A stretch of 64,000 nucleotides of DNA from contig JACPVJ010000126.1 of the NCBI GenBank assembly GCA_016191785.1, positions 1 to 64,000 of the forward strand. Reading direction: 5' to 3'. The position numbers and the translations under genes were made by a program. The stretch comes from Myxococcales bacterium. GTDB lineage: Bacteria; Myxococcota_A; Polyangia; Polyangiales; Polyangiaceae. The first letter of the stretch is position 1. Every line of letters starts with the position of its first letter. Positions 1 to 64,000 of this stretch are shown piece by piece. The notes beneath the pieces are model-generated. The model saw only the letters and a program-made list of their open reading frames with translations, was not told where the DNA came from and did not search any database.

Positions 1-2
1 CC

Positions 3-1346
3 GGCGGTGGCACCGGCGGCGGCTCGGGCTCCGGCGGCGCAGCCGGCAGCGGCGGCGCAGCCGGCAGCGGCGGTGGCGGCGCGGCGCCCGCCTACGACAC
101 CCAGGCCGCCAATCGAAAGGGCTGCAAGTTCACCTCGGGCGCGAAGACCACCGAGACCATCGGGCCGAGCGTGCCCCACGGTGACGCCCTGCCCTTCAAG
201 CACATCGTGGTGCTGATGCAAGAGAACCGCAGCTTCGATCACTACTTCTCGGAGCTCGCGAACCAGGGCGTGAAGGACGTGGACGTGCCCGCGGCGAATG
301 CGTCGAACCTCGATCCCGACGCGAAGCCGCCTGCGCCCGTGCAGCGCTTCCACGAGACGCGCTACTGCACGGAAGACGTCCAGCACGACTGGGAGCCCGT
401 CCACGACCAGTACAACGGCGGCAAGATGGACGGCTTCGTGGCCACCAACAACCCGGGCGGCGCGCGGGCGATGGGCTACTACGATCAGACCGACATCCCC
501 TACTACTACTGGATGGCGAAGACCTTCGCGATCAGTGACCGCCACTTCTGCTCGCTGCTCGGCCCCACCTGGCCCAACCGCCTCTACTTCTACGGCGGCA
601 CTTCCTGGGGCAACGTGAAGACCAGTGACATCGGCTTTTTGACCAACAACGTCTACCAGAGCTCGGACAAGCTCCTCGACACGATGGACAAGGCCGGCCG
701 AAGCTGGAAGATCTACCGCGACGGCATCACCTCGTTCGCGGTGATCTTCGGCCTGAAGTACCTGGGGACCAGCTACAGCAACTTCGAGAAGGACGTCGAC
801 GCTGACACCTTGCCCGCGCTGTCGATCGTCGATCCGAGCTTCACCGGCTCGGGGCAGAACGACGAGCACCCCCCGGCGAACATCCAGAAGGGTCAAGAGT
901 TCACCGCCAGGGTCTTGAACAAGCTGATGAGCAAGCCGAGCGTGTGGCAAAAGACGGTCTTCATCTGGTTCTACGACGAGCACGGGGGGTACTACGACCA
1001 CGTGCCGCCGCCCGAGGCGTGCGAGCCCGACGGCGTCTTGCCCCCGACCCACAAGTACGACCGCCTGGGCGTGCGGACACCGCTGGCGGTCGCCGCGCCC
1101 TGGGCAAAGAAGGGCTACGTGAGCCACACCGTGACCGACATCACCAGCGTGACGCGCTTCATTCAGAACCGGTTCGATCTACCGGCCATGACCGCCCGCG
1201 ACGCCAACGCCTGGCCGATGCTCGACATGTTCGACTTCGACAACCCGCCGCACATGACGCCGCCGACGGGCGCGCCCAGCGCCGCCCCCAGTCAGGCCGG
1301 GATCGATTGGTGCAAGAACAACCCGCCCGGCACCGGCAAGCCGTGA
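3..1346 (+). CDS. phosphoesterase (phospholipase C / acid phosphatase family), 5' truncated by window edge
   Basis: The frame is open from the window edge, so the start lies upstream and 447 codons are visible. The first 30 or so residues are a Gly/Ser/Ala linker of the kind that follows a lipoprotein anchor. The catalytic domain then begins with the family signature ENRSFDHYF, followed by GPTWPNR and DEHGGYYDHVPPP, whose acidic and His residues bind metal in the PF04185 phosphoesterases. The family cleaves phospholipids or phosphate monoesters outside the cytoplasm. The linker suggests surface display, but the signal peptide is not in view. The gene converges with the lipoprotein gene that follows. 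Family assignment is firm; substrate is not known. Confidence 0.88.
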   Translation, partial: GGGTGGGSGSGGAAGSGGAAGSGGGGAAPAYDTQAANRKGCKFTSGAKTTETIGPSVPHGDALPFKHIVVLMQENRSFDHYFSELANQGVKDVDVPAANASNLDPDAKPPAPVQRFHETRYCTEDVQHDWEPVHDQYNGGKMDGFVATNNPGGARAMGYYDQTDIPYYYWMAKTFAISDRHFCSLLGPTWPNRLYFYGGTSWGNVKTSDIGFLTNNVYQSSDKLLDTMDKAGRSWKIYRDGITSFAVIFGLKYLGTSYSNFEKDVDADTLPALSIVDPSFTGSGQNDEHPPANIQKGQEFTARVLNKLMSKPSVWQKTVFIWFYDEHGGYYDHVPPPEACEPDGVLPPTHKYDRLGVRTPLAVAAPWAKKGYVSHTVTDITSVTRFIQNRFDLPAMTARDANAWPMLDMFDFDNPPHMTPPTGAPSAAPSQAGIDWCKNNPPGTGKP

Positions 1347-1349
1347 CCC

Positions 1350-2129
1350 TCAGAAGTGGTAGTCGACCGAGTACGGCGTGCAGGCCGTGGCTTGATCGAT
1401 GCGCACCACGACGCGCGCCGAGTCGTCGTCGTTGATGCTGCCGCTGCAGTCGTGATCGATCTTCACCTCGCCGGGTGCGTTCACGCAGCAGCCGGGCGCG
1501 CCGGTGGTGTCGACGGCGAGGCCCCCGGGGCAGGCGCTCACCTTGGTGGCGCCCTGGTGGCACTGCACGAAGAGGCACAGGCGGAAGCCCGAATCCTTGG
1601 TCTTCGCGGCGGCGTCGACCTGGCACAACCCGAGCTTGTCCTTCCCCTCGAATCGGAAGTGATCGTCGTCGCCGCTGCTCGCCACGCCGACGATGGTCGG
1701 CTTCGGCCCGCCGTAGCCCTTCGACCCTTCGTCGTTGCAGTCGCCGATCTCGCACGCCGGGGTGCCACACGCCGGAATGGCGAGCACGATGCTGTCGTTG
1801 GGCTCGGGCCCGGGGTCGGTACACGCACCGCCGCTGCCACCCGACCCGCTGCTGCCCCCGGTTCCGGCGCCTCCGCTTCCACCGGCGCCCGCGAGCCCAC
1901 CCGTGCCGCCCGCTCCGCCCGTGCCGTGTCCGCCGGTGCCACCGGAGCCGCCGCCGCCACTGCCGCCCACGCCACCGCTGCCGCCCACGCCACCGCTGCC
2001 GGCCAGGCCGACGCCGCCCGAGCCCGCGGCGCCCGCGCTGCCGCCGGAGCCATCTGCCGTCTCACTGCCACCGTCGGCGCTGCACGCGCAGACCAGACCG
2101 ACGACGAATCCGACGAGAAGCACGCGCAT
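1350..2129 (-). CDS. Gly-rich lipoprotein with PPC-like domain
   Basis: 259 residues. The chosen start gives MRVLLVGFVVGLVCAC, a signal peptide with a lipobox Cys at about residue 16; an ATG six codons earlier is possible. Residues about 25-95 are a Gly/Ser/Thr/Ala repeat (GGSGGVGGSGG style) that would hold the protein off the membrane. The C-terminal 150 residues begin with PEPNDS and contain several Cys pairs, resembling the bacterial pre-peptidase C-terminal (PPC) domain that follows many myxobacterial surface linkers. Probably displayed on the cell surface; no enzymatic motif was seen. Converges with the phosphoesterase gene, leaving three bases between stops. Confidence 0.8.
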   Translation of the reverse strand: MRVLLVGFVVGLVCACSADGGSETADGSGGSAGAAGSGGVGLAGSGGVGGSGGVGGSGGGGSGGTGGHGTGGAGGTGGLAGAGGSGGAGTGGSSGSGGSGGACTDPGPEPNDSIVLAIPACGTPACEIGDCNDEGSKGYGGPKPTIVGVASSGDDDHFRFEGKDKLGLCQVDAAAKTKDSGFRLCLFVQCHQGATKVSACPGGLAVDTTGAPGCCVNAPGEVKIDHDCSGSINDDDSARVVVRIDQATACTPYSVDYHF

Positions 2130-2155
2130 GGCAAAATACCTTAGCATGGCCCCCC

Positions 2156-3934
2156 GTGCCCGAAGACCGCCTGAGCGAGCCCGCCCGTCGCCCGCGCGCG
2201 CGGTGGCTCGACCGAACGCTGGCGGGCGCGATCGCCTTGGGCTTGATCGCTCTCGGGGTCACCTGGCTCTCGTCCCGCAGCCGCGGCAAGGCGCTCTCGG
2301 AGTCCCTCTATCAGGCGTGCGTCGAGCTCGCCGAGTGCACGCACGCGGTGCAAGCAGACGCCGCCACGCTCCGCGACGCCGTCGAGCAACGATCGGCCAG
2401 TGCCACCCCCCTCGCGACGTGTGCTCCCCTCGCCGCCCGCGTCGCGTCCGACATCCGGGACCTCGGGAGCCTACGGCTGTCGCGTGACCGCGAGGGCATC
2501 CGTGAGCTCACGGCGATCGCCGGCGAGATCGGCGAAGCGCGTTTCCGCGAGCCGGCGGACGCCCTCGCGAAGGGCCCGATCGATGCCATCGAGAGCCAGG
2601 TGCCGGCGCTGCTCAAGCAGGCGTGCCGCATCGCGATCGGCGAGGGCAGCATCGCCCTCGGCGCCTGTCCTCTCGTGCTGCCTCAGCCCACGTCGCGCAC
2701 GCTGCCCGTGCCTCGCGTCGTGCTCGACACCCCCGCCGAGTTCTTGCTCTCGGCCAGCGTCGAGGTCGCCGCAGAGCCGGACGGCTCGCTCCGGGTCCAC
2801 GTCGGGACCGTCGAGCGCGACAGCGAGAGCATGGGCATTCACCTCGGATCGTCGAAGGACGCGGGCAAGACCTTCGCCTTCGTGAGCGGGCGCGCCGGGT
2901 CCGTCGACGGGACCGCGAGCCCGCCGGTGGTGAGCCAGCGAGACGGTCACCCGAGCCTCGTGCTCGGCACCCTTCGCGACGAGCAGGGCGCCTTCAAACG
3001 CGGGGTCGTCGCGCGAGTCAGCGCCTCGCCACCCGGCCTGGACGCGCCGGTGGACCTTCCCGCCCTCCCCGAGGGCCTCGAGCCGGTGCGCGCCGGGACG
3101 CCCGTCTGGCTCAGCGTGCAGGGCAAGCGCGAGCTGCCCACGGTCGTGGTGGGGCCGCGAGACCCGAGCAAGAGCGGCGGCGCCCTGGTCACCCTGCTGC
3201 CCGACGGAAAGCACGAGGTGTCGTCGACACCGCCCGGCACGGTGCTCGCCGCGACGGCGACGCCGAAGCCGCGCGTGCTCGTGCTCGAGCGAGAGGGGGT
3301 GAACGGCTCCCTCGCGCTGTACGACGTCCCCGAAGGCAAGAAGCCCTGGCCTGCGCCGGCTCGCGTCCCGCTGCCGCCAGATGCGCTGAGAACCGAGATT
3401 GCCGCCGAGACCTACTGCGGTGTGGCCGCCGAGCGATGGTTCCCCTTCGTGTCTCACCACGCCAAGCGGTCGTACATGATCGTGGTGGGCGAGAAGCACT
3501 TCGCGCTCCGGTTCAATTCATCCGCGCCCGATCTGGCACGCGTGTGCGGGCTCTGCCCGCCCGGCCTGCTCGCACGCAGCGACGAAGAGCTGAGCCTGCT
3601 CTTGCCCATCGGCAACCGGCTCACCGCGTTCCCGGTCGGCGCGCCGCTGCTCGTGACCGTCGACCGCAAGGCCAAGCGCAGCGTGGCCACCTGTCTGGGC
3701 GACACCGTACTCGTGGCGCACCTCACGCGAGATCAGATCTGGATCCAGAAGACCGGCATCGGCGGCGCGGGCCCCGCGTCGCTCGTGGTACGGCCCAGCG
3801 AGCACGGCGTGCCGGTCGACCTCCGAGTCGCGGCGAGCGAAGGCAAGCTCTTCGTGCTCTGGCGGCGTGATCAGCGCATGGCGCTACGCCTCGAGATGCT
3901 CGCCAGCAGCGATGGCGGGCAGACCTGGGAGTAG
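2156..3934 (+). CDS. membrane-anchored protein with Asp-box (BNR-like) motifs, function unknown
   Basis: 592 residues from a GTG start chosen because it directly precedes a basic N-terminus and one membrane helix (about residues 18-36, LAGAIALGLIALGVTWL). The remainder is probably periplasmic. Two Asp-box-like motifs, SSKDAGKTF and SSDGGQTW, are typical of beta-propellers of the sialidase/BNR type. A helical Cys-containing region precedes the propeller. No catalytic residues of a known glycosidase were recognised. It ends ten bases before the displaced tRNA-Leu 3' end that marks the left border of element A, so it was the gene next to the tRNA before integration. Confidence 0.7.
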   Translation: MPEDRLSEPARRPRARWLDRTLAGAIALGLIALGVTWLSSRSRGKALSESLYQACVELAECTHAVQADAATLRDAVEQRSASATPLATCAPLAARVASDIRDLGSLRLSRDREGIRELTAIAGEIGEARFREPADALAKGPIDAIESQVPALLKQACRIAIGEGSIALGACPLVLPQPTSRTLPVPRVVLDTPAEFLLSASVEVAAEPDGSLRVHVGTVERDSESMGIHLGSSKDAGKTFAFVSGRAGSVDGTASPPVVSQRDGHPSLVLGTLRDEQGAFKRGVVARVSASPPGLDAPVDLPALPEGLEPVRAGTPVWLSVQGKRELPTVVVGPRDPSKSGGALVTLLPDGKHEVSSTPPGTVLAATATPKPRVLVLEREGVNGSLALYDVPEGKKPWPAPARVPLPPDALRTEIAAETYCGVAAERWFPFVSHHAKRSYMIVVGEKHFALRFNSSAPDLARVCGLCPPGLLARSDEELSLLLPIGNRLTAFPVGAPLLVTVDRKAKRSVATCLGDTVLVAHLTRDQIWIQKTGIGGAGPASLVVRPSEHGVPVDLRVAASEGKLFVLWRRDQRMALRLEMLASSDGGQTWE

Positions 3935-3944
3935 CCAGAAGCCC

Positions 3945-3963
3945 GGTGCCGAAGGAGGGACTT
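3945..3963 (-). repeat. attL of element A (19-bp core, displaced tRNA-Leu 3' end)
   Basis: The 19 bp GGTGCCGAAGGAGGGACTT are identical to 24924-24942, which form the 3' end of the intact tRNA-Leu. This copy has lost the rest of the tRNA, so it is the host's original 3' end pushed aside by integration. Beyond the core the two sides differ at once (TTTAAG here, TTGAAC at the tRNA). Confidence 0.88.
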
Positions 3964-4034
3964 TAAGCCGCCGGGAGACGGTTCAGCCGAAACAGGCTGA
4001 TGCAAAGCGCTTCCCGGAAAGCCCGTGCCAAAAC

Positions 4035-4892
4035 ATGGCCAACGGGAAGACCCCTCCGGGGGCCGGCGGTGGCACGCCGGGCGGTTCGTCCGTTCAGTGT
4101 GGGCGGAACGGTTCGGACGTCTGGCGGGCCAGGGCGCTAGACGCGCAAGCCGAGCTCGCGCGCGCCCGGCGGCCCGAGCTGGTGCCTTTCGCCGCCGCCT
4201 TCGACGCGGCGGCGCGCTGGTCGCGGGACTGGCTCGATGTCTACGGCCAGCCAACGGCGCTCTGGGAGCTGCTCCTACGCTTCGCCGCTCTGATCGCACA
4301 GCGGCCAGGCGAGAAGCGCCAGCTCGACGAGCGGCACACCTTCGCGCTCTTCGAGGCCGAGCCGGGCGGGATTGTCTGCCTCGACGCCGGCGGGGTCGCG
4401 CTCGTGCTGCCGTTCGGGACCGTCGCCCACGGTCGACCGCTCCCCGATGGCGAGGTGGCAGAGCTCGAGGCCCTGGCGCGCGGAGCGATTCAACGGGTGG
4501 AAGCCCTCGGGGCCGAGGCTGACCTCTTTCGGCACGCGGGCGTGCTCATCCGAGGGGACGGTTTCTCGGAACGCTGGACGGCGGGCTGCGACTGCCGCGA
4601 CGTGGCCGGGGTCCCCTGCGAGCCTCACCCGGACGCTTACCGCTGGTCGCTGGTGGGCGCGCTGCGCCAGGCGTGGGCCGAGCGCGGCGGGCTCGGGCCG
4701 GTGCCGCTCGCGAGCCTGAGGCGGCTCGTCTCGCTCGCCCTACCGAGAGTGGAACCGCCGACCGTAGACCTGTGCCTGGATGTGCTGCGCGTCTGGAACG
4801 ACCAGGACGGGCAGACCGCCAAGGGCGTGCTCGAGGTTCTGACTCGAGCCGCGCTCTACTCCGAGGCCGAAGCCGAAGGCGAGGTGTTCTGA
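4035..4892 (+). CDS. element A left-end protein, unknown; probable 3' part of a gene that crosses the attachment site
   Basis: 285 residues from ATG at 4035, which has no clear Shine-Dalgarno sequence. The frame is open leftwards through attL. In the excised circle it joins in frame to the ATG at 24885, which has GGAG eight bases upstream. The protein would then have 328 residues starting MSENNGMG. The N-terminus is Gly/Pro-rich, then mainly helical, with a Cys cluster GCDCRDVAG...CEPHP near residue 195. No known family was recognised. As the first gene of the element it might act early, in replication or control, but that is a guess. The stop overlaps the next ATG. Confidence 0.7.
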   Translation: MANGKTPPGAGGGTPGGSSVQCGRNGSDVWRARALDAQAELARARRPELVPFAAAFDAAARWSRDWLDVYGQPTALWELLLRFAALIAQRPGEKRQLDERHTFALFEAEPGGIVCLDAGGVALVLPFGTVAHGRPLPDGEVAELEALARGAIQRVEALGAEADLFRHAGVLIRGDGFSERWTAGCDCRDVAGVPCEPHPDAYRWSLVGALRQAWAERGGLGPVPLASLRRLVSLALPRVEPPTVDLCLDVLRVWNDQDGQTAKGVLEVLTRAALYSEAEAEGEVF

Positions 4893-5146
4893 TGGCGCGT
4901 CGCAAGGAGACACCGAAGCGCCGCGCGCGCTGGGAATGGATGCGCGCTCGCGTGCTCTCGCGGATGTTCGCGTATAGCTGGTCGCGCAACCGCGATGGCG
5001 AGGGTCATCGCGCCGCGCAACGCGAGGTGTCCGAGGCGGTGCCGTTCGACTTCTGCGCAGACTGCGGCGAGCTCTGCGAGCGGACCGGGCACATGGGCTG
5101 CCAGTACCCCGGGTCGGCGCTCGCGCTGCCGTTCGGGAAGCGGTGA
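4892..5146 (+). CDS. small basic protein with CxxC...C...C cluster
   Basis: 84 residues. The ATG shares its A with the stop of the preceding gene, indicating translational coupling. The first half is strongly basic (RRKETPKRRARWEWMRARVLSR cluster). The second half has CADCGELCERTGHMGC, a possible zinc site. It may bind nucleic acid. No family recognised; the overlap and the ordered Cys cluster support a real gene. Confidence 0.6.
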   Translation: MARRKETPKRRARWEWMRARVLSRMFAYSWSRNRDGEGHRAAQREVSEAVPFDFCADCGELCERTGHMGCQYPGSALALPFGKR

Positions 5147-5149
5147 TCC

Positions 5150-5779
5150 ATGACCGGACAGCTCGACCTCTTCGGCGCCCCAAGCGCCGACGCGGCGGAG
5201 CGTCCGGCGGTAGGCAAGGGGCGCGCTTCGGCGCGCCCTGAGCCCGCTCCCGCGCCTCCCGACCCGTGCGCCCTCGTGAACCTCCTGGCGCTCGACGCGC
5301 CAGAAAAACAGAACCCCTCTCGCGAGGGGTTCGACTCCGCCGCCGAAGCAGCCGGAGGGGGCAAGCTCGATTCGAGCACGCCGCTTCCGGCTGCGCAAGA
5401 CCTGGTGAGCGTTCTTCGCGACTACGAGCCCGCGGCCGACATCTGGGGCCCGCCGCTGTCGGTGTCCGAAGCCCTCGAGGCTATCGCCGAGCTCATTCGT
5501 GAGCCCACGCGCTGGTGTCAGGGATGCTCGGCCCGCGACGCGGCGGGCAAGCCGACCATTCCGGGCTCGACCGCCGCGGTGCGTCTCAGCGCCTACGGTG
5601 CCTTCGCGCTGCTCGTCGACCGCGGGCGCATCACGGCCACCGACGCCTTGCGGCTCTGGCTCATGCTCGACGGCAGCACGCCGGACGGCAAGCGCTTCGC
5701 TCGCTGGCACGACGCGCCCGGCGTCAGTCACGCCGACGTGATCGGGCTGCTGCTCAAGGCCGCCGCGGGGGAGCCGTGA
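5150..5779 (+). CDS. element A protein of unknown function
   Basis: 209 residues. It starts MTGQLDLFGAP, resembling the short 'QLDLF' leader often found on phage and plasmid DNA-associated proteins. A Pro/Ala-rich low-complexity part follows to about residue 85. The C-terminal 120 residues look folded, helical, with a CxxC at about residue 125 (WCQGCSARD). The coding sequence contains a perfect 9-bp hairpin at 5311-5332. The next gene's GTG overlaps its stop. Function unknown. Confidence 0.6.
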   Translation: MTGQLDLFGAPSADAAERPAVGKGRASARPEPAPAPPDPCALVNLLALDAPEKQNPSREGFDSAAEAAGGGKLDSSTPLPAAQDLVSVLRDYEPAADIWGPPLSVSEALEAIAELIREPTRWCQGCSARDAAGKPTIPGSTAAVRLSAYGAFALLVDRGRITATDALRLWLMLDGSTPDGKRFARWHDAPGVSHADVIGLLLKAAAGEP

Positions 5780-5955
5780 AAAAGTGGCTGGGCACGCCGG
5801 CGGAAGCGGCGTTCCTCGCGGCCTGCCGGCGGGCAGAGCGGAGAAGAAAGCCGCGAAGCGCCCGCGTGCGGGACTTCGCTCGGTTCATGCGCAAGCGCGG
5901 CTGGCGCTGGCACGACGACAGCGACGACCCCGATTCCCGTTACCTCCACCTGTGA
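5776..5955 (+). CDS. small basic protein ahead of the integrase
   Basis: 59 residues, starting at a GTG that overlaps the previous stop as GTGA. The protein is Arg/Lys-rich and helical, ending in an acidic/aromatic tail (WRWHDDSDDPDSRY). Its size, charge and place just before the recombinase would fit a recombination directionality factor, but no winged-helix pattern is clear. Treat as hypothetical. Confidence 0.5.
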   Translation: MKKWLGTPAEAAFLAACRRAERRRKPRSARVRDFARFMRKRGWRWHDDSDDPDSRYLHL

Positions 5956-5973
5956 ACCCTCGAAAGACAGACC

Positions 5974-7749
5974 ATGCAGAAGAAGCCCTATCAGCGACTC
6001 AAAAACGGACAACTGCTTTCCCAACCGCGTGACCCGGTGACCGGGAATCGCATCCGAATCACCGCGGGGACCCTGAGCGAGCTCGAGCACAAGACGCGAA
6101 AGGTGCTCGCGGTGCGCGAGGGCCTTCGCTGGGGTGAGCTGACGCCGAAGGCCGCAGCCGCCGCTCTGCGTCCGGCCGCGGGACAGAAGCTCACCGTCTT
6201 GGCGTGCTGGGAACGCTACTTCCCGGGCGTGCCGGTCCGGAGCAAGGCAATCGCGCGCTCCAACTGGGAACGCCGCCTGCGGCCGTACTTCGCCGAGCTC
6301 CAGGTGTGGGAGCTCGACAAGGCCCGCATGGCCGCATGGGCCGCCAAGCTCGAGGCGGAGCGGTTCGCGCCGAAGACCATCCGGGGCGCCTACGACTGGC
6401 TAGCCGGAGCGGTCGCCATCGCCGTGGACGATGGCGCGCTGGACGGCTGGCCCTGGGGCAACTGGCGACCCAAGCGCGCGCTCGCCATTCGGACCCGCGA
6501 GAGCTGCGACAGCGTGCACGAGCTCGCTAGGCTGCTCGCTGCCGCGCGCGCGCTGGACGCTCGCGATTGGCACGCGGGCCGCTACGCCGACCGCACACAG
6601 ATGCTTGCCGTGATGGCCCTCTGCGGGATGCGCCAAGGCGAGGTGTGCGGCCTGGCCTGGGACTGCGTTGACCTGACCAACGGGGTGGTGGCCATTCGCT
6701 ACCAGGCCGGGCGAGGCTGGCCGGAGCGGTGGCCGGACGGAAGACCACGCGACCCCACCAAGACCAAGCCGCGCACCATCCGACTTCACCCCGATGCGGT
6801 GGCCGCCTTCGAGATGCAACAACGGCAGCTCGAGGGGTTCGGGTGGTATCGCGACGGTGGGCCGGTCTTCCCATCCCATCGCGGCGAGTTCCGCAAGAGC
6901 GGACGCGCCATCACCCCGGACGCGCTCCGCGCGCTCGTGGCTTCCGCCGGCCTGCCCAACGTGGAGAATTGGGTTACCCACAGCCTGCGGCACACGTTCG
7001 CGAGCCTCGAAGTCCACCACTCGGACCCGCGGTCGGCGCAGAGTCGCACGGGCCACGCCTCGATCGCACAGCTCGAGGTGTACTTGCACCCCAAGGGGCG
7101 CGGGCTCGCGCCGAGCGCCATCCCGCGCTTGCCCGGGGCGAGCCTGCTTCACTCGCCTCCCCAGCTCATCGCGGCGCCGGAGCCGGAGCTGGCATCGGTC
7201 GAGCTCTCGGCGGAAGTGGTCGTCAACCCCGCCGACGCAACGGTAAGGACAGGGCCGCACGAGCCCGAGCCGCCAACCGTCGAGCTCGTGCTGACGGCGG
7301 AGCTGATGAAAGCCGAGCGCGGGAGGCTCGACGCCGAGGCCGCTCGCGCGGAGCAGGCGAACGCCCGACGCCGAGAGAGCGCGCGGCCGTTCGAGGACTT
7401 GGCGCGGGACTGGATAGCGGTAGGAAAACAGCCGCGCCCGAGGCCGCCGGCGGTGACGCGCGCCGTGCGCGTCGCCTACGTCCGAGCCTACAAGGCCGAG
7501 CTCGCCCGCGCCGCCAAGGGGGAGCGCTGGGAGCAACTCTCACCGGAGGCGCGCCAGCTCATCGCGGAGCGCGACCCCGAGCACACGTCCGCGCTGAAAG
7601 CGGACCTCGACCGCCGCGCCGAGCTCGCGCGCGGCGCCGGTCGCAGGGCGCGCAAGGCGTCGCTCGGAGCCTGGGGCCAGGCGGTGAAGCGGGTGGAGCG
7701 GTCGAGGCACCGGGAGGCCGGTGAGGCGAGCCAAGCACTCGGTCAGTAA
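5974..7749 (+). CDS. int: tyrosine recombinase (integrase) of element A with long C-terminal extension
   Basis: 591 residues. Catalytic residues are visible: R220 (GMRQGE), H336 and R339 (HSLRHTF), H361 (TGHAS) and the nucleophile Y370 (LEVYLHP). An N-terminal SAM-like core-binding region lies at about 75-160. The catalytic domain ends near residue 385, where most phage integrases stop. Here a further 205 residues follow: a Pro/Glu-rich linker, then a basic helical region. It should catalyse integration at the tRNA-Leu 3' end through the 19-bp core. A strong terminator follows the gene. The leader AGACAGACCATGCA also precedes the gene at 13408. Confidence 0.92.
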   Translation: MQKKPYQRLKNGQLLSQPRDPVTGNRIRITAGTLSELEHKTRKVLAVREGLRWGELTPKAAAAALRPAAGQKLTVLACWERYFPGVPVRSKAIARSNWERRLRPYFAELQVWELDKARMAAWAAKLEAERFAPKTIRGAYDWLAGAVAIAVDDGALDGWPWGNWRPKRALAIRTRESCDSVHELARLLAAARALDARDWHAGRYADRTQMLAVMALCGMRQGEVCGLAWDCVDLTNGVVAIRYQAGRGWPERWPDGRPRDPTKTKPRTIRLHPDAVAAFEMQQRQLEGFGWYRDGGPVFPSHRGEFRKSGRAITPDALRALVASAGLPNVENWVTHSLRHTFASLEVHHSDPRSAQSRTGHASIAQLEVYLHPKGRGLAPSAIPRLPGASLLHSPPQLIAAPEPELASVELSAEVVVNPADATVRTGPHEPEPPTVELVLTAELMKAERGRLDAEAARAEQANARRRESARPFEDLARDWIAVGKQPRPRPPAVTRAVRVAYVRAYKAELARAAKGERWEQLSPEARQLIAERDPEHTSALKADLDRRAELARGAGRRARKASLGAWGQAVKRVERSRHREAGEASQALGQ

Positions 7750-7782
7750 ACAAGCCCTCTAAGAACAAAAGCGAACCACTAC

Positions 7783-7832
7783 GGCCCCCGACCCGTGCGC
7801 GCTGGCCGCGCACGGAGCCTCGGGGGCCTTTT
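7783..7832 (+). terminator. Rho-independent terminator after integrase
   Basis: Nested inverted repeat: outer arms GGCCCCCGA (7783-7791) and TCGGGGGCC (7820-7828), inner arms CCGTGCGCG (7793-7801) and CGCGCACGG (7807-7815), followed by TTTT. It lies just downstream of the integrase and separates it from the next transcription unit. Confidence 0.8.
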
Positions 7833-7876
7833 CTTCGTGCCCCGTGGCACGCGAGGCGCCGTTAGCGTTTCAGGGC

Positions 7877-7962
7877 GCGGCCGAACCTTGCAAGCCCGTC
7901 CCAAGCTCCGCCCAAGACTCCTTGCATGGTCTGTCGAAGCCTCTCTCGCAAGGTTCGGCCGC
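7877..7962. repeat. 15-bp perfect inverted repeat upstream of the main operon
   Basis: Arms GCGGCCGAACCTTGC (7877-7891) and GCAAGGTTCGGCCGC (7948-7962) are perfect complements separated by 56 bases. They lie between the integrase terminator and the first gene of the long plus-strand operon, so they may be operator half-sites or part of a structured leader. No promoter could be fixed with confidence. The rest of this intergenic region shows nothing else. Confidence 0.6.
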
Positions 7963-7977
7963 ATTTCCCAAGGATAG

Positions 7978-8709
7978 ATGGCTCAAGACCTCGTGATTTG
8001 GTGCGGCCCGGTGAGCGCCTCGAACCTCAAAACGGCGAAACTGCCGTCCGGGGCTCGGTTGCTCGTGATCGGGAAGGGCGTCAGCCCCAACCCCGCATCC
8101 ACCGCCATCGGCTCAACACACTTCGAGGCCCTCGGCTCGAGCGTCGGAGGCTCCCTCCGCACCCTGCTCGACCAGCGCGGGCTCGACCTGGACGCATTCC
8201 GCTCGGTGACGCTCGCCGGCTTTTCTGCCGGCTGGGGTCTCATCGAGCACTTGCTCCGCGGCACCGACGCCGGACGGGTCGACGTGCTCTTGGCCTCCGA
8301 TGCCTACTACGGCAAGGCGGTAAAGCCGGGCTATCGGGCCTTCGTCGAGCGCGCCGCCGGTGGGCGAGCGCTCGCCGTGCTGACCACGTCGACCATCGCG
8401 GGGCCCACCTACCCGAGCGCCACGGCCGGCGTGGAAAAGCTCGTCGATGGGCTCGGCCTCGAGCCTATCCAGCTCTCGCCCGAGCTCCCGCGTCCGGTGA
8501 GCGCGCTCGGCAAACTCGGCGCGGTCTGGTGCGACTACGGGCTAGAGCCCTTCAAGCACGTCGGACACGCAACCAAGCTCGCGCCGCTCTACTTCACCCA
8601 CGTCATCACGCCCTATCTCGAGCGCCGCGCACTGCCCGGCGCGGGCGGAGTCGGGGACGGCATCGCTGAAGCGCTCGCGGCGCTCGGCCTCATGTGGGCC
8701 CTGTCATGA
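7978..8709 (+). CDS. alpha/beta-hydrolase-like protein with hydrophobic C-terminus
   Basis: 243 residues. LAGFSAGWG at 79-87 is a nucleophile elbow (GxSxG form, Ser83). Asp108 (LLASDAYY) and a C-terminal His (YFTHVIT) could complete a triad. No signal peptide was seen, but the last 14 residues (AEALAALGLMWALS) are hydrophobic, as in several later products of this element. It might be an esterase acting on cell-wall lipids or outer-membrane lipids during entry or release. It is the first gene after the terminator and inverted repeat. The next gene's ATG overlaps its stop. Fold moderately sure, role not. Confidence 0.6.
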   Translation: MAQDLVIWCGPVSASNLKTAKLPSGARLLVIGKGVSPNPASTAIGSTHFEALGSSVGGSLRTLLDQRGLDLDAFRSVTLAGFSAGWGLIEHLLRGTDAGRVDVLLASDAYYGKAVKPGYRAFVERAAGGRALAVLTTSTIAGPTYPSATAGVEKLVDGLGLEPIQLSPELPRPVSALGKLGAVWCDYGLEPFKHVGHATKLAPLYFTHVITPYLERRALPGAGGVGDGIAEALAALGLMWALS

Positions 8710-9461
8710 AGCCGACCGAGAGACCCCGCACCAAGCGCGAAGAGGCCGCCGAGCGCCGCCGCCTGGGCGCGACCCTGCGCAAGCTCGACCGTCAGAAGCT
8801 CGCGCGGCTCAAGGAAGAGCTCAAGGCGGCGCGCGCCCAGCGACGCCGCAACATGGCGACGGCGGTAGAGTTCTGTCGAGAGGGGCGGAGGAAAGTTCGC
8901 GAGCGCGCGAAAGAGCGCAGGCTGCGCGCGCTGGCCGAGCTGAAGGAAGCTCGCAAGGCCGAGGCCGAGCGGGCTAGCGACGCTTGCCGGGGAGCAAAGG
9001 ACGCAGCGCGCGCCGAAAGCGGCGTGAGCGAAGCCGAGCGCTCGCTCGAGGCGGAGCGGCAGAGCCGCCGCACGCTGGCAACCATCGAGCGCTCGGACCG
9101 CTCGCGCGAAAGGGAGCGCGGGAAGAAGCGCGCGACGGCGGCGGAGCGCCGGGGCGAGAGTGACGACGCCGTGCGCTCGAACCTCTCGCCCGAGCTCGTG
9201 CCGGTGTTCAACCTGCTTCGGAGAAACATCAAGCCCACCGCTCGCATGAGCCGGACCGAGGTCTTCCTGAAGTGGGCCGAGGAGAACCCTGGCGAGGTGG
9301 TGGCCATCCAGGACGCCGACGCGGAGCGCGCGGTTGCCGAGCTCATCCGAGAGCGCCAGGCCACCGAGAAGCAGCTCCGGAGCCGAAAGCGCTACCGCCG
9401 CTCGGCGGACGAGCTCGCCGCCGAGCTGGCGGAGAAGGAAGAAGAAGAGGTCCCATTTTGA
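8706..9461 (+). CDS. highly charged coiled-coil protein
   Basis: 251 residues from the ATG overlapping the previous stop (ATGA). Residues 1-160 are almost entirely Arg/Lys/Glu/Ala helix, consistent with a long coiled coil. Residues 160-251 look more globular, with a short region resembling a DNA-binding helix pair (PTARMSRTEVFLKWAEENPG). It could be structural, scaffolding or DNA-organising. No family recognised. Confidence 0.6.
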   Translation: MKPTERPRTKREEAAERRRLGATLRKLDRQKLARLKEELKAARAQRRRNMATAVEFCREGRRKVRERAKERRLRALAELKEARKAEAERASDACRGAKDAARAESGVSEAERSLEAERQSRRTLATIERSDRSRERERGKKRATAAERRGESDDAVRSNLSPELVPVFNLLRRNIKPTARMSRTEVFLKWAEENPGEVVAIQDADAERAVAELIRERQATEKQLRSRKRYRRSADELAAELAEKEEEEVPF

Positions 9462-9880
9462 GCAATCCCTACGGAAGAACACCGAAGCCGAGCAAGCGGA
9501 GCGTGGCAGGCCAGGAGCCGAGAGCGCCCGAGCACACGGTTGCGTCCCTGGCTCTCTGGGCAGCGGTGGACGAGCTCGCGCTGAAGCTCGAAGTAAGCCA
9601 GGACGACCTGGCGCGCGTCGTGACACGCGCTCTCTTCGCTGCCGCGAACGCCACCGACCTCTCGCGCGAGGTTGCCGAGCTGATTCGGCGCATGCCTCCG
9701 GGGCTGCGCGCGTCGCACTTCGCGGCCTTCGACGAATTGGCCCGCATGTGGCTGGAGCGCCCGAAGGAGAAGAAGCGCCGCGAGCGCGGCGCAGCGGAAG
9801 AAATCGCAGACCTCGCGGCGACGAGCCGCGTGGCCGTCGACTTCCCCACGCCAGGACCAGACGAGGGGCGCGCGCCGTGA
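9458..9880 (+). CDS. small helical protein, unknown
   Basis: 140 residues from a TTG start that overlaps the previous stop (TTGA). The N-terminus SNPYGRTPKPSKRS is basic and flexible. The middle is helical and rich in Ala/Leu. The C-terminus has a Lys/Arg/Glu-rich stretch. No family recognised. The choice of TTG rests on the overlap pattern, which is shared by nearly all neighbours. Confidence 0.55.
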   Translation: MSNPYGRTPKPSKRSVAGQEPRAPEHTVASLALWAAVDELALKLEVSQDDLARVVTRALFAAANATDLSREVAELIRRMPPGLRASHFAAFDELARMWLERPKEKKRRERGAAEEIADLAATSRVAVDFPTPGPDEGRAP

Positions 9881-10101
9881 GCTGCCCGGCTCCGCCCTTT
9901 CCCTGGCCGCCCCCGGACGACGGCGGCCCGCCGCCCTCGGAACCCGAGTGGTACGGGCTGACGGCGCAGCCGGCCGCGGACGGCGAAGCGCATCGGGTCC
10001 AGTGCGCCAGAGCGCTGGGCGCCGACCCCTACGGGCCGACCGAAAGCTACTGCGGCGGCTCGATGCGGCGGCGGCCCGGCATCGACGAAGAGGACCGTTG
10101 A
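9877..10101 (+). CDS. short Pro-rich protein, unknown
   Basis: 74 residues from a GTG overlapping the previous stop (GTGA). Pro-rich N-terminus with an aromatic and acidic centre, and three Cys residues. No domain recognised. Support is the stop/start coupling on both sides and the absence of any better frame. Confidence 0.45.
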   Translation: MSCPAPPFPWPPPDDGGPPPSEPEWYGLTAQPAADGEAHRVQCARALGADPYGPTESYCGGSMRRRPGIDEEDR

Positions 10102-10316
10102 CCGTGCGCGTCTCACTCGACCGAGAGGGGCCGCGCGTGTTCGTGGCGCTCCGAGACGACGCCACCGGAGCGCGCGCGACCCTCGAGCTACACCGCCGCG
10201 AGAGCGCGAGCCTCGCGGCAACTGTCGCGGCGGTGAGCGGAGCCGAGGACGACGAAAGCGAGCTCGAGTGCCAGTTTCGCGGCCGGCTCACGGTCGCCGC
10301 CGGAAAGGAACCATGA
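10098..10316 (+). CDS. small beta-rich protein, unknown
   Basis: 72 residues if TTG at 10098 (overlapping the previous stop as TTGA) is the start; GTG at 10104 is an alternative. The sequence alternates short beta-type stretches (VRVSLDREG, RVFVALRDD, ATLELHRRES). It resembles small OB- or beta-barrel-like phage proteins only in style. No family recognised. Confidence 0.5.
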   Translation: MTVRVSLDREGPRVFVALRDDATGARATLELHRRESASLAATVAAVSGAEDDESELECQFRGRLTVAAGKEP

Positions 10317-11104
10317 CCGAAGCTCACCCCCTGTTCCCAGTCGAACGCGAAGAAGACGACCCGATCGAAGTCGGGTGGATTCACGTCACCCGTTTCGAGG
10401 GTGGCGGGCAGAAGTGGGCCCCGCGGCTTTTCGCTGCCGCCGAGCTCGCCGACCTGGAAACGCTGGCCGAGGCTTTCGGAGGTGGCTCGTACGAGCTGGT
10501 CGCGCGCGCGCAGGACCGGCGCGCCATCACCGGGCGACGGCGCTACCAGTTGCCCGGGCGACCCCTACCGCTCGACGGCGGCGCGAGCGAAGACCACCGA
10601 GCGCCCGCAGTCGCGCCCATGGTCGCGCCGTCGAGCACGAGCGACGCGCTCCTGATCGCCATGATGCAGATGATGGCGCAGCAGCAGCAGGCGCAAACGC
10701 AGCTCATGGTCGCGATGCTCACCAAGAGCGACCAGAGCAGCAAGGAGCACGTCCAGAGCATGACGGCACTGCACGACCGGTTCGCTCAGTCGCAGGCGAT
10801 GCTCTTCGGGAAGATGCTCGACACGCAGGGCTCGGGCGGCGGAGCGGGGGGCAGCATGGATGGCTTCATGAAGGGGATTGAGTTTGCTCAAGAAGCGTTC
10901 GCCGGCCAGGCCGAGGCCGCCGCCGAGAAGGCCGACGACGGGAACGACCTGAAAGACCTGATGGAAGGGGTCAAGATGTTCGCGGGGATGGAGCACGCCG
11001 AGCGCATGGCCCAAATCGAGGCGATGCGAGCTCGGCGCGGCGGAGCGCCTCCGCCGCCGAAGCCGCCGCAGGGACCACCCCCGAACGGGGCCGCACATGG
11101 CTAG
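10313..11104 (+). CDS. unknown protein with Met/Gln-rich helical middle
   Basis: 263 residues, ATG overlapping the previous stop. An N-terminal folded part (1-85) is followed by a Met/Gln-rich helix (LIAMMQMMAQQQQ) at about 118-145, further amphipathic helices to about 235, and a Pro/Gly tail. The pattern suits an oligomeric helical protein such as a scaffold, or a protein that lies on a membrane. It overlaps the next start by eight bases. Function unknown. Confidence 0.6.
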   Translation: MTEAHPLFPVEREEDDPIEVGWIHVTRFEGGGQKWAPRLFAAAELADLETLAEAFGGGSYELVARAQDRRAITGRRRYQLPGRPLPLDGGASEDHRAPAVAPMVAPSSTSDALLIAMMQMMAQQQQAQTQLMVAMLTKSDQSSKEHVQSMTALHDRFAQSQAMLFGKMLDTQGSGGGAGGSMDGFMKGIEFAQEAFAGQAEAAAEKADDGNDLKDLMEGVKMFAGMEHAERMAQIEAMRARRGGAPPPPKPPQGPPPNGAAHG

Positions 11105-11369
11105 ACCAAGCAAGGTGCTGGTCAGAATCGGAGCCACGGTGTGGGAGTTCAGCCGAGCGGACTTCAAGCGTTTCGGTGGCGACGTGCTCACGCTCAAGAT
11201 GCGCAGCCCGAGCGCCCGGACGGCGTTCGTGTCCTACGGGGACGAATGGTTCAGGTGGACCGGCCAAAGCGACTACGCGACCTCGAACCAGGCTACGCCC
11301 GCCGAAATCGCGGCAATCCGAGACGCGGTGGAGCTGCACGAGCCCAAGCCGACAAGGCGGCCGTGGTGA
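11097..11369 (+). CDS. small protein, unknown
   Basis: 90 residues, starting with an ATG inside the end of the preceding gene. Mixed alpha/beta composition with a Trp-containing core (TVWEFSRADF, DEWFRWTGQ). No family recognised. The next gene's GTG overlaps its stop. Confidence 0.55.
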   Translation: MARPSKVLVRIGATVWEFSRADFKRFGGDVLTLKMRSPSARTAFVSYGDEWFRWTGQSDYATSNQATPAEIAAIRDAVELHEPKPTRRPW

Positions 11370-11851
11370 GCGACCGAGCAAAGTGGAAGTTCCTCGCGCG
11401 CGTGCCCGAGCTCGACGCGCAAGACCCGGCGCTGCGCGACGTGGCCACCAACCTTTGGCGCGCGGCGCTCTGCCGGCCGCGCGTGTTCGTGCACCTGGCG
11501 CACGCGCTCGCCCGCGACGGCATCACCTACCAGACCGACACCGCCCGCACTGGGGGCGAGGATATCGCGGGATTCACTCGCCGACAGTCGCACGCCCTCG
11601 AACCCCTCGAGCGCGGCCGAGACGACTGCGACGCCAAGGCGCGCCTATTCGTGGCGCTCTGCCGAGCCGCCGGGCTCCGCGCGCGCATGGTGCCGCGCTG
11701 GCAGGGAGACACCCTCAAGCATGTCTCGGCAGCGGTGACGCTCGACGGCAAGGAGCTCGCGGTTGAAACCATCCTGGGTCGCGCTCGCTTGGGCGAGGTG
11801 GCCGAGCAGATTCCAACGGAGAAAGGTTCTCAGCGATGGCTCTACACGTGA
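11366..11851 (+). CDS. transglutaminase-like cysteine protease fold
   Basis: 161 residues, GTG start overlapping the previous stop. Cys88 (RDDCDAKARLFVALCRAAG), His119 (LKHVSAAV) and Glu134 (AVETIL) match the Cys-His-acid order of transglutaminase-like proteins. In phages such domains have been placed near virion or processing genes, so maturation cleavage or cross-linking of a virion protein is a fair guess. There is no signal peptide. The following membrane protein starts 16 bases before its stop. Confidence 0.7.
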   Translation: MSDRAKWKFLARVPELDAQDPALRDVATNLWRAALCRPRVFVHLAHALARDGITYQTDTARTGGEDIAGFTRRQSHALEPLERGRDDCDAKARLFVALCRAAGLRARMVPRWQGDTLKHVSAAVTLDGKELAVETILGRARLGEVAEQIPTEKGSQRWLYT

Positions 11852-12039
11852 ACGATGAAGTGCGCCGAGGGGCGCTTGGCGATCTGGCTACCCTCGCTTG
11901 CCGGTGGGAGGAGCGGGCGCGCGCGGCAGAGCGCGCACTACTCCGCCGCCGGGCCGCGCTCGCGCTGGTCTTCGCGGTGGGGATGGCTGCCGGCGGAGTG
12001 GTGAGCCTGCTCGGCTGGGCGCTCGGGGCCCGGCTGTGA
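11836..12039 (+). CDS. small single-span membrane protein
   Basis: 67 residues. A charged N-terminal helix (residues 1-37) precedes a hydrophobic segment at about 42-64 (LALVFAVGMAAGGVVSLLGWAL). A Met-Ala start with GAGAAAGG upstream supports the ATG. Such small one-helix proteins are common in membrane-containing virions and also as lysis proteins. No homology recognised. Confidence 0.6.
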   Translation: MALHVNDEVRRGALGDLATLACRWEERARAAERALLRRRAALALVFAVGMAAGGVVSLLGWALGARL

Positions 12040-12602
12040 CCAAGTGCCCGTGGTTCTGGTTCGGGGTCGCTGCGCTTCTCGCGGCGGACTCGGCGCCAGC
12101 GCGGGCAAAGGTTCGGAAGCTCTCGCGCGTGGTGCTCATCGGCGACTCGCTCGCGGTTGGCCTGGCGCGCCCTCTCGCGGCCGAGCTCAAGACGGCGGGC
12201 GCCGAGCTCAAGGTGTGCGCGCGCGTCTCTGCCAACGCCGGCCAGTTCACCGAGCCCGGCGGCTTCGGCACGCTCGGCCTGTCCGCTCTGCTCTCGGACT
12301 TCACGCCCGAGCTCGTGCTGGTCTCGCTCGGCACGAACGACACCGCGCCGGGCTCCTCGGTGCGGGACAAGCTCCCGGCCCGCTTCGCGCTGATGCGCTC
12401 TCGCATCGAGGCCGCCGGCGCCCACGTGCTCTTTCTTGGCCCGCCGTCCCTGCCCTGGCCGCGTGAGCCCATCTACCAGGCCGCCGCCGGCGCTCGCCTA
12501 CTCGTCGCGCCCGCCGTCGAACAAGCGCCCGACCACATCCACCCGACGCCCGCCGGCTCCGCCGCGTGGGCGAAGCACATTCGAAAGGAACTGTTCCCAT
12601 GA
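12036..12602 (+). CDS. secreted SGNH-type hydrolase
   Basis: 188 residues, GTG start overlapping the previous stop. Signal-like N-terminus (WFWFGVAALLAADSAPARA). Block I is GDSLAVG with Ser38, block III is LGTND with Asn101, and block V is DHIHPTPAG with Asp166 and His169. This set defines SGNH/GDSL-like esterases. Phage-borne SGNH proteins can deacetylate or de-esterify surface glycans or lipids. Likely periplasmic. Function on host envelope is inferred. Confidence 0.8.
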   Translation: MTKCPWFWFGVAALLAADSAPARAKVRKLSRVVLIGDSLAVGLARPLAAELKTAGAELKVCARVSANAGQFTEPGGFGTLGLSALLSDFTPELVLVSLGTNDTAPGSSVRDKLPARFALMRSRIEAAGAHVLFLGPPSLPWPREPIYQAAAGARLLVAPAVEQAPDHIHPTPAGSAAWAKHIRKELFP

Positions 12603-12826
12603 GACATCTTGCCCCGGTGGCGCTCGTGGTCGCCGGCTGCTCGCCCGGCGGGCCATGCGCCCCTGAAACCGACCTGGCCGCCATCGAAGCGCGCTACCAG
12701 GCCGAGCTCGTCGCCGCGTGCGCGTCGTTCGCGCCCGCGGACCCGCCGACCGAGTGCCCGAGCTACCAGGAAATCACTGACCGCGCGCGGCGCGCTCGAG
12801 AGGAGTGGGCAGCATGCCAGCGGTAG
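12599..12826 (+). CDS. small lipoprotein
   Basis: 75 residues, ATG overlapping the previous stop. MRHLAPVALVVAGC gives a short signal peptide and a lipobox with Cys14. The mature part is helical and acidic with four more Cys. By position after an SGNH hydrolase and near membrane proteins it could be an outer spanin-like lipoprotein or an exclusion factor; the sequence does not decide. Confidence 0.65.
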   Translation: MRHLAPVALVVAGCSPGGPCAPETDLAAIEARYQAELVAACASFAPADPPTECPSYQEITDRARRAREEWAACQR

Positions 12827-13119
12827 GGGCTCCCTTCGCCCAGCTTCAGAGCGCCATCTTGCAGGGCTTGGCCCAGGCCGCTCCCGCCGCCGCGACCGAG
12901 GCCGTCAAGCGGCTGGTGCCGCTGCTCGGCAGTCTCGACAAGTCATGGCCGTTCGTCGTCATCGCCGCCCGAGCCTTCGACATGGCGCGGCGGAGCAAGC
13001 GCTTCCCGACGCCCGAGCAGATTGGCCGCTACCTCACTGCCAGCGCCAGCGAGTTCGCGTCCGAAAGGCTCGCGGCCGAGTGGATGCGCCTCAAGCCCTT
13101 CTGGAAAGAGCAGCCATGA
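12814..13119 (+). CDS. small helical protein, unknown
   Basis: 101 residues from ATG at 12814; GTG at 12805 is an alternative. Helical, with hydrophobic stretches (LPLLGSL, WPFVVIAARAF) not long enough for a clear span. Overlaps its neighbours on both sides. No family recognised. Confidence 0.5.
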   Translation: MPAVGAPFAQLQSAILQGLAQAAPAAATEAVKRLVPLLGSLDKSWPFVVIAARAFDMARRSKRFPTPEQIGRYLTASASEFASERLAAEWMRLKPFWKEQP

Positions 13120-13292
13120 CGAAAGAAGACGTGGCGCTGTTCGTCCACGCGGCCCGCTGCCGCGAGCTGGCGGGGGCGACGGGTGAGGTGGCCCTCGCCT
13201 TCGCCAAGGTGCTCGAGCACATCGCCTACAGCGACGGCGAGACCGGGGACTGCGCCCGGGACCTCGCTCGAGCCGCGCTCGAAGCCGACTAG
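13116..13292 (+). CDS. short helical protein, unknown
   Basis: 58 residues, ATG overlapping the preceding stop as ATGA. Two predicted helices and no motif. It is the last gene of this overlapping series; a 115-base gap follows that holds only the ribosome-binding region of the next gene. Confidence 0.45.
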   Translation: MTKEDVALFVHAARCRELAGATGEVALAFAKVLEHIAYSDGETGDCARDLARAALEAD

Positions 13293-13407
13293 CAAGCGCC
13301 GCCCGGGTCACCGCGCCTCTGCCCGGGCAAGAGCGCTTATCGCAAGTAGTGAAGAGCCCCCGCGGCGGCGCGGCGCCCCGGGGAGCTCGCACCGAAGGAG
13401 ACAGACC

Positions 13408-13830
13408 ATGCAAGAAGAACCCCTCACCCAGCCCGCCCGCGAGCGGCAACACTGTTTCATCGTCCGGCTCGACGGTCGCTTGGATGATCTGGTCCAGGCC
13501 CATCGGGAGCGCCTTCAGAAGAAGCGCCGGGCCCGCGTGCCCCTGGCCGAAGCGGCGCGCGACCTGTTCACCCAAGCACTCGGGCTCAAGGGCCAGAAGA
13601 CGCCGGCCCCGGCGCGGCGTCAGCTCGCCCTCTTCGGGCCTCGCGTGCCAGCCGGGGGCCCGAGCCCGACCGACGACGGGTTAACGCATTCTGAGGGCGC
13701 ACAAGAGCAGCAAAGCGTTAACTGCGAGCACTGCGGCGGCCCGGTCCCGCTCGGCTCTCGCCCGACCCGTCGATTCTGCTCCGGGAGCTGTCGCGTGCTC
13801 GCGTGCCGGGGCCGGAAGCGTTGCGCGTAG
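13408..13830 (+). CDS. small protein with C-terminal zinc-ribbon-like motif
   Basis: 140 residues. The start is backed by GAAGGAG seven bases upstream. Residues 12-65 form a short strand followed by helices (CFIVRLDGRLDDLVQAHRER), reminiscent of ribbon-helix-helix proteins. The C-terminus has CEHCGGPVPLG and RRFCSGSCRVLAC, a four-Cys zinc site close in spacing to that at 24625-24715. A DNA-binding regulator is the simplest reading. Its leader AGACAGACCATGCA repeats that of the integrase. Confidence 0.6.
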   Translation: MQEEPLTQPARERQHCFIVRLDGRLDDLVQAHRERLQKKRRARVPLAEAARDLFTQALGLKGQKTPAPARRQLALFGPRVPAGGPSPTDDGLTHSEGAQEQQSVNCEHCGGPVPLGSRPTRRFCSGSCRVLACRGRKRCA

Positions 13831-13858
13831 GCTGGCCGCTGGTTATCGGGAGGTCCCC

Positions 13859-14239
13859 ATGGGTTACGAGGATTTTGCTTCGGCGAATGAGGGCGAGCTT
13901 TCAGCGCGCGTGCGCGAGGCGGTGCGCTCGCGGCTCTTCGCGCTGGCGTTCTGGCAAGAGGCGTCGCGAGCCGAGCGTGCGCTAGCTTCGCGAGGCGTGA
14001 CGCTGCGCTTCGAGCCGCTGGCCATCGACGGCTTTTCCCTCGGCTACCGCGGGCGCGAGGTGTGGGTCACCCGTGAGCCGGCTCACGTGGCGGTCACCGT
14101 CCAAGGAGCGGCGGGGCTGTTCGCGCCCGCCGTCGCGCCCCGGCACGAGCCGCCCGAGACGCCCGCCGACATGCAGAAGGCGGCCGAGCTCGTGATGAGG
14201 CAGGTGATTGCCTTCTTGCTCGAGCGCGGAGCCTTCTAG
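13859..14239 (+). CDS. element A protein, unknown
   Basis: 126 residues, with GGGAGG about five bases before the ATG. Helical N-terminus (1-45), beta-rich middle (VTLRFEPLAIDGFSLGYRGREVWVTRE) and a helical end. No family recognised. It converges with the RadA-like gene, overlapping it by four bases. Confidence 0.55.
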   Translation: MGYEDFASANEGELSARVREAVRSRLFALAFWQEASRAERALASRGVTLRFEPLAIDGFSLGYRGREVWVTREPAHVAVTVQGAAGLFAPAVAPRHEPPETPADMQKAAELVMRQVIAFLLERGAF

Positions 14240-14940
14240 GCCGTGAGCCCCACGAGCGCCGACCCCCGCGGGCAGTAGCGGCTCTTGCGCACGGTCACCC
14301 GGGCGGAACTCGCCTTGCGCGGCGAGAGCTGAACTGTGTAGTCCGGCCAGTGTTCGAGCCCGCTCGACCCGTGAGCCCTGCCGCGTCGGTTCCGGTGGGC
14401 AATCAAGAACAACACCGCCCCCGAGCTCGGCGCCCATAGCGCCAGCTCCTTGACCAGCGCGAGCGGCTTCGGCGTCGCCGTGACGCTGTCGACGATGACG
14501 CTCCGAGCTCCGATGCGGCTCGCCTCGGCCTGTAGCCCCTCCGCGGTGTCGACCAGCCAGAGCCCGCCGAGCTCGGCGCCGGCGCTCGAGGCCGTCTCGA
14601 GCACGAGCTCGGGCGGCATCTCGAGGGCGACGTACAAGCACGGCGCCGCGAACGATGCCCACCGAAGGCAGAGCCGGCTCTTGCCGCTGCCGGGGTCACC
14701 CCACACCAGGGCGCTCGACCCGAGCACCCACCCGCCGCCGAGGAGCTTGTCTAGCTCGCCGTCTCGGGTGCTGACCCTTCGGCGCTCGAGCTGGCGGAAA
14801 GCATCGGCGCGCACCGCGCGGGCGGCTCGGCAGCCCTCGGCGAGCGTCCACGACCCGTCAACGCCGCAGCCGCAAAGGCCGGGTTCTCGCCGGCTCGCCT
14901 CGGTCGCTCCGCACGCAATACACGTCCACATTTCTGGCAA
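14236..14940 (-). CDS. RadA/RecA-superfamily ATPase with N-terminal zinc finger
   Basis: 234 residues. Cys7/Cys10 and Cys23/Cys25 give the N-terminal zinc site seen in RadA (Sms). Walker A GDPGSGKS lies at 81-88 and Walker B SVIVDS ends near Asp151. GSSGLEHWPDYTV near residue 205 is the LEHxxD motif of RadA. It lacks the C-terminal Lon-like domain of full RadA (about 450 residues). RadA helps branch migration and fork processing. Here it may serve replication or recombination, and it is the only P-loop ATPase seen in element A. It is the sole clear minus-strand gene of A. Confidence 0.85.
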   Translation of the reverse strand: MPEMWTCIACGATEASRREPGLCGCGVDGSWTLAEGCRAARAVRADAFRQLERRRVSTRDGELDKLLGGGWVLGSSALVWGDPGSGKSRLCLRWASFAAPCLYVALEMPPELVLETASSAGAELGGLWLVDTAEGLQAEASRIGARSVIVDSVTATPKPLALVKELALWAPSSGAVLFLIAHRNRRGRAHGSSGLEHWPDYTVQLSPRKASSARVTVRKSRYCPRGSALVGLTA

Positions 14941-15008
14941 GCCGGCACACCCGAGCCGACAAAGTCAAGGGGCGCTCCCGGAGCTCGGCGCGTGCCACCC
15001 TGACCGCG

Positions 15009-16520
15009 ATGCACCAGGACACCGCGTTTTTGGGAGGCGTCGTTCGCGCCGTCAAAAAGGGCAGCAAGGCACTGAAGAAGGCCGCGCGCCGGGCGTCGCC
15101 CATCGCGAGCGAGGCGTTGCGGTTCACGCCGGCGGGGGCGGCAGCGGCAGCCATGGGAGCGGTGAGCGCTGCCCAGGGCATCGCCCGCGGTGACCGCTGG
15201 GACAAGGTGGCGGCCTCTGCCGCTCGTGGCGCGGTGCCCGGTGGCGCCCTCGGGCGCGCGGCCTTCGACGCCGGGCTCGGCGTGGCTCGTGGCCAGCGCA
15301 TCGACCGCGCGGCCCTCGCCGCCGCCCGCAGCGCCGCAACCGAAACGCTCCGCGGCGCCGCTCCCGGCGTCCGTCTGCCGGGCTTCATCGACCCCATGGC
15401 CGCGTTCGGCCGCCGCGCGGTCGCCGAAATGTCCACGGTGAGCCCGGCCGTCGCGCTGGCGGCACGAGCTCTCAAGCGAGCCCCGACGCTCACCGCTGCG
15501 AGCGTGGCAACCGTGGCCAAGACGCTCGGCGTTCCTCCCCAGGTCGCTCAGGATGCGATGCGCCTGGTGGGCCCCCGCTCTCTGCCGTGGCGCCCCATGA
15601 GCCGGCGCGCGGCTCGCTTCCTCCGCCGCTTCTCCCACGTGCCCGAGCGCGCGCTGACCCTGACCCGGGATACCGGCGCGCTCACGGTCGGACCGGCGCG
15701 CATCAAGCTCCAGTCCGGTGACCTCCCGTACCTCATCGCCAAGAAGTACGCCGGAGACCAAACGAAGTGGAGCCAAATTGCCACGGTCAATCCGGGCATG
15801 AAAGTGGTGCACAACAAGGACAAGGCCGGCAAGGTGATCTGGTCGGGCCTGTCCCCCTGGTACGCGAACCTCGAGGTCAACTTGCCGCCGACCTGGCCAA
15901 ACCTCCCCGGCGGCGCGGCTCCGGCTCCGAGCGTGCCAGGCGTGCCCACTATCCCGGTCGCGTCCGAGGTGACCACCGCGAGCATTCTCCAAGCGAAGGC
16001 GACGCTCGCGGCTTGGAGCAAGACGGACGGCGCGAGCTCGGCCGGCGTCGCGGACTACGGGACCAAGCTCGAGGACGCCTCCCCCGCGTGGGGAGCGCGC
16101 GACCGCTTCACCCTCTCGGCCTTCTCGGCCTGGTGGAACAAGAGCGGCAAGACGCCCGCGCTCGGCACGAGCGGGGAACTCAGCGCTGCGCACTCCGACG
16201 CGCTCCGCGCCTGGGTCGAAGGCAAGGCCGCCGCTCCCTCCGCGCCCGCTCCAACCACCCCCAAGCCGCCGCAAGAGCTGCCGCCCATGGTCATTCCCGG
16301 CGGCACGGCTCCCTTGCCTCAGTGGCCGCCAGCTCAGACGGACCCGGCGCACCCGGTCGACCCCTGGCCGACCCCGCCGGCCTTGCCGTCGCTGCCGACC
16401 CCGCCGGGCTTCCAGGCGCCTCAGGCGCCCGGCGCTCCCGCTCCGGCGCCCGCCCAGAAGAAGGGCGATGACCTCGGGGTGCTCGCTGCTCTTGGCGCTC
16501 TCGTCGCGCTGCTCACCTGA
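15009..16520 (+). CDS. large structural candidate with LysM-like motif and C-terminal membrane anchor
   Basis: 503 residues. N-terminal Ala-rich helices (1-220) include hydrophobic glycine/alanine stretches. About residues 228-265 read like a LysM motif (KLQSGDLPYLIAKKYAGDQ, then a W and VNPG). A domain at about 310-400 and a long Pro-rich stretch follow. The last 17 residues (DDLGVLAALGALVALLT) are a short hydrophobic anchor preceded by acidic residues. LysM binds peptidoglycan, so the protein could be a virion vertex or penetration protein held in a membrane. It starts the late block; the next ATG overlaps its stop. Confidence 0.7.
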   Translation: MHQDTAFLGGVVRAVKKGSKALKKAARRASPIASEALRFTPAGAAAAAMGAVSAAQGIARGDRWDKVAASAARGAVPGGALGRAAFDAGLGVARGQRIDRAALAAARSAATETLRGAAPGVRLPGFIDPMAAFGRRAVAEMSTVSPAVALAARALKRAPTLTAASVATVAKTLGVPPQVAQDAMRLVGPRSLPWRPMSRRAARFLRRFSHVPERALTLTRDTGALTVGPARIKLQSGDLPYLIAKKYAGDQTKWSQIATVNPGMKVVHNKDKAGKVIWSGLSPWYANLEVNLPPTWPNLPGGAAPAPSVPGVPTIPVASEVTTASILQAKATLAAWSKTDGASSAGVADYGTKLEDASPAWGARDRFTLSAFSAWWNKSGKTPALGTSGELSAAHSDALRAWVEGKAAAPSAPAPTTPKPPQELPPMVIPGGTAPLPQWPPAQTDPAHPVDPWPTPPALPSLPTPPGFQAPQAPGAPAPAPAQKKGDDLGVLAALGALVALLT

Positions 16521-17302
16521 TGGCCAAGCTCGTCGAAAACGCAGATGACGGCCTGTGGGTCCACCGCGACGATGCGGGGATTGCGGCCGTGGTCGAGGCG
16601 GGCCTCGCGCGGGCCAAGGCCCAGGACTGGGCGAGCGGCACGAGCGGGGACCGCGAGCGTGCGCTTCGCGGCGTGCTCATCGAGACCGCCCGTTGCATGG
16701 GCGAGCTCGCCGGCAAGAAGACGGCCGTCGTGCCGCTCACCGTCGACGACAAGGAAATCGGCAAGGTCGCCTACGTGCACCCGGCTCCGGTGGCCGGTGC
16801 GACTGCGGAGCGCCAGCGCGCGGCCGTCGTGCTCTATCGCTCTGTCGAGCTCATCGCCGAAGGCAACCGCCGCGGGCTCGGATTCGCGACCATCGAGACC
16901 AAGACCGACGCGGGCGCCTGGCCCATCGTGGCCGTTGCGGCCGTCGTCTCGATCGGCCAGGCGGCGGCAATCGGCTACGTCGCCTTCCAGGCGGCGCAGG
17001 TCATCGACCGCCAGCTCCAGCGACGGCATGACCTCAAGGTGCTTTTGGCCGAGCACGCCAAGGAGCTCGAGCTGGTGAGCAAGCACGTCGAGCGCGAGAA
17101 GCTCGCGGGTAAGCCCTTGCCGCTCGACGACGCCACCAAGGCATCGCTCAACGCGACCATCAAGCGGCAGAACGATATCGCCGCAAAGCAGCAAGGCCCG
17201 CTCTCGAGCGGCCTTCCCAACGTCGACGCCGCCGCGGGCGGCTTCGGTCTCGGAGCCGTGCTCGCGCTCGGTGCCGTGGCCTGGTTCTGGTTCAGCAAGT
17301 GA
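16520..17302 (+). CDS. membrane protein with internal and C-terminal spans
   Basis: 260 residues, ATG overlapping the previous stop. Hydrophobic span at about 133-158 (WPIVAVAAVVSIGQAAAIGY) and a C-terminal span at about 238-258 (GLGAVLALGAVAWFWF) ending in SK. A charged helix of 70 residues lies between them, giving a hairpin topology. No family recognised. Its place between the LysM protein and the capsid candidate fits a virion membrane protein. Confidence 0.65.
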   Translation: MAKLVENADDGLWVHRDDAGIAAVVEAGLARAKAQDWASGTSGDRERALRGVLIETARCMGELAGKKTAVVPLTVDDKEIGKVAYVHPAPVAGATAERQRAAVVLYRSVELIAEGNRRGLGFATIETKTDAGAWPIVAVAAVVSIGQAAAIGYVAFQAAQVIDRQLQRRHDLKVLLAEHAKELELVSKHVEREKLAGKPLPLDDATKASLNATIKRQNDIAAKQQGPLSSGLPNVDAAAGGFGLGAVLALGAVAWFWFSK

Positions 17303-17309
17303 GAAAAAC

Positions 17310-17783
17310 ATGAAAATCAGCAAAGAGAAGTGGGCAGCGATGAAGAGCCGGGCCCGCGGCGCCGGTCGCCGCTTCGCCGGAGGCGCGAAGGGTTCGGCGA
17401 TCGAGGGCGGAATCGGCGTGGTGGGCTACTTCGCCCACCGCACGGCGAGCGAGAAAATCGGCTTCGTCGGGTCGAAGTGGTGGGCCGGTCCGGCCGCGAT
17501 GGCGGTGCTCGGTCACGTCATGAAGAAGAAGGCCAAAACCGCGAACATCGGCACGGCGCTCCTCGGCGCGGCCGGCTACGCGGGCGCCATGGGCTACTCG
17601 CTGACCAAGGCCGGCGAGACGACCAAGGGCCTCCAGAGTCCGGGCGAGGTCGGCGCTCTCCAGAGCGGCTACGGCTATCTCCCCGACACCGGCCCCACCG
17701 ACTCGGCGCCCGGCACGAGCGCCTACGACGAGGTGACCGGCTACGAGGACGAAGAAGACATCAGCTCGGCCATGGGTCTCTGA
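17310..17783 (+). CDS. glycine/alanine-rich membrane protein
   Basis: 157 residues. Start at ATG 17310 with a GTGAGAAA leader. A basic N-terminus (KISKEKWAAMKSRARGAGRR) precedes three weak hydrophobic stretches rich in Gly and Ala (about 35-47, 58-70, 80-100) and a hydrophilic acidic tail. Gly/Ala-rich small membrane proteins of this type are frequent in internal-membrane phages. Function otherwise unknown. Confidence 0.6.
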   Translation: MKISKEKWAAMKSRARGAGRRFAGGAKGSAIEGGIGVVGYFAHRTASEKIGFVGSKWWAGPAAMAVLGHVMKKKAKTANIGTALLGAAGYAGAMGYSLTKAGETTKGLQSPGEVGALQSGYGYLPDTGPTDSAPGTSAYDEVTGYEDEEDISSAMGL

Positions 17784-17824
17784 CCGGCCGCGAAACCGCA
17801 ACCTGACGAGAAGAGAGAAAACCC

Positions 17825-18643
17825 ATGTTCCAGACTGCACGAGAGAAACTGCTCAAGACGTACGAGAAGGCGAAGGCCGACTACGTCGCGAACACCCTGC
17901 CCTACCACTCCACCCGGGCCATCAAGTTCGACGTGGTCGACGTGGACCCGGGCCCGAACATCGCTTACGCGGTGGCGCGGGCAAACCAGGTGCTGACCTT
18001 CTTCGACTATGGAGTGGGCAGCCCCATCGCCCTCGGCGGATTCAGCGGTCCGGCCACCGAGGCCGAGACCAACCTGGCGAGCGCCAAGAGCACCAACGGC
18101 TCGAGCGACTTCGTGATCGAGGGCGTGGGCTTCGGCTGTCGCGGCGCGCGCGTCGTGTCGACGGACCCGGAAACGTCGCCGACCGACAAAGACGTGGTGG
18201 ACGCCCTCGACGGCATCAACCCCGTTTTCGACCCGGCGGCCATCATCGTTCCGGCCCAGGTCCAAAGCCCCTTCAACCTCGAGAACGGGATGTTCCAGGC
18301 GCTCCTGGGCTACCTGTCCTTGGAGTTCGAGTGGGACCGCTCGCGCACCGAGAAGCTCGGCGTGGTCGATCTGCTTCCGCAGGCCGGCGCCTCGAGCTAC
18401 CTCCGGGCCAACGGTGAGCCGGCGAGCGACAACCGCTACCGGATTCCCGAGGGCTACATCTGGCGCCGCGACGGGCAGCCGGACTCGGAGTTCATCGCAC
18501 GCGTCCGGCTCAACGCCCCGCTGGTGGTCCCCGTCTCCCTGAGCACGGATGCCGAAGGCGCGCTCATCACCCCGAGCGCGATCTATCTGGACGTCACCAT
18601 GCGTCTCTTCGGCCTGCAGCTCCGCTTGCCGAGCGCCAACTGA
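17825..18643 (+). CDS. candidate major capsid protein
   Basis: 272 residues with a strong GAGAAGAGAG ribosome-binding site and a 41-base leader, unlike the overlapping neighbours. The sequence is beta-rich with many Pro/Gly turns, has an amphipathic N-terminal helix (residues 1-25), and lacks Cys clusters except one Cys. The gene is followed by a strong hairpin, as expected for a highly expressed coat gene. The size equals that of PM2-type double jelly-roll capsid proteins (about 270 residues). No sequence homology could be asserted; assignment rests on size, composition, position and expression signals. Confidence 0.5.
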   Translation: MFQTAREKLLKTYEKAKADYVANTLPYHSTRAIKFDVVDVDPGPNIAYAVARANQVLTFFDYGVGSPIALGGFSGPATEAETNLASAKSTNGSSDFVIEGVGFGCRGARVVSTDPETSPTDKDVVDALDGINPVFDPAAIIVPAQVQSPFNLENGMFQALLGYLSLEFEWDRSRTEKLGVVDLLPQAGASSYLRANGEPASDNRYRIPEGYIWRRDGQPDSEFIARVRLNAPLVVPVSLSTDAEGALITPSAIYLDVTMRLFGLQLRLPSAN

Positions 18644-18655
18644 GCTCGTCCACGA

Positions 18656-18701
18656 GCTCGGGCGCGCGCCCAAAACCCAAGTCCCAAGCGCGCGCCCGAG
18701 C
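18656..18701 (+). terminator. strong hairpin after the capsid candidate
   Basis: Perfect 14-bp arms GCTCGGGCGCGCGC (18656-18669) and GCGCGCGCCCGAGC (18688-18701) around an 18-base loop. A mixed T/C tract follows (TTCTCTCCCCCTTTC). It may end or stall transcription, or protect the upstream mRNA, raising capsid expression over downstream genes. Confidence 0.65.
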
Positions 18702-18741
18702 CGTGGCGTTCTCTCCCCCTTTCTGCCTGCCCAGGTGACCC

Positions 18742-19209
18742 ATGCAACGACACACCGAACAACTCGCCGCCGTGGCGCCGCTCACCTGGGAGGTCCAGGC
18801 GTCGCTCGGCGGCACGGTGCTCCAGACCGGGCGCATCCCGCTCGACTTCCGGGGACCGGTCGAAATCGTCGGCTTCTATCCGTCCGTCATCGCCACCTCG
18901 GCGGCGCTCGGGCTGCTGACGCCGACCCTCGACGATATCCTCGTCTTGCTCGACGCGAACAACCAGGAGCGCTTCACCAACCGTCTCGAGCAGACGACCG
19001 CCGCCGCCACCGGCGCCGGCTTCGTGACGCTCGGCGCTCTCGGCTCGGAGCGCGCCGCGCGCTTCGTGGACATCAAGATTCGCAACGCGCGCCCTGACGT
19101 GGGCGTGCAATTCCGGTGGAAGCGTGACCCGTCCGGTGGAGCCATCTTCCAGGATGCGCTCATCGGCCTGGCGTTCTTCGCCCGCTACATCGATGAGGTG
19201 CCGTCGTGA
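18742..19209 (+). CDS. beta-rich structural candidate
   Basis: 155 residues from ATG, without a clear Shine-Dalgarno sequence. Alternating hydrophobic pattern throughout (WEVQASLGGTVLQTGRIPLD, FRGPVEIVGFYPSV), typical of a beta-sandwich, ending FARYIDEV. Lies directly after the capsid candidate; could be a second capsid, penton or spike-base protein. The next gene's GTG overlaps its stop. Confidence 0.55.
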   Translation: MQRHTEQLAAVAPLTWEVQASLGGTVLQTGRIPLDFRGPVEIVGFYPSVIATSAALGLLTPTLDDILVLLDANNQERFTNRLEQTTAAATGAGFVTLGALGSERAARFVDIKIRNARPDVGVQFRWKRDPSGGAIFQDALIGLAFFARYIDEVPS

Positions 19210-19697
19210 GCTATCGAGCCCCCAGCCGGCCCTACCGGACGCCCTACGGCGGTCTCGGAGTCGTCGCTGACCAAAACGCCACCGGAAACGTAAGCTGTGG
19301 AGCCGGCGGCACCTACGCGGACGGAAACACCCTCACCGTCGCCGGCATCGTCTTCGAGGTGGACCTGTCGCCCGGAGATGGCGTGGCCCCCGGTAACGTC
19401 GCGGTGGTCTTCGCCGCCGGTGCGACCGCGCAGCAGGTTCGCGCCGCACTCCTGGCGGCCATGCAGAGCCCGGCCTTCCCGTTCGCGGCGAGCGCCGGAG
19501 ACTTCGATACCGTCGTGAACCTCCGCATGCGCACGCCGGGCCCGGGTGACCCCATCGTAGGGACCGGCGGCTTCGGGGTGGGCCTGGCGGGCTTCACCGG
19601 CGGGGCGCTCGGCACCGGGCACCCCGCCCGCTTCGGCCCGGTGCGCGCCATGGTGCCGAGCCAACCGGAAGAGCTCCGCGCGCCGCCCATCGGGTGA
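19206..19697 (+). CDS. Gly-rich beta-structured virion candidate
   Basis: 163 residues, GTG start overlapping the preceding stop. Gly/Ala/Val-rich with repeated short strands (TLTVAGIVFEVDLSPGDG, NVAVVFAAGA) like phage spike or tail-tube-like beta domains. A glycine-rich stretch at 120-140 is flexible. No family recognised. No tail genes are near, so a capsid spike is the more likely role. Confidence 0.5.
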   Translation: MSYRAPSRPYRTPYGGLGVVADQNATGNVSCGAGGTYADGNTLTVAGIVFEVDLSPGDGVAPGNVAVVFAAGATAQQVRAALLAAMQSPAFPFAASAGDFDTVVNLRMRTPGPGDPIVGTGGFGVGLAGFTGGALGTGHPARFGPVRAMVPSQPEELRAPPIG

Positions 19698-19701
19698 GCC
19701 C

Positions 19702-20364
19702 ATGGCGGTTCCGCTCCGACAAGGCGTCCCGAACTTCGCCAAGCTCGAGCCCCGCGAGCTGCCCGGCGAGATTCCGTCCGTCTGCGTCATGCTGTCGCAG
19801 GACCCGGCGAGCGATGCTCGCTGGCGCCTGCGGCTCATGGTGCAGACGGAGGGCAACCACGCCGAGCTCGGGCAGATGGTCACCGCCGCGCCCTCGGCGG
19901 GGGCCTCGCCGAGCCGCGTGGTGCTCGAGGCAACCTGCCCGGGCGCCATCGGCTGGGCGGTCATCGCGGAGCACTTCGACGGAACCCCGGGCGGCTCCGA
20001 GCTCTTGGATATCGCCGCAAGCCGGTGCTGCGGTGACTCCGGGGTGCAACCGCTCGAGGGCTTCTCGATCGGGTCGGCTCTCGCAACGCGAGCCTTCGGG
20101 ACCTACGCGCCGGGCGATGACGTGGCCGGTGTGCTCTCAGTGCCAGCGGGAGAAGAGGTCATCGGGATTGCGGCGTTCGCGGCGGCGGGCACAGCGACCG
20201 CGACGGTGCAGATTGCCGGCGATACGCCTGTGCCGGTGCCGGACGGCGGCGCGCTCGAGCTCGACCCGCCGCTTGACCCGCGCACGCACGCAGGAACGCT
20301 GCGCGGGCCGGTGGCGATCACGTTCACGGACTGTGAGGGCTTCGCGGTCGAGGTGCTTCGGTGA
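19702..20364 (+). CDS. beta-rich virion candidate
   Basis: 220 residues. ATG four bases after the previous stop. Two probable beta domains, about 20-110 and 115-220, with four Cys (CPGAIG, CCGDSG). Composition is that of an extracellular or virion protein. No family recognised; the neighbouring GTG overlaps the stop. Confidence 0.5.
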   Translation: MAVPLRQGVPNFAKLEPRELPGEIPSVCVMLSQDPASDARWRLRLMVQTEGNHAELGQMVTAAPSAGASPSRVVLEATCPGAIGWAVIAEHFDGTPGGSELLDIAASRCCGDSGVQPLEGFSIGSALATRAFGTYAPGDDVAGVLSVPAGEEVIGIAAFAAAGTATATVQIAGDTPVPVPDGGALELDPPLDPRTHAGTLRGPVAITFTDCEGFAVEVLR

Positions 20365-20774
20365 GTCGGTTTTCGACGGCACCCAAGCCGTTCTTTCTGC
20401 GCTGGTCCGTGTGGCGCTACTCGACGGCGGCCCGTGACCTCTACGCGCAGCGCAACGGCTATCAGGTCTATTCGGGATTCTCCGGCGGACTCGAGACCGG
20501 ATACTGGAAGCTGCCGTTTCCGCTGCGCGCCGTGGAGTGGTCGCTGACTGCGACGGGTTTCGCTCACACTCAGCCAGTGGTCTTCCGGCTCTACCGGGCG
20601 AGCAACACCGTGCTGGTGGACACTCTGACTCATACCGTTGGGACCTCTCTGATCGTGCGCCCCATCAGCGAGCTACTCGCCGCGGACGAAAACATCTGCG
20701 TCCGCGTCATCGACCCGGGCCAAGGTGCCGACTACCAGACGAGCATTGAGCTCATGCTGCGGGGGTGGATGTGA
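20361..20774 (+). CDS. aromatic-rich virion candidate
   Basis: 137 residues, GTG start overlapping the previous stop. Rich in Trp, Tyr and Phe (FFLRWSVWRYSTAARDLY), then beta strands to the end (MLRGWM). Might contact a receptor or a membrane. No family recognised. Confidence 0.5.
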   Translation: MSRFSTAPKPFFLRWSVWRYSTAARDLYAQRNGYQVYSGFSGGLETGYWKLPFPLRAVEWSLTATGFAHTQPVVFRLYRASNTVLVDTLTHTVGTSLIVRPISELLAADENICVRVIDPGQGADYQTSIELMLRGWM

Positions 20775-20953
20775 GTCCCTTTCGCACGCTGCCGGCCGGC
20801 GCAGTGGAAATCCCAAAGCACAACGAGGGGCTTGCGGTGCTGCCCCTGCACGCTGCCGAGGACTGGCTCAAGCTCTTGCGCCTGGTCGTGGAGCTCGACG
20901 CCCGCGTGAGGGCGCTCGAAACCGCCCAAACGCCCAAAGAGGCGACCCGGTGA
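20771..20953 (+). CDS. short protein sharing an N-terminal motif with the transglycosylase
   Basis: 60 residues, GTG start overlapping the previous stop. It begins SPFRTLPAGAVEIP; the next product begins TYAWRTLPSGAVEVD. The shared RTLP(A/S)GAVE(I/V) segment occurs at the same place in both. The rest is one amphipathic helix (LKLLRLVVELDARVRALE), possibly a coiled coil. Function unknown. Confidence 0.55.
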   Translation: MSPFRTLPAGAVEIPKHNEGLAVLPLHAAEDWLKLLRLVVELDARVRALETAQTPKEATR

Positions 20954-21558
20954 CCTACGCCTGGCGCACCCTCCCGAGCGGCGCCGTCGAGGTGGACGGC
21001 AAGCTTCCCGAGCTCGACCCGTCGAGCCTCGCCGTGCTCCGCGCGCGCGTCATGCGCTGGCGCGCTCTCGCCGAGAAGCACTCGGCCCGCACCGGTGTTC
21101 CGGTCGCCTGGATTCTCGGAGTCATCTTCGCCGAGACCGGCGGAGTGCCTACCCTGACCTCGCCGAAAGGCGCCTACGGGCTCATGCAGGTGATGCCGTT
21201 CAACTGGGGCGGACGCACCCGCGAGCAGATGGCCGACCCCGACACCAACATCACCGTTGGCTCGAACATCCTCGCCGGGCACGTCAAGCGCATGGGCCGC
21301 GACTTGCCCAAGGTCGCGAGCGGCTACAACGGCGGCGCCGAGCGCAATGGAGCGCCGCACCCGAGCACCAAGAGCCCGTGGGGGATGGTGGAAAACAAGG
21401 GCTACATTTCCAAGGTAGTCGCGGCGGCAAACTCCACCCTGCGCGAGCTCGCCGAACCCCCAAAAGCGGGAGCCCCGGCGGCCCCGGGGCAAGCGACGAC
21501 GACCGAGGAGCTTCTGACCATGAGTCTGCTCGCGTGGAAGGTGCTCAAGTGGATGTGA
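20950..21558 (+). CDS. lytic transglycosylase (SLT domain) with hydrophobic C-terminus
   Basis: 202 residues, GTG start overlapping the previous stop. Catalytic Glu62 lies in IFAETGG, followed by GLMQVMP (77-83) and SGYNGG near 133, the three signatures of the family-1 SLT fold. It cleaves the MurNAc-GlcNAc bond of peptidoglycan. The N-terminal RTLPSGAVE motif matches the preceding gene. The C-terminus LLTMSLLAWKVLKWM is an amphipathic/hydrophobic helix. The lack of a signal peptide and these tags suggest a virion-bound entry enzyme. Confidence 0.88.
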   Translation: MTYAWRTLPSGAVEVDGKLPELDPSSLAVLRARVMRWRALAEKHSARTGVPVAWILGVIFAETGGVPTLTSPKGAYGLMQVMPFNWGGRTREQMADPDTNITVGSNILAGHVKRMGRDLPKVASGYNGGAERNGAPHPSTKSPWGMVENKGYISKVVAAANSTLRELAEPPKAGAPAAPGQATTTEELLTMSLLAWKVLKWM

Positions 21559-21827
21559 CCCCCGCTTCCGCGCTTCACCCCGAGCTCGACCAGCGCTTGG
21601 CGCGCCTCGAGGCGGTGACCGGCCAGGTCTTCGAGCTCGTCAGGGCGTGGGCGGACGAAGCGCAAGCGCTCCGCGAGCGTCAGCTTCGCGTCGAGCGCGA
21701 GCTCGCCGAAGAACGCGAGCGCGCGCGCCGACTCTCTCAGCGCCTCGCGCGCGTCGAGCGCGAGGCGGACACCCCGACCGAGCCGAGCGGGCTCGCGCCA
21801 CTGCCGGACCCGGAGCACGTCACGTGA
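21555..21827 (+). CDS. coiled-coil protein
   Basis: 90 residues, GTG start overlapping the transglycosylase stop. Heptad-like helix from about 10 to 75 (LDQRLARLEAVTGQVFELV, then ERERARRLSQRLARVERE). No membrane segment. It may pair with the following N-anchored coiled-coil protein. Confidence 0.55.
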   Translation: MTPASALHPELDQRLARLEAVTGQVFELVRAWADEAQALRERQLRVERELAEERERARRLSQRLARVEREADTPTEPSGLAPLPDPEHVT

Positions 21828-22181
21828 ATGGACCCCGCAACGTACCTGATAGCCAACTGGGGAATCCCCGGGGCCCTGGTGGTGGCGGTGTCGATCTGGG
21901 CAGTCCGCAACCAGCGCACGCTCGAGGCGGGGACGGCGGAGCACGCCAAGAAGACGCTCGAGCTCCAGGCGGCGCACGCGGCCAAGCTCGAGGCGGCGGC
22001 GGCGGAAGCGAAGGCGGAGCGGGAGCGGCTACTGGCCAAGCTCGAGGCGGAGCACGCGGCGCGTCTCTCGGACGCCCAAGCGAACACCCGTGCGCTTCTC
22101 GACCTGAACGAACAGGTCCACGCGACGGTGGACCAGCTCTCGGAGCTGGCCGAGCGCCTGAGCGCTCGCCCGAGGAGCTAG
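21828..22181 (+). CDS. N-anchored coiled-coil membrane protein (possible spanin/holin accessory)
   Basis: 117 residues, ATG immediately after the previous stop. One membrane helix at about 8-26 (IANWGIPGALVVAVSIWAV) is followed by a long charged coiled coil (LEAAAAEAKAERERLLAK). This topology resembles inner-membrane spanin subunits and some virion assembly proteins. The gene lies among peptidoglycan-active genes. The role is inferred from topology only. Confidence 0.55.
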   Translation: MDPATYLIANWGIPGALVVAVSIWAVRNQRTLEAGTAEHAKKTLELQAAHAAKLEAAAAEAKAERERLLAKLEAEHAARLSDAQANTRALLDLNEQVHATVDQLSELAERLSARPRS

Positions 22182-22216
22182 CGGCGGAGTTCGACGACGA
22201 CGCGAGCCCCACCGGA

Positions 22217-22309
22217 GTGATCGAGCGAGCGCAGCTCGAGGCCCGCGCCGCGCTCGACAGCCAGCGCGCGCGCCTGGCCGAGCTCTGCGCGCGCTACTGC
22301 GAGGATTGA
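22217..22309 (+). CDS. very short ORF with uncertain start
   Basis: An open frame ends at 22309, where its stop overlaps the ATG of the next gene. No ATG, GTG or TTG lies near the upstream stop; the first usable start is GTG at 22217, giving about 30 helical residues (IERAQLEARAALDSQRARLAE). Codon style fits the element. The frame is open further upstream, so an unusual start is possible. Confidence 0.3.
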   Translation: MIERAQLEARAALDSQRARLAELCARYCED

Positions 22310-22668
22310 TGGCCTTCTACGACGCGCCCCGCTCCTGGTACTTCCACGACCTGTGGAAGCGCACGCTCTCGACCTGGGGAGGCGGGCAGAGCTGGACGCG
22401 CGTCGACCTGTCGCGCCCCGGGCCGACGCTCGATTACCCGGACTTCGCCAAGGCGGAGACGGACGGCAACATCGTCACGCTCGCGGCGCACGGTCAGACG
22501 GGCATCGCGCGGCGCTTTCGCTGGAACGGCTCCGCGTGGGTGCTCGAGGCGCAACGCTCGACCGGCGACACCGGCGCTTTGCCCGAGGGCACGGCCGCCG
22601 CGAGTGACGGCTGGGTGCTCGTACCGGCGCTCGTCGCGGCGCTCATCTTCTGGGACGTGGTTCGGTGA
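22309..22668 (+). CDS. small protein with C-terminal membrane anchor
   Basis: 119 residues. ATG 22309 overlaps the previous stop; TTG at 22306 is less likely. The N-terminal 90 residues look soluble and aromatic-rich (FYDAPRSWYFHDLWK). The C-terminal segment WVLVPALVAALIFWDVV is a membrane helix. Tail-anchored topology as in several others here. Function unknown. Confidence 0.55.
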   Translation: MAFYDAPRSWYFHDLWKRTLSTWGGGQSWTRVDLSRPGPTLDYPDFAKAETDGNIVTLAAHGQTGIARRFRWNGSAWVLEAQRSTGDTGALPEGTAAASDGWVLVPALVAALIFWDVVR

Positions 22669-22672
22669 AGTG

Positions 22673-22879
22673 ATGGGAAGCTATCGCGTGGCCGTGAGCA
22701 AGAGCCCGGTAGGCCCGTGGCGAGAAGTCATGCGCATACCGGCTGACGACACGGACAACATGGCAGCATGGCCAGCCAAGGGCCGCTGGAACCGCTGGGC
22801 CGAGCTCCACTGCGAAGTGATGGGCGCGGCGTGGAAAGCGGCCGGCTGGGAAATCCGGCTCTCGCGGCACTCCCTATGA
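22673..22879 (+). CDS. small protein, unknown
   Basis: 68 residues, ATG with GTGAAG upstream. Trp-rich (GPWREVMRIP, WPAKGRWNRWAELH). No motif recognised. The next ATG overlaps its stop. Confidence 0.45.
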   Translation: MGSYRVAVSKSPVGPWREVMRIPADDTDNMAAWPAKGRWNRWAELHCEVMGAAWKAAGWEIRLSRHSL

Positions 22880-23460
22880 AAACCCTCGGCTCGGCCATCC
22901 TCGCCGCGACCCTGGCCGAGCTCGCCGGGACGGGCGGCAAGCCGAGCGCCGCGCGAATCGCGGCCTACTTCGCGCCCTGCGAGCGAAACGGAAAGCCCCT
23001 CGGTCTGAAGGCTGGCAACTGGTGCGCGGCGGGCGCCTGCTTCGTCGCGATGCAGACCGTCAAGACAGACCAGCTCGAGCGCGCCGGCCTGCCCCATCGC
23101 TACCGCGCCGCCGGCCTCGAGCTCGAGGAGGACGCGAAGCGCCTCGGTGCCTGGCGCCCGGTCGCCGAGCTCCGCGCCGGACGGGCGACGCTTGCCCCCG
23201 GTGACCTGCTCATCCTGTCGCGCGGCTCCGAGAGCTGGCAGAGGCACGTTGCCCGCGTCGAGCGGTGCGAGGGCTCGCGCGTGGTGACCATCGACGCCAA
23301 CGGCCCGGGCGGCGGCTGGGCGCGCGTCACGCGCGAGCTCGGCGTGACGAGCCTGCTCGGAGCGATCGCCCTGCCGGACTCGCCGCCGGCGGCGCACGGC
23401 GGAGGCGAAGACCTCGCGGCAATCGCGGTGCTCGGCGCCCTCGCTTTTGCCCTGGCTTGA
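22876..23460 (+). CDS. amidase-like (CHAP/NlpC-type) protein with C-terminal hydrophobic anchor
   Basis: 194 residues, ATG overlapping the previous stop. Cys50 (GNWCAAGACFVAM), His124 (WQRHVARVE) and Asn142 (IDANG) match the Cys-His-Asn order of papain-like peptidoglycan amidases/endopeptidases. The C-terminus EDLAAIAVLGALAFALA is nearly the same kind of tag as that of the LysM protein (acidic pair, then Leu/Ala/Gly). It would cut the peptide part of peptidoglycan. Anchored form suggests a virion or lysis role. Confidence 0.7.
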   Translation: MKTLGSAILAATLAELAGTGGKPSAARIAAYFAPCERNGKPLGLKAGNWCAAGACFVAMQTVKTDQLERAGLPHRYRAAGLELEEDAKRLGAWRPVAELRAGRATLAPGDLLILSRGSESWQRHVARVERCEGSRVVTIDANGPGGGWARVTRELGVTSLLGAIALPDSPPAAHGGGEDLAAIAVLGALAFALA

Positions 23461-23518
23461 GCCAGTCGTGCCACAGTGCATTTGCACTCGGGCAAGCGCC
23501 GGGTGTATGGGAAAGAAG

Positions 23519-23562
23519 TGGGCCCCGCGGTGCTGGAAACACCCGGGGCCGTGACCCGAAAC
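23519..23562 (+). terminator. GC-rich hairpin between amidase and lipoprotein genes
   Basis: GGCCCCG and CGGGGCC arms flank a loop containing GGAAAC. There is no T tract, so it may be a weak terminator or an attenuator that isolates the lipoprotein gene from the late operon. Nothing else was seen in this 124-base gap except a GAAAGG ribosome-binding site. Confidence 0.4.
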
Positions 23563-23584
23563 CTTCTGAAGAAAGGTCCGAGCG

Positions 23585-24154
23585 ATGGGGAAACTAGCAC
23601 AGGGGACGATGGCGGCGGCGCTCTTGGTGGCGCTCGCCTGCTCGAGCACGAGCACCAACGAAGGCGCTTCGACGGGCGGCGGCGGTAGCTCCGGAGCCGG
23701 CGGCGGTTCGGCGGGGGCGAGCGGCGGGAGCGCGGGAGCGGGCGGGGCCTCGATCGGCGGGGCGAGCTCGGGCGGCTCGGGCGCCGGGAGCGCGCTCATC
23801 TGGTGCACCGAGGTCAAGGACTGCACCGCGCTCTGCGGAGCGCTGAAACCCATCTGCAATGCGGGAGACCCCTGCACCTGTAGCACCCCAGACTGTGAGC
23901 CCGGAAAGGTTGACGTGTGCCCTTCGGCGATGACGTGCAACAAGGGTTCGAGCTGTGTTCCCGATGGCACCATCCCACTCGAGGATTTCTGCTCCTGGCC
24001 AAGCAAGCGGTGTGTATCGGGGCTCATCTGCGGCGCGACCAACCTTCTTCCCAAGGACGGCGGAAGCTTCGAGTTTCGCTGCCGAAAACCCTGCGACCCG
24101 GCCAAGCCGCCGCCCGGCTGCTCGTGTGACAGCGTGTACAGGTGGTGCAAGTGA
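23585..24154 (+). CDS. Gly-rich Cys-rich lipoprotein (probable cargo gene)
   Basis: 189 residues. The signal peptide ends in the lipobox LVALACSS. Residues about 25-70 are GGSAGASGG-type repeats, then a Cys-rich domain with about 16 Cys (CTEVKDCTALCGALKPICN and others), disulfide-bonded in style. The architecture equals host lipoproteins such as the one at 58634-59566, so it was probably taken from a host. It sits apart from the virion block at the right end, as lysogenic-conversion genes do. It may alter the cell surface. Confidence 0.7.
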   Translation: MGKLAQGTMAAALLVALACSSTSTNEGASTGGGGSSGAGGGSAGASGGSAGAGGASIGGASSGGSGAGSALIWCTEVKDCTALCGALKPICNAGDPCTCSTPDCEPGKVDVCPSAMTCNKGSSCVPDGTIPLEDFCSWPSKRCVSGLICGATNLLPKDGGSFEFRCRKPCDPAKPPPGCSCDSVYRWCK

Positions 24155-24170
24155 CCCTCCCCCTCACGTC

Positions 24171-24310
24171 CGTTCAGTGGTACACTTCAACCCACCCACC
24201 CGATGTTTCCAGCATGCCAAAACCGCCGAAAGGCCGCCCGTTCGCGCAGTGTCGCGCGTTCAGTAGTGCGTCGCCCGGACAAACGGCCCGCCAGGGTGCA
24301 CCCGTTCAGT
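24171..24310. repeat. three CGTTCAGT repeats near the right end of element A
   Basis: The octamer CGTTCAGT occurs at 24171-24178, 24257-24264 and 24303-24310, and a fourth time at 4091-4098 near the left end. The first and fourth share 13 bp, CGTCCGTTCAGTG. In the circle they flank the core. They could be integrase arm sites or replication iterons. Confidence 0.5.
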
Positions 24311-24400
24311 ATCCGTGCACTGGGGCTCTGCCCCTTCTGTGCGCGTCCGCTCCCGAGACCGGACCGGGCGTGCCTCTGCGGCCTCGGGGCGCCGGCCTGA
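24203..24400 (+). CDS. possible small zinc-ribbon protein
   Basis: Up to 65 residues from ATG 24203; GTG at 24296 would give 34 residues. The end reads LCPFCARPLPRPDRACLCG, a CxxC...CxC zinc ribbon. The upstream part is basic. The motif supports a real product, but the start is unsure and codon signals are weak. Confidence 0.4.
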   Translation: MFPACQNRRKAARSRSVARSVVRRPDKRPARVHPFSIRALGLCPFCARPLPRPDRACLCGLGAPA

Positions 24401-24528
24401 GCTCGCCGGACCCCTACGTCCGGCTCCGGGCGCTGGTCGCCGAGCTCGACCGGACCCGGGACGCGCGCATCGCGGCCCGGGCGGCGCTCGCCTCCGGGCG
24501 CTTCTGGCGATCGGGCGGTGAGGCGTGA
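24370..24528 (+). CDS. short helical protein, unknown
   Basis: 52 residues from GTG 24370. The frame is also open upstream to 24142. The helix VRLRALVAELDRTRDARIAA is charged and regular. The next gene's GTG overlaps its stop, which supports it as a coupled gene; the start could lie at a CTG overlapping the previous stop. Confidence 0.4.
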   Translation: MPLRPRGAGLSSPDPYVRLRALVAELDRTRDARIAARAALASGRFWRSGGEA

Positions 24529-24944
24529 GCGGGCGGGACCCTGATTGCTCGTGCGTCGTCTGCTGGCGATGCGCGGAGCGCGCCGAGCTGGCGCGCGCGC
24601 TTCAAGGGCTCGTGGGGATGCGCATCGAGCCCGGGCCTCGCTGTCCAGGGTGCGGCGGCCCTGCGCTCGGCGGGAGCGGAGGGGCGGAGCCGTTCTGTTC
24701 CTGGCGCTGCCGGCGGGCGGCCTCAGACCACGAGCGCGGAGATGATGCGCTTGGCGAGCGCGAGCGCGGAGCACGGGCTCGATGCGAGGACGCCTTTTGT
24801 CACCCGAGCGAAAGCGCTCGTGTGAGCAGTACCCCAAGCACTTCTGCTTTGGGGGTTCGTGGGAGCATGCAAGGAGAGAACAACATGAGTGAGAACAATG
24901 GGATGGGTGTGAGTTCTGGGATGGGTGCCGAAGGAGGGACTTGA
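24525..24944 (+). CDS. Cys-rich right-end ORF; circle-state upstream part of the left-end gene
   Basis: 139 residues as integrated, GTG overlapping the previous stop. N-terminal Cys clusters (CSCVVCWRCAERAEL; CPGCGGPALGG; FCSWRCRRA) form one or two zinc ribbons similar to the one at 13720-13830. An internal ATG at 24885 has GGAG eight bases upstream. Both starts are in frame with the att core and with 3964-4892, so in the circle the frame continues for 310 more codons. In the integrated state it stops within the tRNA 3' end. Two hairpins lie inside (24805-24820 and 24831-24855). Confidence 0.55.
   Translation: MSGRDPDCSCVVCWRCAERAELARALQGLVGMRIEPGPRCPGCGGPALGGSGGAEPFCSWRCRRAASDHERGDDALGERERGARARCEDAFCHPSESARVSSTPSTSALGVRGSMQGENNMSENNGMGVSSGMGAEGGT
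24831..24855 (-). terminator. hairpin downstream of tRNA-Leu
   Basis: ACCCCAAGCA and TGCTTTGGGGGT pair with small bulges around CTTC. On the minus strand it lies about 70 bases beyond the tRNA 3' end and could end its transcript; on the plus strand it lies just before the strong ribosome-binding site at 24873. No U tract is present. Confidence 0.35.
24873..24887 (+). promoter_or_regulatory. strong ribosome-binding site and ATG with no complete gene when integrated
   Basis: GGAG (24873-24876), eight bases, then ATG (24885). As integrated it opens a frame of only 19 codons ending in the tRNA gene. In the circle the same frame runs on through 3964-4892. The site is therefore best explained as the initiation region of the split left-end gene. 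Confidence 0.6.
24924..24942 (-). repeat. attR of element A (19-bp core within tRNA-Leu 3' end)
   Basis: Identical to 3945-3963. The copy here restores the acceptor stem and the 3' strand of the T stem of tRNA-Leu, so the host keeps an intact gene. Confidence 0.88.
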
Positions 24945-25009
24945 ACCCACACTCCCTTGCGAGACGCGGATTTTGAATCCGCCGCGTCTGCCAATTCCGC
25001 CACTTCGGC
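24926..25009 (-). tRNA. tRNA-Leu (anticodon CAA)
   Basis: 84 nt read on the minus strand. Acceptor stem GCCGAAG pairs with CTTCGGC, with discriminator A. The anticodon loop is TTCAAAA with anticodon CAA. There is a long variable arm as expected for Leu, and a T loop TTCAAGT. CCA is not encoded (ACCC follows). One T-T mismatch is present in the T stem. The 5' 43 nt come from the att core shared with element B and the 3' 17 nt from the core shared with element A. The native promoter is now about 7.5 kb away beyond element B. Confidence 0.93.
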
Positions 25010-25010
25010 T
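24967..25010 (-). repeat. attL of element B (44-bp core, tRNA-Leu 5' half)
   Basis: 44 bp from the anticodon loop through the tRNA 5' end, plus one base, identical to 32504-32547. The minus-strand frame of the B integrase crosses it in frame, encoding KWRNWQTRRIQNP, the usual peptide read from tRNA-Leu sequence. Confidence 0.9.
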
Positions 25011-26346
25011 TTTGCTGGTTTGCTGCTGGTTCGCGACTTGTACCTGACTCTTTTGGTGCGGGTCTAGGGGCAATCGCGGGGCAATGAAAGAACTCGGGGA
25101 TCGCTTCGTCCAGGGGCGCGAGCCAACCCAGGCCCAGCTCCTTAGCCGATCGGGCGGCCCTGCGGTAGCGGTTGATCATCTGGCTGGACCGATGCCCGGT
25201 CCGGTCTGCCACCCAGGTCTCGGTCTGCCCGGTGGCAAGTGCAAGCGTCACGAAGGTGCCGCGGAGGTCGTGGGCTCGGAGCCTGCCCCGGTTCGCGCCC
25301 TTCTCGATCAGCTCGAGGCGGTCGACGCCTGCGGCGGCCACATGGGCCCGAAGCCGTTCGGCCAGCTTTCCCACCGTGATGCGCTCGCCGGCCTCGTCGC
25401 AGAACACCAGGTCGCCACGCTCCAGCTTCCGCAGCTCGCACCACTTCAAGAGCGCCCGCCGCACGTCTTCACCCATGGCCCAAGTGCGCGGGTCATCGGT
25501 CTTGTTCTCGTCCAGCGCGACGGTTCCGCGCTCCAAGTCGATTTCGTTCCCGAGCCTCATCTCCGCGGCCTCGCCCACGCGCGCGCCCTCGCGGTCGCAG
25601 AAGCCCCAGAACACGCGCCACTCGAGGGGCGTGGACGAGCAGCCGAGCAGCTTCGCGTCGTCCGCGGGGTGCAGGTACGGATAGGCTGGTGGCTTGCCCG
25701 GCTTCGGAAGCCAGCCACGCGGCAACGGGTTCGCCTTGATGAGCTTCAGCGGGTAGACCGCGAGCGAAGCGACCCGGTGGACGAGCTGCGCGTAGTGTCG
25801 CCGCGTGGCTGGCCGCTTCGCCACGGCTGGCAGGTGTCGCAAGACATCGTCAGCGTGCTCCACCGTGAAGCAGTCGATCGAAACGTCCCCGAGCTTGATG
25901 CCACCGACGTCGATGGCGCAGAGCCGCTTGAGCCGCGCGGCGTCCAGCTCGGAATCCTTCGCCCTCACGTGGTCCGGGTAGCTCTTGTGGAGCTCCCCGC
26001 TGGTCCACTGCTCCGCGACTTGGCCGAAGGTACGGACGGCCCGCGCACTGTGGGCCACCAGCTCGCCCCCCAGAAGCTCGCCGGCCACGTGCACATGCCC
26101 GGGCAGCCAACTGGGCGGGTCCGAAGCGGCGCGCTCGAGCAACTCGATGGCCTTGGGGTTCCCGAGGACGTTGGCCTTGGTGAATCGTGCCGCGATTCGC
26201 GCCAGCAGCGCGGCGCGCGCGTTCGCTTCGCCTTCGGTGCGACAGGTCGGGAGCTGAAACGTTGTGCGCTTGCCCCCCACTCGGACCCGACAGGACAGCG
26301 ATCCATCCGATGCCCGTCTCACCTCGCCCGTGGCTTCACGCGCCAT
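24967..26346 (-). CDS. int: tyrosine recombinase of element B, 3' end displaced by integration
   Basis: 460 codons lie between the ATG and the end of the att core. Catalytic residues: R256 (GARVGEA), H359 and R362 (HDLRGTF), H385 (TGHRS), Y394 (INRYRR). No stop occurs before the core. As integrated, the frame reads on through tRNA-Leu into element A to 24187 (719 codons in all). In the circle it continues into 32503-32243, adding 86 residues and stopping properly, for a 546-residue protein. Integrase genes with the attachment site inside the 3' coding end are known from Myxococcus phage Mx8, where the integrated form has altered activity. Confidence 0.92.
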
Positions 26347-26544
26347 GGCGGCCTCCGGCGGCGTGCGTTAGCTTCTGCATTGCTCGTGCCTCTCGTCCAG
26401 GTTCGGGCCCTGTCCCCGGCTGTTAGCGCAGCGCGGGGACGGTTCGTTCTAGGATAGCCACTTCGGGGGCGATGGAAAGGGACACACGCCCCGCCGCACC
26501 GACCGGGCTTGACGCGGCCGGGCATCGGCGGGACACGCCTGAGC

Positions 26545-27063
26545 ATGCGCCGGGCTGTGTTGGTGGTGATGCTCGCTTGCAGCAACTGCGTTCGGGCTCG
26601 TCCGACAGCGCCGCCACCGGTCGCCTTGCCTGTCGAGATGATGTCGGGGCCCGACGGCAAGCCGGCGGCGTTCATCCGCTGTGGTGCCCGGGCTCAGGAC
26701 TGCTTCCGCATCGCCGGGCTGCTGTGCCCGAACGGCTACGCCACCCACGACCGCGACAAATCGCTCGGTCCGACCCATGTGGCCAGGGGTGGAACCACGA
26801 CAATGGTGGACAAGACCGCGGTTCACTCGGGCAACACGACCGCCTACACCGAGCAGGACAACACGCTGTTTGTGTCGTGCCCGGGCATTGACGACCGGCG
26901 GCGCGAAATCGAGGCCCGCGATCGGGCCGAGTGGGAGGCGAGCGAACGCCGCTCGGCCATGCCGCCGCGTTGCGGTTACACGTGCGCTCCGCAGCCCCGC
27001 GAGTGCCCGTTTCTCGACAAGGACGGCTGCTACAAGCCCGAGTACGAAGTTCCGCCGCAGTAG
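26545..27063 (+). CDS. small lipoprotein, cargo gene of element B
   Basis: 172 residues, the only plus-strand gene of element B. MRRAVLVVMLACSNC is a short signal peptide with a lipobox Cys at about 12. The mature protein has about 10 Cys, some in pairs (CGYTCAPQPREC). It is divergent from the integrase, with a 198-base gap that probably holds both promoters; no clear -35/-10 pair was fixed. It may be a surface or exclusion protein. Confidence 0.6.
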   Translation: MRRAVLVVMLACSNCVRARPTAPPPVALPVEMMSGPDGKPAAFIRCGARAQDCFRIAGLLCPNGYATHDRDKSLGPTHVARGGTTTMVDKTAVHSGNTTAYTEQDNTLFVSCPGIDDRRREIEARDRAEWEASERRSAMPPRCGYTCAPQPRECPFLDKDGCYKPEYEVPPQ

Positions 27064-27170
27064 GCGCGCGACGCCAACACTTCGCAGAGCTGGCGTCGGA
27101 ACCAGCCAGCGGGGGGCCATGCGAACCGTCTCGGCACTCGGAGAGGCGGCTCGAGGGAAGCCACCCGAGA

Positions 27171-27662
27171 TCACGGCGTTTCCCCGATCGCCAGCAGCAG
27201 CGCAGAACGGGCGTCCGTGTTCGCGAGCAGCGCGGCACACAGCGCCGGCCACGCGCGCCGATCGCCCGCGAGTTCTTGTGCTGCGCGCCGGATGAGTTCG
27301 TCGTCAGGAAGCTGGTCCATGCCTCCCGTCTCGCATTGCCGCTCGGTCGCGCGGCGCGCGAGCGAGGCGTTTGCGGCGTTCGAGACGATTAGCCCGGCAG
27401 CGCGGACGCGGACCATCGCCGGCTGCTCGGTGTCCGTTGCAAGTTCGACCAGCACGTCGACCGCTTGCGCGGCCGCGCAGTCTAGCCGCGCAACAACGTC
27501 CACGAGGCGGCCGCCGACAGCCGCCGAGTAGCGCGCTGCGAAGCCAGGCTCGCGACTCCACCTCCAAACCGTGCCTCGGCCCACGCGCAGCTCGCGCGCC
27601 GTTTCGGGCACGCTCTTGCCCTCAAGGAGGAGCCGGAGCGCGGCGTCTTTACCCGGTTCCAT
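27171..27662 (-). CDS. HTH protein resembling phage small terminase subunits
   Basis: 163 residues. An N-terminal helix-turn-helix (GKSVPETARELRVGRGTVWRW, residues about 15-35) is followed by EPGFAARY and helical repeats, like the homeodomain-type phBC6A51 / small-terminase-like proteins of phages and their satellites. In SaPI-type satellites a private small terminase redirects packaging. Equally it could be a plain regulator. Overlaps the upstream gene by 14 bases, so it is the end of the minus-strand operon. Confidence 0.6.
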   Translation of the reverse strand: MEPGKDAALRLLLEGKSVPETARELRVGRGTVWRWSREPGFAARYSAAVGGRLVDVVARLDCAAAQAVDVLVELATDTEQPAMVRVRAAGLIVSNAANASLARRATERQCETGGMDQLPDDELIRRAAQELAGDRRAWPALCAALLANTDARSALLLAIGETP

Positions 27663-27918
27663 GTTCGGTCTCGCTTGGTCCCCCGGGTGCGCTCTCGTCT
27701 CTCAGGGCAGCGACCATGGCGGACCCGTGCCCGCGGGCCTTCATGATGGAAACGGTCATCAGCGGTTTGATTGGCGTGGCGCCTTCCGGCCGAGGTGGCC
27801 GGGGTAGTGACTTCTCGTTCGGCTCGATGTCAGCCAGCCTCCCCGGCAGATCGTTGGCGGAAACCACCTCGACGTCGGGCACCCCCGCGCCCTGGCTGTG
27901 ACCGGTCCGGAGCGCCAC
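27649..27918 (-). CDS. small protein of the primase operon, unknown
   Basis: 89 residues from GTG 27918, whose G overlaps the last base of the upstream stop; an ATG at 27951 would overlap the previous gene by 34 bases. Pro/Arg-rich and without a motif. Coupling to both neighbours supports it. Confidence 0.45.
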   Translation of the reverse strand: MALRTGHSQGAGVPDVEVVSANDLPGRLADIEPNEKSLPRPPRPEGATPIKPLMTVSIMKARGHGSAMVAALRDESAPGGPSETEHGTG

Positions 27919-28283
27919 TAGGCGGCCCTCCCGGGGCGATCCGCGGGGCAATCGGTGGCCGTGGACGGCAATCCAAGCGTGTTCTCCGCACCGTCCCCCG
28001 GACTGTTAGTCCGTCGCGTGAGCCCGAGCGCCTGCCGGACAGCTGCCGCGGGGTCGGCCGGGCCAGCGGCGACCGCGGCCGGCTCGACGCTGGTCGAGGC
28101 CACCCGAGCGAGCGCGGCCATGAACTCGCTCGCCACCACGAAGCGCTTTCGCCCGTGTCCGACGAAGCGGACGCCGAGCTCGCTCGCCGCGTCGCGGACC
28201 CAGCGCCAGGGCGCACCCACCGCGCTCTCGGCGTTCGCTGGTCCGAGCAGCATCGGGGCCACCGGGGACTTGGGGTCCTTCAT
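27918..28283 (-). CDS. small DNA-binding protein (excisionase-like helix-turn-helix)
   Basis: 121 residues, ATG overlapping the previous stop (ATGA). WRWVRDAASELGVRFVGHGRK and RFVVASEFMAALA fit the winged-helix pattern of MerR/excisionase-like proteins (turn helix, then a short beta wing). The C-terminal half is low complexity. It could promote excision or regulate the operon. Moderately supported. Confidence 0.5.
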   Translation of the reverse strand: MKDPKSPVAPMLLGPANAESAVGAPWRWVRDAASELGVRFVGHGRKRFVVASEFMAALARVASTSVEPAAVAAGPADPAAAVRQALGLTRRTNSPGDGAENTLGLPSTATDCPADRPGRAA

Positions 28284-28546
28284 GCTCGCCACCCCTTCCC
28301 GCCGGCGCGGACAGCCACGAGCCGAGCCCCATGGAACACCTCGAGCGCATCTCTCACCGCCGGGTGCTCTCGGACCTGCCACTCCACCTCGAGCAGCCGA
28401 AGCAGCTCGGCGCGGTGCTCACGAAGCAGAGCCATGGAGCGCTCGACGTCACGCGGCTTAGGGCCAGCCACGCGGAGCTTCCCCCCGGCCGCGGACACCA
28501 TGAAACCGCGTTCCCGAAGCGCGGACAACGTCTCGGCGGGGCTCAT
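28280..28546 (-). CDS. small protein with TubC-N-like fold pattern
   Basis: 88 residues, overlapping both neighbours by four bases. The sequence LSALRERGFMVSAAGGKLRV then LREHRAELLRLLE matches the short pattern seen in phage/plasmid proteins next to primases and in TubC docking domains. It probably partners the primase-helicase. Name is by resemblance only. Confidence 0.6.
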   Translation of the reverse strand: MSPAETLSALRERGFMVSAAGGKLRVAGPKPRDVERSMALLREHRAELLRLLEVEWQVREHPAVRDALEVFHGARLVAVRAGGKGWRA

Positions 28547-31023
28547 AGCTCCACCTCGAAGGCGGGGGCCGGCCGTTCCGGGGAGGCCGCAGCGGAAGCG
28601 CCGCGCGGCGCCCCTTGGGACATTGGGACAGGTTGGGACACGTTTTCCCTAAGAGCCCCCTTAGCGAGAAAACACTTTGAAGAGCTCTCGGGGGCTGCTG
28701 TCCCTTGCTGTCCCAATGTCCCTTGGCCGACTTCGTCCGGGCTGAGCAAGCGGACGTTTTTCCACAGTCGAATGCTGCCCGATTTGCCGCCTTCGACCTT
28801 ACGTTCCGCCAGCTTCGCGCCGAAGTCTCGCGGGCCGATCGGATTCCTCACTCCGCTTTCGCGGCACCATTCTTCGTATGCCGCGCGGAGGTCGCGCTTG
28901 CTGACGGTGGCGCCGGCCTCGAACGCGCAGCACTCCGAGAGGAACCCGCCGACCACGTCCATCTCGGCCCGGTAGTCCGCGGTGGAGCGCTCGACGGCGG
29001 CGCACCGGCCGAACCCCTCGCGCTGATAGGCGAGGCAGCCAGCCACGGCCCAAGCCAGGACGGCGGCAGCGTGCTCGGGCTCTCGGAGCCTGCCCTTGAT
29101 GCTCGGGTCCTGCCTCTCGGGTGGGATGACAGCCGTCAGCGGAATCCGACGCATCCTGGCCCACATGCCGGCGTCGTCGTCGCGAGCCCTCGGGGCATCG
29201 TTCGCGGCGAGTAGCAGCGTGAAGCTCGGGCGGAATGTGATCTCGCTCTCGAACTTGGCGGCGGCGGTGATTTCGTCGCCACCGGTCACGCGCTTGACCA
29301 GGGCTTCGTCCCACCGGGCGCCCTTGCGCACCTCGACGCTGGTCACCAGCCGAGCGCCGGCCAGCCGCACCAAGTCGCCGCGGTTCCCGCCAACGGTCTG
29401 CCGCTGTAGCCATGTCTCGAAGTCAGCGCTGGCCGCGTAGTCCCCGAACGCGCCGTGGAGCGCCTCGAGCAGCGTGCTCTTGGCCGTGCCGGGCTCGCCG
29501 AAGACGAAAAACAGGGCCCGCTCTAGTGGTTCGCCAATCAGCGAATACCCGGCCACCCTTTGCAGGTAGGCGGCGAGCTCGGCGTCCCCGGCGGTGGCGT
29601 CGTGGAGCACGCGGTCCCACAAGTCGCTCCGAGAATCGGGGGCGAACGGAACCAGGGTGCTCTTCGTGATCAAGTCCGAGCGCCGGTGCTCTCGGAGCTG
29701 CCCGGTGCGGAGGTCCACCGTCCCGTTGGGCGCGTTCAGGGTCCAGGGGTCCGCATCGAGCGCGTTCGCGACGATGGCCACTCCGGGCTCGGTCGCGGCG
29801 AGCTTGACCATGGCGGCCATCCGCTCGGCGCTCTCGCTCCGCATGGCGTGCTTGGCGACCGCGCTTCGCTGCTCTTCGGTCGGCGCGCGCGCCGCTTCGG
29901 CGAAGATGGCGCGGACGGTGTCCTTCCCGAGCTGATAGACATGCCTGGTCTCGTCCCACTGCCAGCGCTCGCCGGACCATGACAGCCACTTGCGCCGTTG
30001 CGGCGAGTAGCGGACCGACTCCCGGTGCTGCGCCACGAAGCGCTCGCCGTTGCCCAGGTCGGTCAGGTTGAAGTCGCCTGCCATCGGTGCAGCGGTCTTG
30101 CCGCCCGAGCTTGCACTGCTCTTGGGTGTGGCCGACGGTCGGGCCTCGGCTTCGGGGACGTCGCGCGGTTGGCTTCGGCTCGCAGCTAGCGCGCTCGCGA
30201 TCGTCCTTTCAATCTCGCTCTGCCCCAGGCCGGCCGCTCTGCCCGCCCCGCACATGGCTTCCCGCACGGCGACAGCATCGAGCGCACCGCTGGCGACGAG
30301 CTGTCCGAGCCCGAAGGCTTTGGCGTTCAGCGTGGCGTTTCGCTCCCCGTTCTGCGCGCTTCGCACTGCGGCGATGGCGCTGTCCATCGCGCCCTCGAGG
30401 TAGCGACGGCGACGCTCGAGGTAGCGACGGCGACGCTTATCGCTCTCGTGACCTACGCTCGGCCTTGATGTCGGCGCGGGCTGCATGGGCTCGAGATCTC
30501 GGCGGTGTTCCGCGAGCGCTCGGTCGGGGTCGAGGGTTTCCCCGGTGAGGTCGATGCACTCCACGTCCCCGCTGGGCATGAACCAGAAGCGGCTCGGGTC
30601 CTTCGTCTGACCGTCGATGCGATGGCCGGCGGCCGCGGCGCGCTTTGCTGCCCACTGCCAGAGCTCGGCGTGTTCTTCCGGTGTGACCGACCGCGCGAGC
30701 GGGAGCACCACACGGAAGCGGTGAGCGTTTTGGGTGTGACTCTTCGTGGTGTGGATGAATCCGTAGAAGCCACCCCAAACCTGTTTCGCGGCATCGAGCG
30801 TCGTGGCTCCCGAGTCGTAGTCGAGCGCGATGGCGGCCACCTCGCGGACGTTGGCTTTTTTGCGCTCGTTGCCCTCGAAGACAGCGGGGCTCCACCCAGG
30901 CTGCTCATGCTCGCCTCTGAAGCGGCGGGGCTTGCGCAAGAGGTCGAAGGTCTCGGCCCATGGCGCGTCGCGCCGCTGGCCGGTCGTGGCCGCGAGATTC
31001 CGCCAGAGCGTGACGCTGGCCAT
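28543..31023 (-). CDS. P4-family primase-helicase
   Basis: 826 residues from ATG 31023; an ATG 43 codons upstream is in frame but adds low-complexity sequence. N-terminal primase-like region (about 30-170) with ALDYDSG and HRFRVVLPLA. A linker follows, then D5-N type sequence (YSPQRRKWLSWSGERW) near 370-420. The SF3 helicase has Walker A GEPGTAKS at about 508-515 and the downstream LLAANDAP and MWARMRRIP motifs. The C-terminal winged helix is at about 715-770. It would start and unwind the element's own replication after excision. It leads the minus-strand operon. Confidence 0.88.
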   Translation of the reverse strand: MASVTLWRNLAATTGQRRDAPWAETFDLLRKPRRFRGEHEQPGWSPAVFEGNERKKANVREVAAIALDYDSGATTLDAAKQVWGGFYGFIHTTKSHTQNAHRFRVVLPLARSVTPEEHAELWQWAAKRAAAAGHRIDGQTKDPSRFWFMPSGDVECIDLTGETLDPDRALAEHRRDLEPMQPAPTSRPSVGHESDKRRRRYLERRRRYLEGAMDSAIAAVRSAQNGERNATLNAKAFGLGQLVASGALDAVAVREAMCGAGRAAGLGQSEIERTIASALAASRSQPRDVPEAEARPSATPKSSASSGGKTAAPMAGDFNLTDLGNGERFVAQHRESVRYSPQRRKWLSWSGERWQWDETRHVYQLGKDTVRAIFAEAARAPTEEQRSAVAKHAMRSESAERMAAMVKLAATEPGVAIVANALDADPWTLNAPNGTVDLRTGQLREHRRSDLITKSTLVPFAPDSRSDLWDRVLHDATAGDAELAAYLQRVAGYSLIGEPLERALFFVFGEPGTAKSTLLEALHGAFGDYAASADFETWLQRQTVGGNRGDLVRLAGARLVTSVEVRKGARWDEALVKRVTGGDEITAAAKFESEITFRPSFTLLLAANDAPRARDDDAGMWARMRRIPLTAVIPPERQDPSIKGRLREPEHAAAVLAWAVAGCLAYQREGFGRCAAVERSTADYRAEMDVVGGFLSECCAFEAGATVSKRDLRAAYEEWCRESGVRNPIGPRDFGAKLAERKVEGGKSGSIRLWKNVRLLSPDEVGQGTLGQQGTAAPESSSKCFLAKGALRENVSQPVPMSQGAPRGASAAASPERPAPAFEVEL

Positions 31024-31135
31024 CGTGCCGCCACCTCGGTCTCGGTCCGCGTGCCGCGGGGAATGCGAAGCAGCGCCGCTTGGACGAACCGGGCGGCGAG
31101 CCTCGGGGATTGTCGCGCTGACGTGAACCGACCGG

Positions 31136-31396
31136 TCACCGGCCGACGGCACGGAGCGCCTCCCGGCTCTTGGCCTTCCCGTTGACGCGAACGAACTCGA
31201 CCACCGCCCGACGGCAACGGGCGTGGCGAGGCATGATGCTGGCCAGCCGAATCACACGAACGGTGTGAGGGCTGACGCCGGCAAGCCCGGCGACTTCGGC
31301 GTCGCTCAGGCCGTGAACTTTGGCAATCTGCTTGAATCTCTCGATTGCGGATGTGTCGTTGTTCGGCTCGCCTGCGTGGGCGGATTGGTGTGCCAT
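31136..31396 (-). CDS. small helix-turn-helix regulator
   Basis: 86 residues from ATG 31396. RFKQIAKVHGLSDAEVAGLAGVSPHTVRVIRLA is a Cro/C1-type helix-turn-helix at residues about 22-55. The rest is basic. It lies just before the primase gene on the same strand and may be the element's repressor or activator. Confidence 0.65.
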   Translation of the reverse strand: MAHQSAHAGEPNNDTSAIERFKQIAKVHGLSDAEVAGLAGVSPHTVRVIRLASIMPRHARCRRAVVEFVRVNGKAKSREALRAVGR

Positions 31397-31485
31397 CGTG
31401 GTGCTTCCGTGGTCACGACACAGCGGTCTCGTGGACTCGCCTGCGTGACGACTCGGGCGCAAGGCGCCCTCGGTTTGTGCCCCAC

Positions 31486-31635
31486 GGTCGTTTGACCAGA
31501 CCGGACGGTTGCTTCGCTGTCGCTAGGCTTCTCGTAATTGCTCAGGTCACGGTCCCTGCCGGTCGTTTTGCCAGACCGGACGGCTGCCTGAATCTCGCCA
31601 GGCGTCTCGTGAATTCAAGGGACACGGCGCCCTTT
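31486..31635. repeat. two imperfect 75-bp tandem repeats upstream of the HTH-primase operon
   Basis: Units 31486-31560 and 31561-31635 both contain GGTCGTTT(T)G.CCAGACCGGACGG followed by CGCTAGGCTTCTCG or CGCCAGGCGTCTCG. They fill the 272-base gap upstream of the HTH gene, where no other feature was seen. Possible operator or replication-origin repeats. Confidence 0.5.
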
Positions 31636-31668
31636 CAGCCGCAACTCTGCCGTGCCACTGCTCGCCCG

Positions 31669-31890
31669 TCAAGTTCTTTTCGTGACCCCTTGGGGTTGAG
31701 GGGTGAGCGCCCGAGCGTGCCAAGCTCGGCGTGTGGGCAGGCGCCGGCGGTAGAGCGCCTGGTGGTCCCACTGCGTTCCGGTCGCCATGCTGATGTGGTT
31801 GTTCCCATTCCAGCGGGTCTCTTCCTCCCAGTGCTTGCTCGCGTTGTCGGTGTCCACGATCGTCCCGTCAGGCATGCTGTACTTGCTCAT
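31669..31890 (-). CDS. small protein, start of a larger conserved family, probably shortened
   Basis: 73 residues. The first 48 residues (SKYSMPDGTIVDTDNASKHW, then WNGNNHIS and SQ-like TQWDHQALYR) resemble the start of a small bacterial family of about 100 residues that continues with an aromatic-rich end. Here the frame passes instead into Arg/Thr-rich sequence and stops. It may be shortened by a frameshift, or simply diverged. Function unknown. Confidence 0.45.
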   Translation of the reverse strand: MSKYSMPDGTIVDTDNASKHWEEETRWNGNNHISMATGTQWDHQALYRRRLPTRRAWHARALTPQPQGVTKRT

Positions 31891-32009
31891 TCGGTCCTCG
31901 TTCTCCGGCGCACGGTGGCGCCTTCGATGCGGCAGGCAGGGAGCGACATGCCCTCGGCCCCGCTCACTGCTCGCGACGCGGGGTCACGGGCACGGAGCGA
32001 GGTCCGAGG

Positions 32010-32246
32010 TCAGGTCCGCCGCGGCGAGAACGGCCAGATGTCGAGCAAGTCCGCCAGCGCGACGACCAGCGACCCGAGGTCGCCCCGGCAGAGGCGCAGC
32101 GTGTCGCAGAGCACGAATTCCCCGCTGCGAGCGCAATAGCCACGCTGGATGACGAGCAAGCTGTGCCGCTTCTCGACGCGGAGCCTATACTCGGTCGTGC
32201 CGTAGCGCCCGCGCACCACGCGGACAGCGGGAAGCGCGCGGGTCAC
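32010..32246 (-). CDS. small protein coupled to the integrase 3' end
   Basis: 78 residues from GTG 32246, whose GTGA overlaps the stop of the displaced integrase segment. AGGAGGGG lies just upstream, inside the integrase coding sequence. Beta-rich pattern (RYGTTEYRLRVEKRHSLLVI, FVLCDTLRLCRGD). The coupling shows that the upstream frame is truly translated in the circular state. Function unknown. Confidence 0.55.
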   Translation of the reverse strand: MTRALPAVRVVRGRYGTTEYRLRVEKRHSLLVIQRGYCARSGEFVLCDTLRLCRGDLGSLVVALADLLDIWPFSPRRT

Positions 32247-32503
32247 TTCCCCCTCCTGGCCCGTTCGGACTCGAGATCCACTACCGAGCTCCGCGCCTTG
32301 CGCCGCGCCTCGAGCTCCCGCGCCAACACCTCGCACACCGTCCACTGACCCGCCGCGCTCGCGCGCTCGAGGGCAGTGGCGATGGCCGCTTCGACGGCGT
32401 CCTGATTGCCCCCGGAATGCCCCGCCGAAGCCCCTGCTCGTTCCCCTTCGGCGATCGGCGCGTCAGCAATCTCGCGCTCTTGCGGAATCTCTGCGGCTTC
32501 GAT
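32243..32503 (-). pseudogene. int (3' part): displaced 3' end of the element B integrase (86 codons)
   Basis: The open frame enters from the 44-bp core in the same phase as the integrase at the other end, and codes IEAAEIPQEREIADAP...ELEARRKARSSVVDL and stops at 32243. The frame upstream of the core here belongs to host DNA and has no start of its own fit for this product. It becomes the proper C-terminus of the integrase when the element circularises. The helical, basic sequence suits a C-terminal regulatory tail. It is 'broken' only in the integrated state. Confidence 0.85.
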
Positions 32504-32547
32504 CGGATTTTGAATCCGCCGCGTCTGCCAATTCCGCCACTTCGGCT
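32504..32547 (-). repeat. attR of element B (orphan 5' half of tRNA-Leu)
   Basis: 44 bp identical to 24967-25010. It is the original tRNA 5' half, now cut off after the anticodon loop. The host's own tRNA promoter remains next to it. Confidence 0.9.
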
Positions 32548-32600
32548 GGGGAGCGAGGTCTATAACCGATCTCGTTTCGATTTCCCAGCGGGTCATCGGC
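32548..32600 (-). promoter_or_regulatory. probable native promoter of tRNA-Leu, now separated from the tRNA
   Basis: On the minus strand TATAGA (32559-32564) lies 12 bases before the tRNA 5' end, at the right place for a -10 box. A -35 match is weak (TGGGAA region). It now reads into the orphan tRNA half and the displaced integrase end. Confidence 0.35.
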
Positions 32601-32638
32601 TGGCCGAAGGCCGACGGGTCAGGTAGCTTCGCGGGCCC

Positions 32639-33226
32639 ATGGCGCGGCGCCCGACCCCCGGCGGATCTCGCGGCCCTCAGCCGTTGGGCCAGCTGCTCAC
32701 GGTCGCGCGACAGACCGCCGCGCGGCGCGCGGGCGTGGCGCTCGATCGTGAGACCTGGCGCGAAGTGGCGGGCGCGCGGATCGCTCAGCGCTCGGCGCCC
32801 GGCAGCCTCGAGGGCGGGGTGCTCGAGGTGACGGTCGCCTCCCCGGTCTGGGCGCAAGAGCTCTCGTTTTTGGCCGAAGACATCGTCGGCAAGCTGCGCG
32901 AGCGCGGGGTGGCCGTCACCCGCATTCGCTTTCGCACCGGCAAGGTCGAGGCCGCGGCGCCGCGTGAGCCGGCGCCACGGCGGGCGAAGCCCATCGAGCT
33001 GCCCGAGGACGCGAAGCAGCGCCTTGCCCAGATCGACGATCCGGAGCTGCGAGAGGTGATCGCCCGGGCGATGGGACAGTCCCTGGCCAACCAGGCCCAG
33101 GCAGGCAAACCGGAGCTCAAGCCAGCCGCTCGAGCCCCTCGATCCGCTGCGCCAGGAAGCGCTCGTTCGGACCGAGACGCGCCGAAACCGAGCGGAGCAC
33201 GGCGACGTAATCGCGAAGAAGACTGA
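32639..33226 (+). CDS. DUF721 (DciA-like) protein
   Basis: 195 residues. The DUF721/DciA core spans about 12-105 (LGQLLTVARQTAARR, then W.EVAG.RIA..S.P, VLEVTVASPVWAQELSFL). DciA proteins help load the replicative helicase DnaB in bacteria lacking DnaC. The C-terminal 90 residues are basic and low-complexity. The last 110 bases overlap the convergent FHA gene. Assignment to the domain is good; the loading role is inferred from the family. Confidence 0.75.
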   Translation: MARRPTPGGSRGPQPLGQLLTVARQTAARRAGVALDRETWREVAGARIAQRSAPGSLEGGVLEVTVASPVWAQELSFLAEDIVGKLRERGVAVTRIRFRTGKVEAAAPREPAPRRAKPIELPEDAKQRLAQIDDPELREVIARAMGQSLANQAQAGKPELKPAARAPRSAAPGSARSDRDAPKPSGARRRNREED

Positions 33227-34010
33227 GGTTCACGCTCGAGGCCTGGCGCATCAAGGTGTAGAGCTGCTCGACCACCGCGCCCGGCAGCGGACGCTTGCAG
33301 ACGGTGTAGAGCGCGAAGGCGTAGTCGATCCACTCGCCCTTGCGGGTCGCCGCCGCGAGCTTCATCGCGTACGCCACTGCCTTTTCGGCCGCCTCGGCGC
33401 TGGCGGCGTTCGCCTTCTGCGCGCCGGCCAAGTAGTTGCGGAGGTACGGCCCGATGATGCGCTCGGCCTCGTCCCCCCGCCCGAGCGCGAGCACCTTGTC
33501 CACGACGCCGCCGAGCAACGACAGCGCGTCGCCCTGGTGCGTGGGCTCGGACTCGTCGTCGCGCCGGGCCTGGATCGCGATCGGGGATTCGATTCCCACG
33601 AGCGTCTCGGCAGACAGTCGCCCAGTGGGTGACTCGGGCAAGAGCGACGGCGCGTGGATCGCGACCACGCTGATCTCTTGCTGGCCGATCATGATCTTGT
33701 CGCCGTCCGCCAGTGACTGCCGACCATTGACCCGGATGCCATTGACGAACGCGCCGTTGACGCTGCCCAGATCGACCAACGTCGCTCGCCCCTCGCTGAC
33801 CTCGACCTCGGCGTGCTTGCGCGAGACCAGCGCGTCGTCCAGCACCAGCTGACAGCCCGTCCCGCGACCGATCACCAGCGTGCCGGGCCGGAGCTCGAAG
33901 CGATGGCCGCGGTACACCAGCGAAAAGCGGACGGATCCCTCGGAGATCACCGGCTCGTTGATCGTCGGTTCGGTGCGTCTGCCGTCACTCACGGTGTACC
34001 GAAGGACCAT
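33117..34010 (-). CDS. FHA domain protein 1
   Basis: 297 residues from ATG 34010 (34028 is possible). The FHA domain occupies about 25-115 with GRGTGCQLVL, SRKHAEV and DLGSVNGAFVNG, the phosphothreonine-binding loops. A helical domain of about 110 residues at the C-terminus (KVLALGRGDEAERIIGPYLR) recurs in the next two genes. Third of three tandem minus-strand paralogues. Probably a reader of Ser/Thr kinase signalling. Confidence 0.85.
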   Translation of the reverse strand: MVLRYTVSDGRRTEPTINEPVISEGSVRFSLVYRGHRFELRPGTLVIGRGTGCQLVLDDALVSRKHAEVEVSEGRATLVDLGSVNGAFVNGIRVNGRQSLADGDKIMIGQQEISVVAIHAPSLLPESPTGRLSAETLVGIESPIAIQARRDDESEPTHQGDALSLLGGVVDKVLALGRGDEAERIIGPYLRNYLAGAQKANAASAEAAEKAVAYAMKLAAATRKGEWIDYAFALYTVCKRPLPGAVVEQLYTLMRQASSVNLSLLRDYVAVLRSVSARLGPNERFLAQRIEGLERLA

Positions 34011-34046
34011 AGCCGACCTCACCGGCATTTCCAGCGGGTTCGAGCC

Positions 34047-34793
34047 TCAGCGGGCCGCCGCGACGCGCTCGAGGCCTTCGATCCGGCTCACCAGGAAGCG
34101 CTCGCTCGGGCCCAGGTCGGGCGCCATCGAGCGGAGACCCTCGACGTACCGCCGGAGGGACGACAGATCGATCGCGCCCACCTTGCGCAGGGCCTCGTGC
34201 AGCGCGTCCACCACGGGTCCCGGAAGCGGGCTCGCGAGCGCCAGGTACAAACGCACCACGTAGTCGACCCAACTGCCCTTGCCCGTGGTCAGCGCCAGGC
34301 GCGTCGCGAAGGCCGCAGCCTGGGCGTTGGTCTCGGCGTCCGCGGGCTTCCCCGCTTCGGCCCGCGTCAGTATTTCTTCCAGCGGCGCGGCCAAGACCCG
34401 CTCGGCCTCGTCGGCGCGGCCGAGCCCGAACGCCTTGTCGGCCAGCGTCCCCATCACTCCGAACACCGAGAATCGCGCGGTCGGCGCGGCGCGGGCCCGC
34501 GACTGGGGCGCCGGAGCGTCCCCCACGAGCGAGAGCTCTTGGCTTCCGATCTTGATGCGATCGCCGGGCTTCAGCGCTTGCCGGCCAGAGACGCGTGCGT
34601 CGTTCACCGACACGCCGTTGCGGCTGCCCAGATCCTCGATGCTCACCCCTGCTTCGGTCACGATCAGCACGGCGTGCTGGCGCGACACCAACGGGTCGTC
34701 GATCGCGAGCTCGGCGTTCGCCGCCCTACCGATCACGAAGCGCCCGGGCCGCAGCGAAATGTGGTGCTGCCCGTACAGGATGACGTAGCTCAT
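34047..34793 (-). CDS. FHA domain protein 2
   Basis: 248 residues. N-terminal FHA (GRAANAELAI, SRQHAVLIV, DLGSRNGVSVND) at about 1-90, then the helical domain (KAFGLGRADEAERVLAAPL). It starts two bases after the stop of FHA protein 3, so the three form one operon. Cytoplasmic adaptor in kinase signalling by family. Confidence 0.87.
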   Translation of the reverse strand: MSYVILYGQHHISLRPGRFVIGRAANAELAIDDPLVSRQHAVLIVTEAGVSIEDLGSRNGVSVNDARVSGRQALKPGDRIKIGSQELSLVGDAPAPQSRARAAPTARFSVFGVMGTLADKAFGLGRADEAERVLAAPLEEILTRAEAGKPADAETNAQAAAFATRLALTTGKGSWVDYVVRLYLALASPLPGPVVDALHEALRKVGAIDLSSLRRYVEGLRSMAPDLGPSERFLVSRIEGLERVAAAR

Positions 34794-35669
34794 TCAGCCG
34801 TCGGGGGGCGTGAGTGAGAGCGACTCGATCGAGCTGAAACCCGCGCGGTCTTCTTCGCTCGGTCCGCCCCGGGCGGTGACGCTCTCGAGCACGCGGTTCG
34901 CGGCCGGCGCCAGGGATTTGCGCGCGAGGGGCGGCAGCGTGGAGAGCCGCTCCGCGATGCTCGGATGGGGGACCAGCCCGAGGGTCGCGTAGACGTCGAG
35001 CAGCCAGTTCCCCCACTCGGCGTCCTTGCGCTCTTCGGCCAACCGCGCGGCGGCCTCGGCCAAGCGGTCGAGGTGCTCGCGCTCCACGGGGTGCCCGTCG
35101 CGCACTCGCTCTTCGATGTTCGCGTGGGAGCGGCGCAGCATCCGATCGACGTCGTCCCACCGGTGGAGCGACGCAGCGCGGTGCAGGACCTCGACCAGGA
35201 GATCGAGCGTCCAGTTGCGGTTGGGCTCGCCGATGACGCCGCTCACCGTGTCCTCGTCCATGCGCTCGCGAGAGCCACAGCTCGGGCACTGTGGAGATTC
35301 CATCGGGTAGGGCAGCCCGCAGGCGGCGCAGTGGCACATGAACCCGGTCGCACGCGTCCCGACGCTGGGCCCGGTCTTGGCCGTGGCGCGCACCGCACAG
35401 AAGACCAGCTCCTGGGTGCCGATCCGCACCCGGTCGCCGTCGCTCAGCTCGGCGATGCCGCGCACGCTGCGGCCATTGATGATCAACCCGTTTCGCGAGC
35501 CCAGGTCCTCGACCGTCGCGCGCTTGCCCTCGAGGCGGAAGCGGGCGTGCTGGCGCGAGACCAAGGGGTCCTCGATGGTCACGTGGCAGGTGGCGCTCCG
35601 CCCGACCAAGGTGTCACCTTGGGGAAGATCGATTTCCTGCAGCAAGAACCTGAGTCGGTAACGGCTCAC
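34794..35669 (-). CDS. FHA domain protein 3 with zinc ribbon
   Basis: 291 residues. FHA at 1-90 (GRSATCHVTI, SRQHARF, DLGSRNGLIING), then CHCAACGLPYPMESPQCPSCG, a four-Cys zinc ribbon at about 112-135, then the shared helical domain (RWDDVDRMLRRSHANIEERV). First gene of the FHA operon. Zinc-ribbon-FHA fusions are typical of myxobacteria. Confidence 0.87.
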   Translation of the reverse strand: MSRYRLRFLLQEIDLPQGDTLVGRSATCHVTIEDPLVSRQHARFRLEGKRATVEDLGSRNGLIINGRSVRGIAELSDGDRVRIGTQELVFCAVRATAKTGPSVGTRATGFMCHCAACGLPYPMESPQCPSCGSRERMDEDTVSGVIGEPNRNWTLDLLVEVLHRAASLHRWDDVDRMLRRSHANIEERVRDGHPVEREHLDRLAEAAARLAEERKDAEWGNWLLDVYATLGLVPHPSIAERLSTLPPLARKSLAPAANRVLESVTARGGPSEEDRAGFSSIESLSLTPPDG

Positions 35670-35746
35670 CAGAGATTCCGCCTAGCTTCCCGCTACGTTA
35701 GCGGTCTCTCTGGCCCAGGTCAAAAGGCATACCCTTGCCCACACCG

Positions 35747-36175
35747 TCAACGCGGCTCGACGGAGAGCAAGCGCAGCAGGCGGAACACCAAGCGTGGGTG
35801 CGAGGTCAACCCGTAGATCTTGAGCTTTCCGGCCCGAAGCGCCCCGAGCACGTGCGCGAGCGAGCGCCCCGAATCGACGAGGCCCCGAGCCGGTACGGCG
35901 GGCAACTCCGAGAGCGCATCGAGCCCGCGGGTGATGCCTCGAAGGGTCACGGTCGGAACGCCGATCAAGCCCTCGTGGATGGTGAGGCGCCCGAAGTCGA
36001 ACCGCAGCGTGAGCGCCGTGTCGGCGTCGTCGGCGACGATACCGACGGCGCCCCGCATGCGATCGAAATCACGGCGCAGCGCCGGCTGGGAGATCGCGGT
36101 ACGCACCCGCTCGGCGATCTGCCGGGCCAGCGGGACATGGTCCGCACCCAAGGCAAGATCGACGACCGGCTCCAC
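35747..36175 (-). CDS. SCP2-like sterol-binding-type protein
   Basis: 142 residues from GTG 36175; the frame is open further upstream but lacks a good start there. LRFDFGRLTIHEGLIGVPTV and LKIYGLTSHPRLVFRLLRL resemble the SCP2-like beta-sheet and terminal helix of small lipid-binding proteins. A lipid-carrier role is inferred. It diverges from the next gene. Confidence 0.6.
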   Translation of the reverse strand: MEPVVDLALGADHVPLARQIAERVRTAISQPALRRDFDRMRGAVGIVADDADTALTLRFDFGRLTIHEGLIGVPTVTLRGITRGLDALSELPAVPARGLVDSGRSLAHVLGALRAGKLKIYGLTSHPRLVFRLLRLLSVEPR

Positions 36176-36256
36176 GTCGCCGGGGGTATCCCCCGCCGGG
36201 CTCCCGGTCAAGGGCTTGCGGACCGACGGACCGATGGGCTTCCATGCAGGCCCTCG

Positions 36257-36976
36257 ATGGCAACGCGGTACCGATCCGGTTGGGTCTTCCTGGCGGCCCT
36301 GGGAGCAGCCGGCGCCGGCGCGCCGCCCCCCCAAGATGCTGGCGCAGACGGCGACGCCTCGGCCGACGCGTCGAGCGAGGCGTCGGTCGAGACGCCGCCC
36401 GCACCGGCCGCCGCCGCAGATGCCTCTGCCCCACCCGCCACGGTCGAGGCGGGTCCGGGCCCCGCGAAGAAAGGGGACGGCGCGGCCCCCGATCCACTCA
36501 GCACGGCCTACGTCCACCTGTTCGCCGACTATCCGGACGCGGTGCTCGAGCTCAAGAGCTACGTGGACGACGGTGAATGGAAGGTGGCCTGCCGCGCGCC
36601 CTGCGATCAGACGTTGCGCGTCGAGGGGATGGACGCGCGAGTCTCGGCCCGCGGGATGTCCACCTCGAACCCGTTCCGGATCGACGCCGGCCGGGGCACC
36701 GCGAACCTGAAGGTGGTGGGGGGCAGCGAGGGGTCCCGCAAGATCGGTACGATCGGCTTCGCCGCGGGCATCCCCGTGTCGCTGCTCGGCATGGGGCTCT
36801 GGGGCTACGGCAAGGTCGAGGACAAGCCGGGGCTCCGCGCCGCGGGCCTCGTCACGCTCGGGGTCGGCGCGGTGATGGTGCTCGGCTCGTTGCCGTTCTT
36901 GAGCGCGGGCAGCACCCGCGTTCGCGACGCCAAGGGCAAGACCATCGCGGCGAGGTTCGACCCGCCGCGACTCTGA
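36257..36976 (+). CDS. membrane protein with PEGA-like repeat region
   Basis: 239 residues. Signal-like N-terminus (WVFLAALGAAGAGA), then an Asp/Ala/Pro-rich linker to about 75. A beta-rich domain (AVLELKSYVDDGEWKVACRAPC) resembles PEGA-type domains. Two membrane helices lie at about 165-185 and 193-215. Such proteins are common envelope proteins of myxobacteria. Function unknown. Confidence 0.6.
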   Translation: MATRYRSGWVFLAALGAAGAGAPPPQDAGADGDASADASSEASVETPPAPAAAADASAPPATVEAGPGPAKKGDGAAPDPLSTAYVHLFADYPDAVLELKSYVDDGEWKVACRAPCDQTLRVEGMDARVSARGMSTSNPFRIDAGRGTANLKVVGGSEGSRKIGTIGFAAGIPVSLLGMGLWGYGKVEDKPGLRAAGLVTLGVGAVMVLGSLPFLSAGSTRVRDAKGKTIAARFDPPRL

Positions 36977-36977
36977 T

Positions 36978-38060
36978 TCAGCGGCCCTTCTGGAACTCGG
37001 TCATCAGATCGACCAGCCCCTGCACCCACTCTTTGCTGCAGGCGTTGTAGATGCTGGCGCGGATGCCGCCCACGGAGCGGTGACCCTTGAGCCCGACCAT
37101 CTTACGGCGGCTCGCCTCGGCCAGGAACTCGGCCTCGAGCGCCTCGGTGGGCAGCGTGAATACCACGTTCATGGTCGAGCGGCTGTCCTTGTCGACCGGG
37201 CAGCGATAGAAGTCCGGCCGCGCATCGATCGCCGAGTAGAGCAGCGCCGCCTTCTCGCGGTTGTGCTTCTCCATGCCTGCGAGCCCACCCGCTTGCTTCA
37301 CCGCGTCGAGCACGTTGCGCAAGAGGTACACGCCGAAGGTCGGGGGCGTGTTGTAGAGCGAGTTGTTCTCGGCGTGGGTCCGGTACTGGAAGATCACCGG
37401 GATGTCCTTCCGCCCGGCCGCGGTCAGCGCCTTGTCGATGATCACCAGCGTGACGCCCGAGGGGCCCAGGTTCTTCTGCGCGCCGGCGTAGATCAGGCCG
37501 AACTTCGCGACGTCGATCGGCTTCCACATGATGTCGCTCGACATGTCGGCGACCAGGGGCACCTTGCCGGTATCGGGGAACGACTGGAACTGCGTCCCGA
37601 AGATGGTGTTGTTGCTGGTGACGTGCGCGTACGCGGCGTCCGCGTCCAGCTCGAGCTCGCTCGGCTTGGGGATGCGGGTGAACTTCTTGTCCACCTCGGT
37701 CGAGCCGGCCACGCGGACCTTGCCCAGCACCTTGCCCTCTTTGTAGGCCTTCTGCGACCATGCCCCGGTCAGCACGTAGTCGGCGCTCTTGCCGGCCTCG
37801 AGCAGGTTCATCGGAACCATGGCGAACTGCTGACTCGCCCCGCCCTGCAAGAGGAGCACGTCGTAGCTGTCGGGCACGCCCAAGAGCTCGCGCACCAGCG
37901 CGATGGCCTGGTTGTGGATCGCCTCGTAGGTCTTCCCACGATGGCTGTGCTCCATGATGCTCATGCCCGTCGACTCGACGTCGAGCAACTCGCGGGCAGC
38001 GCGTTCGAGGGCCGAAAGGGGAAGCGCCGCCGGTCCGGCGTTGAAGTTCATCGCTCGCAT
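36978..38060 (-). CDS. serC: phosphoserine aminotransferase
   Basis: 360 residues, the usual length. [11 protein letters not shown] starts the protein as in all SerC. The PLP lysine lies in [12 protein letters not shown] (about residue 196). [13 protein letters not shown] and the closing SIYNA are family motifs. It transaminates 3-phosphohydroxypyruvate to phosphoserine in serine synthesis, and can act in pyridoxine synthesis. Next to a DUF1015 gene, a pairing also seen in other bacteria. Confidence 0.95.
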
Positions 38061-38162
38061 GGGTCAGCTCCACGCGCGGGCGATCGGGCCCGATACGGCT
38101 CGGGCGCGCGACGCACGCGCGAGGCTGACCTACCCCCTGTGCTGCGCCGCGTCAAGGACGCG

Positions 38163-39470
38163 TCAGCTGACGCTGCGAGACGGATCGAGCGTGTGGAAGA
38201 ACAGCCCGGTGGGCACCTTCGGATGGAAGAAGGTCGACTTCTGCGGCATCACCTCACCCGCCTCTGCCACCGCCCGCACCACGTGAACCGGCGTCGGCTT
38301 CATCAGGAAGAGCAGCTGGCTCTCGCCGCTCTCGAGCGAGCTCACGCCGGCGCGTGCGTCTTGCACGTAGCGGATGTTGGTCTTGGCGGCCTGGGCCTCG
38401 GGTGAGATGCCGAGGACGTGCTCGAGCAGACCGTCGTGGAGGAGCGCCACCGCGGTCTGCCGCAGGACCGCCGGCCGCTTGCCCAGCACCGGGTGCGCTT
38501 CGAGATCGACGTCCCGGCGCGCCACCAGCAGGGCCCCACGCCCGTCCGGCGCGACCACGCTGAGCGAGTCGTCCGGCGCGCGAGCAAGGGCCGCCAGCAG
38601 GTCGTCCACGGGGCCGCTGGCCGGCGTCACCGCGAACAGCTCTTCGGCCCGCAGCACCACGGTGGAAAAGTCGGCGAGGGGCAGCGAGTGAACCAACCGG
38701 TGCGTCGGAAACACCAACAGCCCGGGGTCGTCACCGTTGGCCAAGAGCGCCGGGAAGTAGTGGTGCTCGGCCCGCTCGGGGACCCGGTGCCCCGCCGCGC
38801 GAACCTCGGCGTCGATCTCGCCCGAGAGCGCCAGCGCGGTTTCGTAGCGGTGGTGGCCGTCGGCGATCAACAGGCTCGCGTCGGCCAACGCGGCGGCGAC
38901 CCGCACCACGGACGTGGCGCGACTCACCCGCCACAGCCGGTGCTCGACGCCGTCGTCGGTGGCAAACTCGGCGAAGAGCTCGCCGCCGTCGAGCTCGGCG
39001 TCGAGGGCTCGGTCGGGATCCGAGTAGAGCATGAACCCCGGCGAGATCGCGGCGCGCGTCGCGCGCCCGAGCTCGAGCCGATCGACCTTCGGCCCGGTGA
39101 GCGTGCGCTCGTGGGGCAAGATCACCCGCGACGAGTAGGGCTCGAGGCGCACCAGCGCGAAGAACCCGCGGCGAGTGCGGCGAGCGCCGCCGCCCGGCGG
39201 ATCGAAGGTCTGCTCGTAGCGCCAGAAGCCGGGCTGCTTCTCGCGGCGAAGCACGCCACGCGCCTGCCACTCGTTGAGCAGCCGCCGAGCCTCGGCGTAC
39301 TTCTGCGCCCCCTCGCCGCTCGGCAGGTCGATGTGGACCACGTTGTGGGGGTCGCGCGCCGAGAGCGTTTCCCGCAACCCGGGGTCGATCACGTCGTAGG
39401 GCGGCGCCACCACCCGAGGCAAGCGGTCGGACGCGTAGGCGAGCGGAGCGAGCGGAGCGACGTCGACCAT
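38163..39470 (-). CDS. DUF1015 family protein
   Basis: 435 residues. Family motifs: VAPPYDVI near the N-terminus, NVVHIDLP, a long RTRRGFFALVRLE region, ADGHHRYETAL in the middle, and HLLDP-like HTLDP at the end. DUF1015 (SerC-linked) proteins are conserved and often lie beside serC or serA; the biochemical role is not settled. Upstream of serC on the same strand, 102 bases apart. Confidence 0.85.
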   Translation of the reverse strand: MVDVAPLAPLAYASDRLPRVVAPPYDVIDPGLRETLSARDPHNVVHIDLPSGEGAQKYAEARRLLNEWQARGVLRREKQPGFWRYEQTFDPPGGGARRTRRGFFALVRLEPYSSRVILPHERTLTGPKVDRLELGRATRAAISPGFMLYSDPDRALDAELDGGELFAEFATDDGVEHRLWRVSRATSVVRVAAALADASLLIADGHHRYETALALSGEIDAEVRAAGHRVPERAEHHYFPALLANGDDPGLLVFPTHRLVHSLPLADFSTVVLRAEELFAVTPASGPVDDLLAALARAPDDSLSVVAPDGRGALLVARRDVDLEAHPVLGKRPAVLRQTAVALLHDGLLEHVLGISPEAQAAKTNIRYVQDARAGVSSLESGESQLLFLMKPTPVHVVRAVAEAGEVMPQKSTFFHPKVPTGLFFHTLDPSRSVS

Positions 39471-39518
39471 GGCCGGCGATGGTACAGGATGGCCGAAGCG
39501 GCATACAGCGCAGTTTGC

Positions 39519-40121
39519 CTAGCGCCCCACCGCTTGCCGCACGCGCTCCGCGCTGATCGCGCCCTCGCGAACGATCTCGACCTCGCTGCCCGTCACCACC
39601 ACCACGGTCGACGGCGGACCGCCCGGTGCCGGCTCGTCGAGCACGAACAGCGCGCCCGCGGCGATCGCGTCCGCGAAGTACCCACGCACCGTCGCGGGAT
39701 CGGCGCTGGGGGGCAGCCCGCTCGGGTTCGCGCTGGTGGCGGTGAGCGCCCCGCCGAACCGCGCTGCGAGCCGGGCCGCGGGGGACGGCGCCGGCAGTCG
39801 CACCGCCACCGTGCCGGCGCTCATCAACCGCGGATCGAGGCCGGGTCGCGCCGGGACCGCGATCGTCAAGGGACCGGGCCAGAAGGCGGTCGCGAGGGCG
39901 GCGGCCACCTCGGGCACGTCCTCTGCGAACGCCGACCAACTCTCGCGCGACGACAAGATCAGGGGGAACGCTTTGTCGTCACGGGGCTTGAGCGCGGCCA
40001 CCCGCGCCACGGCCTCGGACGAGCGGGCGTCGGCCAGGAGCCCGAACAACGTCTCGGTTGCCGCGGCCACGACCCCCCCAGCCGCGAGCACGTCGAGGGC
40101 GGCGTCGAACGCGGCGCTCAT
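39519..40121 (-). CDS. Sua5/YciO/YrdC family protein (threonylcarbamoyl-AMP synthase-like)
   Basis: 200 residues from ATG 40121, overlapping the stop of purD by four bases. GGVVAAATETLFGLLADA and the SANPSG motif (TSANPSGLPPS) mark the YrdC fold, which makes threonylcarbamoyl-AMP for the t6A37 modification of tRNAs reading ANN codons. The KR.DKAFPL region (KPRDDKAFPLI) is a slight variant. Sua5 long-form C-terminal domain is absent, so TsaC-like length. Confidence 0.85.
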   Translation of the reverse strand: MSAAFDAALDVLAAGGVVAAATETLFGLLADARSSEAVARVAALKPRDDKAFPLILSSRESWSAFAEDVPEVAAALATAFWPGPLTIAVPARPGLDPRLMSAGTVAVRLPAPSPAARLAARFGGALTATSANPSGLPPSADPATVRGYFADAIAAGALFVLDEPAPGGPPSTVVVVTGSEVEIVREGAISAERVRQAVGR

Positions 40122-41407
40122 GGCGAGAGCGCGCGGCGGGCAATGTCGCGCCGCAGCTGCTTCCCAGGGAACTCGATGGCGTCGGCAGCGCGATAGGCGC
40201 GCTCGTGCGCCTCGGCCAGGGTCGAGCCGCGGGCCGTCACGCCCAGCACGCGCCCGCCGCTCGTGACCGTCGCGCCGGCCTCGATGCGCGTGCCGGCGTG
40301 GTAGACGCGCACGCCGTCGATCTGGGCGGCGCGCTCGAGCCCGCTGATCGGCGAACCGACCTCGGGGGTGCCGGGGTAGCCCGGCGCCGCGAGCACGACG
40401 CACACCGCGTGGCGCGGCGCCACCGTCACCGCGTCCGCACTGAGCGCACCGCGCGCCGCGCTCGCCAAAAGCTCCGCGACGTCTCCGTCGAGCACGTTCA
40501 TCAGCACCTGGGTCTCGGGATCGCCGAACCGCACGTTGAACTCGAGCAAGCACGGCTCCCCCTCGGGCGTGATCATCAGCCCAGCGAACAGGGTGCCGCG
40601 GAACGGATTACCGTCGGCCGCCATTCCCGCCACGGCGCGATCGATGATCTCTCGCCGCACTCGCTCGGCGAGCATCGGCGTGATCAGCGGCGCGGGAGCG
40701 TAGGTCCCCATGCCGCCGGTGTTCGGGCCGCGGTCGTCGTCGAAGATGCGTTTGTGATCCTGGGCAGCCGGCAGCACGAAGGCCCGCTCCCCGTCGCAGA
40801 TGGCGTGCACGCTGGCCTCTTGCCCGACCAGCTGCTCCTCGATCACCACGGTGGCTCCGGCGGCGCCGAAACGCCCGGCGAGCATGTCACGCGCGGCGGC
40901 CACGGCCTCGTCATGGCTGACCGCGACCACCACTCCCTTACCGGCGCACAAGCCGTCGGCCTTGACCACCGGTGGGTGTTCGAAGCTCCCGACCACCCGC
41001 TCGACCTCGGCCACGTCGGTCACGCGCTCGAACCGAGCCGTGCGAAGCCCGTGGCGCGCGGCGACCTCTTTCATGAAGGCCTTGGACCCCTCGAGGGCCG
41101 CGGCGCGCCGCGAGGGACCGAAGGCGAGAAAGCCCTCGGCGCTCAGCTGATCGATCAACCCTTCGGTGAGCGGCGCTTCGGGCCCGACCACCACCAGATC
41201 GGGGCGCTCGTCCCGCGCCACCTCGAGGGGCGCACCGGGCTTGTTCAGCAGGGCCTTGCCCGACGGAAGCCCGGCGGGCGGGGTCAGGGTGCCCGCGTTG
41301 CCGGGGCTCACCACCACGCGACTCACGGACGGCGACGCGAGCAGAGCATCGGCCAGCGCGTGCTCGCGTCCGCCGGAGCCCAGTACCAGGACCTTTCGAC
41401 CAGTCAT
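40118..41407 (-). CDS. purD: phosphoribosylamine-glycine ligase
   Basis: 429 residues from ATG 41407, giving MTGRKVLVLGSGGREHAL, the standard PurD start. ATP-grasp motifs include VVKADGLCAGKGVVV, GGMGTYAPAP and LEFNVRFGDPETQ. It catalyses the second step of purine synthesis (PRA + glycine + ATP to GAR). Usual length. The stop overlaps the next gene. Confidence 0.95.
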   Translation of the reverse strand: MTGRKVLVLGSGGREHALADALLASPSVSRVVVSPGNAGTLTPPAGLPSGKALLNKPGAPLEVARDERPDLVVVGPEAPLTEGLIDQLSAEGFLAFGPSRRAAALEGSKAFMKEVAARHGLRTARFERVTDVAEVERVVGSFEHPPVVKADGLCAGKGVVVAVSHDEAVAAARDMLAGRFGAAGATVVIEEQLVGQEASVHAICDGERAFVLPAAQDHKRIFDDDRGPNTGGMGTYAPAPLITPMLAERVRREIIDRAVAGMAADGNPFRGTLFAGLMITPEGEPCLLEFNVRFGDPETQVLMNVLDGDVAELLASAARGALSADAVTVAPRHAVCVVLAAPGYPGTPEVGSPISGLERAAQIDGVRVYHAGTRIEAGATVTSGGRVLGVTARGSTLAEAHERAYRAADAIEFPGKQLRRDIARRALSP

Positions 41408-41481
41408 GCGGCGGCGGGAGGGTAACACACGCTCCAATTGCCTCGCGGGGGCGGACTCGGTAAAAGTCGAGGCACCCCGCC

Positions 41482-42084
41482 GTGACGGAACCCGTCGTTC
41501 TGCGTGTCCACCGCCCCTATGCCGACGAGGATGCCTACCTCGCCGCCGAGGCGTGGAGCGTCGACGACAAGGCCGTGCTCTTGATCGAGCAGCCCGCGCT
41601 GCCGAAAGACACGGTCGTGCGCTTCGAGATCGTGCTCGACGACGGGAGTCGGCCGATCCGCGCCGAAGGCAAGGTCTACAAGCTGGTTGCTGCCGAGGGG
41701 GAGCGGCCGGGCGGGCTGCGGGTTCGCTTCCGCCGCTTCGACGCCGCGACCAAGCGCTTCATCGATCGCGTGATGGCCGAGCGCCGGAAAGAGCGCCGCT
41801 CGCGCCGGCCCCCGCCCAGCGAGCTCACGCCGCTGGTGCTCGACCCGGAGGGGTCCGCGGTGATCGCCAGGGGCGAGACTGCCACCGCCGCACCGGAGCA
41901 AAGCGCTCCCGAGCAGAACGCGCCGGAGCAGAGCGCGCCGGAGCAAAGCGCTCCCGAGGTCATCTCGGCTCCGCTGTCGGCGCCGGCTCCGCGCCTTCGC
42001 CCCGATGACCCGGGCCCGCGCGCCGTCGCCGCGCCGCCCAACCGCGACGAGCTGCTCGCTCGCCTGCGGGCGCGCCGGACCTAG
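41482..42084 (+). CDS. PilZ-like protein with PEQ repeats
   Basis: 200 residues, GTG start. The first 100 residues resemble the myxobacterial PilZ-like domain (VLLIEQPALPKDTVVRFEIV, GGLRVRFRRFD). The canonical RxxxR and DxSxxG of c-di-GMP-binding PilZ domains are not clear, so binding is uncertain. Residues about 135-155 carry four APEQS/N repeats. The last residues LRARRT and following bases recur at 42791-42831. Confidence 0.65.
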   Translation: MTEPVVLRVHRPYADEDAYLAAEAWSVDDKAVLLIEQPALPKDTVVRFEIVLDDGSRPIRAEGKVYKLVAAEGERPGGLRVRFRRFDAATKRFIDRVMAERRKERRSRRPPPSELTPLVLDPEGSAVIARGETATAAPEQSAPEQNAPEQSAPEQSAPEVISAPLSAPAPRLRPDDPGPRAVAAPPNRDELLARLRARRT

Positions 42085-42104
42085 GCCGCGGACTCGAGGC
42101 CGAC
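42064..42104 (+). repeat. left copy of a 41-bp direct repeat around the DUF2442/DUF4160 pair
   Basis: 41 bp covering the end of the PilZ-like gene match 42791-42831 at 38 positions. The second copy again encodes RLRARRT and a stop. The pair of small genes lies between the copies. Confidence 0.75.
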
Positions 42105-42108
42105 CGGC

Positions 42109-42435
42109 CTAGTCGATGACCCAAACCCCACGCTCGACGACTGCGTCGTACATCGCATCCGGCGCCAGGTCGGCCCCATTTGGCCAGGTCACCACGCCAT
42201 GCGCTACCCGCAGCTGCGCGAAGAACGCAGCGCCGCGAAGCGGCTCGAAGACAGTTCCGGAGACCTGCGCGCTCTGGAGGAACGCAAGCATGTCGACGGT
42301 TCCCTGGGTTCCATCGGCGAAGACCACGTGAAACCGGAAATCCGACGCTGGGCCCGCGGCTACCACGCGCCAGGGAGCGGACTGGGAGGCTACTCCAGCG
42401 GCGGGATCGGAAGCGGGGGCTGTAGTGTGCTGCAT
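42109..42435 (-). CDS. DUF2442 protein
   Basis: 108 residues from ATG 42435. WRVVAAGPASDFRFHVVFAD then GTVDMLAFLQS and FAQLRVAHGVVTWPNGADLAPD match the DUF2442 core. This family is regularly encoded next to DUF4160, as here, and the pair is suspected to be a toxin-antitoxin-like module; no activity is shown. Overlaps DUF4160 by 46 bases. Confidence 0.75.
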   Translation of the reverse strand: MQHTTAPASDPAAGVASQSAPWRVVAAGPASDFRFHVVFADGTQGTVDMLAFLQSAQVSGTVFEPLRGAAFFAQLRVAHGVVTWPNGADLAPDAMYDAVVERGVWVID

Positions 42436-42650
42436 AGGTTCCAATCCTCCATCAGGGCTTCGCGGTTCAACTCCGCCCATTCGAGCACCAGCGCGAGTGC
42501 ACGACGCGGAAGCGCGCCGCGCGTGATGTTGAGCTCACGAATGTCGATGATCGCTTCATGCTCGCCGTACGTTGCGTGGAAATGAGGGGGCCCGTGCTCG
42601 CGCCAAAACATCTGGATAGTGATCCCGAAGAAGACGCTGACGGTCGGCAT
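42390..42650 (-). CDS. DUF4160 protein
   Basis: 86 residues from ATG 42650. MPTVSVFFGITIQMFWREH then GPPHFHATYGEHEAIIDI is the family signature. Upstream partner of DUF2442, with strongly overlapping frames. Enclosed by the 41-bp direct repeats. Confidence 0.78.
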   Translation of the reverse strand: MPTVSVFFGITIQMFWREHGPPHFHATYGEHEAIIDIRELNITRGALPRRALALVLEWAELNREALMEDWNLCSTLQPPLPIPPLE

Positions 42651-42790
42651 CCGTGCTCCTTCCAGGGTTAGCACTGTATTCACCGGAGATCTCGGGAGGC
42701 GTTACTTGGACCCGCGCGCACGTCGGCTTGATGGCCGGAGCCTTGGGCCACGGGGGTGCGCCCTGGGTGGACGTCGCCGGCCCCGCCCGG

Positions 42791-42831
42791 CTGCGCGCCC
42801 GCCGGACCTAGGGCGCGGACTCGAGGCCGAC
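42791..42831 (+). repeat. right copy of the 41-bp direct repeat
   Basis: Matches 42064-42104 at 38 of 41 positions. It has no gene of its own; it repeats the last codons of the PilZ-like gene. The 90 bases before it hold nothing recognisable. Confidence 0.75.
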
Positions 42832-42838
42832 GCGCGCG

Positions 42839-43816
42839 TCAGGGCATCGGGAGCTGGGCAGGGCGCGTGCGCCGCGGCCGAGCGTGCGCGCGCCGCGCGA
42901 GGCCCGAGCACAGCGTCGCGAAGTCCACCCCGGTGGCGGCGGCCGCCTCGGGGTAGAGGCTGGTGCCGGTCATCCCCGGCAGGGTGTTGATCTCGAGCAG
43001 CACCACGCCCGAAGGGTCGTCGCCCTCGCCGACCACGAAGTCGACCCGGCCCAGATCGCGGCAGTCGAGCGCGCGAAACGCGCCGAGCGCGACGGCTTGC
43101 ACCCGCTCCGTGACCCGCGGAGGCAGCGGCGCCGGGCACTGGTGCGAGCTGCCTCCGGCGGCGTAGCGCGAGGTGAAGTCGTACCACTGCGCGGCGTGGC
43201 TGGTGATCAGCGTCGGAGGCAGCGCGGTCGGCCCCGAGTCGCCCTCGAGCACCCCGCACGTGACCTCGTGACCCTTCACGAAGCGCTCGACCAACACGAC
43301 GGTGTCCACCGCGAACGCCGCGTCGAACGCGGCCCGGACCGCGTCGGGGCTCGAGTCGGGCGTCAGGCGCGTGGTGCCGATTGCCGACCCGCCCGACGCC
43401 GGCTTGACCACCACCGCGCCGCCCAGGGCGGCGACCGCCGCGAGCGGAGGCTCCCCGGCGCGCACCACGACCTCGTCCGCCACCGGCAGGCCGGCGCTCC
43501 GAAACAGCGCCTTGGCGTGGGGCTTGGACGCGGCGAGCGCGCTCGCGAGCACCCCGGAGCCCACGTAGGGCAGATCGAAGACCTCGAGCATCCCCTGCAG
43601 GCAGCCGTCTTCACCCAGCGGACCGTGGGTGACCGGGAACGCGACGTCGAACCCGCCCGCAGCCAGCGCCGGGGCGAGCGACGGCTCGAGCTCGAGCAGC
43701 GTGGGGCGGTGGCCCGCCTGGGCGAGCGCCGCCGCGACGGCTTTGGCCGAGGTGCGGCTCACGTTGGCTTCGGCCGACGGGCCCCCGCAGATCACCGCGA
43801 CAGCGAGGCTGCTCAT
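42839..43816 (-). CDS. ddl: D-alanine-D-alanine ligase
   Basis: 325 residues from ATG 43816; ATG overlaps the stop of the upstream deaminase gene. CGGPSAEANVSRTSAKAV, VTHGPLGEDGCLQG, VVKPASGGSAIG and VLLEINTLPGMT with SLYP are Ddl ATP-grasp motifs. It joins two D-Ala for peptidoglycan precursors. The usual GGxSxEHxVS appears as GGPSAEANVS. Length is slightly short but complete. Confidence 0.92.
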   Translation of the reverse strand: MSSLAVAVICGGPSAEANVSRTSAKAVAAALAQAGHRPTLLELEPSLAPALAAGGFDVAFPVTHGPLGEDGCLQGMLEVFDLPYVGSGVLASALAASKPHAKALFRSAGLPVADEVVVRAGEPPLAAVAALGGAVVVKPASGGSAIGTTRLTPDSSPDAVRAAFDAAFAVDTVVLVERFVKGHEVTCGVLEGDSGPTALPPTLITSHAAQWYDFTSRYAAGGSSHQCPAPLPPRVTERVQAVALGAFRALDCRDLGRVDFVVGEGDDPSGVVLLEINTLPGMTGTSLYPEAAAATGVDFATLCSGLARRAHARPRRTRPAQLPMP

Positions 43817-44241
43817 GGTGCCGCGGCGTCCAGGTGGATCAGCTCGATGCCCAAGAGCTGGCTGAACTCGAAGATCCGGTGGTCGCGGTAGAACTCGGCG
43901 AAGACGATCCGCCGGATGCCCGAGTTCGCGACCAGCTTGAAACACCCGAAGCACGGCGACGCCGTCACGTAGATGGATGCGTCCTCGACGCGCATTCCGT
44001 TCCGCGCGGCCTGCACGATGGCGTTCGCCTCGGCGTGCACGGTTCGCACGCAGTGGTTGTCCTCCATCAAGTGACCCTCGTCGTCGCAGTGCGGCAACCC
44101 GCGGATCGACCCGTTGTAGCCGCTCGCGACGATCATCTTGTCGCGCACGATCACCGCGCCCACGTGCTTCCGGTCACAGGTGGACCGCGTCGCGACCTCG
44201 CGGGCGATGGCCATGAAGTACTCGTCCCAGCTCTTCCGCAT
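43813..44241 (-). CDS. deoxycytidylate deaminase
   Basis: 142 residues. Zinc motifs HAEAN (with Glu as catalytic base) and SPCFGC are present; RGLPHCDDEGHL and VRTVHAEANAI are typical of dCMP deaminases. It makes dUMP for thymidylate synthesis. It is coupled to ddl by an ATGA overlap. Confidence 0.92.
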   Translation of the reverse strand: MRKSWDEYFMAIAREVATRSTCDRKHVGAVIVRDKMIVASGYNGSIRGLPHCDDEGHLMEDNHCVRTVHAEANAIVQAARNGMRVEDASIYVTASPCFGCFKLVANSGIRRIVFAEFYRDHRIFEFSQLLGIELIHLDAAAP

Positions 44242-44333
44242 GTGCTCTCGACTCCGGGCGGGGCCTATAACCTGGAATGTCGGCGGCGCGCAGGGCACTT
44301 GACCCGGGCCCACCATCGTGGCTTGTTTCGCGC

Positions 44334-44894
44334 GTGAAACGCTCGCTTCATCGCGCCCCGTCGCTCGCGGCGATCGCGCTCTCGATCGGCATCGCCGGCG
44401 TCGCGCTGGCCAGTCGCTCGGGCAGCGATCGCGACCGCGCCGAGGCGCTGCTCGCCGCGCTGTCGCGGACCCCTGCCCACGCTCGCCTGGCGCACGAACC
44501 GATGACGGCGGCACGCCGCTCGCTCGACCGCGCGAACGAAGCGCGGGCGGCAGGCGACGAGAAGCACGCTCCCGAGATCGAAGGCCTGGCGCGCGAGCAG
44601 GCCGAGTCGGGCGCCGATCTGGTGCGCGCCGCCGAGGCCGAGAAGAAGCTCGCCGGCGTGCAGAAAGAGCTGAGCGACGTCGAGACCAAGCTGGGCCGCG
44701 CACGCGCACTGCTCGAAGAGGCGCTCGCGCGCCGGGGCCGCGCGCAGGCCAAGCTCGACGAGCTCGAGAAGCCCAAAGCCGTGGCCCCACCGCCGCCGGC
44801 CGCGCCCAAGCCGGGGGCGAAAGCGCCCAAAGCGCCGCCCGCCGTCACGCCCAAGGCGCCACCCGCGCCCGGCAAGCCCAAGGGGGCGCCGTGA
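44334..44894 (+). CDS. exported coiled-coil protein with Pro/Lys-rich tail
   Basis: 186 residues from GTG 44334; a start at 44277 is possible. One N-terminal hydrophobic segment (SLAAIALSIGIAGVALASRS), then a long helix (residues 35-140) and a Pro/Ala/Lys tail. Coupled to the next gene by an overlap. Likely periplasmic, working with the OmpA-like lipoprotein. Confidence 0.6.
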   Translation: MKRSLHRAPSLAAIALSIGIAGVALASRSGSDRDRAEALLAALSRTPAHARLAHEPMTAARRSLDRANEARAAGDEKHAPEIEGLAREQAESGADLVRAAEAEKKLAGVQKELSDVETKLGRARALLEEALARRGRAQAKLDELEKPKAVAPPPPAAPKPGAKAPKAPPAVTPKAPPAPGKPKGAP

Positions 44895-45973
44895 GCCGCT
44901 TCGCCTTGCTGGCCGCCTCGGCGCTGCTGCTGTCCTGCGCGTCCGCCCCGCGGCCGCGGATCATGGCCGACGTCGACGCCGCGGCAAAGGGCGCCCAGGC
45001 CGAAGAGTCTCGCCTGCTCGCCCCGCAGGCGTGGGCCGCTGCCGAAGCGTTGAAGGCCCGTGCCGAGGCGGCGCACCGCGACGGAGACCCGACGTCGGCG
45101 CAGATCGCCAGCGAGCATGCGCTGGCCGCGTACTCCCACGCGTTCGTCCTGGCCCGCCTGGCCCGGGCCGAGCGCACCCTCGAGAAGGCCAACCGCGCGC
45201 TCGCCCAGGCAAAGCCGACCCGCGCCGACATCGACGAGAAACACCGGCGCGTCGCCGCCGAAGCCGCCGATCTCGAGCTCCGCATCCGCGTGGCAGAGGA
45301 CGCAGTGCCGCTGGCGCCGAACGCACCCGCGAGCCCCGAGCGCGAGAAGGCTCGCCTCGATGCGGCTCGCGCCCTCGCGTCCCAGGCGCGCCTCTTGTGC
45401 GTCGCGACCCGCCTGCTCGATCCCAAGAAAGACGGCGTCGGCGCCGAGCTCGACAAGCTCACCGAGCTCGATCGCAGGCTCACGGGCTCGCCGAAGGCCA
45501 CGCCCATCGACGCCGCCATCGCCGCCCGCTCCAGCTGCCTGCGTCTGCTCACCGAGGCCCGCCGACCGCTGGCCCAGGCGAGCCCCGCCGCCGGGCTCTC
45601 GGACGCGCTCTTGTCCGAGCTCGCGCGGGTCGGCTCGCTGCACCCGTTTCGCGACGACCGCGGCGTGGTGGTCACGCTGCGCGGCCTGTTCGACGCCAAG
45701 GGTGGGCTGACCACCGAGGGAAAGCGCGTGCTCGAGGCGCTGGGTCGCACCGCGAAGGCGCACGCCGCCTTCCCGATCCTGGTGGTGGTGCACGGTCGCG
45801 GCGGCGACGACGCCCGGAAGAAGACCTTGGCAGATGCCCTCACCGCCGCGGGCGCCGGCCGGGTCGAGACCGCATCGGCCGGCAACGCACAGCCCGTGGT
45901 GGACCCGGCCCGGGCGGGTTCCGGGCCTCGAAACGAGCGGATCGAGATCGTGTTCGTCGCCCCGGCGCCCTGA
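44891..45973 (+). CDS. lipoprotein with coiled coil and OmpA-like C-terminal domain
   Basis: 360 residues, GTG start overlapping the previous stop. Lipobox LLLSCAS at about 13-19. Helical repeats follow to about 250, then an OmpA-like fold (FDAKGGLTTEGKRVLEAL, ILVVVHGRGG, RIEIVFV). OmpA-like domains bind peptidoglycan, so this may tether the outer membrane to the wall. Typical NxxLSxxRAxxV helix is degenerate. Confidence 0.65.
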   Translation: MSRFALLAASALLLSCASAPRPRIMADVDAAAKGAQAEESRLLAPQAWAAAEALKARAEAAHRDGDPTSAQIASEHALAAYSHAFVLARLARAERTLEKANRALAQAKPTRADIDEKHRRVAAEAADLELRIRVAEDAVPLAPNAPASPEREKARLDAARALASQARLLCVATRLLDPKKDGVGAELDKLTELDRRLTGSPKATPIDAAIAARSSCLRLLTEARRPLAQASPAAGLSDALLSELARVGSLHPFRDDRGVVVTLRGLFDAKGGLTTEGKRVLEALGRTAKAHAAFPILVVVHGRGGDDARKKTLADALTAAGAGRVETASAGNAQPVVDPARAGSGPRNERIEIVFVAPAP

Positions 45974-46085
45974 GCCCGGCCGCCGGACCCATTCCCGTGT
46001 CGCTGCAAACCGAGGAACCTCTCGACGAACCCTTGGCCGACCCTCAAACTTTCCGTGAGGCCGAAGCGTCCAAGCTCGAGAGCAC

Positions 46086-47201
46086 GTGGCGAGAGACTCA
46101 CGGTACGGAGAGAGGATCGTCTGGACGGGCCGCCCCGAGCGGCTCGAGACCCCCGCTTTCCTGCGCGCCGCCGCGCTGGTGATGTTCGCGGCGGCGTTCA
46201 TCTCGATCTGCTTCGCCTTCGTGCTGACCCGGTCGCTGGGCGCGTCGCCCGTGTCGACCCTGCTCTTCGGTGCCTGGGCGGCCACGCTGGGTCTCGGGCT
46301 GCTTCACGGTCCCCGCGTGTGGCTGGCGCAGGTCAGCTACGAGGTCACGGAGCATCACGTGGTGTTCAAGCGCGGCCCGTTCCGGCGCAGCATCGAGCGA
46401 AGCGCGGTCAGCTTCGCTCGCATCCACTGGCTCGCTCCGGGCGTCGGCGACGTCGAGCTGGTGCGCGCCGTCCCGACCGGCGCGCTGCGCCGTCGACTGA
46501 TGCTGAGGCTCTACGGTCTGAAGGCGCCGGACCGAGTCGCGGCCATCATCGCGGGCGACGAGGACGTGGTGCTTCCCGGGCGCGACGACAAGCTCTTGAC
46601 CCAGCGCCTGCAGCTGGGCGAGCGCGTGCTCTGGGCCGCGCACCCGCGACCCACGTGGCGGTCGTATCTTCCACGTCACCGCGCCTGGACCAGCGTCGCG
46701 CTGTCGGTGATCTTGCTCGGGGTCGCGGTGCGCATGGTCGCGACCAGCGTGCCGACGCTGAAGAAGCTCCTGGCGGCCGGCATCTCGAGCCAGTCGCTGG
46801 CGTTCGAAGCGCTCGTCACGGGCCTCGGTCTGGCCACCCTGACCGTGCTCGCCTCGTCGATCGTGCTGTTTCACCGCGCGGTCATCCGGCCGGGGCGACT
46901 TGCCGGCTCGACGCGGTACCTGGTGACCAACCGCCGGGTGTTGATCCAGCGCGGCAAGGAAGAGCTGCACCTCGACCGCAAGCGGATCGTCGACTTGATC
47001 GACGCGCCGGCCGCCGGCGGGCTGCGCGACGTGTTCCTGGTGCTCGACGGGCCCCGCGCGCGGGCGCTGGCAGCCGCCGGAGCGTTCCGCGACGACGAAG
47101 CCATGCCCGGGCTTCGCCCGGTGCTCGAGCGCGTCGAGGACGTGGAAGGCCTGAGTCGCGCGCTCAGCGCTCCCGACGAGCCGCTGCCGCACGCCGCTTG
47201 A
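46086..47201 (+). CDS. membrane protein with two bacterial PH-like domains
   Basis: 371 residues, GTG start. Two repeats, each with E.I.W.G.P (RIVWTGRPER; RVLWAAHPRP) followed by two membrane helices and a PH-like strand set (YEVTEHHVVFKRGPFRRS; YLVTNRRVLIQRG). This is the usual YdbS/bPH arrangement. Function unknown. Converges with a TPR gene, overlapping by 38 bases. Confidence 0.7.
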   Translation: MARDSRYGERIVWTGRPERLETPAFLRAAALVMFAAAFISICFAFVLTRSLGASPVSTLLFGAWAATLGLGLLHGPRVWLAQVSYEVTEHHVVFKRGPFRRSIERSAVSFARIHWLAPGVGDVELVRAVPTGALRRRLMLRLYGLKAPDRVAAIIAGDEDVVLPGRDDKLLTQRLQLGERVLWAAHPRPTWRSYLPRHRAWTSVALSVILLGVAVRMVATSVPTLKKLLAAGISSQSLAFEALVTGLGLATLTVLASSIVLFHRAVIRPGRLAGSTRYLVTNRRVLIQRGKEELHLDRKRIVDLIDAPAAGGLRDVFLVLDGPRARALAAAGAFRDDEAMPGLRPVLERVEDVEGLSRALSAPDEPLPHAA

Positions 47202-48135
47202 TGTCGGGCGCGAGCTTCTTCAGCCGCGCCAGCGTCGTCGCCTGGTGGCGCTTGGCGTGGTCCACCCAGCGGTGTCGGTCGGGCACGGCCAGGTCGAGAT
47301 ACTTCTGCCACGCCTCACCGGCGTCGAGCAGGTGCGCGGCCACGAGCTCGGGCCTCTTCGGATCACGGGCCGCAGAGAGCGCGGACAGCGCGCGGTAATA
47401 GTGGACGTCGTACGCGGGCACGAAGAACACGCTGGGCAGATCGAGCGCCGAGCCGACGCCAGGAATGTGGATGGCGCGGGCCACTGCCATCGCCTCGAGG
47501 GCGCGAGGCAAGTCCCCGTTGCGCTCGAGCGCCACGCCCAAACCATAGTGCGCGAGCGCAGTGAGATCGGGTCGATCGCCCAGGGCAATGGCGGTGCGAT
47601 AGTCGGCGACGGACGCGTCCAGATCGCCGAGCACCATGTTCGACTCGGCGCGGTTGGTCAGGATGTTGGCTCGGAAGCCCGGCTCCCAGACCCGCTCGAG
47701 CGCCCGGGTGTACGCCGCCCGCTCGCGCCGGGGGTCGCCCAGGCGCGCGGAAGCGATGGCGACGTTGAACCACGCTCGCCCCGCCAGCGGAGAGTCGGGA
47801 TCGAGCCCGAGCGCGCGGTCGAGCAAGGCGCGCGCGTCGGCGTCACGACCCACCATCGGGTCCGAGAGCAGATCTCCGGCCACGTAGAGCAGCCGAGCGT
47901 CGGAGCTCTGGGTGCCCCCCGCGAGCTCGATCACCGCGAGGGCCGCGCGCATGAAGCGCTCGGGCAAGGTGGGGTCCGCCCACGCGCTGTCGTCCCGCGC
48001 CACCATCCGCTCGACGGCGACCAGGGTCTGGTAGTCGCGCCCCGTCGCCGGCTCGCGCGCGACGTCCCAGATCGAAGGCTCTGCGTGCGCCGCGCCGCAG
48101 ACGAGCACCCCCGCGACGACCAGCGCGGCCTTCAT
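47164..48135 (-). CDS. exported TPR protein
   Basis: 323 residues from ATG 48135. Signal peptide MKAALVVAGVLVCGAAHAEP. TPR-like repeats at about 95-230 (AWFNVAIASARLGDPRRERA, ALAHYGLGVALERNGDLPRALEAM). Coupled to the upstream gene. Probably a periplasmic scaffold. Confidence 0.75.
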   Translation of the reverse strand: MKAALVVAGVLVCGAAHAEPSIWDVAREPATGRDYQTLVAVERMVARDDSAWADPTLPERFMRAALAVIELAGGTQSSDARLLYVAGDLLSDPMVGRDADARALLDRALGLDPDSPLAGRAWFNVAIASARLGDPRRERAAYTRALERVWEPGFRANILTNRAESNMVLGDLDASVADYRTAIALGDRPDLTALAHYGLGVALERNGDLPRALEAMAVARAIHIPGVGSALDLPSVFFVPAYDVHYYRALSALSAARDPKRPELVAAHLLDAGEAWQKYLDLAVPDRHRWVDHAKRHQATTLARLKKLAPDIKRRAAAARRER

Positions 48136-49121
48136 CGCGGTTTGCCCGGGCGTCGGGGCGGGGCCCCAGCGGCCTCGATGTGCTTTTTTGCGTGCGCGTG
48201 CCACGGAGAGCCGGCAGCGGCCCGGGTCGAGAACACCTTCCACAGCTTCTTGGCCACCTCGGGGTGCGCGCGCTCGGTGAGCATCGCCGCGATCGCCGCC
48301 AGCTCGCCGTCTGCGAGGGTGACCAGCTCGCTCGCGTTCGGCGCCTCGGCAAGCCGCGCCACTGCCAGCGGGCCACGCACCTCGGAGGCGACACCCCGAG
48401 CCTCGTCGTGACGCCCCTGACGATCGAGGGTCAGCGCGGTGGCGCCCAGCACCACGTCGGACAGGCCCGGCAGGCCCCGCAGACGACGTGCTTCACCCAG
48501 ATAGCCCAGCGCCTCGTCGAGGGCCTGGGTGTCCTGCCGGGTCACGGCCAGGGCCGCTTCCAGATAAACCCGCTGCCGGCGGCGGGCGTCCGACAGCATG
48601 CCCGCTCGGGGCACCAGCGCGCGATACGCAGCGACCGCGTCGCCGAGCTCCCCCGCCGCGAGGGCCGCCACGGCCAGATCGTGCAGCGCCGCGGGCTCTG
48701 CCAGCGCTTGCTTGTCCAGCGCCCGCGCCTTGGCGAACACCGCGAATGCGTCGCGGGCCCGACCCGAGCCGACCAGCGCCCGCGCCTCGAGCACCAGCGG
48801 TGCCGCACTGTCGGGCGAGAGCTCGCGGGCGCGAGCGGCCGAAGCCAGAGCTTTGTCCGGTGAACGCAAGAGCTGGGCATAGCCGCGCGCCAGCACCTCG
48901 CAGAACGCGCCGACCCGCGGCTTCTGGGCGCGCTCCCAGTGCGTGCGAGGGGCGACCCGCGACCCCTCGGTCGCGCACGCCGCGGGTCGCGGGCTGGCCG
49001 CCCGGGCCGCAGACAGGTCGGCGCCACCCTTCTGCCCGGCGTCGAAGCCCGCGGGCGCCGCCTGCGCGAACGCGCTCGCGCCGAACGCGGTCACCAGCAG
49101 GAAGGAGCGAATGCGGGCCAC
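48132..49121 (-). CDS. exported TPR protein
   Basis: 329 residues. Signal peptide MARIRSFLLVTAFGASAFAQA. Helical repeats through most of the protein (YAQLLRSPDKALASAARARE; LHDLAVAALAAGELGDAVAA). Four-base overlap with the next TPR gene; the two probably form a complex. Confidence 0.75.
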   Translation of the reverse strand: MARIRSFLLVTAFGASAFAQAAPAGFDAGQKGGADLSAARAASPRPAACATEGSRVAPRTHWERAQKPRVGAFCEVLARGYAQLLRSPDKALASAARARELSPDSAAPLVLEARALVGSGRARDAFAVFAKARALDKQALAEPAALHDLAVAALAAGELGDAVAAYRALVPRAGMLSDARRRQRVYLEAALAVTRQDTQALDEALGYLGEARRLRGLPGLSDVVLGATALTLDRQGRHDEARGVASEVRGPLAVARLAEAPNASELVTLADGELAAIAAMLTERAHPEVAKKLWKVFSTRAAAGSPWHAHAKKHIEAAGAPPRRPGKPR

Positions 49122-49133
49122 GACCCGCGAAGC

Positions 49134-50441
49134 TTACGGCAAGTCCGCCGCGAAGGGGTGACGAAGCTCGATGCTCTCGGCCCGGCGCGGCCCGACGCTG
49201 ACCAAATAGAGCGGCACGCCAGCTCCGGCGGTGATGAAATCGACGTAGCGACGCGCGGCCCCGGGCAGGTCGTCGAGGCTGCGCGCCGCCGAGAGCGGCT
49301 CTTTCCAGCCGTCCAGCTCGTCGTACACCGGGGTGGCCAGGCCGGGGCGGTCGATCAGGTCCACCGGTAGCTCGTCCACCCGCCCGTGCGGCGTGTCGTA
49401 GGCGACGCAGATCTTCACGCGGTCGAGGCCCGTGAGCACGTCGAGCTTGGTCAGCGCCAGGCCGTCGAGCCCGTTCACGCGCCGCGCGTAGCGCAGCGCG
49501 GGCAGATCGAGCCAACCGGTGCGGCGCGGCCGGCCGGTGACCGATCCGAACTCGACGCCGACGTCCCGCAGGTGCTGGCCGGAAGCGTCGGACAGCTCGG
49601 TGGGGAACGGGCCGGAGCCGACGCGGGTGGTGTAGGCCTTGGTGATGCCGACCACGCAGTCGATGCGGCTCGGGCCGATGCCCGCCCCGATCGTGGCGCC
49701 GCCCGCCACGGCGGAGCTCGAGGTCACGAACGGATAGGTGCCGTGATCGATGTCGAGCAGCGTGCCCTGAGCGCCCTCGAACATCACGTTCTTGCCGGCC
49801 GAGACCGCGTCGTCGGCCGCGCGCGACGCGTTGCCGAGCAGCGGTACCAGGCGCGCCGCGTGGGGCGCGAGCTCGTCGACGATCGCCGCCGCGCTCGGGC
49901 AGTCTCCACCCAGGGCCGAGAGCGTCGGGCGCCAGGCGTCGAGCGCGGCCTCGATCAGCCCCTCGAGCCGCGAGAGATCACGGAGGTCGCCGGTGCGGAT
50001 CCCGGTGCGACGCGCCTTGTCTTCGTAGGCCGGCCCGATGCCCTTCTTGGTGGTGCCGATGGCCTTGCCCTGCCCGAGCGCGCTCTCGCGCAAGCCGTCG
50101 AGGATCAGGTGGTAGGGCAAGATCACGTGGGCACGGTCGGAGAGCATCAGCCGACTGGCTAGGTCGGTGTGACCGCGCTCGGCGAGCTGGTCGATCTCGC
50201 CAAGCAAGACCTTGGCGTCGATCACCATCCCCTGACCCAAGATGCAGGTGGTGCCCGCACGCAAGATGCCGCTCGGCAGCAGGCGGACGACCAGCTTCTC
50301 GTCGCCCACCACCAGGGTGTGCCCGGCGTTGGGGCCGCCGGCGTAGCGCACCACGACCTGCGCCGACTCGGTGTAGTAGTCGACGATCTTCCCCTTGCCC
50401 TCGTCGCCCCACTGCGCGCCCACGATCACGACTGCGGTCAT
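49134..50441 (-). CDS. purA: adenylosuccinate synthetase
   Basis: 435 residues. GAQWGDEGKGKIVD at the N-terminus is the IMP/GTP site. GIGPAYEDKARRTGIR and the TGRPRRTGWLD loop are also typical. First committed step from IMP to AMP. ATG overlaps the stop of hisZ, giving a hisZ-purA operon, an arrangement found in several bacteria. Confidence 0.96.
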   Translation of the reverse strand: MTAVVIVGAQWGDEGKGKIVDYYTESAQVVVRYAGGPNAGHTLVVGDEKLVVRLLPSGILRAGTTCILGQGMVIDAKVLLGEIDQLAERGHTDLASRLMLSDRAHVILPYHLILDGLRESALGQGKAIGTTKKGIGPAYEDKARRTGIRTGDLRDLSRLEGLIEAALDAWRPTLSALGGDCPSAAAIVDELAPHAARLVPLLGNASRAADDAVSAGKNVMFEGAQGTLLDIDHGTYPFVTSSSAVAGGATIGAGIGPSRIDCVVGITKAYTTRVGSGPFPTELSDASGQHLRDVGVEFGSVTGRPRRTGWLDLPALRYARRVNGLDGLALTKLDVLTGLDRVKICVAYDTPHGRVDELPVDLIDRPGLATPVYDELDGWKEPLSAARSLDDLPGAARRYVDFITAGAGVPLYLVSVGPRRAESIELRHPFAADLP

Positions 50442-51697
50442 GAATTCCGTTCCTTCTCCAGTGCCTGCACGACGCTCGCGGCCAGCTCCGCCGGCTCGGC
50501 CCAAGGCAGCTCGCCGAGGGCCCCATCGATCACCCGCTCGAGCCGCGCACTGCCAGCACCGAGCGTGAGGACGTGGGAATAGTGCCAAGCGCGAGCGTGC
50601 TCCCTCGCCTCGCGGGGCGCCGGCGCAGCACACACGCCCGCGCGGCGCAGCGCCGCGAGCACGCGGTCGTCTCCGCTCACCAGCACTCGCGCCGCCGACT
50701 GCCCGGACGACTCGCCCAGGGCCCAGCGCAGGTGATCGAGCGCGACGGCGAAACCCGCCGCCGGCCGGGGCGCCCCGAACAGACCAAGGAGGCCGTCGTA
50801 CCGGCCGCCCGCACCGACGGCGGCGCCGGGGCCCTCGGCCAAGATCTGGAACGTCACGCCGGTGTAGTAGCCGAGATCGCGTACCTCTCCGAGATCCACT
50901 TGGATCGCCGGCGCCCATTGGAGCTCGGTGGCCCGCTCCCACACTCGCTCGAGCTCGCCGAGGCCCGGGCCCGCCGGGCCCTCTGCGAGCAGTCGCCGCG
51001 CCTCGGGCCAGATCTCGGCGCCGCCGCTGAGCTCGGTCAGCGCCGCGAGGGCGCGGACCAACCCCGCGTCGAGGCCGGCGCGCTTGGCACGACGCTCGAG
51101 CTCTGCCGTGTCCTTCTGAGCCAGCGCCTCGCTCAGCCCGGCCTGCGCCGTTTCGGGGCAGGTCTCGAGCAACGCTCCGGCGACGCGGGCGTGCCCGAGA
51201 TCGAGCACGAAGTGCCCGAGGCCCACCCGCCCGAGCGCCGCGCAGGCGACCTCGAGCACCTCGAAATCGCCGTCCGGCGCGCCGCTGCCGATCAGCTCGA
51301 TGCCGGCCTGGGGGATCTGACGATGCCGCCGCGCGCGCTCGCGCCGGAGCCGCACCACCGACCCTTCGTACGCCAGGCGAGCGGGCCCCGGCGCGTCCGA
51401 GAGCCGGGTGGCGACCAGGCGCGCGATCTGCGGTGTCATGTCGGGGCGCAGCGCCACGACCTCGCCCGACTCGGGCTCGACGAAGCGCAGCACCTCGCGC
51501 GGGTCGAGGGCGCCGAGCCCGCGCTCGAGCACCGCCGCGTATTCGAACACCGGCACCGTCACCCGCTGGTAGCCGAAGAGCTCGAAGCTGCCCATCAGCC
51601 TTCGGCCCAGCGCCGACAGCGCACGGCTCTCTTCCGGCAAGAGATCGCGCATGCCCGCCGGAAGCGGGTGCGCCAGGCTGTCGTCGTTCGAACCCAT
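50438..51697 (-). CDS. hisZ: ATP phosphoribosyltransferase regulatory subunit
   Basis: 419 residues. HisRS-like fold without a tRNA anticodon domain: GMRDLLPEES, ALRPDMTPQIARLVATR, YEGSVVRL and RRHRQIPQAGIELIG. HisZ pairs with short HisG in histidine synthesis. It could be mistaken for histidyl-tRNA synthetase, but the altered motif 3 region and length favour HisZ. Confidence 0.9.
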   Translation of the reverse strand: MGSNDDSLAHPLPAGMRDLLPEESRALSALGRRLMGSFELFGYQRVTVPVFEYAAVLERGLGALDPREVLRFVEPESGEVVALRPDMTPQIARLVATRLSDAPGPARLAYEGSVVRLRRERARRHRQIPQAGIELIGSGAPDGDFEVLEVACAALGRVGLGHFVLDLGHARVAGALLETCPETAQAGLSEALAQKDTAELERRAKRAGLDAGLVRALAALTELSGGAEIWPEARRLLAEGPAGPGLGELERVWERATELQWAPAIQVDLGEVRDLGYYTGVTFQILAEGPGAAVGAGGRYDGLLGLFGAPRPAAGFAVALDHLRWALGESSGQSAARVLVSGDDRVLAALRRAGVCAAPAPREAREHARAWHYSHVLTLGAGSARLERVIDGALGELPWAEPAELAASVVQALEKERNS

Positions 51698-51755
51698 GGC
51701 AAAAGGCGCCGGAGCCTAACATGACGGACCCGGAGGGCTGCCAAGTGGAGGTGTT

Positions 51756-52520
51756 TTGAGCTACGAAACCGGGATGAGTCATGGAGCCCCCGAGTCTTCC
51801 CCCGTGGACGTGCGCGAGCGTGGTGCAGCGAAAGACGGCGTCCCGCAGGTGCTCGACCAGAGGCTGTTCATGCAGCTCACGTGCTTTCAGTGCGGCCCCA
51901 CGCTTCCGCCGGCACGCGCCGTCGAGCGGCTCGGCGCGCGCCTCGAGCGGGCCGGCATGGCGTCGGTGATCTACGAAGACGTGAACCACCCCCGGGGCGT
52001 CGCGGTGCTCGGCCTCTCGGAAGACCCGACGGACTTCGTCACCAAGCTGCGACCCGCCAGCAGCGACGAAGAGCTGGTGGGGCTGGCCGTGCGCCCCGAG
52101 CTGAGCATGATCGGGCGCACCTACTCGACGGGGTACGAGCAAGATCTCGCGTTTTGGCTCCTCGAACGGCCGCGCGCCACGGTGCTGAACGAGGCTTGGC
52201 CCTGGGCCATCTGGTACCCCCTGCGCCGCAAGGGCGAGTTCGAGCGCCTCGAGCCGAAAGAGAAGGCCGGCATCATGCGCGAGCACGGCGCCATCGGGCG
52301 CTCGTACGGCGACGCCGACCTGGCCCACGACGTTCGACTGGCCTGCCACGGCCTCGATCAGGCCGACAACGACTTCGTGATCGGCTTGGTCGGCAAGGAG
52401 CTGTTCCCCCTCTCGCACGTGGTGCAGTCGATGCGACGCACGCGCCAGACCGCCGAGTTCATGGAGAAGATGGGCCCCTTCTTCGTGGGCCGCGCGGTGT
52501 GGCGCCACGCCGGCCGCTGA
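51756..52520 (+). CDS. chlorite-dismutase family protein (HemQ-like)
   Basis: 254 residues from a TTG start at 51756 with GGAGG upstream. YPLRRKGEFERLEPKEKAGI, MREHGAIGRSYGDADLAHDV and LDQADNDFVIGL are motifs of the chlorite-dismutase/HemQ fold. In HemQ it makes protohaem from coproheme. No Arg typical of true chlorite dismutase could be assigned, so coproheme decarboxylase is more likely. Confidence 0.85.
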   Translation: MSYETGMSHGAPESSPVDVRERGAAKDGVPQVLDQRLFMQLTCFQCGPTLPPARAVERLGARLERAGMASVIYEDVNHPRGVAVLGLSEDPTDFVTKLRPASSDEELVGLAVRPELSMIGRTYSTGYEQDLAFWLLERPRATVLNEAWPWAIWYPLRRKGEFERLEPKEKAGIMREHGAIGRSYGDADLAHDVRLACHGLDQADNDFVIGLVGKELFPLSHVVQSMRRTRQTAEFMEKMGPFFVGRAVWRHAGR

Positions 52521-52528
52521 GGCGTGCG

Positions 52529-53191
52529 GTGCTGATCGTCTTCGATCTGGACGGGACGCTGATCGACTCGCGCGCCGACATCGTGAGCGCGACCAACTTC
52601 GCGCTCACCCAGAGCGGGCGCCCGCCGCTGCCCGACCACGTGGTGGGCGGGTACATCGGGGACGGCGCGCGCTCGCTCGTGGCGAGGGCGGCCGGGCTCG
52701 GCGAGCAAGCACCGGAGGTCGAGCCCCTCTTGCGTTCGTTCCTCGACTACTACGGCGACCACGCGACCGACCGCACGCGGCCGATGCCGGGAGCCTTGGC
52801 TGTGCTCGAGACGCTGGTCGCGAGCTTGCCGCTCGCGCTCTGCACGAACAAGCCGCGCCGCACGACCCTGCGGGTGCTCGCCGCCCTGGGTCTCGCGCAC
52901 TACTTCTCGGCCCTCAGCGCCGGCGACGATCGCCCCGAACGCAAGCCTCACCCGGCGCCGCTCTTGGCGATCGGCGAGCAGCTGCACTGCTCGGCGCGCT
53001 CGATGGTGATGGTGGGCGACGGCCCCCAAGACGTCGAGTGCGGCCGCCGCGCCGGCGCACGCAGCGTGGGCGTGGTCGGCAACATCGCGCCCCGCTCGGC
53101 CCTCGAAGGTGCCGCCCCCGACGCGCTGCTCGAGAGCTTGAGCGAGCTCTTGCCGCTGCTCTACCGCTGGCGTCAGGCGACCAGCGAGTGA
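52529..53191 (+). CDS. gph: HAD-family phosphoglycolate phosphatase-like protein
   Basis: 220 residues from GTG 52529. Motif I FDLDGTLIDS, motif II CTNKP, motif III lysine in ERKPHP and motif IV VGDGPQDVECGRRAG. Removes phosphate from 2-phosphoglycolate by family; close HAD relatives with other substrates exist. Directly follows the hemQ-like gene. Confidence 0.85.
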   Translation: MLIVFDLDGTLIDSRADIVSATNFALTQSGRPPLPDHVVGGYIGDGARSLVARAAGLGEQAPEVEPLLRSFLDYYGDHATDRTRPMPGALAVLETLVASLPLALCTNKPRRTTLRVLAALGLAHYFSALSAGDDRPERKPHPAPLLAIGEQLHCSARSMVMVGDGPQDVECGRRAGARSVGVVGNIAPRSALEGAAPDALLESLSELLPLLYRWRQATSE

Positions 53192-53874
53192 TACGCCGCG
53201 CTCAGCTGGGCGAAGCGCGCGAGCAACGACGCGCGCTCGGCGCCGGTGGCTCGGGGGTGCCGGTCGGGGTGGACCGACGACGCCAAGCTTCGAAAGGCGC
53301 GCTGCACCGACGCGGCGCTGGCATCTGGTCCCAGCCCGAGCACCGCCAGGGCCTTCGCCCGCGCGCGCTCGCGGCCCTCCCGAGGCCGGGGTCGCGGGGA
53401 CTCGGCCGCGTCGCGCTTGCGCGGCCGCCCGTGCAAGAACTCGCGCGGCGAGAGCGGAATGGCGCGCTCCGTCGCGGGCCGCGCCACGCGGAAGCGGACC
53501 TCCGCGTCCGCCAGGGCGAAGAGGGCATCGAGCTTCTGGCGTAGCTGTCGCCGCAGGGCCGCACCCAGCGCGCCATCCGACAGCGCGACGTCCTCGACCA
53601 AGATCTGCCCGGCCTTTCGCCGGGACGATCGGGTGAGCTCGCGCTCCAGGTGGCGAAGCGCGTCGGGCCCGATGAACCCCTGCTCTGCCAAGATCCGCCC
53701 CACGCGCGGGACCGCCAGCAAGCTCTCGACCCGCGAGACCAGGCCCGACTCGAAGTGGATCCGGTGCGTCCGCCCCCCTTCGATCAACTCCAGCACTCCG
53801 CTCGCGCGCTCGCGATGAACGCTTCCGATCAGATCTCCGAGGGTGGTCGCCGAGAGACGGCCAGCGAGCCGCAT
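53173..53874 (-). CDS. DUF4388 (PATAN)-J-domain fusion protein
   Basis: 233 residues. N-terminal DUF4388-like domain (TTLGDLIGSVHRERASGVLEL, THRIHFESGLVSRVES) of the type found in myxobacterial signalling proteins. The C-terminal J domain (ALAVLGLGPDASAASVQRAF with HPD in VHPDRHP) would activate a DnaK-type chaperone. Link of signalling to chaperone activity is inferred. Confidence 0.8.
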   Translation of the reverse strand: MRLAGRLSATTLGDLIGSVHRERASGVLELIEGGRTHRIHFESGLVSRVESLLAVPRVGRILAEQGFIGPDALRHLERELTRSSRRKAGQILVEDVALSDGALGAALRRQLRQKLDALFALADAEVRFRVARPATERAIPLSPREFLHGRPRKRDAAESPRPRPREGRERARAKALAVLGLGPDASAASVQRAFRSLASSVHPDRHPRATGAERASLLARFAQLSAAYHSLVA

Positions 53875-53883
53875 GTCTGCGGA

Positions 53884-55311
53884 TTACCCTGCGTGCCCGC
53901 CCTCGGCCAAGATCTCGAAGCTCTCGGCGGTGCGCCCCACGGGACCTTTGGGATCGATGGCCGCGGCGCGCCCCAGCTGGATGCGCGCTTCGGCCGGGTG
54001 GCCCTGCTCGAGCAGCGTTCGCCCGAGCGCCAGGCGGGCGTTGGCCTCGATTCGCGCGTGGGCCGCGGGGTGCAGATGCCCCGGCGAGCCCAGGACCACG
54101 GCCAGGGCCGCCTCGAGATCGCGCACCGCGTGGGGGCGCCGGCCTAGGGCGCGCGGCAGGGCGAGCGCGACCAGGCCGCGACGCAAGAAGCCCAGCGCGG
54201 ACGCCAGCGGATCGGCGTCACGCCCGGGATCAGCCCCGAACAAGCGCCCCAGGGCGGGAACCACGCGCTCGAGCAGACCCTCGCCGGTCGCGCTCTGGCC
54301 GAGCGCGCGTGCGAGCGCGGCCTCCGCGGCCAGCACCTCGCCCAAGGGGAAGCTCCCCGCCCGGGACAGGATCGCGTCGAGCTCGGCCCCCTCCACGCTC
54401 GAGGCCACGATCAGCTCGGCTCGCGGCCTGAGCAGGTTCCGGACCGCTGCCGGCAGCCGGGCCAGATCTCTGGCCTTTCCCACCGCGAACAGATGCCAGA
54501 CGAGGTCGTTGGCCTTGGCCGGATCGCCCTGGCGCGCGCCCGCGGTCAGCTTCGCCCCGAGCTCGTCGGCGCCGAGCCGGGCCAACAGCTCCGGGCCGAG
54601 TGGCAGCGGGTTCGCGCCTTCCACTCGCGAGGCGGCGTCCCGGACCGCCGTGATCAGCGCCTCGACGATCCGGCGCAACGTCAGGTCGCGATACGCGGCG
54701 ATGAACCGGGCGACCGCCGAGCGGCCGGCTCGGAGCGCCGCCACCGGCTCGGTCATCTCGCCCCGACGAATGACCATGTCGAAGAACACCGCTGCCTCCG
54801 CCTCGACCAGCGCCCCCACCTGAGGGGCGCTCACTCGCAAGTCCTCCAGTGTCAGGTCCCGGGCCGGTCCCTCGAGCGCGACCACCTCGGCCACCGTCGC
54901 GAGCACCCGGGCCACCGTCGGATCTTCCGCGCTCTCGCCGGCCAGGGTCACGCCCAGCTCTTGGGCCACCCGGCGCACCTCGTCGTCGGCGACGGGCGCC
55001 GCCGGCGGGCCGCCGGCCAGGTGCGGGTCGATCCGAAGCACGTCGGCCAGGGTGTCCAGATCGCGCCCCGCCGGGTGTTCGAGCCCTGCTCGAAGAACAC
55101 TGCGGATCACCGCGACTGGCAAGTACTTTTCCTCGCGCAGCTGGCGCACCAACCGGAGTCGTTCGAGGTGCGCGTCGTCGTACAGCGCCTGCGTCTTGCC
55201 CTGGCGGCTCGGTGCCGGCAGGAGCCCCTCGCGCATGTAGAAGTGGATCGTTGCGCGGGGCACGCCCGAGAGCCGCTCGAGCTCCGCCATGCGCATCCCC
55301 CGGCGAGCCAT
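53884..55311 (-). CDS. MerR-family regulator with long helical C-terminus
   Basis: 475 residues. Its ATG shares a base with the upstream stop. MAELERLSGVPRATIHFYM then REGLLPAPSRQGKTQALYD is a MerR DNA-binding domain at about 8-75. The following 390 residues are helical with a TetR-like ligand-domain style middle (RSAVARFIAAYRDLTLRRIV) and TPR-like repeats at the end (LALGRTLLEQGHPAEARIQL). Much longer than ordinary MerR proteins (120-280). Confidence 0.8.
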   Translation of the reverse strand: MARRGMRMAELERLSGVPRATIHFYMREGLLPAPSRQGKTQALYDDAHLERLRLVRQLREEKYLPVAVIRSVLRAGLEHPAGRDLDTLADVLRIDPHLAGGPPAAPVADDEVRRVAQELGVTLAGESAEDPTVARVLATVAEVVALEGPARDLTLEDLRVSAPQVGALVEAEAAVFFDMVIRRGEMTEPVAALRAGRSAVARFIAAYRDLTLRRIVEALITAVRDAASRVEGANPLPLGPELLARLGADELGAKLTAGARQGDPAKANDLVWHLFAVGKARDLARLPAAVRNLLRPRAELIVASSVEGAELDAILSRAGSFPLGEVLAAEAALARALGQSATGEGLLERVVPALGRLFGADPGRDADPLASALGFLRRGLVALALPRALGRRPHAVRDLEAALAVVLGSPGHLHPAAHARIEANARLALGRTLLEQGHPAEARIQLGRAAAIDPKGPVGRTAESFEILAEGGHAG

Positions 55312-55721
55312 CAGGAAGAAGGTCCAACCTCGACGCGCGCGCTCACGGTTCGAGCTCGCGGCGCGCAAAGCTCGCGGCCACCACTGCCCGGCTCGCACGC
55401 CACGTAGCGAGCGCGGACCACCAGCTCTCCGGTGCCGGTGGCCGTGGCCGCCAGCGCGAGGGGAAGCCGCAAGCGCCGCGGGGTGCCCCCGGTCGCGCTG
55501 CCGGGTCCGACCCGAGAGCGGAGCGCCCGGGCGAACTCCGGGGTGCGCTCGACCAGCGCGTCGGCCCAGGCCAGTCGCCCTCGAGAGACTTCCACCTCGA
55601 GCTCGCACAGCACCCGACCCGGAGCGGACTCGCGCCGGCACGAGAGTCGCGCCTCGTCCGCCGCGGGCTCGGCCGACGCCGACGTCGCGCACAGAACCAC
55701 CAGCACCGCGACCTTGCGCAT
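55311..55721 (-). CDS. small exported protein
   Basis: 136 residues from ATG 55721. Signal peptide MRKVAVLVVLCATSASAEP. Mature part beta-rich with four Cys (LSCRRESAPGRVLCELEVEV; YVACEPGSGGRELC). Upstream partner of the MerR gene by coupling. Function unknown. Confidence 0.65.
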   Translation of the reverse strand: MRKVAVLVVLCATSASAEPAADEARLSCRRESAPGRVLCELEVEVSRGRLAWADALVERTPEFARALRSRVGPGSATGGTPRRLRLPLALAATATGTGELVVRARYVACEPGSGGRELCAPRARTVSARVEVGPSS

Positions 55722-55765
55722 CACCACCAATGATGCAGGAGAACTTGCTGGCATTCCCACCGAAA

Positions 55766-56809
55766 TCAGCTGGCGCTGGGCGGCGCATAGAAGTCGACCA
55801 GTCGGATCGGCTCGCGCGTCACCCGCGCTCGCACCCGGGCGCGCTCGCCCCGGGGGTCGCCGCCGATCTGGAACTCGGTGGGCGGGTCCATCTCGATCGT
55901 CACCGCTTCCACCAGGTAGTCGAACACCACGTTCGGATCGTGGTACTCGCCCCGCCAAATTGCCGGGAAATTCCGCACGAATCCGGGTGAGCTGATGGTG
56001 GAGACCCTGAGCTGCATCCGGCCGGGCTGCTCGTCTGCAAAGGGGAACATGCGGAAGCCGAAGCCGTAGTACTGAATGGTCGCGAGCCCGACGATGCGTG
56101 CCGGCCCCTCGTAGATGGTCTCGCCCTGGGCGATGGGCTGGCCCACGCGCCCACCCTTCTCGCCGATGCGGTAGGCCTCGGCGCCGTCGTTGCGCACGCG
56201 ACAGTGGGGGACGGGACGGATCAGGAACTTGGGGAGCGATCGCGTCACCGACGAGATCACGTAGCTGAGCCCGCCCGGCGCGTACTTCGCGAGGGGGCCC
56301 TGAGCGAGCATGGCCTTGACCCGCGCGTAGTCGTCGAGCACCACCGCATCGACGCCGAACCCGGCAAACGGTGCCAGAAACCCCTCGACGTCCACCAGCT
56401 CGAGGGGGCGGCTGCCCGCGTCCTCGCGCAGTCGCTGGATGTCCGCCGACAGCCCCCGCCCCTTGGCGCGGCTCGCACCGGCGACCCAGGCCAGCGCGTT
56501 TCCCGTTCCGAGCTTCAAGAGGCCGAAGCGCGGCACCGGCTTGCCGGCCGCATGCGCTTCACGAACCACTTCGGTGACCATGACCGTGAACGTGCCGTCG
56601 CCACCGCCGGTGAGCACGGTTCCATAACCGCGGGTGACCAGCGTGCGCGCGATCTCGGTCGCGTCCTCGAGCCGCCGCGACACGAACAGGTCGCCGCCGA
56701 GCAAGATCTGGTCGAGCGTGCTGATCACGTCGGCGGTGACGCTCTTGGCGTTGCCGTTCACGACCACGGCGATGCGCTCGCTCGGCGGGGGGACGCTCGG
56801 CTCGGTCAC
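55766..56809 (-). CDS. diacylglycerol/lipid kinase family protein
   Basis: 347 residues. VVVNGNAKSV at the start, TGGGDGTFTVMVTEV as the nucleotide motif, and LLKLGTGNALAWVAG are the DAGK catalytic-domain signatures. It phosphorylates a lipid or sphingoid base; which one is unknown. The N-terminus is cytoplasmic. Confidence 0.88.
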   Translation of the reverse strand: MTEPSVPPPSERIAVVVNGNAKSVTADVISTLDQILLGGDLFVSRRLEDATEIARTLVTRGYGTVLTGGGDGTFTVMVTEVVREAHAAGKPVPRFGLLKLGTGNALAWVAGASRAKGRGLSADIQRLREDAGSRPLELVDVEGFLAPFAGFGVDAVVLDDYARVKAMLAQGPLAKYAPGGLSYVISSVTRSLPKFLIRPVPHCRVRNDGAEAYRIGEKGGRVGQPIAQGETIYEGPARIVGLATIQYYGFGFRMFPFADEQPGRMQLRVSTISSPGFVRNFPAIWRGEYHDPNVVFDYLVEAVTIEMDPPTEFQIGGDPRGERARVRARVTREPIRLVDFYAPPSAS

Positions 56810-56949
56810 GCGCCGCCTCTACCACACGACCGAGGCGTCGAACCTCCAAAGGGAATTTGGCGCCCGGGCGCGGCTTGGACTACGCTCCGAGCCTTCAGGG
56901 CTCATGAGCCCCGAAGCGCCCTGAGCTCCACGGCCCGGGGGGATGCACA

Positions 56950-57597
56950 ATGGGGAAGAAAGCGAAAACCAAAGTGAAATCGGCGCCGAACCCGGCCGCC
57001 AAGGCCGACAAGGGCGCGTCGAAGAAGGGCGCCGCCGGCAAGGCCGCCGCGGGCAAGGCCGCCGCCGAGGCCGACGACAAGCGCAGCGGCCTGCGCGGCG
57101 CGGCGCCCTGGGCCGCCCGCCATGCGGCCAAGCACGCCGCCGAGGCCCGCGCCCGCAACGCCTCCCCTCCGCCCCCCGGCAGCGCTCGCGCCACCCTGCG
57201 CACGCCCGAGAGCGCCGAGCTCATCAAGGCCAAGATCGCCGAGCTGCACAACGCGATCGTCAAGATCCGGACCCTGCGCAAGCACCCGAACGAGAAGTTC
57301 TACGAGCTCGGGCAGGTGCTGGGCATGATCAAGGACGGCCGGCTCTACGAGGCCAAGGGGTTCAACTCGTTCGAGGCCTTCGTCGAGCGCGAGGTCGACC
57401 TGAGCAAGGCCACCACGCTGCGGCTCGAGCGCGTCCCCCGGCTGTTCCACGAGGGGCCGGCGCGCGAGGTCGGGCTCGAGGCCGTGCTCGCCGCGGTCGA
57501 GGCCATCGACGCGATCCTGACCGGGCAGCGCGTCCCGGCAGCCCGGGCCCAGCAGGCCGCGGCGCTGCCGCTCAAGCCCCCGACGGGCCGCAAGTAG
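56950..57597 (+). CDS. Lys/Ala-rich protein, unknown
   Basis: 215 residues. Residues 1-75 are Lys/Ala/Pro-rich and histone H1-like. Residues 85-190 look folded (LYEAKGFNSFEAFVEREVDL), a pattern seen in DNA-binding 'DUF3102-like' proteins. A nucleoid-associated or DNA-binding role is possible. Upstream of obg. Confidence 0.6.
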   Translation: MGKKAKTKVKSAPNPAAKADKGASKKGAAGKAAAGKAAAEADDKRSGLRGAAPWAARHAAKHAAEARARNASPPPPGSARATLRTPESAELIKAKIAELHNAIVKIRTLRKHPNEKFYELGQVLGMIKDGRLYEAKGFNSFEAFVEREVDLSKATTLRLERVPRLFHEGPAREVGLEAVLAAVEAIDAILTGQRVPAARAQQAAALPLKPPTGRK

Positions 57598-57609
57598 CTT
57601 GCGGCACGC

Positions 57610-58626
57610 GTGATGCGTTTCGTCGACGAGTGCACCCTGCGCGTCGAGGCCGGCAACGGCGGGCGCGGCGCCGTGGCGTTTCGTCGCGAGAAGTTCCTGC
57701 CGTTCGGTGGTCCGTCGGGTGGGGACGGCGGCCGCGGCGGCGACGTGGTGCTCGTGGCCGACTCGGGCCTCGGCACGCTCTACGACGTGACGCACCTGCG
57801 CGTGCTCCGGGCCCACAGCGGCGAGAACGGCGGCGGCAAGGACATGTACGGCAAGGGCGGCGCCGACGTCGAGCTGCGCGTGCCGCTCGGAACGATCGTG
57901 ATCGACACCGAGCGCCAAGAGCGCCTGTGCGAGCTCACCCGCCCCGGCGAGCGCTTCGTCGTGGCCAAGGGCGGCAAGGGTGGGCGCGGCAATCGGCACT
58001 TCACCACCAGCGTCGAGCGAGCGCCACGCCGCGCCGAGCCCGGCGAGCCCGGCGAGCAGAAGATGCTTCGGCTCGAGCTCAAGGTGATGGCCGACGTCGG
58101 CATCCTGGGCTACCCGAACGTCGGCAAGAGCACGCTGATCAGCACGGTGAGCCGCGCGCACCCCAAGATCGCCGACTACCCCTTCACCACCCTGGTACCG
58201 CACCTGGGCGTGGTCGCCATCGGCGATCACCGCGGCGGCCTCGGTAAGAGCTTCGTCCTGGCCGACATTCCCGGGCTCATCCCCGGAGCGAGCCAGGGCG
58301 CGGGCCTGGGGATCCGCTTTCTGAAGCACGTCGAGCGCACCCGCGTGCTCTTGCACCTGGTCACGCTCTCGGACGAGCCCGGCCGGTCACCGGTCGCGGA
58401 CTACCACGCGCTCCGCCAAGAGCTCGGGGCCTTCAACCCCGAGATGCTCGCCCGCCCCGAGGTGGTCGCGATGAGCAAGGCGGACCTGCCCGAGGTGCGC
58501 GACGCCTACCCCGAGGTGAAGGCCGAGTTCGAGAAGCTGGGCAAGAGCCTGCGCCTGGTCAGCGCCGCGACCCACGAGGGCACGGACGACTTGATGCGCG
58601 AGCTGCTCGAGCAGCTGCTGGTGTGA
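57610..58626 (+). CDS. obgE: Obg GTPase
   Basis: 338 residues from GTG 57610 (or ATG 57613). Glycine-rich Obg fold (GNGGRGAVAFRREKF, GGDGGRGGDVVLVAD), G1 GYPNVGKST, G2/G3 DYPFTTL and DIPGLIPGA, G4 MSKAD in place of NKxD. Helps 50S assembly and stress control. Neighbouring ribosomal genes agree. Confidence 0.95.
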   Translation: MMRFVDECTLRVEAGNGGRGAVAFRREKFLPFGGPSGGDGGRGGDVVLVADSGLGTLYDVTHLRVLRAHSGENGGGKDMYGKGGADVELRVPLGTIVIDTERQERLCELTRPGERFVVAKGGKGGRGNRHFTTSVERAPRRAEPGEPGEQKMLRLELKVMADVGILGYPNVGKSTLISTVSRAHPKIADYPFTTLVPHLGVVAIGDHRGGLGKSFVLADIPGLIPGASQGAGLGIRFLKHVERTRVLLHLVTLSDEPGRSPVADYHALRQELGAFNPEMLARPEVVAMSKADLPEVRDAYPEVKAEFEKLGKSLRLVSAATHEGTDDLMRELLEQLLV

Positions 58627-58633
58627 CGCGGGC

Positions 58634-59566
58634 CTAGTGGCTCGACTGGCCCACGCCGTCGAACACCTCGAGCGACGGCAGGTAGACCGGGCCTTCGGGC
58701 AAGCCCGTGCTCGCCGCCATCTCGGGCGTGACCACGCCGTAGAACCCGCCGGCGCGCGCTGGCATTTGCGACATCGGCGCGCCGTTGCCGCCGCCGGGCC
58801 CCTGGCCCCCACCCGGGCCGGGCGGGCCACCGGGACCGCCGCCGCCGGTGATCACCCCGACGCAGTCTTGCCCGCAGTTCTGCGCCAGGCAGCTGAATGC
58901 CTGGAACGCCTTGATGGCGGCCGGGAACTTCCCCTGGAAGCACTTGAGCACGCACTGCAGGTTGAACCCGCCGCAGCTGGTGACCGCGCACACCACGCCC
59001 TGGGCGCAGGCCTTGTCGTTGTAGCAAGCGTTCACCTGGTTCTTGCAGCTCTGCTCGGCGCACGTCACGCAGTCGGCGATCGGACCGCTGTCGGGGAACG
59101 GGAACGCGTCGAAGAAGTTTCCGCCGTCCTTGCCGCCTGTGCCGCCACCGCCGAAGCCACCGAAACCGCCCGTCGCTCCCGTGCCGCCGCTCGCGCCGAA
59201 CCCACCCGTCGCGCCGAACCCACCCGTCCCCCCCGTGCCACCGCTGGCGCCGAAGCCGCCGGTCGCGCCGGTGCCGCCGCTCGCGCCCACGCCACCGCTC
59301 GCGCCGGTGCCGCCGCTCGCGCCCACGCCACCGCTCGCGCCCGAGCCCGCGACGCCGCCGAACCCAGCCGCACCGCCGAACCCGCTCGCGCCGGCAAAGC
59401 CGCCGAAGCCGCCGGTGCCGCCCTGACCGCCACCGTCGATCGTGCCCGTGCCCCCCAGCCCGCCGATGCCCGGCAGGTCTAGATCGTCTTCCATGTCCGA
59501 GCGCCCGCAGGCGACGAACGGAAGCGAGAACAAAACCGCGCTCGTGAGGATGACCCGGGCTCGCAT
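58634..59566 (-). CDS. Gly-rich repeat lipoprotein with Cys-rich domain
   Basis: 310 residues from ATG 59566. Signal peptide with lipobox LPFVACG. Residues about 35-145 are GASGG(T/V)GATGGFG repeats, which make the DNA locally repetitive. A Cys-rich domain at about 160-240 (CVTCAEQSCKNQVNACYND) and a Gly/Pro tail follow. Surface protein of the type common in Polyangiales. Confidence 0.78.
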   Translation of the reverse strand: MRARVILTSAVLFSLPFVACGRSDMEDDLDLPGIGGLGGTGTIDGGGQGGTGGFGGFAGASGFGGAAGFGGVAGSGASGGVGASGGTGASGGVGASGGTGATGGFGASGGTGGTGGFGATGGFGASGGTGATGGFGGFGGGGTGGKDGGNFFDAFPFPDSGPIADCVTCAEQSCKNQVNACYNDKACAQGVVCAVTSCGGFNLQCVLKCFQGKFPAAIKAFQAFSCLAQNCGQDCVGVITGGGGPGGPPGPGGGQGPGGGNGAPMSQMPARAGGFYGVVTPEMAASTGLPEGPVYLPSLEVFDGVGQSSH

Positions 59567-59722
59567 GGCGGAATGAGGGTAGCACGAGCGAGCGCCGGCG
59601 TCGGTTGACGCACCACCGGCTGCAACTTCCCCACCGCCGACATGCCAGACATGCTTGCCGAAATCGAGCGGGGGCACCTCAGCGGGCGATGATCCCGACA
59701 GGGCCCAGCTCCCCGCCGCGCG

Positions 59723-61240
59723 CTACTCGGCCGCGCCGGCGTCGAAGCCGTCGACCTCGTCGAAGTCGTACTCGTCCGGAGCCAGGTCGTCGAAGCGAGT
59801 GAACTCGGAGGTGAACTTCACCTTCACCGAGCCGGTGGGGCCGTTTCGCTGCTTGGCAACGATGATCTCGGCGATGCCGCGGTCGGGGCTGTCCTTGAAG
59901 TAGTACTCGTCGCGATAGATGAAGAAGATCGCGTCGGCGTCCTGCTCGATCGCGCCGGACTCGCGAAGGTCGCTGAGCTGCGGGCGCTTGTCCTTGGTGG
60001 TGCGCGTCTCGACCGAGCGATTGAGCTGGGAGAGCGCCATCACCGGCACCCCCATCTCCTTGGCCAGCTGCTTGAGCCCGCGGGACAGCTCGCTGATCTC
60101 TTGCTCGCGGCTGCCGGCGTCGCGCCGGCCCTGCATCAGCTGCAAGTAGTCGATGCAGACCAGGCCGAGCTTCCCGGGCCCGCCGGGGGAATCCCCGCGC
60201 TTCACGTCGGCCTGCAGGCGCCGGATCTTCGCGCGCAGGTCGAGCAAGGTGAGCGCCGGCGTGTCGTCGAGCCAGATCGGCAGGCGCCCGAGGCGAGCGG
60301 CGGCGTCGGTCAGCTTGTTCCAGTCTTCGCGGCGGATCTCGCCGCTGCGGATCCGCGACACGTCGACCCGCGCCTCGACCGCCAAGAGGCGCGCGGCCAG
60401 CTGCTCGCGGGGCATTTCCAGGGAGAAGAACGCCACGCCGTCCCCGGACTCTTCGATCTCGCCCTCGCCGTAGGCGTCCGCGCTGTCGTCCACCGCGCGG
60501 CGCCGGGGCATGGCCACGTTCACCGCCATGTTCAAGACCAGCGAGGTCTTCCCCATGCCGGGGCGTCCGGCCACGATGTACAGGTCGCCGGGGTGCAGGC
60601 CGGCGATCTTGCGGTCGAGCTGCTTGTAGCCGGTGGGCGTGCCGGTGATGCCCCCGCCGCGCTTGGCGGCCTCGGCCAAGATCTGGAACGCCCCGTGGAT
60701 GGCGTCTTTGACCGCGACCACCGACGAGCCCTCGGGCACGCGCGCGATGTCGAACACCGCCTGCTCGGCCGAGTCGATGAACGCCTGCACCTCTTCGGAG
60801 TTGCTGTAGCCCTCGGCCGCCACGCGCTGGCAGGTGGCGATCAGCTGGCGCATGCGCCACTTCTCGCGGATGATGCGCGCGTGGGCCTCGACGTGGGCCA
60901 CCGCGGGCGTGGCGTCGGAGAGCTGCGCCAGGTACTCCATGCCGCCCACCTGCGCGACGCGCTCGCGATCGCGCAGCCAGCCCGCCACCGTCACCAGGTC
61001 GACCTGCTTGCCCGAGCCGTGGAGATCGAGCACCGCCTCGAAGATCCGCCGGTGGGCCTCGGCGTAGAAGTGCTCGGGCGAGAGCGTCTCTTGGACGCGG
61101 TCGAAGGCCTCGGCCGTGAGCAGCACCGCCGACAGGACCGCCGCCTCGGCGTCCAGATCGTGCGGGGGAACCCGGCCCCCGGCGGGCCGGAGCTCGGCCG
61201 CCAGGTCCCGGTCGCGATTGCTGTGTCGTTCTGCCTGCAT
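59723..61240 (-). CDS. dnaB: replicative DNA helicase
   Basis: 505 residues. N-terminal domain AAVLSAVLL...YAEAHRRIFEAV, Walker A GRPGMGKT at 225-232, SLEMPREQLAARLLA, Walker B LGLVCIDYLQLM, and LSDLRESGAIEQDAD. Unwinds DNA at replication forks. A small acidic tail is typical. There is a 25-residue insert (AVDDSADAYGEGEIEESGDG) after Walker A. Separate from rplI by a hairpin. Confidence 0.96.
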   Translation of the reverse strand: MQAERHSNRDRDLAAELRPAGGRVPPHDLDAEAAVLSAVLLTAEAFDRVQETLSPEHFYAEAHRRIFEAVLDLHGSGKQVDLVTVAGWLRDRERVAQVGGMEYLAQLSDATPAVAHVEAHARIIREKWRMRQLIATCQRVAAEGYSNSEEVQAFIDSAEQAVFDIARVPEGSSVVAVKDAIHGAFQILAEAAKRGGGITGTPTGYKQLDRKIAGLHPGDLYIVAGRPGMGKTSLVLNMAVNVAMPRRRAVDDSADAYGEGEIEESGDGVAFFSLEMPREQLAARLLAVEARVDVSRIRSGEIRREDWNKLTDAAARLGRLPIWLDDTPALTLLDLRAKIRRLQADVKRGDSPGGPGKLGLVCIDYLQLMQGRRDAGSREQEISELSRGLKQLAKEMGVPVMALSQLNRSVETRTTKDKRPQLSDLRESGAIEQDADAIFFIYRDEYYFKDSPDRGIAEIIVAKQRNGPTGSVKVKFTSEFTRFDDLAPDEYDFDEVDGFDAGAAE

Positions 61241-61354
61241 TCCCTGCTCGCCCTAGCGCAATTCCGAGCCGTCGATCGGTCAGGGAAGGCCCGGGCTCCG
61301 TCCCGAGCCTATCCAGACCTGCTCCACCGGTTGTCCCCAGGTTCCCAAATACAC

Positions 61355-61388
61355 GACACCCCGGCGAGCACGAGGCTGCCGGGGTGTC
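61355..61388 (-). terminator. hairpin between rplI and dnaB
   Basis: Arms GACACCCCGGC (61355-61365) and GCCGGGGTGTC (61378-61388) form a perfect 11-bp stem. On the minus strand it lies 58 bases after rplI and is followed by GTGTATTT. Likely ends the rpsF-rpsR-rplI operon. Confidence 0.7.
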
Positions 61389-61446
61389 ATCGCCGCTTCT
61401 CGCAGAAGCGGCCGATCGATTCAAGCTTGAAAGTCGAAAGGAAGGC

Positions 61447-61908
61447 TCACGCCCCTTCTTTGATGACCTCGACCTTGAGCTGCACGCTCACCTTGGGGTG
61501 GAGCTTGAGCGCCACGTCGTGCAGGCCGAGGGTCTTGATCGGCTCGGCGAGCACCAGCTTCTTGCGATCGATCTCGACGCCCGCTTTCGCGAACGCCTCT
61601 TCGATGTCGCGGGTCGTGACCGAACCGTACATCTTGTTCTCGTCGCCGACGGCGCGCGCGATCTTCACGCTGACGCCGCCGACCTTCTTCGCGACCTCTT
61701 CCGCGGCCGCGCGCTCTTTCTCGGCGCGAGCCGCAGCGGCCCGCTTGAGATCGCCCACGCGTGCCAGGTTCGACTCGGTGGCCGGCACGGCCAGGCCCCG
61801 CGGGATGAGGAAGTTGCGCGCGTAGCCCGGGCGAACCCGGACCACGTCACCGCTCGTGCCGAGGGTCTCGACGTCCTCGCTGAGCACCACTTTGATGGGA
61901 GTAGCCAT
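61447..61908 (-). CDS. rplI: 50S ribosomal protein L9
   Basis: 153 residues. KVVLSEDVETLGTSGDVVRV then RPGYARNFLIPRGLAVPAT is the L9 signature, and the long connecting helix and C-terminal domain are complete. Last gene of the rpsF-rpsR-rplI operon. Confidence 0.96.
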   Translation of the reverse strand: MATPIKVVLSEDVETLGTSGDVVRVRPGYARNFLIPRGLAVPATESNLARVGDLKRAAAARAEKERAAAEEVAKKVGGVSVKIARAVGDENKMYGSVTTRDIEEAFAKAGVEIDRKKLVLAEPIKTLGLHDVALKLHPKVSVQLKVEVIKEGA

Positions 61909-61920
61909 GGGTCAAAACCT

Positions 61921-62196
61921 TCAGTTGGAGGTGAAGGGCAAGAGCGCGATGTTGCGCGCGCGCTTGACGGCAACCTGAATCTCGCGCTGGTGCTTGGCGC
62001 ACGCGCCCGAGATGCGACGCGGCACGATCTTGCCGCGCTCGGTGACGAAGTACCGGAGCGACTGCGGATCTTTGTAGTCGATCTTCTGCGCCTCGTCGGA
62101 GCAGTAGGTGCAGCCACGACGGCGCGCGCGGCGGAACGACCCGCCCATATCTCCGCCGGGCGGCGGCGGCACGGAGCCTCGGTCCTTGTCCTTCAT
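61921..62196 (-). CDS. rpsR: 30S ribosomal protein S18
   Basis: 91 residues. [20 protein letters not shown] and [24 protein letters not shown] mark S18; Cys ligands for zinc (C+ form) are present. ATG overlaps the rpsF stop. Confidence 0.96.
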
Positions 62197-62720
62197 TTGC
62201 GTTCCTCCTCGTCGTCACCCACGGCCGCGAGCACCTCGGCCTCTTCGTCATAGCTGTCGTCGCGCAGCGACGGCGCGTCGGGGCTGTCGACCAACCCGAG
62301 CTCGCGCTCGAGCGAGTACTCTTGCTCCTCGTCGGCGCCGGGCGCCTCGATGGCCTCGAACTTCACCGCCTCGGGGTCCACCGACACGCTGGCGAGCTCG
62401 GTCTGCCCACCGGTCTGGACCGTCTGGTACTTGATCACGTCGTCGAGCATGCGGAGGTTGCGCTCCAGCTCGTTCACCAGCGCGCCGCCGCCCCAGTACT
62501 TCACGTAGACGTAGACTCCCCGGCGCTGCTTCGCGACCGGATACGCGAGCGCACGACGACCCCAGGTCTCGACCTGCGTCAGCTTGCCGCCTTCGCGCCC
62601 GACGACCTCTTCGACGCGCCCCGCGATCTTCTCCGCGGCCTCTTTCGCCACGGTCGGTCGCATGATGTAGATGGTTTCGTATTCGCGGGCCGGGTGGCCC
62701 GTGGTGGTTGCTTCAGCCAT
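62193..62720 (-). CDS. rpsF: 30S ribosomal protein S6
   Basis: 175 residues. [40 protein letters not shown] are S6. A C-terminal extension of about 70 acidic residues ([12 protein letters not shown] style) is longer than in enterobacteria. Confidence 0.93.
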
Positions 62721-62772
62721 GTATTCTCCTTTTGGACTTCGGCCCCCGAACGGATCGGGAGCAAGGAACCCC

Positions 62773-63348
62773 TCAGCGCGAAGTACGCTGATGGATCACG
62801 TTCATGGCTTCCGGGATACCCCGGCTGGCGACGAGCGTGACCGCCTCGACGGACCGTGCGAGCACCTCGTCGAGGGCCGCCCGTTCCTGAGGGGCGAACG
62901 CCTGTAGCACGAAATCTGCGACGTCACCCCGAAATTCGGGGGGTGGGCGGCCAATTCCGACCCTGAGCCGAAGCGTGTCGGGACCGAGGGCCGCGCTCAC
63001 AGAGCGGATCCCCCGGTGCCCCGCGTCTCCCCCGCCCTGCTTCAGACGCAGCTCGCCGAACGGCAGGTCGAGCTCGTCGTGAACCAGCAGCACCTGCGGC
63101 GCCCCGAGCTTGTAGAACGCCGCACACGGCTGAACGCTCCGCCCGGACTCGTTCATGAACGTCTCGGGGCAGAGCGCAGCCGCCGCGTGGCCGCCGAGGG
63201 ACAGCGGCGCCAGGCGACCGTGGAACTTCTCGCGCCAGGGGCCGCCCCCCGCGACCTCGACCGCGCGCTCGACCACCCTCACGCCCACGTTGTGGCGAGT
63301 GGCGGTGTAGCGCGCGCCCGGGTTTCCCAGGCCGACCAGCAGGATCAC
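62773..63348 (-). CDS. pth: peptidyl-tRNA hydrolase
   Basis: 191 residues. LLVGLGNPGARYTATRHNVG, PETFMNESGRSVQP, LLVHDELDLPFGELRLKQGG and GHRGIRS are Pth motifs with the catalytic His and Asp. Frees tRNA from stalled peptidyl-tRNA. ATG overlaps the rplY stop. Confidence 0.95.
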   Translation of the reverse strand: MILLVGLGNPGARYTATRHNVGVRVVERAVEVAGGGPWREKFHGRLAPLSLGGHAAAALCPETFMNESGRSVQPCAAFYKLGAPQVLLVHDELDLPFGELRLKQGGGDAGHRGIRSVSAALGPDTLRLRVGIGRPPPEFRGDVADFVLQAFAPQERAALDEVLARSVEAVTLVASRGIPEAMNVIHQRTSR

Positions 63349-64000
63349 TTCTTGGCGGGCTTGGCCTCGGCCTTGGCCGCGCCGGCGGCCGGGGCGGCGC
63401 CCGCAGCCGGAGCAGCGCCGGCAGCCGGAGCAGCGCCGGCGGCGGCCGTCGCGGCGGCCTCCTCTTCGACGACCTTCTTCATCGTGACGACCGCGGCGAC
63501 GGTCTGCTCGGCCGGCAGCCGAATGCTGACGCCCGCCGGCAGCGCGAGGGCGCTGACCGGCAGCGACTCGTCCAGGCCGAGGGCGGTAATGTCGTGAGTC
63601 AGCTTGACCGGGATGTCCTTGGGCAAGCAGCGCACGGGGAGCCGGCGAAACACCTGCCGCTGCTCGCCGCCGTCGACCACGCCCTTGGGCTTGCCGGTCA
63701 GCTCGAGGGGGACCTCGACGTCCACCGGCGCGTCCAGCGCGATCTTGAGGAAGTCGGCGTGGAGCAGCGCGCGCGACACCGGGTGGTACTGGTAGTCGGT
63801 GAGCAGCACGGTCAGCTTCTCTTTGCCCTCGACGTCGAGCTCGATGGGCGAGTTGCGACCCAGCGGTTGGGCGAGCACACCCACGATGGCCTTGGGCGAG
63901 ACGGCCAGGGCCAGCGCGGGCTCGCCCTTGCCGTAGGCCACGGCGGGAATGGTGCCGGCGTTGCGCATGCGGCGCGACACGTTCTTTCCGGCGGCTTGAC
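63345..64000 (-). CDS. rplY: 50S ribosomal protein L25/general stress protein Ctc, 5' end outside window
   Basis: The minus-strand frame is open to the window edge (SRRMRNAGTIPAVAYGKGEP follows), so the first residues are missing. Two-domain TL5/Ctc form: KLTVLLTDYQYHPVSRALLH, DFLKIALDAPVDVEVPLEL. The C-terminus is an AAPAAGAAPAAG repeat with Lys. Binds 5S rRNA. Upstream of pth, a usual order. Confidence 0.9.
   Translation of the reverse strand, partial: QAAGKNVSRRMRNAGTIPAVAYGKGEPALALAVSPKAIVGVLAQPLGRNSPIELDVEGKEKLTVLLTDYQYHPVSRALLHADFLKIALDAPVDVEVPLELTGKPKGVVDGGEQRQVFRRLPVRCLPKDIPVKLTHDITALGLDESLPVSALALPAGVSIRLPAEQTVAAVVTMKKVVEEEAAATAAAGAAPAAGAAPAAGAAPAAGAAKAEAKPAKK

Follow-up and report, generated by a model that had tools for sequence, protein, structure and literature searches.

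Integration can leave an element's integrase gene ending in DNA that the element did not bring. When the attachment site lies inside that gene, the question is whether the segment stranded at the element's far end belongs to the enzyme, and what the enzyme would gain or lose with it. We examine this question for an element in a 64,000-nucleotide stretch of DNA (the window) from a Myxococcales bacterium of the Polyangiaceae (GCA_016191785.1, contig JACPVJ010000126.1, positions 1-64,000, forward strand). As read from the DNA, attP falls within the integrase gene itself, and the full-length protein is readable only from the circle (or a tandem).

An integrase gene divided at its own att core

The integrated element spans 24967..32503 from core to core (7,537 bp, no strand assigned) and is bounded by direct repeats: a 44-bp att core occurs in identical copies at 24967-25010 and 32504-32547, and the repeat extends 0 bp to either side. 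The integrase-side copy (24967..25010, minus strand) spans the 5′ half of a tRNA-Leu(caa) gene (24924..25009, minus strand), which is whole after integration with its 5′ half supplied by the element. The far-end copy (32504..32547, minus strand) is a displaced 5′ fragment of the same tRNA. Beyond it, the tRNA's native upstream region (32548..32650, minus strand) now faces the core fragment and the coding sequences behind it, and promoter scans of this displaced region returned no sigma-70-like promoter. The original prediction called for a search for empty sites, and one was found in a same-genus genome (G071, locus L244), where an uninterrupted tRNA-Leu(caa) lies beside homologous host flank and the upstream region is conserved.

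The integrase gene up to the core (25011..26346, minus strand) has 445 codons with a catalytic domain (PF00589, E 7.3e-17 at 239-398), by which it is assigned to the tyrosine recombinases (phage integrases). Residues R256, K282, H359, R362, H385 and Y394 are conserved in 7 of 7 aligned rows, and we take them to be the catalytic R-K-H-R-H-Y set of a tyrosine recombinase. The att core lies in frame within the gene, 3′ of the catalytic tyrosine, so that the whole catalytic set precedes it; read in that frame, the core supplies integrase codons 446-460. The frame from 26346 to 24967 (minus strand) is stop-free over 1380 nt. On the far side, in the same phase as the second core copy, a frame runs from 32503 to 32243 (minus strand), its 261 nt forming 86 codons and a TGA. 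Joining the two by computation, as in the circle, places integrase and tail in frame and yields 546 residues plus a stop; the integrated frame instead reads to 24187 and yields 719 residues. These coordinates and both protein lengths agree with the original prediction. The tail (32243..32503, minus strand) carries a conserved helical-hairpin motif. A 78-codon gene (32010..32246, minus strand) is coupled to it as predicted, with its GTG at 32246 overlapping the tail's TGA (GTGA) and AGGAGG just upstream; it has no Pfam or PHROG match.

The read-through of the integrated frame via tRNA-Leu (24187..24966, minus strand) looks non-coding, and probably is, because the G+C contents of its three codon positions are nearly equal: 0.72/0.69/0.70 over the 273-codon read-through past the core, whereas the integrase has 0.71/0.52/0.83 and the tail 0.75/0.58/0.77.

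The rest of the element includes a D5-type primase-helicase (28543..31152, minus strand; PF08706 E 1.1e-31, phrog_1156 E 2.4e-115), a small HTH-like DNA-binding protein (31136..31462, minus strand) with weak Pfam and PHROG matches, and an HTH protein weakly like small terminase subunits (27171..27662, minus strand; PF13384 E 8.2e-7). Among 9 element proteins scanned, there were no head or tail genes apart from the latter's weak small-terminase match (phrog_7344 E 7.6e-4). Judged from its genes (integrase, primase-helicase, small DNA-binding proteins), the element is plausibly satellite-like, in the manner of P4 or the PICIs.

Phase and homology of the tail among relatives

We mapped 24 tRNA-bounded elements with both cores located, searching within 20-kb stretches; the elements are 4.3-16.7 kb long. 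Duplicates were counted once (L103 = L065, L154 = L239, L156 = L233), and the repeat pairs L141, L149, L159, L182 and L207 were dropped as short or not tRNA-derived, L159 being the element later mapped as L229. For L083 and L079 an integrase match was present and the core was not found, while for C33 a second core was not found within 16 kb. Integrase and tail are in phase in 23 of the 24 mapped elements, which supports the prediction of an integrase changed at its 3′ end by integration; the exception is L233, where the integrase ends before its core. In one of the 23, L183, the sequence has an N gap of 2 bases and another core copy stands immediately ahead of the tail; the element is in phase only with that copy, which was chosen after a first mapping had put the tail in another frame. 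The tRNA is crossed in each of the three possible frames, by 9, 3 and 3 of 15 antisense 3′-half elements.

An open frame alone is weak evidence here because the DNA is 71% G+C and off-frames are often long too; past the window's own core, the +1 frame is also open for 73 codons. With the exception L233 left out of the count, tails of at least 60 codons occur in 23/23 integrase frames and 12/46 off-frames (Fisher 9e-10). On the sequence evidence, the case for the tail is homology together with phase, rather than openness. Of 13 int-first elements, none of which went into building the tail profile, 7 match that profile in the frame of the integrase (E 3e-12 to 2e-19), and the window's tail matches in frame at E 2.1e-28, the window itself being included in the profile. 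A clear match is missing for five of the 23 in-phase tails (C49, L205, L206, L210, L236), which therefore rest on phase and openness; that of L239 has E 0.046. Homologues of the tail occur in the same genome; across the class, 37 of 289 genomes carry them. We also observed this architecture again at many tRNAs and with divergent integrases, the tails often being homologous.

Intact integrase-tail ORFs, which the original prediction proposed to look for, are present in six relatives (L092, L095, L099, L100, L101, L118), five of them among 11 viral-contig loci and one among 80 genome loci; another of these 80 (L123 = L230, Sorangium) holds integrase and a divergent tail in one ORF. A tRNA-like stretch lies inside the fused ORF of L092, L095 and L118, where the longer, circle-form C-terminus can be read unjoined; no such stretch was found in the fused ORFs of L099-L101. 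The L095 contig is viral, 15 kb long and carries a terminal repeat of 127 bp, its stretch is tRNA-Leu-like, and the predicted fold of its integrase matches XerA, lambda Int and Tn1549 Int. In a tree of 41 rows, the window's integrase is sister to L092 (99/92). Neither a short tail profile (A1) nor the clade II integrases (A3) gave confirmed relatives in viral-contig scans, and a search of 50,697 phage records returned no match for the tail alone and one record for the integrase.

In 8 of 50 loci and, in a partly overlapping set, 4 of 32, the frame ends short of the tRNA. Rctr16k and L096 end early, a subclade with L156 and C33 is also tail-less, and the catalytic motifs of these tail-less relatives are intact. 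The original prediction held that free homologous elements with an integrase ending at the core or ahead of it would count against it; such relatives exist alongside the fused ORFs, and the design is therefore common, not universal. Judging by their genes, the tail is dispensable in some relatives.

What the tail may do

Neither Pfam nor PDB contains a relative of the tail. It is predicted to form a helical hairpin of about 50 residues (block pLDDT 92, 96, 96, 81) behind a disordered linker that holds the core peptide. Across 8 pairs its dN/dS is 0.17-0.71, with many values near saturation, and it looks to be under selection. Same-genus tails are more alike (p 0.012); host tracking is not claimed because p is only 0.05-0.07 among dissimilar integrases.

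We consider it highly probable that this architecture holds and that the tail is a functional part of the integrase. As read from the sequence, the full-length protein comprises the catalytic part, a linker encoded in part by the tRNA-derived core, and the C-terminal hairpin. Integration divides the gene at the core, leaving the catalytic part at one end of the element and the tail-coding segment at the other, and the integrated gene ends in whatever host sequence comes next. Because the insertion site is inside the integrase gene, the tail can be attached only while the element is circular. We infer a switch between two forms of the enzyme: the integrating form would be made from the circle and the excising form from the provirus, and therefore one gene would encode two enzymes. 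The tail would most likely favour attP x attB recombination, or hinder attL x attR, for example through protomer or partner-protein contacts. Its loss would keep the provirus in place, and excision by the tail-less form would not be undone at once. That the tail sets the direction of recombination has, in our judgment, about an even chance.

A strong competitor, to which we give somewhat less than an even chance, is that the tail is translated in the circle without setting direction. It would aid folding, stability or partner binding, and losing it on integration would be tolerated as a by-product of fitting attP into the gene's 3′ end. The position of every catalytic residue before the core, the tail-less relatives with intact motifs, and the prediction of the hairpin as a separate module (placement pTM 0.54) all fit this account, but packing explains poorly why divergent integrases should be split in the same way, in every phase and at many tRNAs. 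The changed form of the Myxococcus phage Mx8 integrase is moreover reported to differ in activity or specificity: integration swaps its C-terminal 112 residues for 13 and leaves it less active (PMC4701971), and the specificity of the integrated form is described as altered (PMC6070905).

An improbable alternative is that the tail is a degradation tag whose removal stabilises the provirus protein, as on the repressor and integrase of mycobacteriophages with integration-dependent immunity. The genetic logic described for them is the same, in that attP sits within a gene and integration removes a C-terminal tag (PMC9262239), but the predicted folded hairpin is no short tag, and most of the 23 tails finish with basic or polar residues (inspection by eye shows a final -LA in C49 alone and no final -AA). 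We disfavour still more strongly, as very unlikely, an independent small gene at the element's far end that is expressed in the provirus: although the tail is followed by a coupled gene with a ribosome-binding site and now has the tRNA's native upstream region directed towards it, the window's tail has no in-frame start codon before about codon 52, and tails are fused to the integrase in intact relatives and keep its phase in the mapped set. A chance open frame in G+C-rich DNA, for which the long off-frames past the cores might speak, is refuted for the class by the in-frame excess, the tail homology and the fused homologues, and its probability is negligible.

Known systems and wider reading

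Integrases altered by their own integration are reported from "very few integrative elements" (PMC4701971). As described there, Mx8 Int (prophage form IntX) is likewise a tyrosine integrase with attP in the 3′ part of its gene at a tRNA gene, and its C-terminus is replaced. By eye, the Mx8 Int sequence has a tRNA-like peptide and then a tail; it forms a very long branch in our tree. Homology between that tail and ours was not detected (hhalign probability 0.2, E 0.35). In contrast to Mx8, many elements here share the tail as a domain, and a core can consist of a tRNA's 5′ half. In its architecture the window's integrase is of the Mx8 kind.

Archaeal "suicidal" integrases (SSV1, pTN3, pT26-2) similarly have the recombination site inside an integrase gene that integration alters. 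They are reported to be split into Int(N) and Int(C), with the catalytic domain in Int(C) and both parts inactive, and such self-disrupting recombinases are described as exclusively archaeal (PMC8371274). Their att site falls between the N-terminal part and the catalytic domain, whereas here all catalytic residues precede the core, and integration costs the enzyme nothing but a C-terminal domain, with its catalytic part left intact. In mycobacteriophage integration-dependent immunity, attP also lies in a coding gene, attB in a tRNA, and a C-terminal piece is lost; the altered gene is reported to be the repressor and the lost piece an ssrA-like tag (PMC9262239), whereas our attP core lies in the integrase frame. 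Streptococcal ICEs in rumA are described as sharing an att site inside the integrase gene, and differ by a serine recombinase and a protein-coding target. At the level of titles and abstracts, in mostly open-access literature, we found no elements of such design in this order.

A broader reading, which we hold tentatively and with rather more doubt than conviction, is that elements across an order encode their DNA state in the integrase gene: a conserved, undescribed hairpin, fused only in the circle, would set direction and be swapped between elements at shared tRNA att sites, with tail and catalytic part evolving as separate modules. The design itself recurs across one family and order, to which Polyangium and Sorangium belong, and a circle-only domain is shared among the elements. 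This makes it possible to test how an integrase is fitted to the reaction required of it. A practical rule also follows: many chromosomal integrase annotations in this group are missing a domain, and the place to look for it is the element's far end.

The integrase frame and insertion site of the window element

The two 44-bp attachment cores bounding the 7,537-bp element (24967-25010 and 32504-32547) are identical, and the repeat does not reach beyond them. On the minus strand, the 460 codons of the integrase frame between 26346 and the end of the core at 24967 contain no stop, and past the second core the same phase stays open for another 86 codons before it stops at 32243; joining the ends computationally, the circle would encode 546 residues. 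These coordinates bear out the in-frame core, the continuation and the circle product of the original prediction. The 5′ half of tRNA-Leu(caa), a minus-strand gene at 24924-25009, makes up the core. The search for an empty site, also suggested there, succeeded in a genome of the same genus (locus L244, genome G071), where no insert separates the tRNA from the homologous far-end host flank (84% identity over 559 bp). Because L244 keeps tRNA and flank uninterrupted, the far end of the window element is the displaced host side.

The insertion separates tRNA-Leu from the sequence natively upstream of it, nearly identical in L244. This sequence now faces the core fragment together with the tail and its coupled 78-codon gene, and tRNA-Leu itself lies downstream of the integrase. 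Promoters were possibly exchanged by this insertion in the tRNA 5′ half (32010-32650); a scan found no sigma-70-like promoter on either side. For Islander, a 5′ fragment is reported in 159 of 3919 islands (PMC4383910). Beside the tRNA, the tract called element A (13859-24154) has mostly plus-strand frames, and ten of its proteins, when scanned, gave few PHROG matches, among them a RecA/DnaB-like ATPase and weak endolysin, spanin and holin hits, and one of the proteins has a weak CHAP match; the tract is possibly an undescribed phage-like element.

Integrase and tail phase across related elements

Since a G+C content of 71% makes open frames cheap, we tested the claim by comparison across elements. 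Within the window's own genome the tail has further relatives. A tail profile of three rows matched 26 of 377 genomes of the phylum at E <= 0.01, all matches below 1e-5 falling in one family. At E <= 3e-4 it gave 34 rows: the window, another locus (C9) whose tail row looks frame-shifted, and 32 tails, comprising 31 new regions and L022. A tRNA gene or fragment lies at most 400 bp upstream of 21 of the 32 tails, 17 of these 21 having an open frame from tRNA to tail, compared with 15 of 279 random windows from the same loci. No integrase match overlaps a tail in the 31 regions. Eleven of the 32 tails have an integrase match in their surrounding stretch, with a shared core in nine of the 11 (L022, L061, L064, L065, L073, L074, L076, L081 and L086), all nine in phase. 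C49, found via its integrase in the window's genome, is in phase, and the tail profile does not recognise its tail.

The integrase profile A2 supplied 91 loci (the best 80 of 99 genome loci plus 11 viral loci). Fifty of them have a tRNA no more than 300 bp from where the integrase ends; the integrase frame enters it in 42 of the 50 and ends before it in eight, and seven of the 50 tRNAs are on the integrase strand. A family search of 108 genomes gave matches in 63, and among the matches listed 60 further regions were picked: a tRNA is nearby in 32, overlapped by the integrase in 28 of these, and a tRNA-derived core pair is present in 13 of the 60 (L183, L190, L203, L205, L206, L210, L219, L222, L229, L233, L236, L239 and L240). 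Twelve of the 13 have an open tail that keeps the integrase's phase, counting L183 after correction at an N gap; in L233 the integrase stops short of the core. A tail profile built without these 13 recognised seven, in the integrase frame; by eye, four more carry a VVxLxxxRxRR-like C-terminal motif, and the L205 tail ends without one.

The nine tail-first elements, the window, C49 and the 13 integrase-first elements make 24 mapped elements, of which 23 have integrase and tail in phase. Tails of at least 60 codons were found in 23 of 23 in-frame versus 12 of 46 off-frame readings (Fisher 9e-10, L233 left out), related elements among those counted not being fully independent. Where the tRNA 3′ half is read antisense, phases 0, 1 and 2 were seen nine, three and three times; all three occur, so the tRNA itself does not dictate the phase match. 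The core lies in the tRNA 5′ half read sense, the window's type, in four elements, and in the 3′ half read sense, with the entire tRNA at the tail end, in three; L061 is without an assigned tRNA.

The tail can be absent or lost in relatives. Eight of the 11 tree rows whose integrases stop form one group with modest support (85/78), including L156 (the same locus as L233) and C33 of the window's genome. The C33 integrase ends at the tRNA edge, and no second core was found in the stretch examined; the integrases of Rctr16k and L096 end soon after the catalytic part. The in-phase junction expected from the original prediction stands in the pooled count, and its expectation that integrases do not stop at or before the core fails for some relatives.

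Intact frames and the nature of the tail

The proposed search for intact homologues elsewhere found integrase and tail in a single ORF at six loci (L092, L095, L099 and L118 by profile; L100 and L101 by eye). The viral contig L095 is 15,001 bp long and carries an exact terminal repeat of 127 bp, such as a circle gives; within its ORF, a 52-bp stretch matches the 3′ half of tRNA-Leu(tag) at 90% identity. The ORFs of L092, sister of the window integrase in a 41-row tree (99/92), and L118 contain 43 bp of tRNA-Lys (98%) and 48 bp of tRNA-Arg (81%), respectively; no tRNA stretch was found inside those of L099-L101. In L097, a tRNA-Leu-like stretch is followed by a short frame lacking the tail motif.

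By eye, long proteins of L095 (IMGVR_UViG_3300025154_000044) resemble tape measure, terminase and capsid proteins, and we read it as a very small tailed phage of the window's integrase lineage. L118, a 5.9-kb contig (JANLGX010000228.1) in a MAG named Gemmatimonadaceae, is the sole tail-type match in the genome collection named outside Myxococcota or Deltaproteobacteria, and could be misbinned. The Sorangium cellulosum So ce26 chromosome carries an intact ORF (L230, the same as L123) with a divergent tail. This ORF includes a 38-bp stretch from the 5′ half of tRNA-Leu(taa) (97%), and no tRNA was found beside it; a tandem, another integration route or a relic would explain this chromosomal integrase-core-tail ORF.

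Profile A4, run against 289 genomes of the class, detects the tail in 37 at E <= 1e-5, within one order only (33 in the window's family, four in two other families). Polyangium, Sorangium and Polyangiaceae MAGs belong to the group. Across 10 tail members, Pfam gave no significant family (the best value, 0.047, came from a single member), and a PDB sequence search with it returned nothing at E <= 1. Modelled from 18 rows, the L095 integrase shows a good catalytic domain resembling XerA, lambda Int and Tn1549 Int, a disordered stretch at 417-488 holding the core peptide, and helices at 492-506 and 510-529 (block pLDDT 92, 96, 96 and 81), a hairpin whose placing the model, at pTM 0.54, does not fix. 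Across eight pairs, tails have a dN/dS of 0.17-0.71 and integrases one of 0.17-0.83, with several values close to saturation.

Tail and integrase similarity are barely correlated (r = 0.18 when every pair is counted, 0.07 for pairs from different genera), which agrees with modular exchange without proving it. The integrases of L203 and L222 in genome G390 are 40% identical and their tails 63%; for the window and L022, both in the window's genome, the values are 26% and 43%. Distant integrases with closer tails within one genome hint at tail exchange, the general test being marginal.

A proposed role for the tail and its known counterparts

At the level of sequence, the in-frame core, the kept phase, the intact forms, the predicted hairpin and the empty site are established. 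In the proposed mechanism, the circle form of the integrase would integrate, the tail-less form would excise, and the tail would make the difference between them. Whether the tail sets the direction of recombination is, in our judgment, evenly balanced; a non-regulatory role for it is quite possible, if short of probable.

For Myxococcus phage Mx8, an altered specificity of the changed integrase is reported (PMC6070905), as is an exchange of 112 residues for 13 with lower activity (PMC4701971). The window integrase would work alike, as originally proposed, but homology between its tail and that of Mx8 was not detected. It differs from the archaeal suicidal integrases, which split off the catalytic domain.
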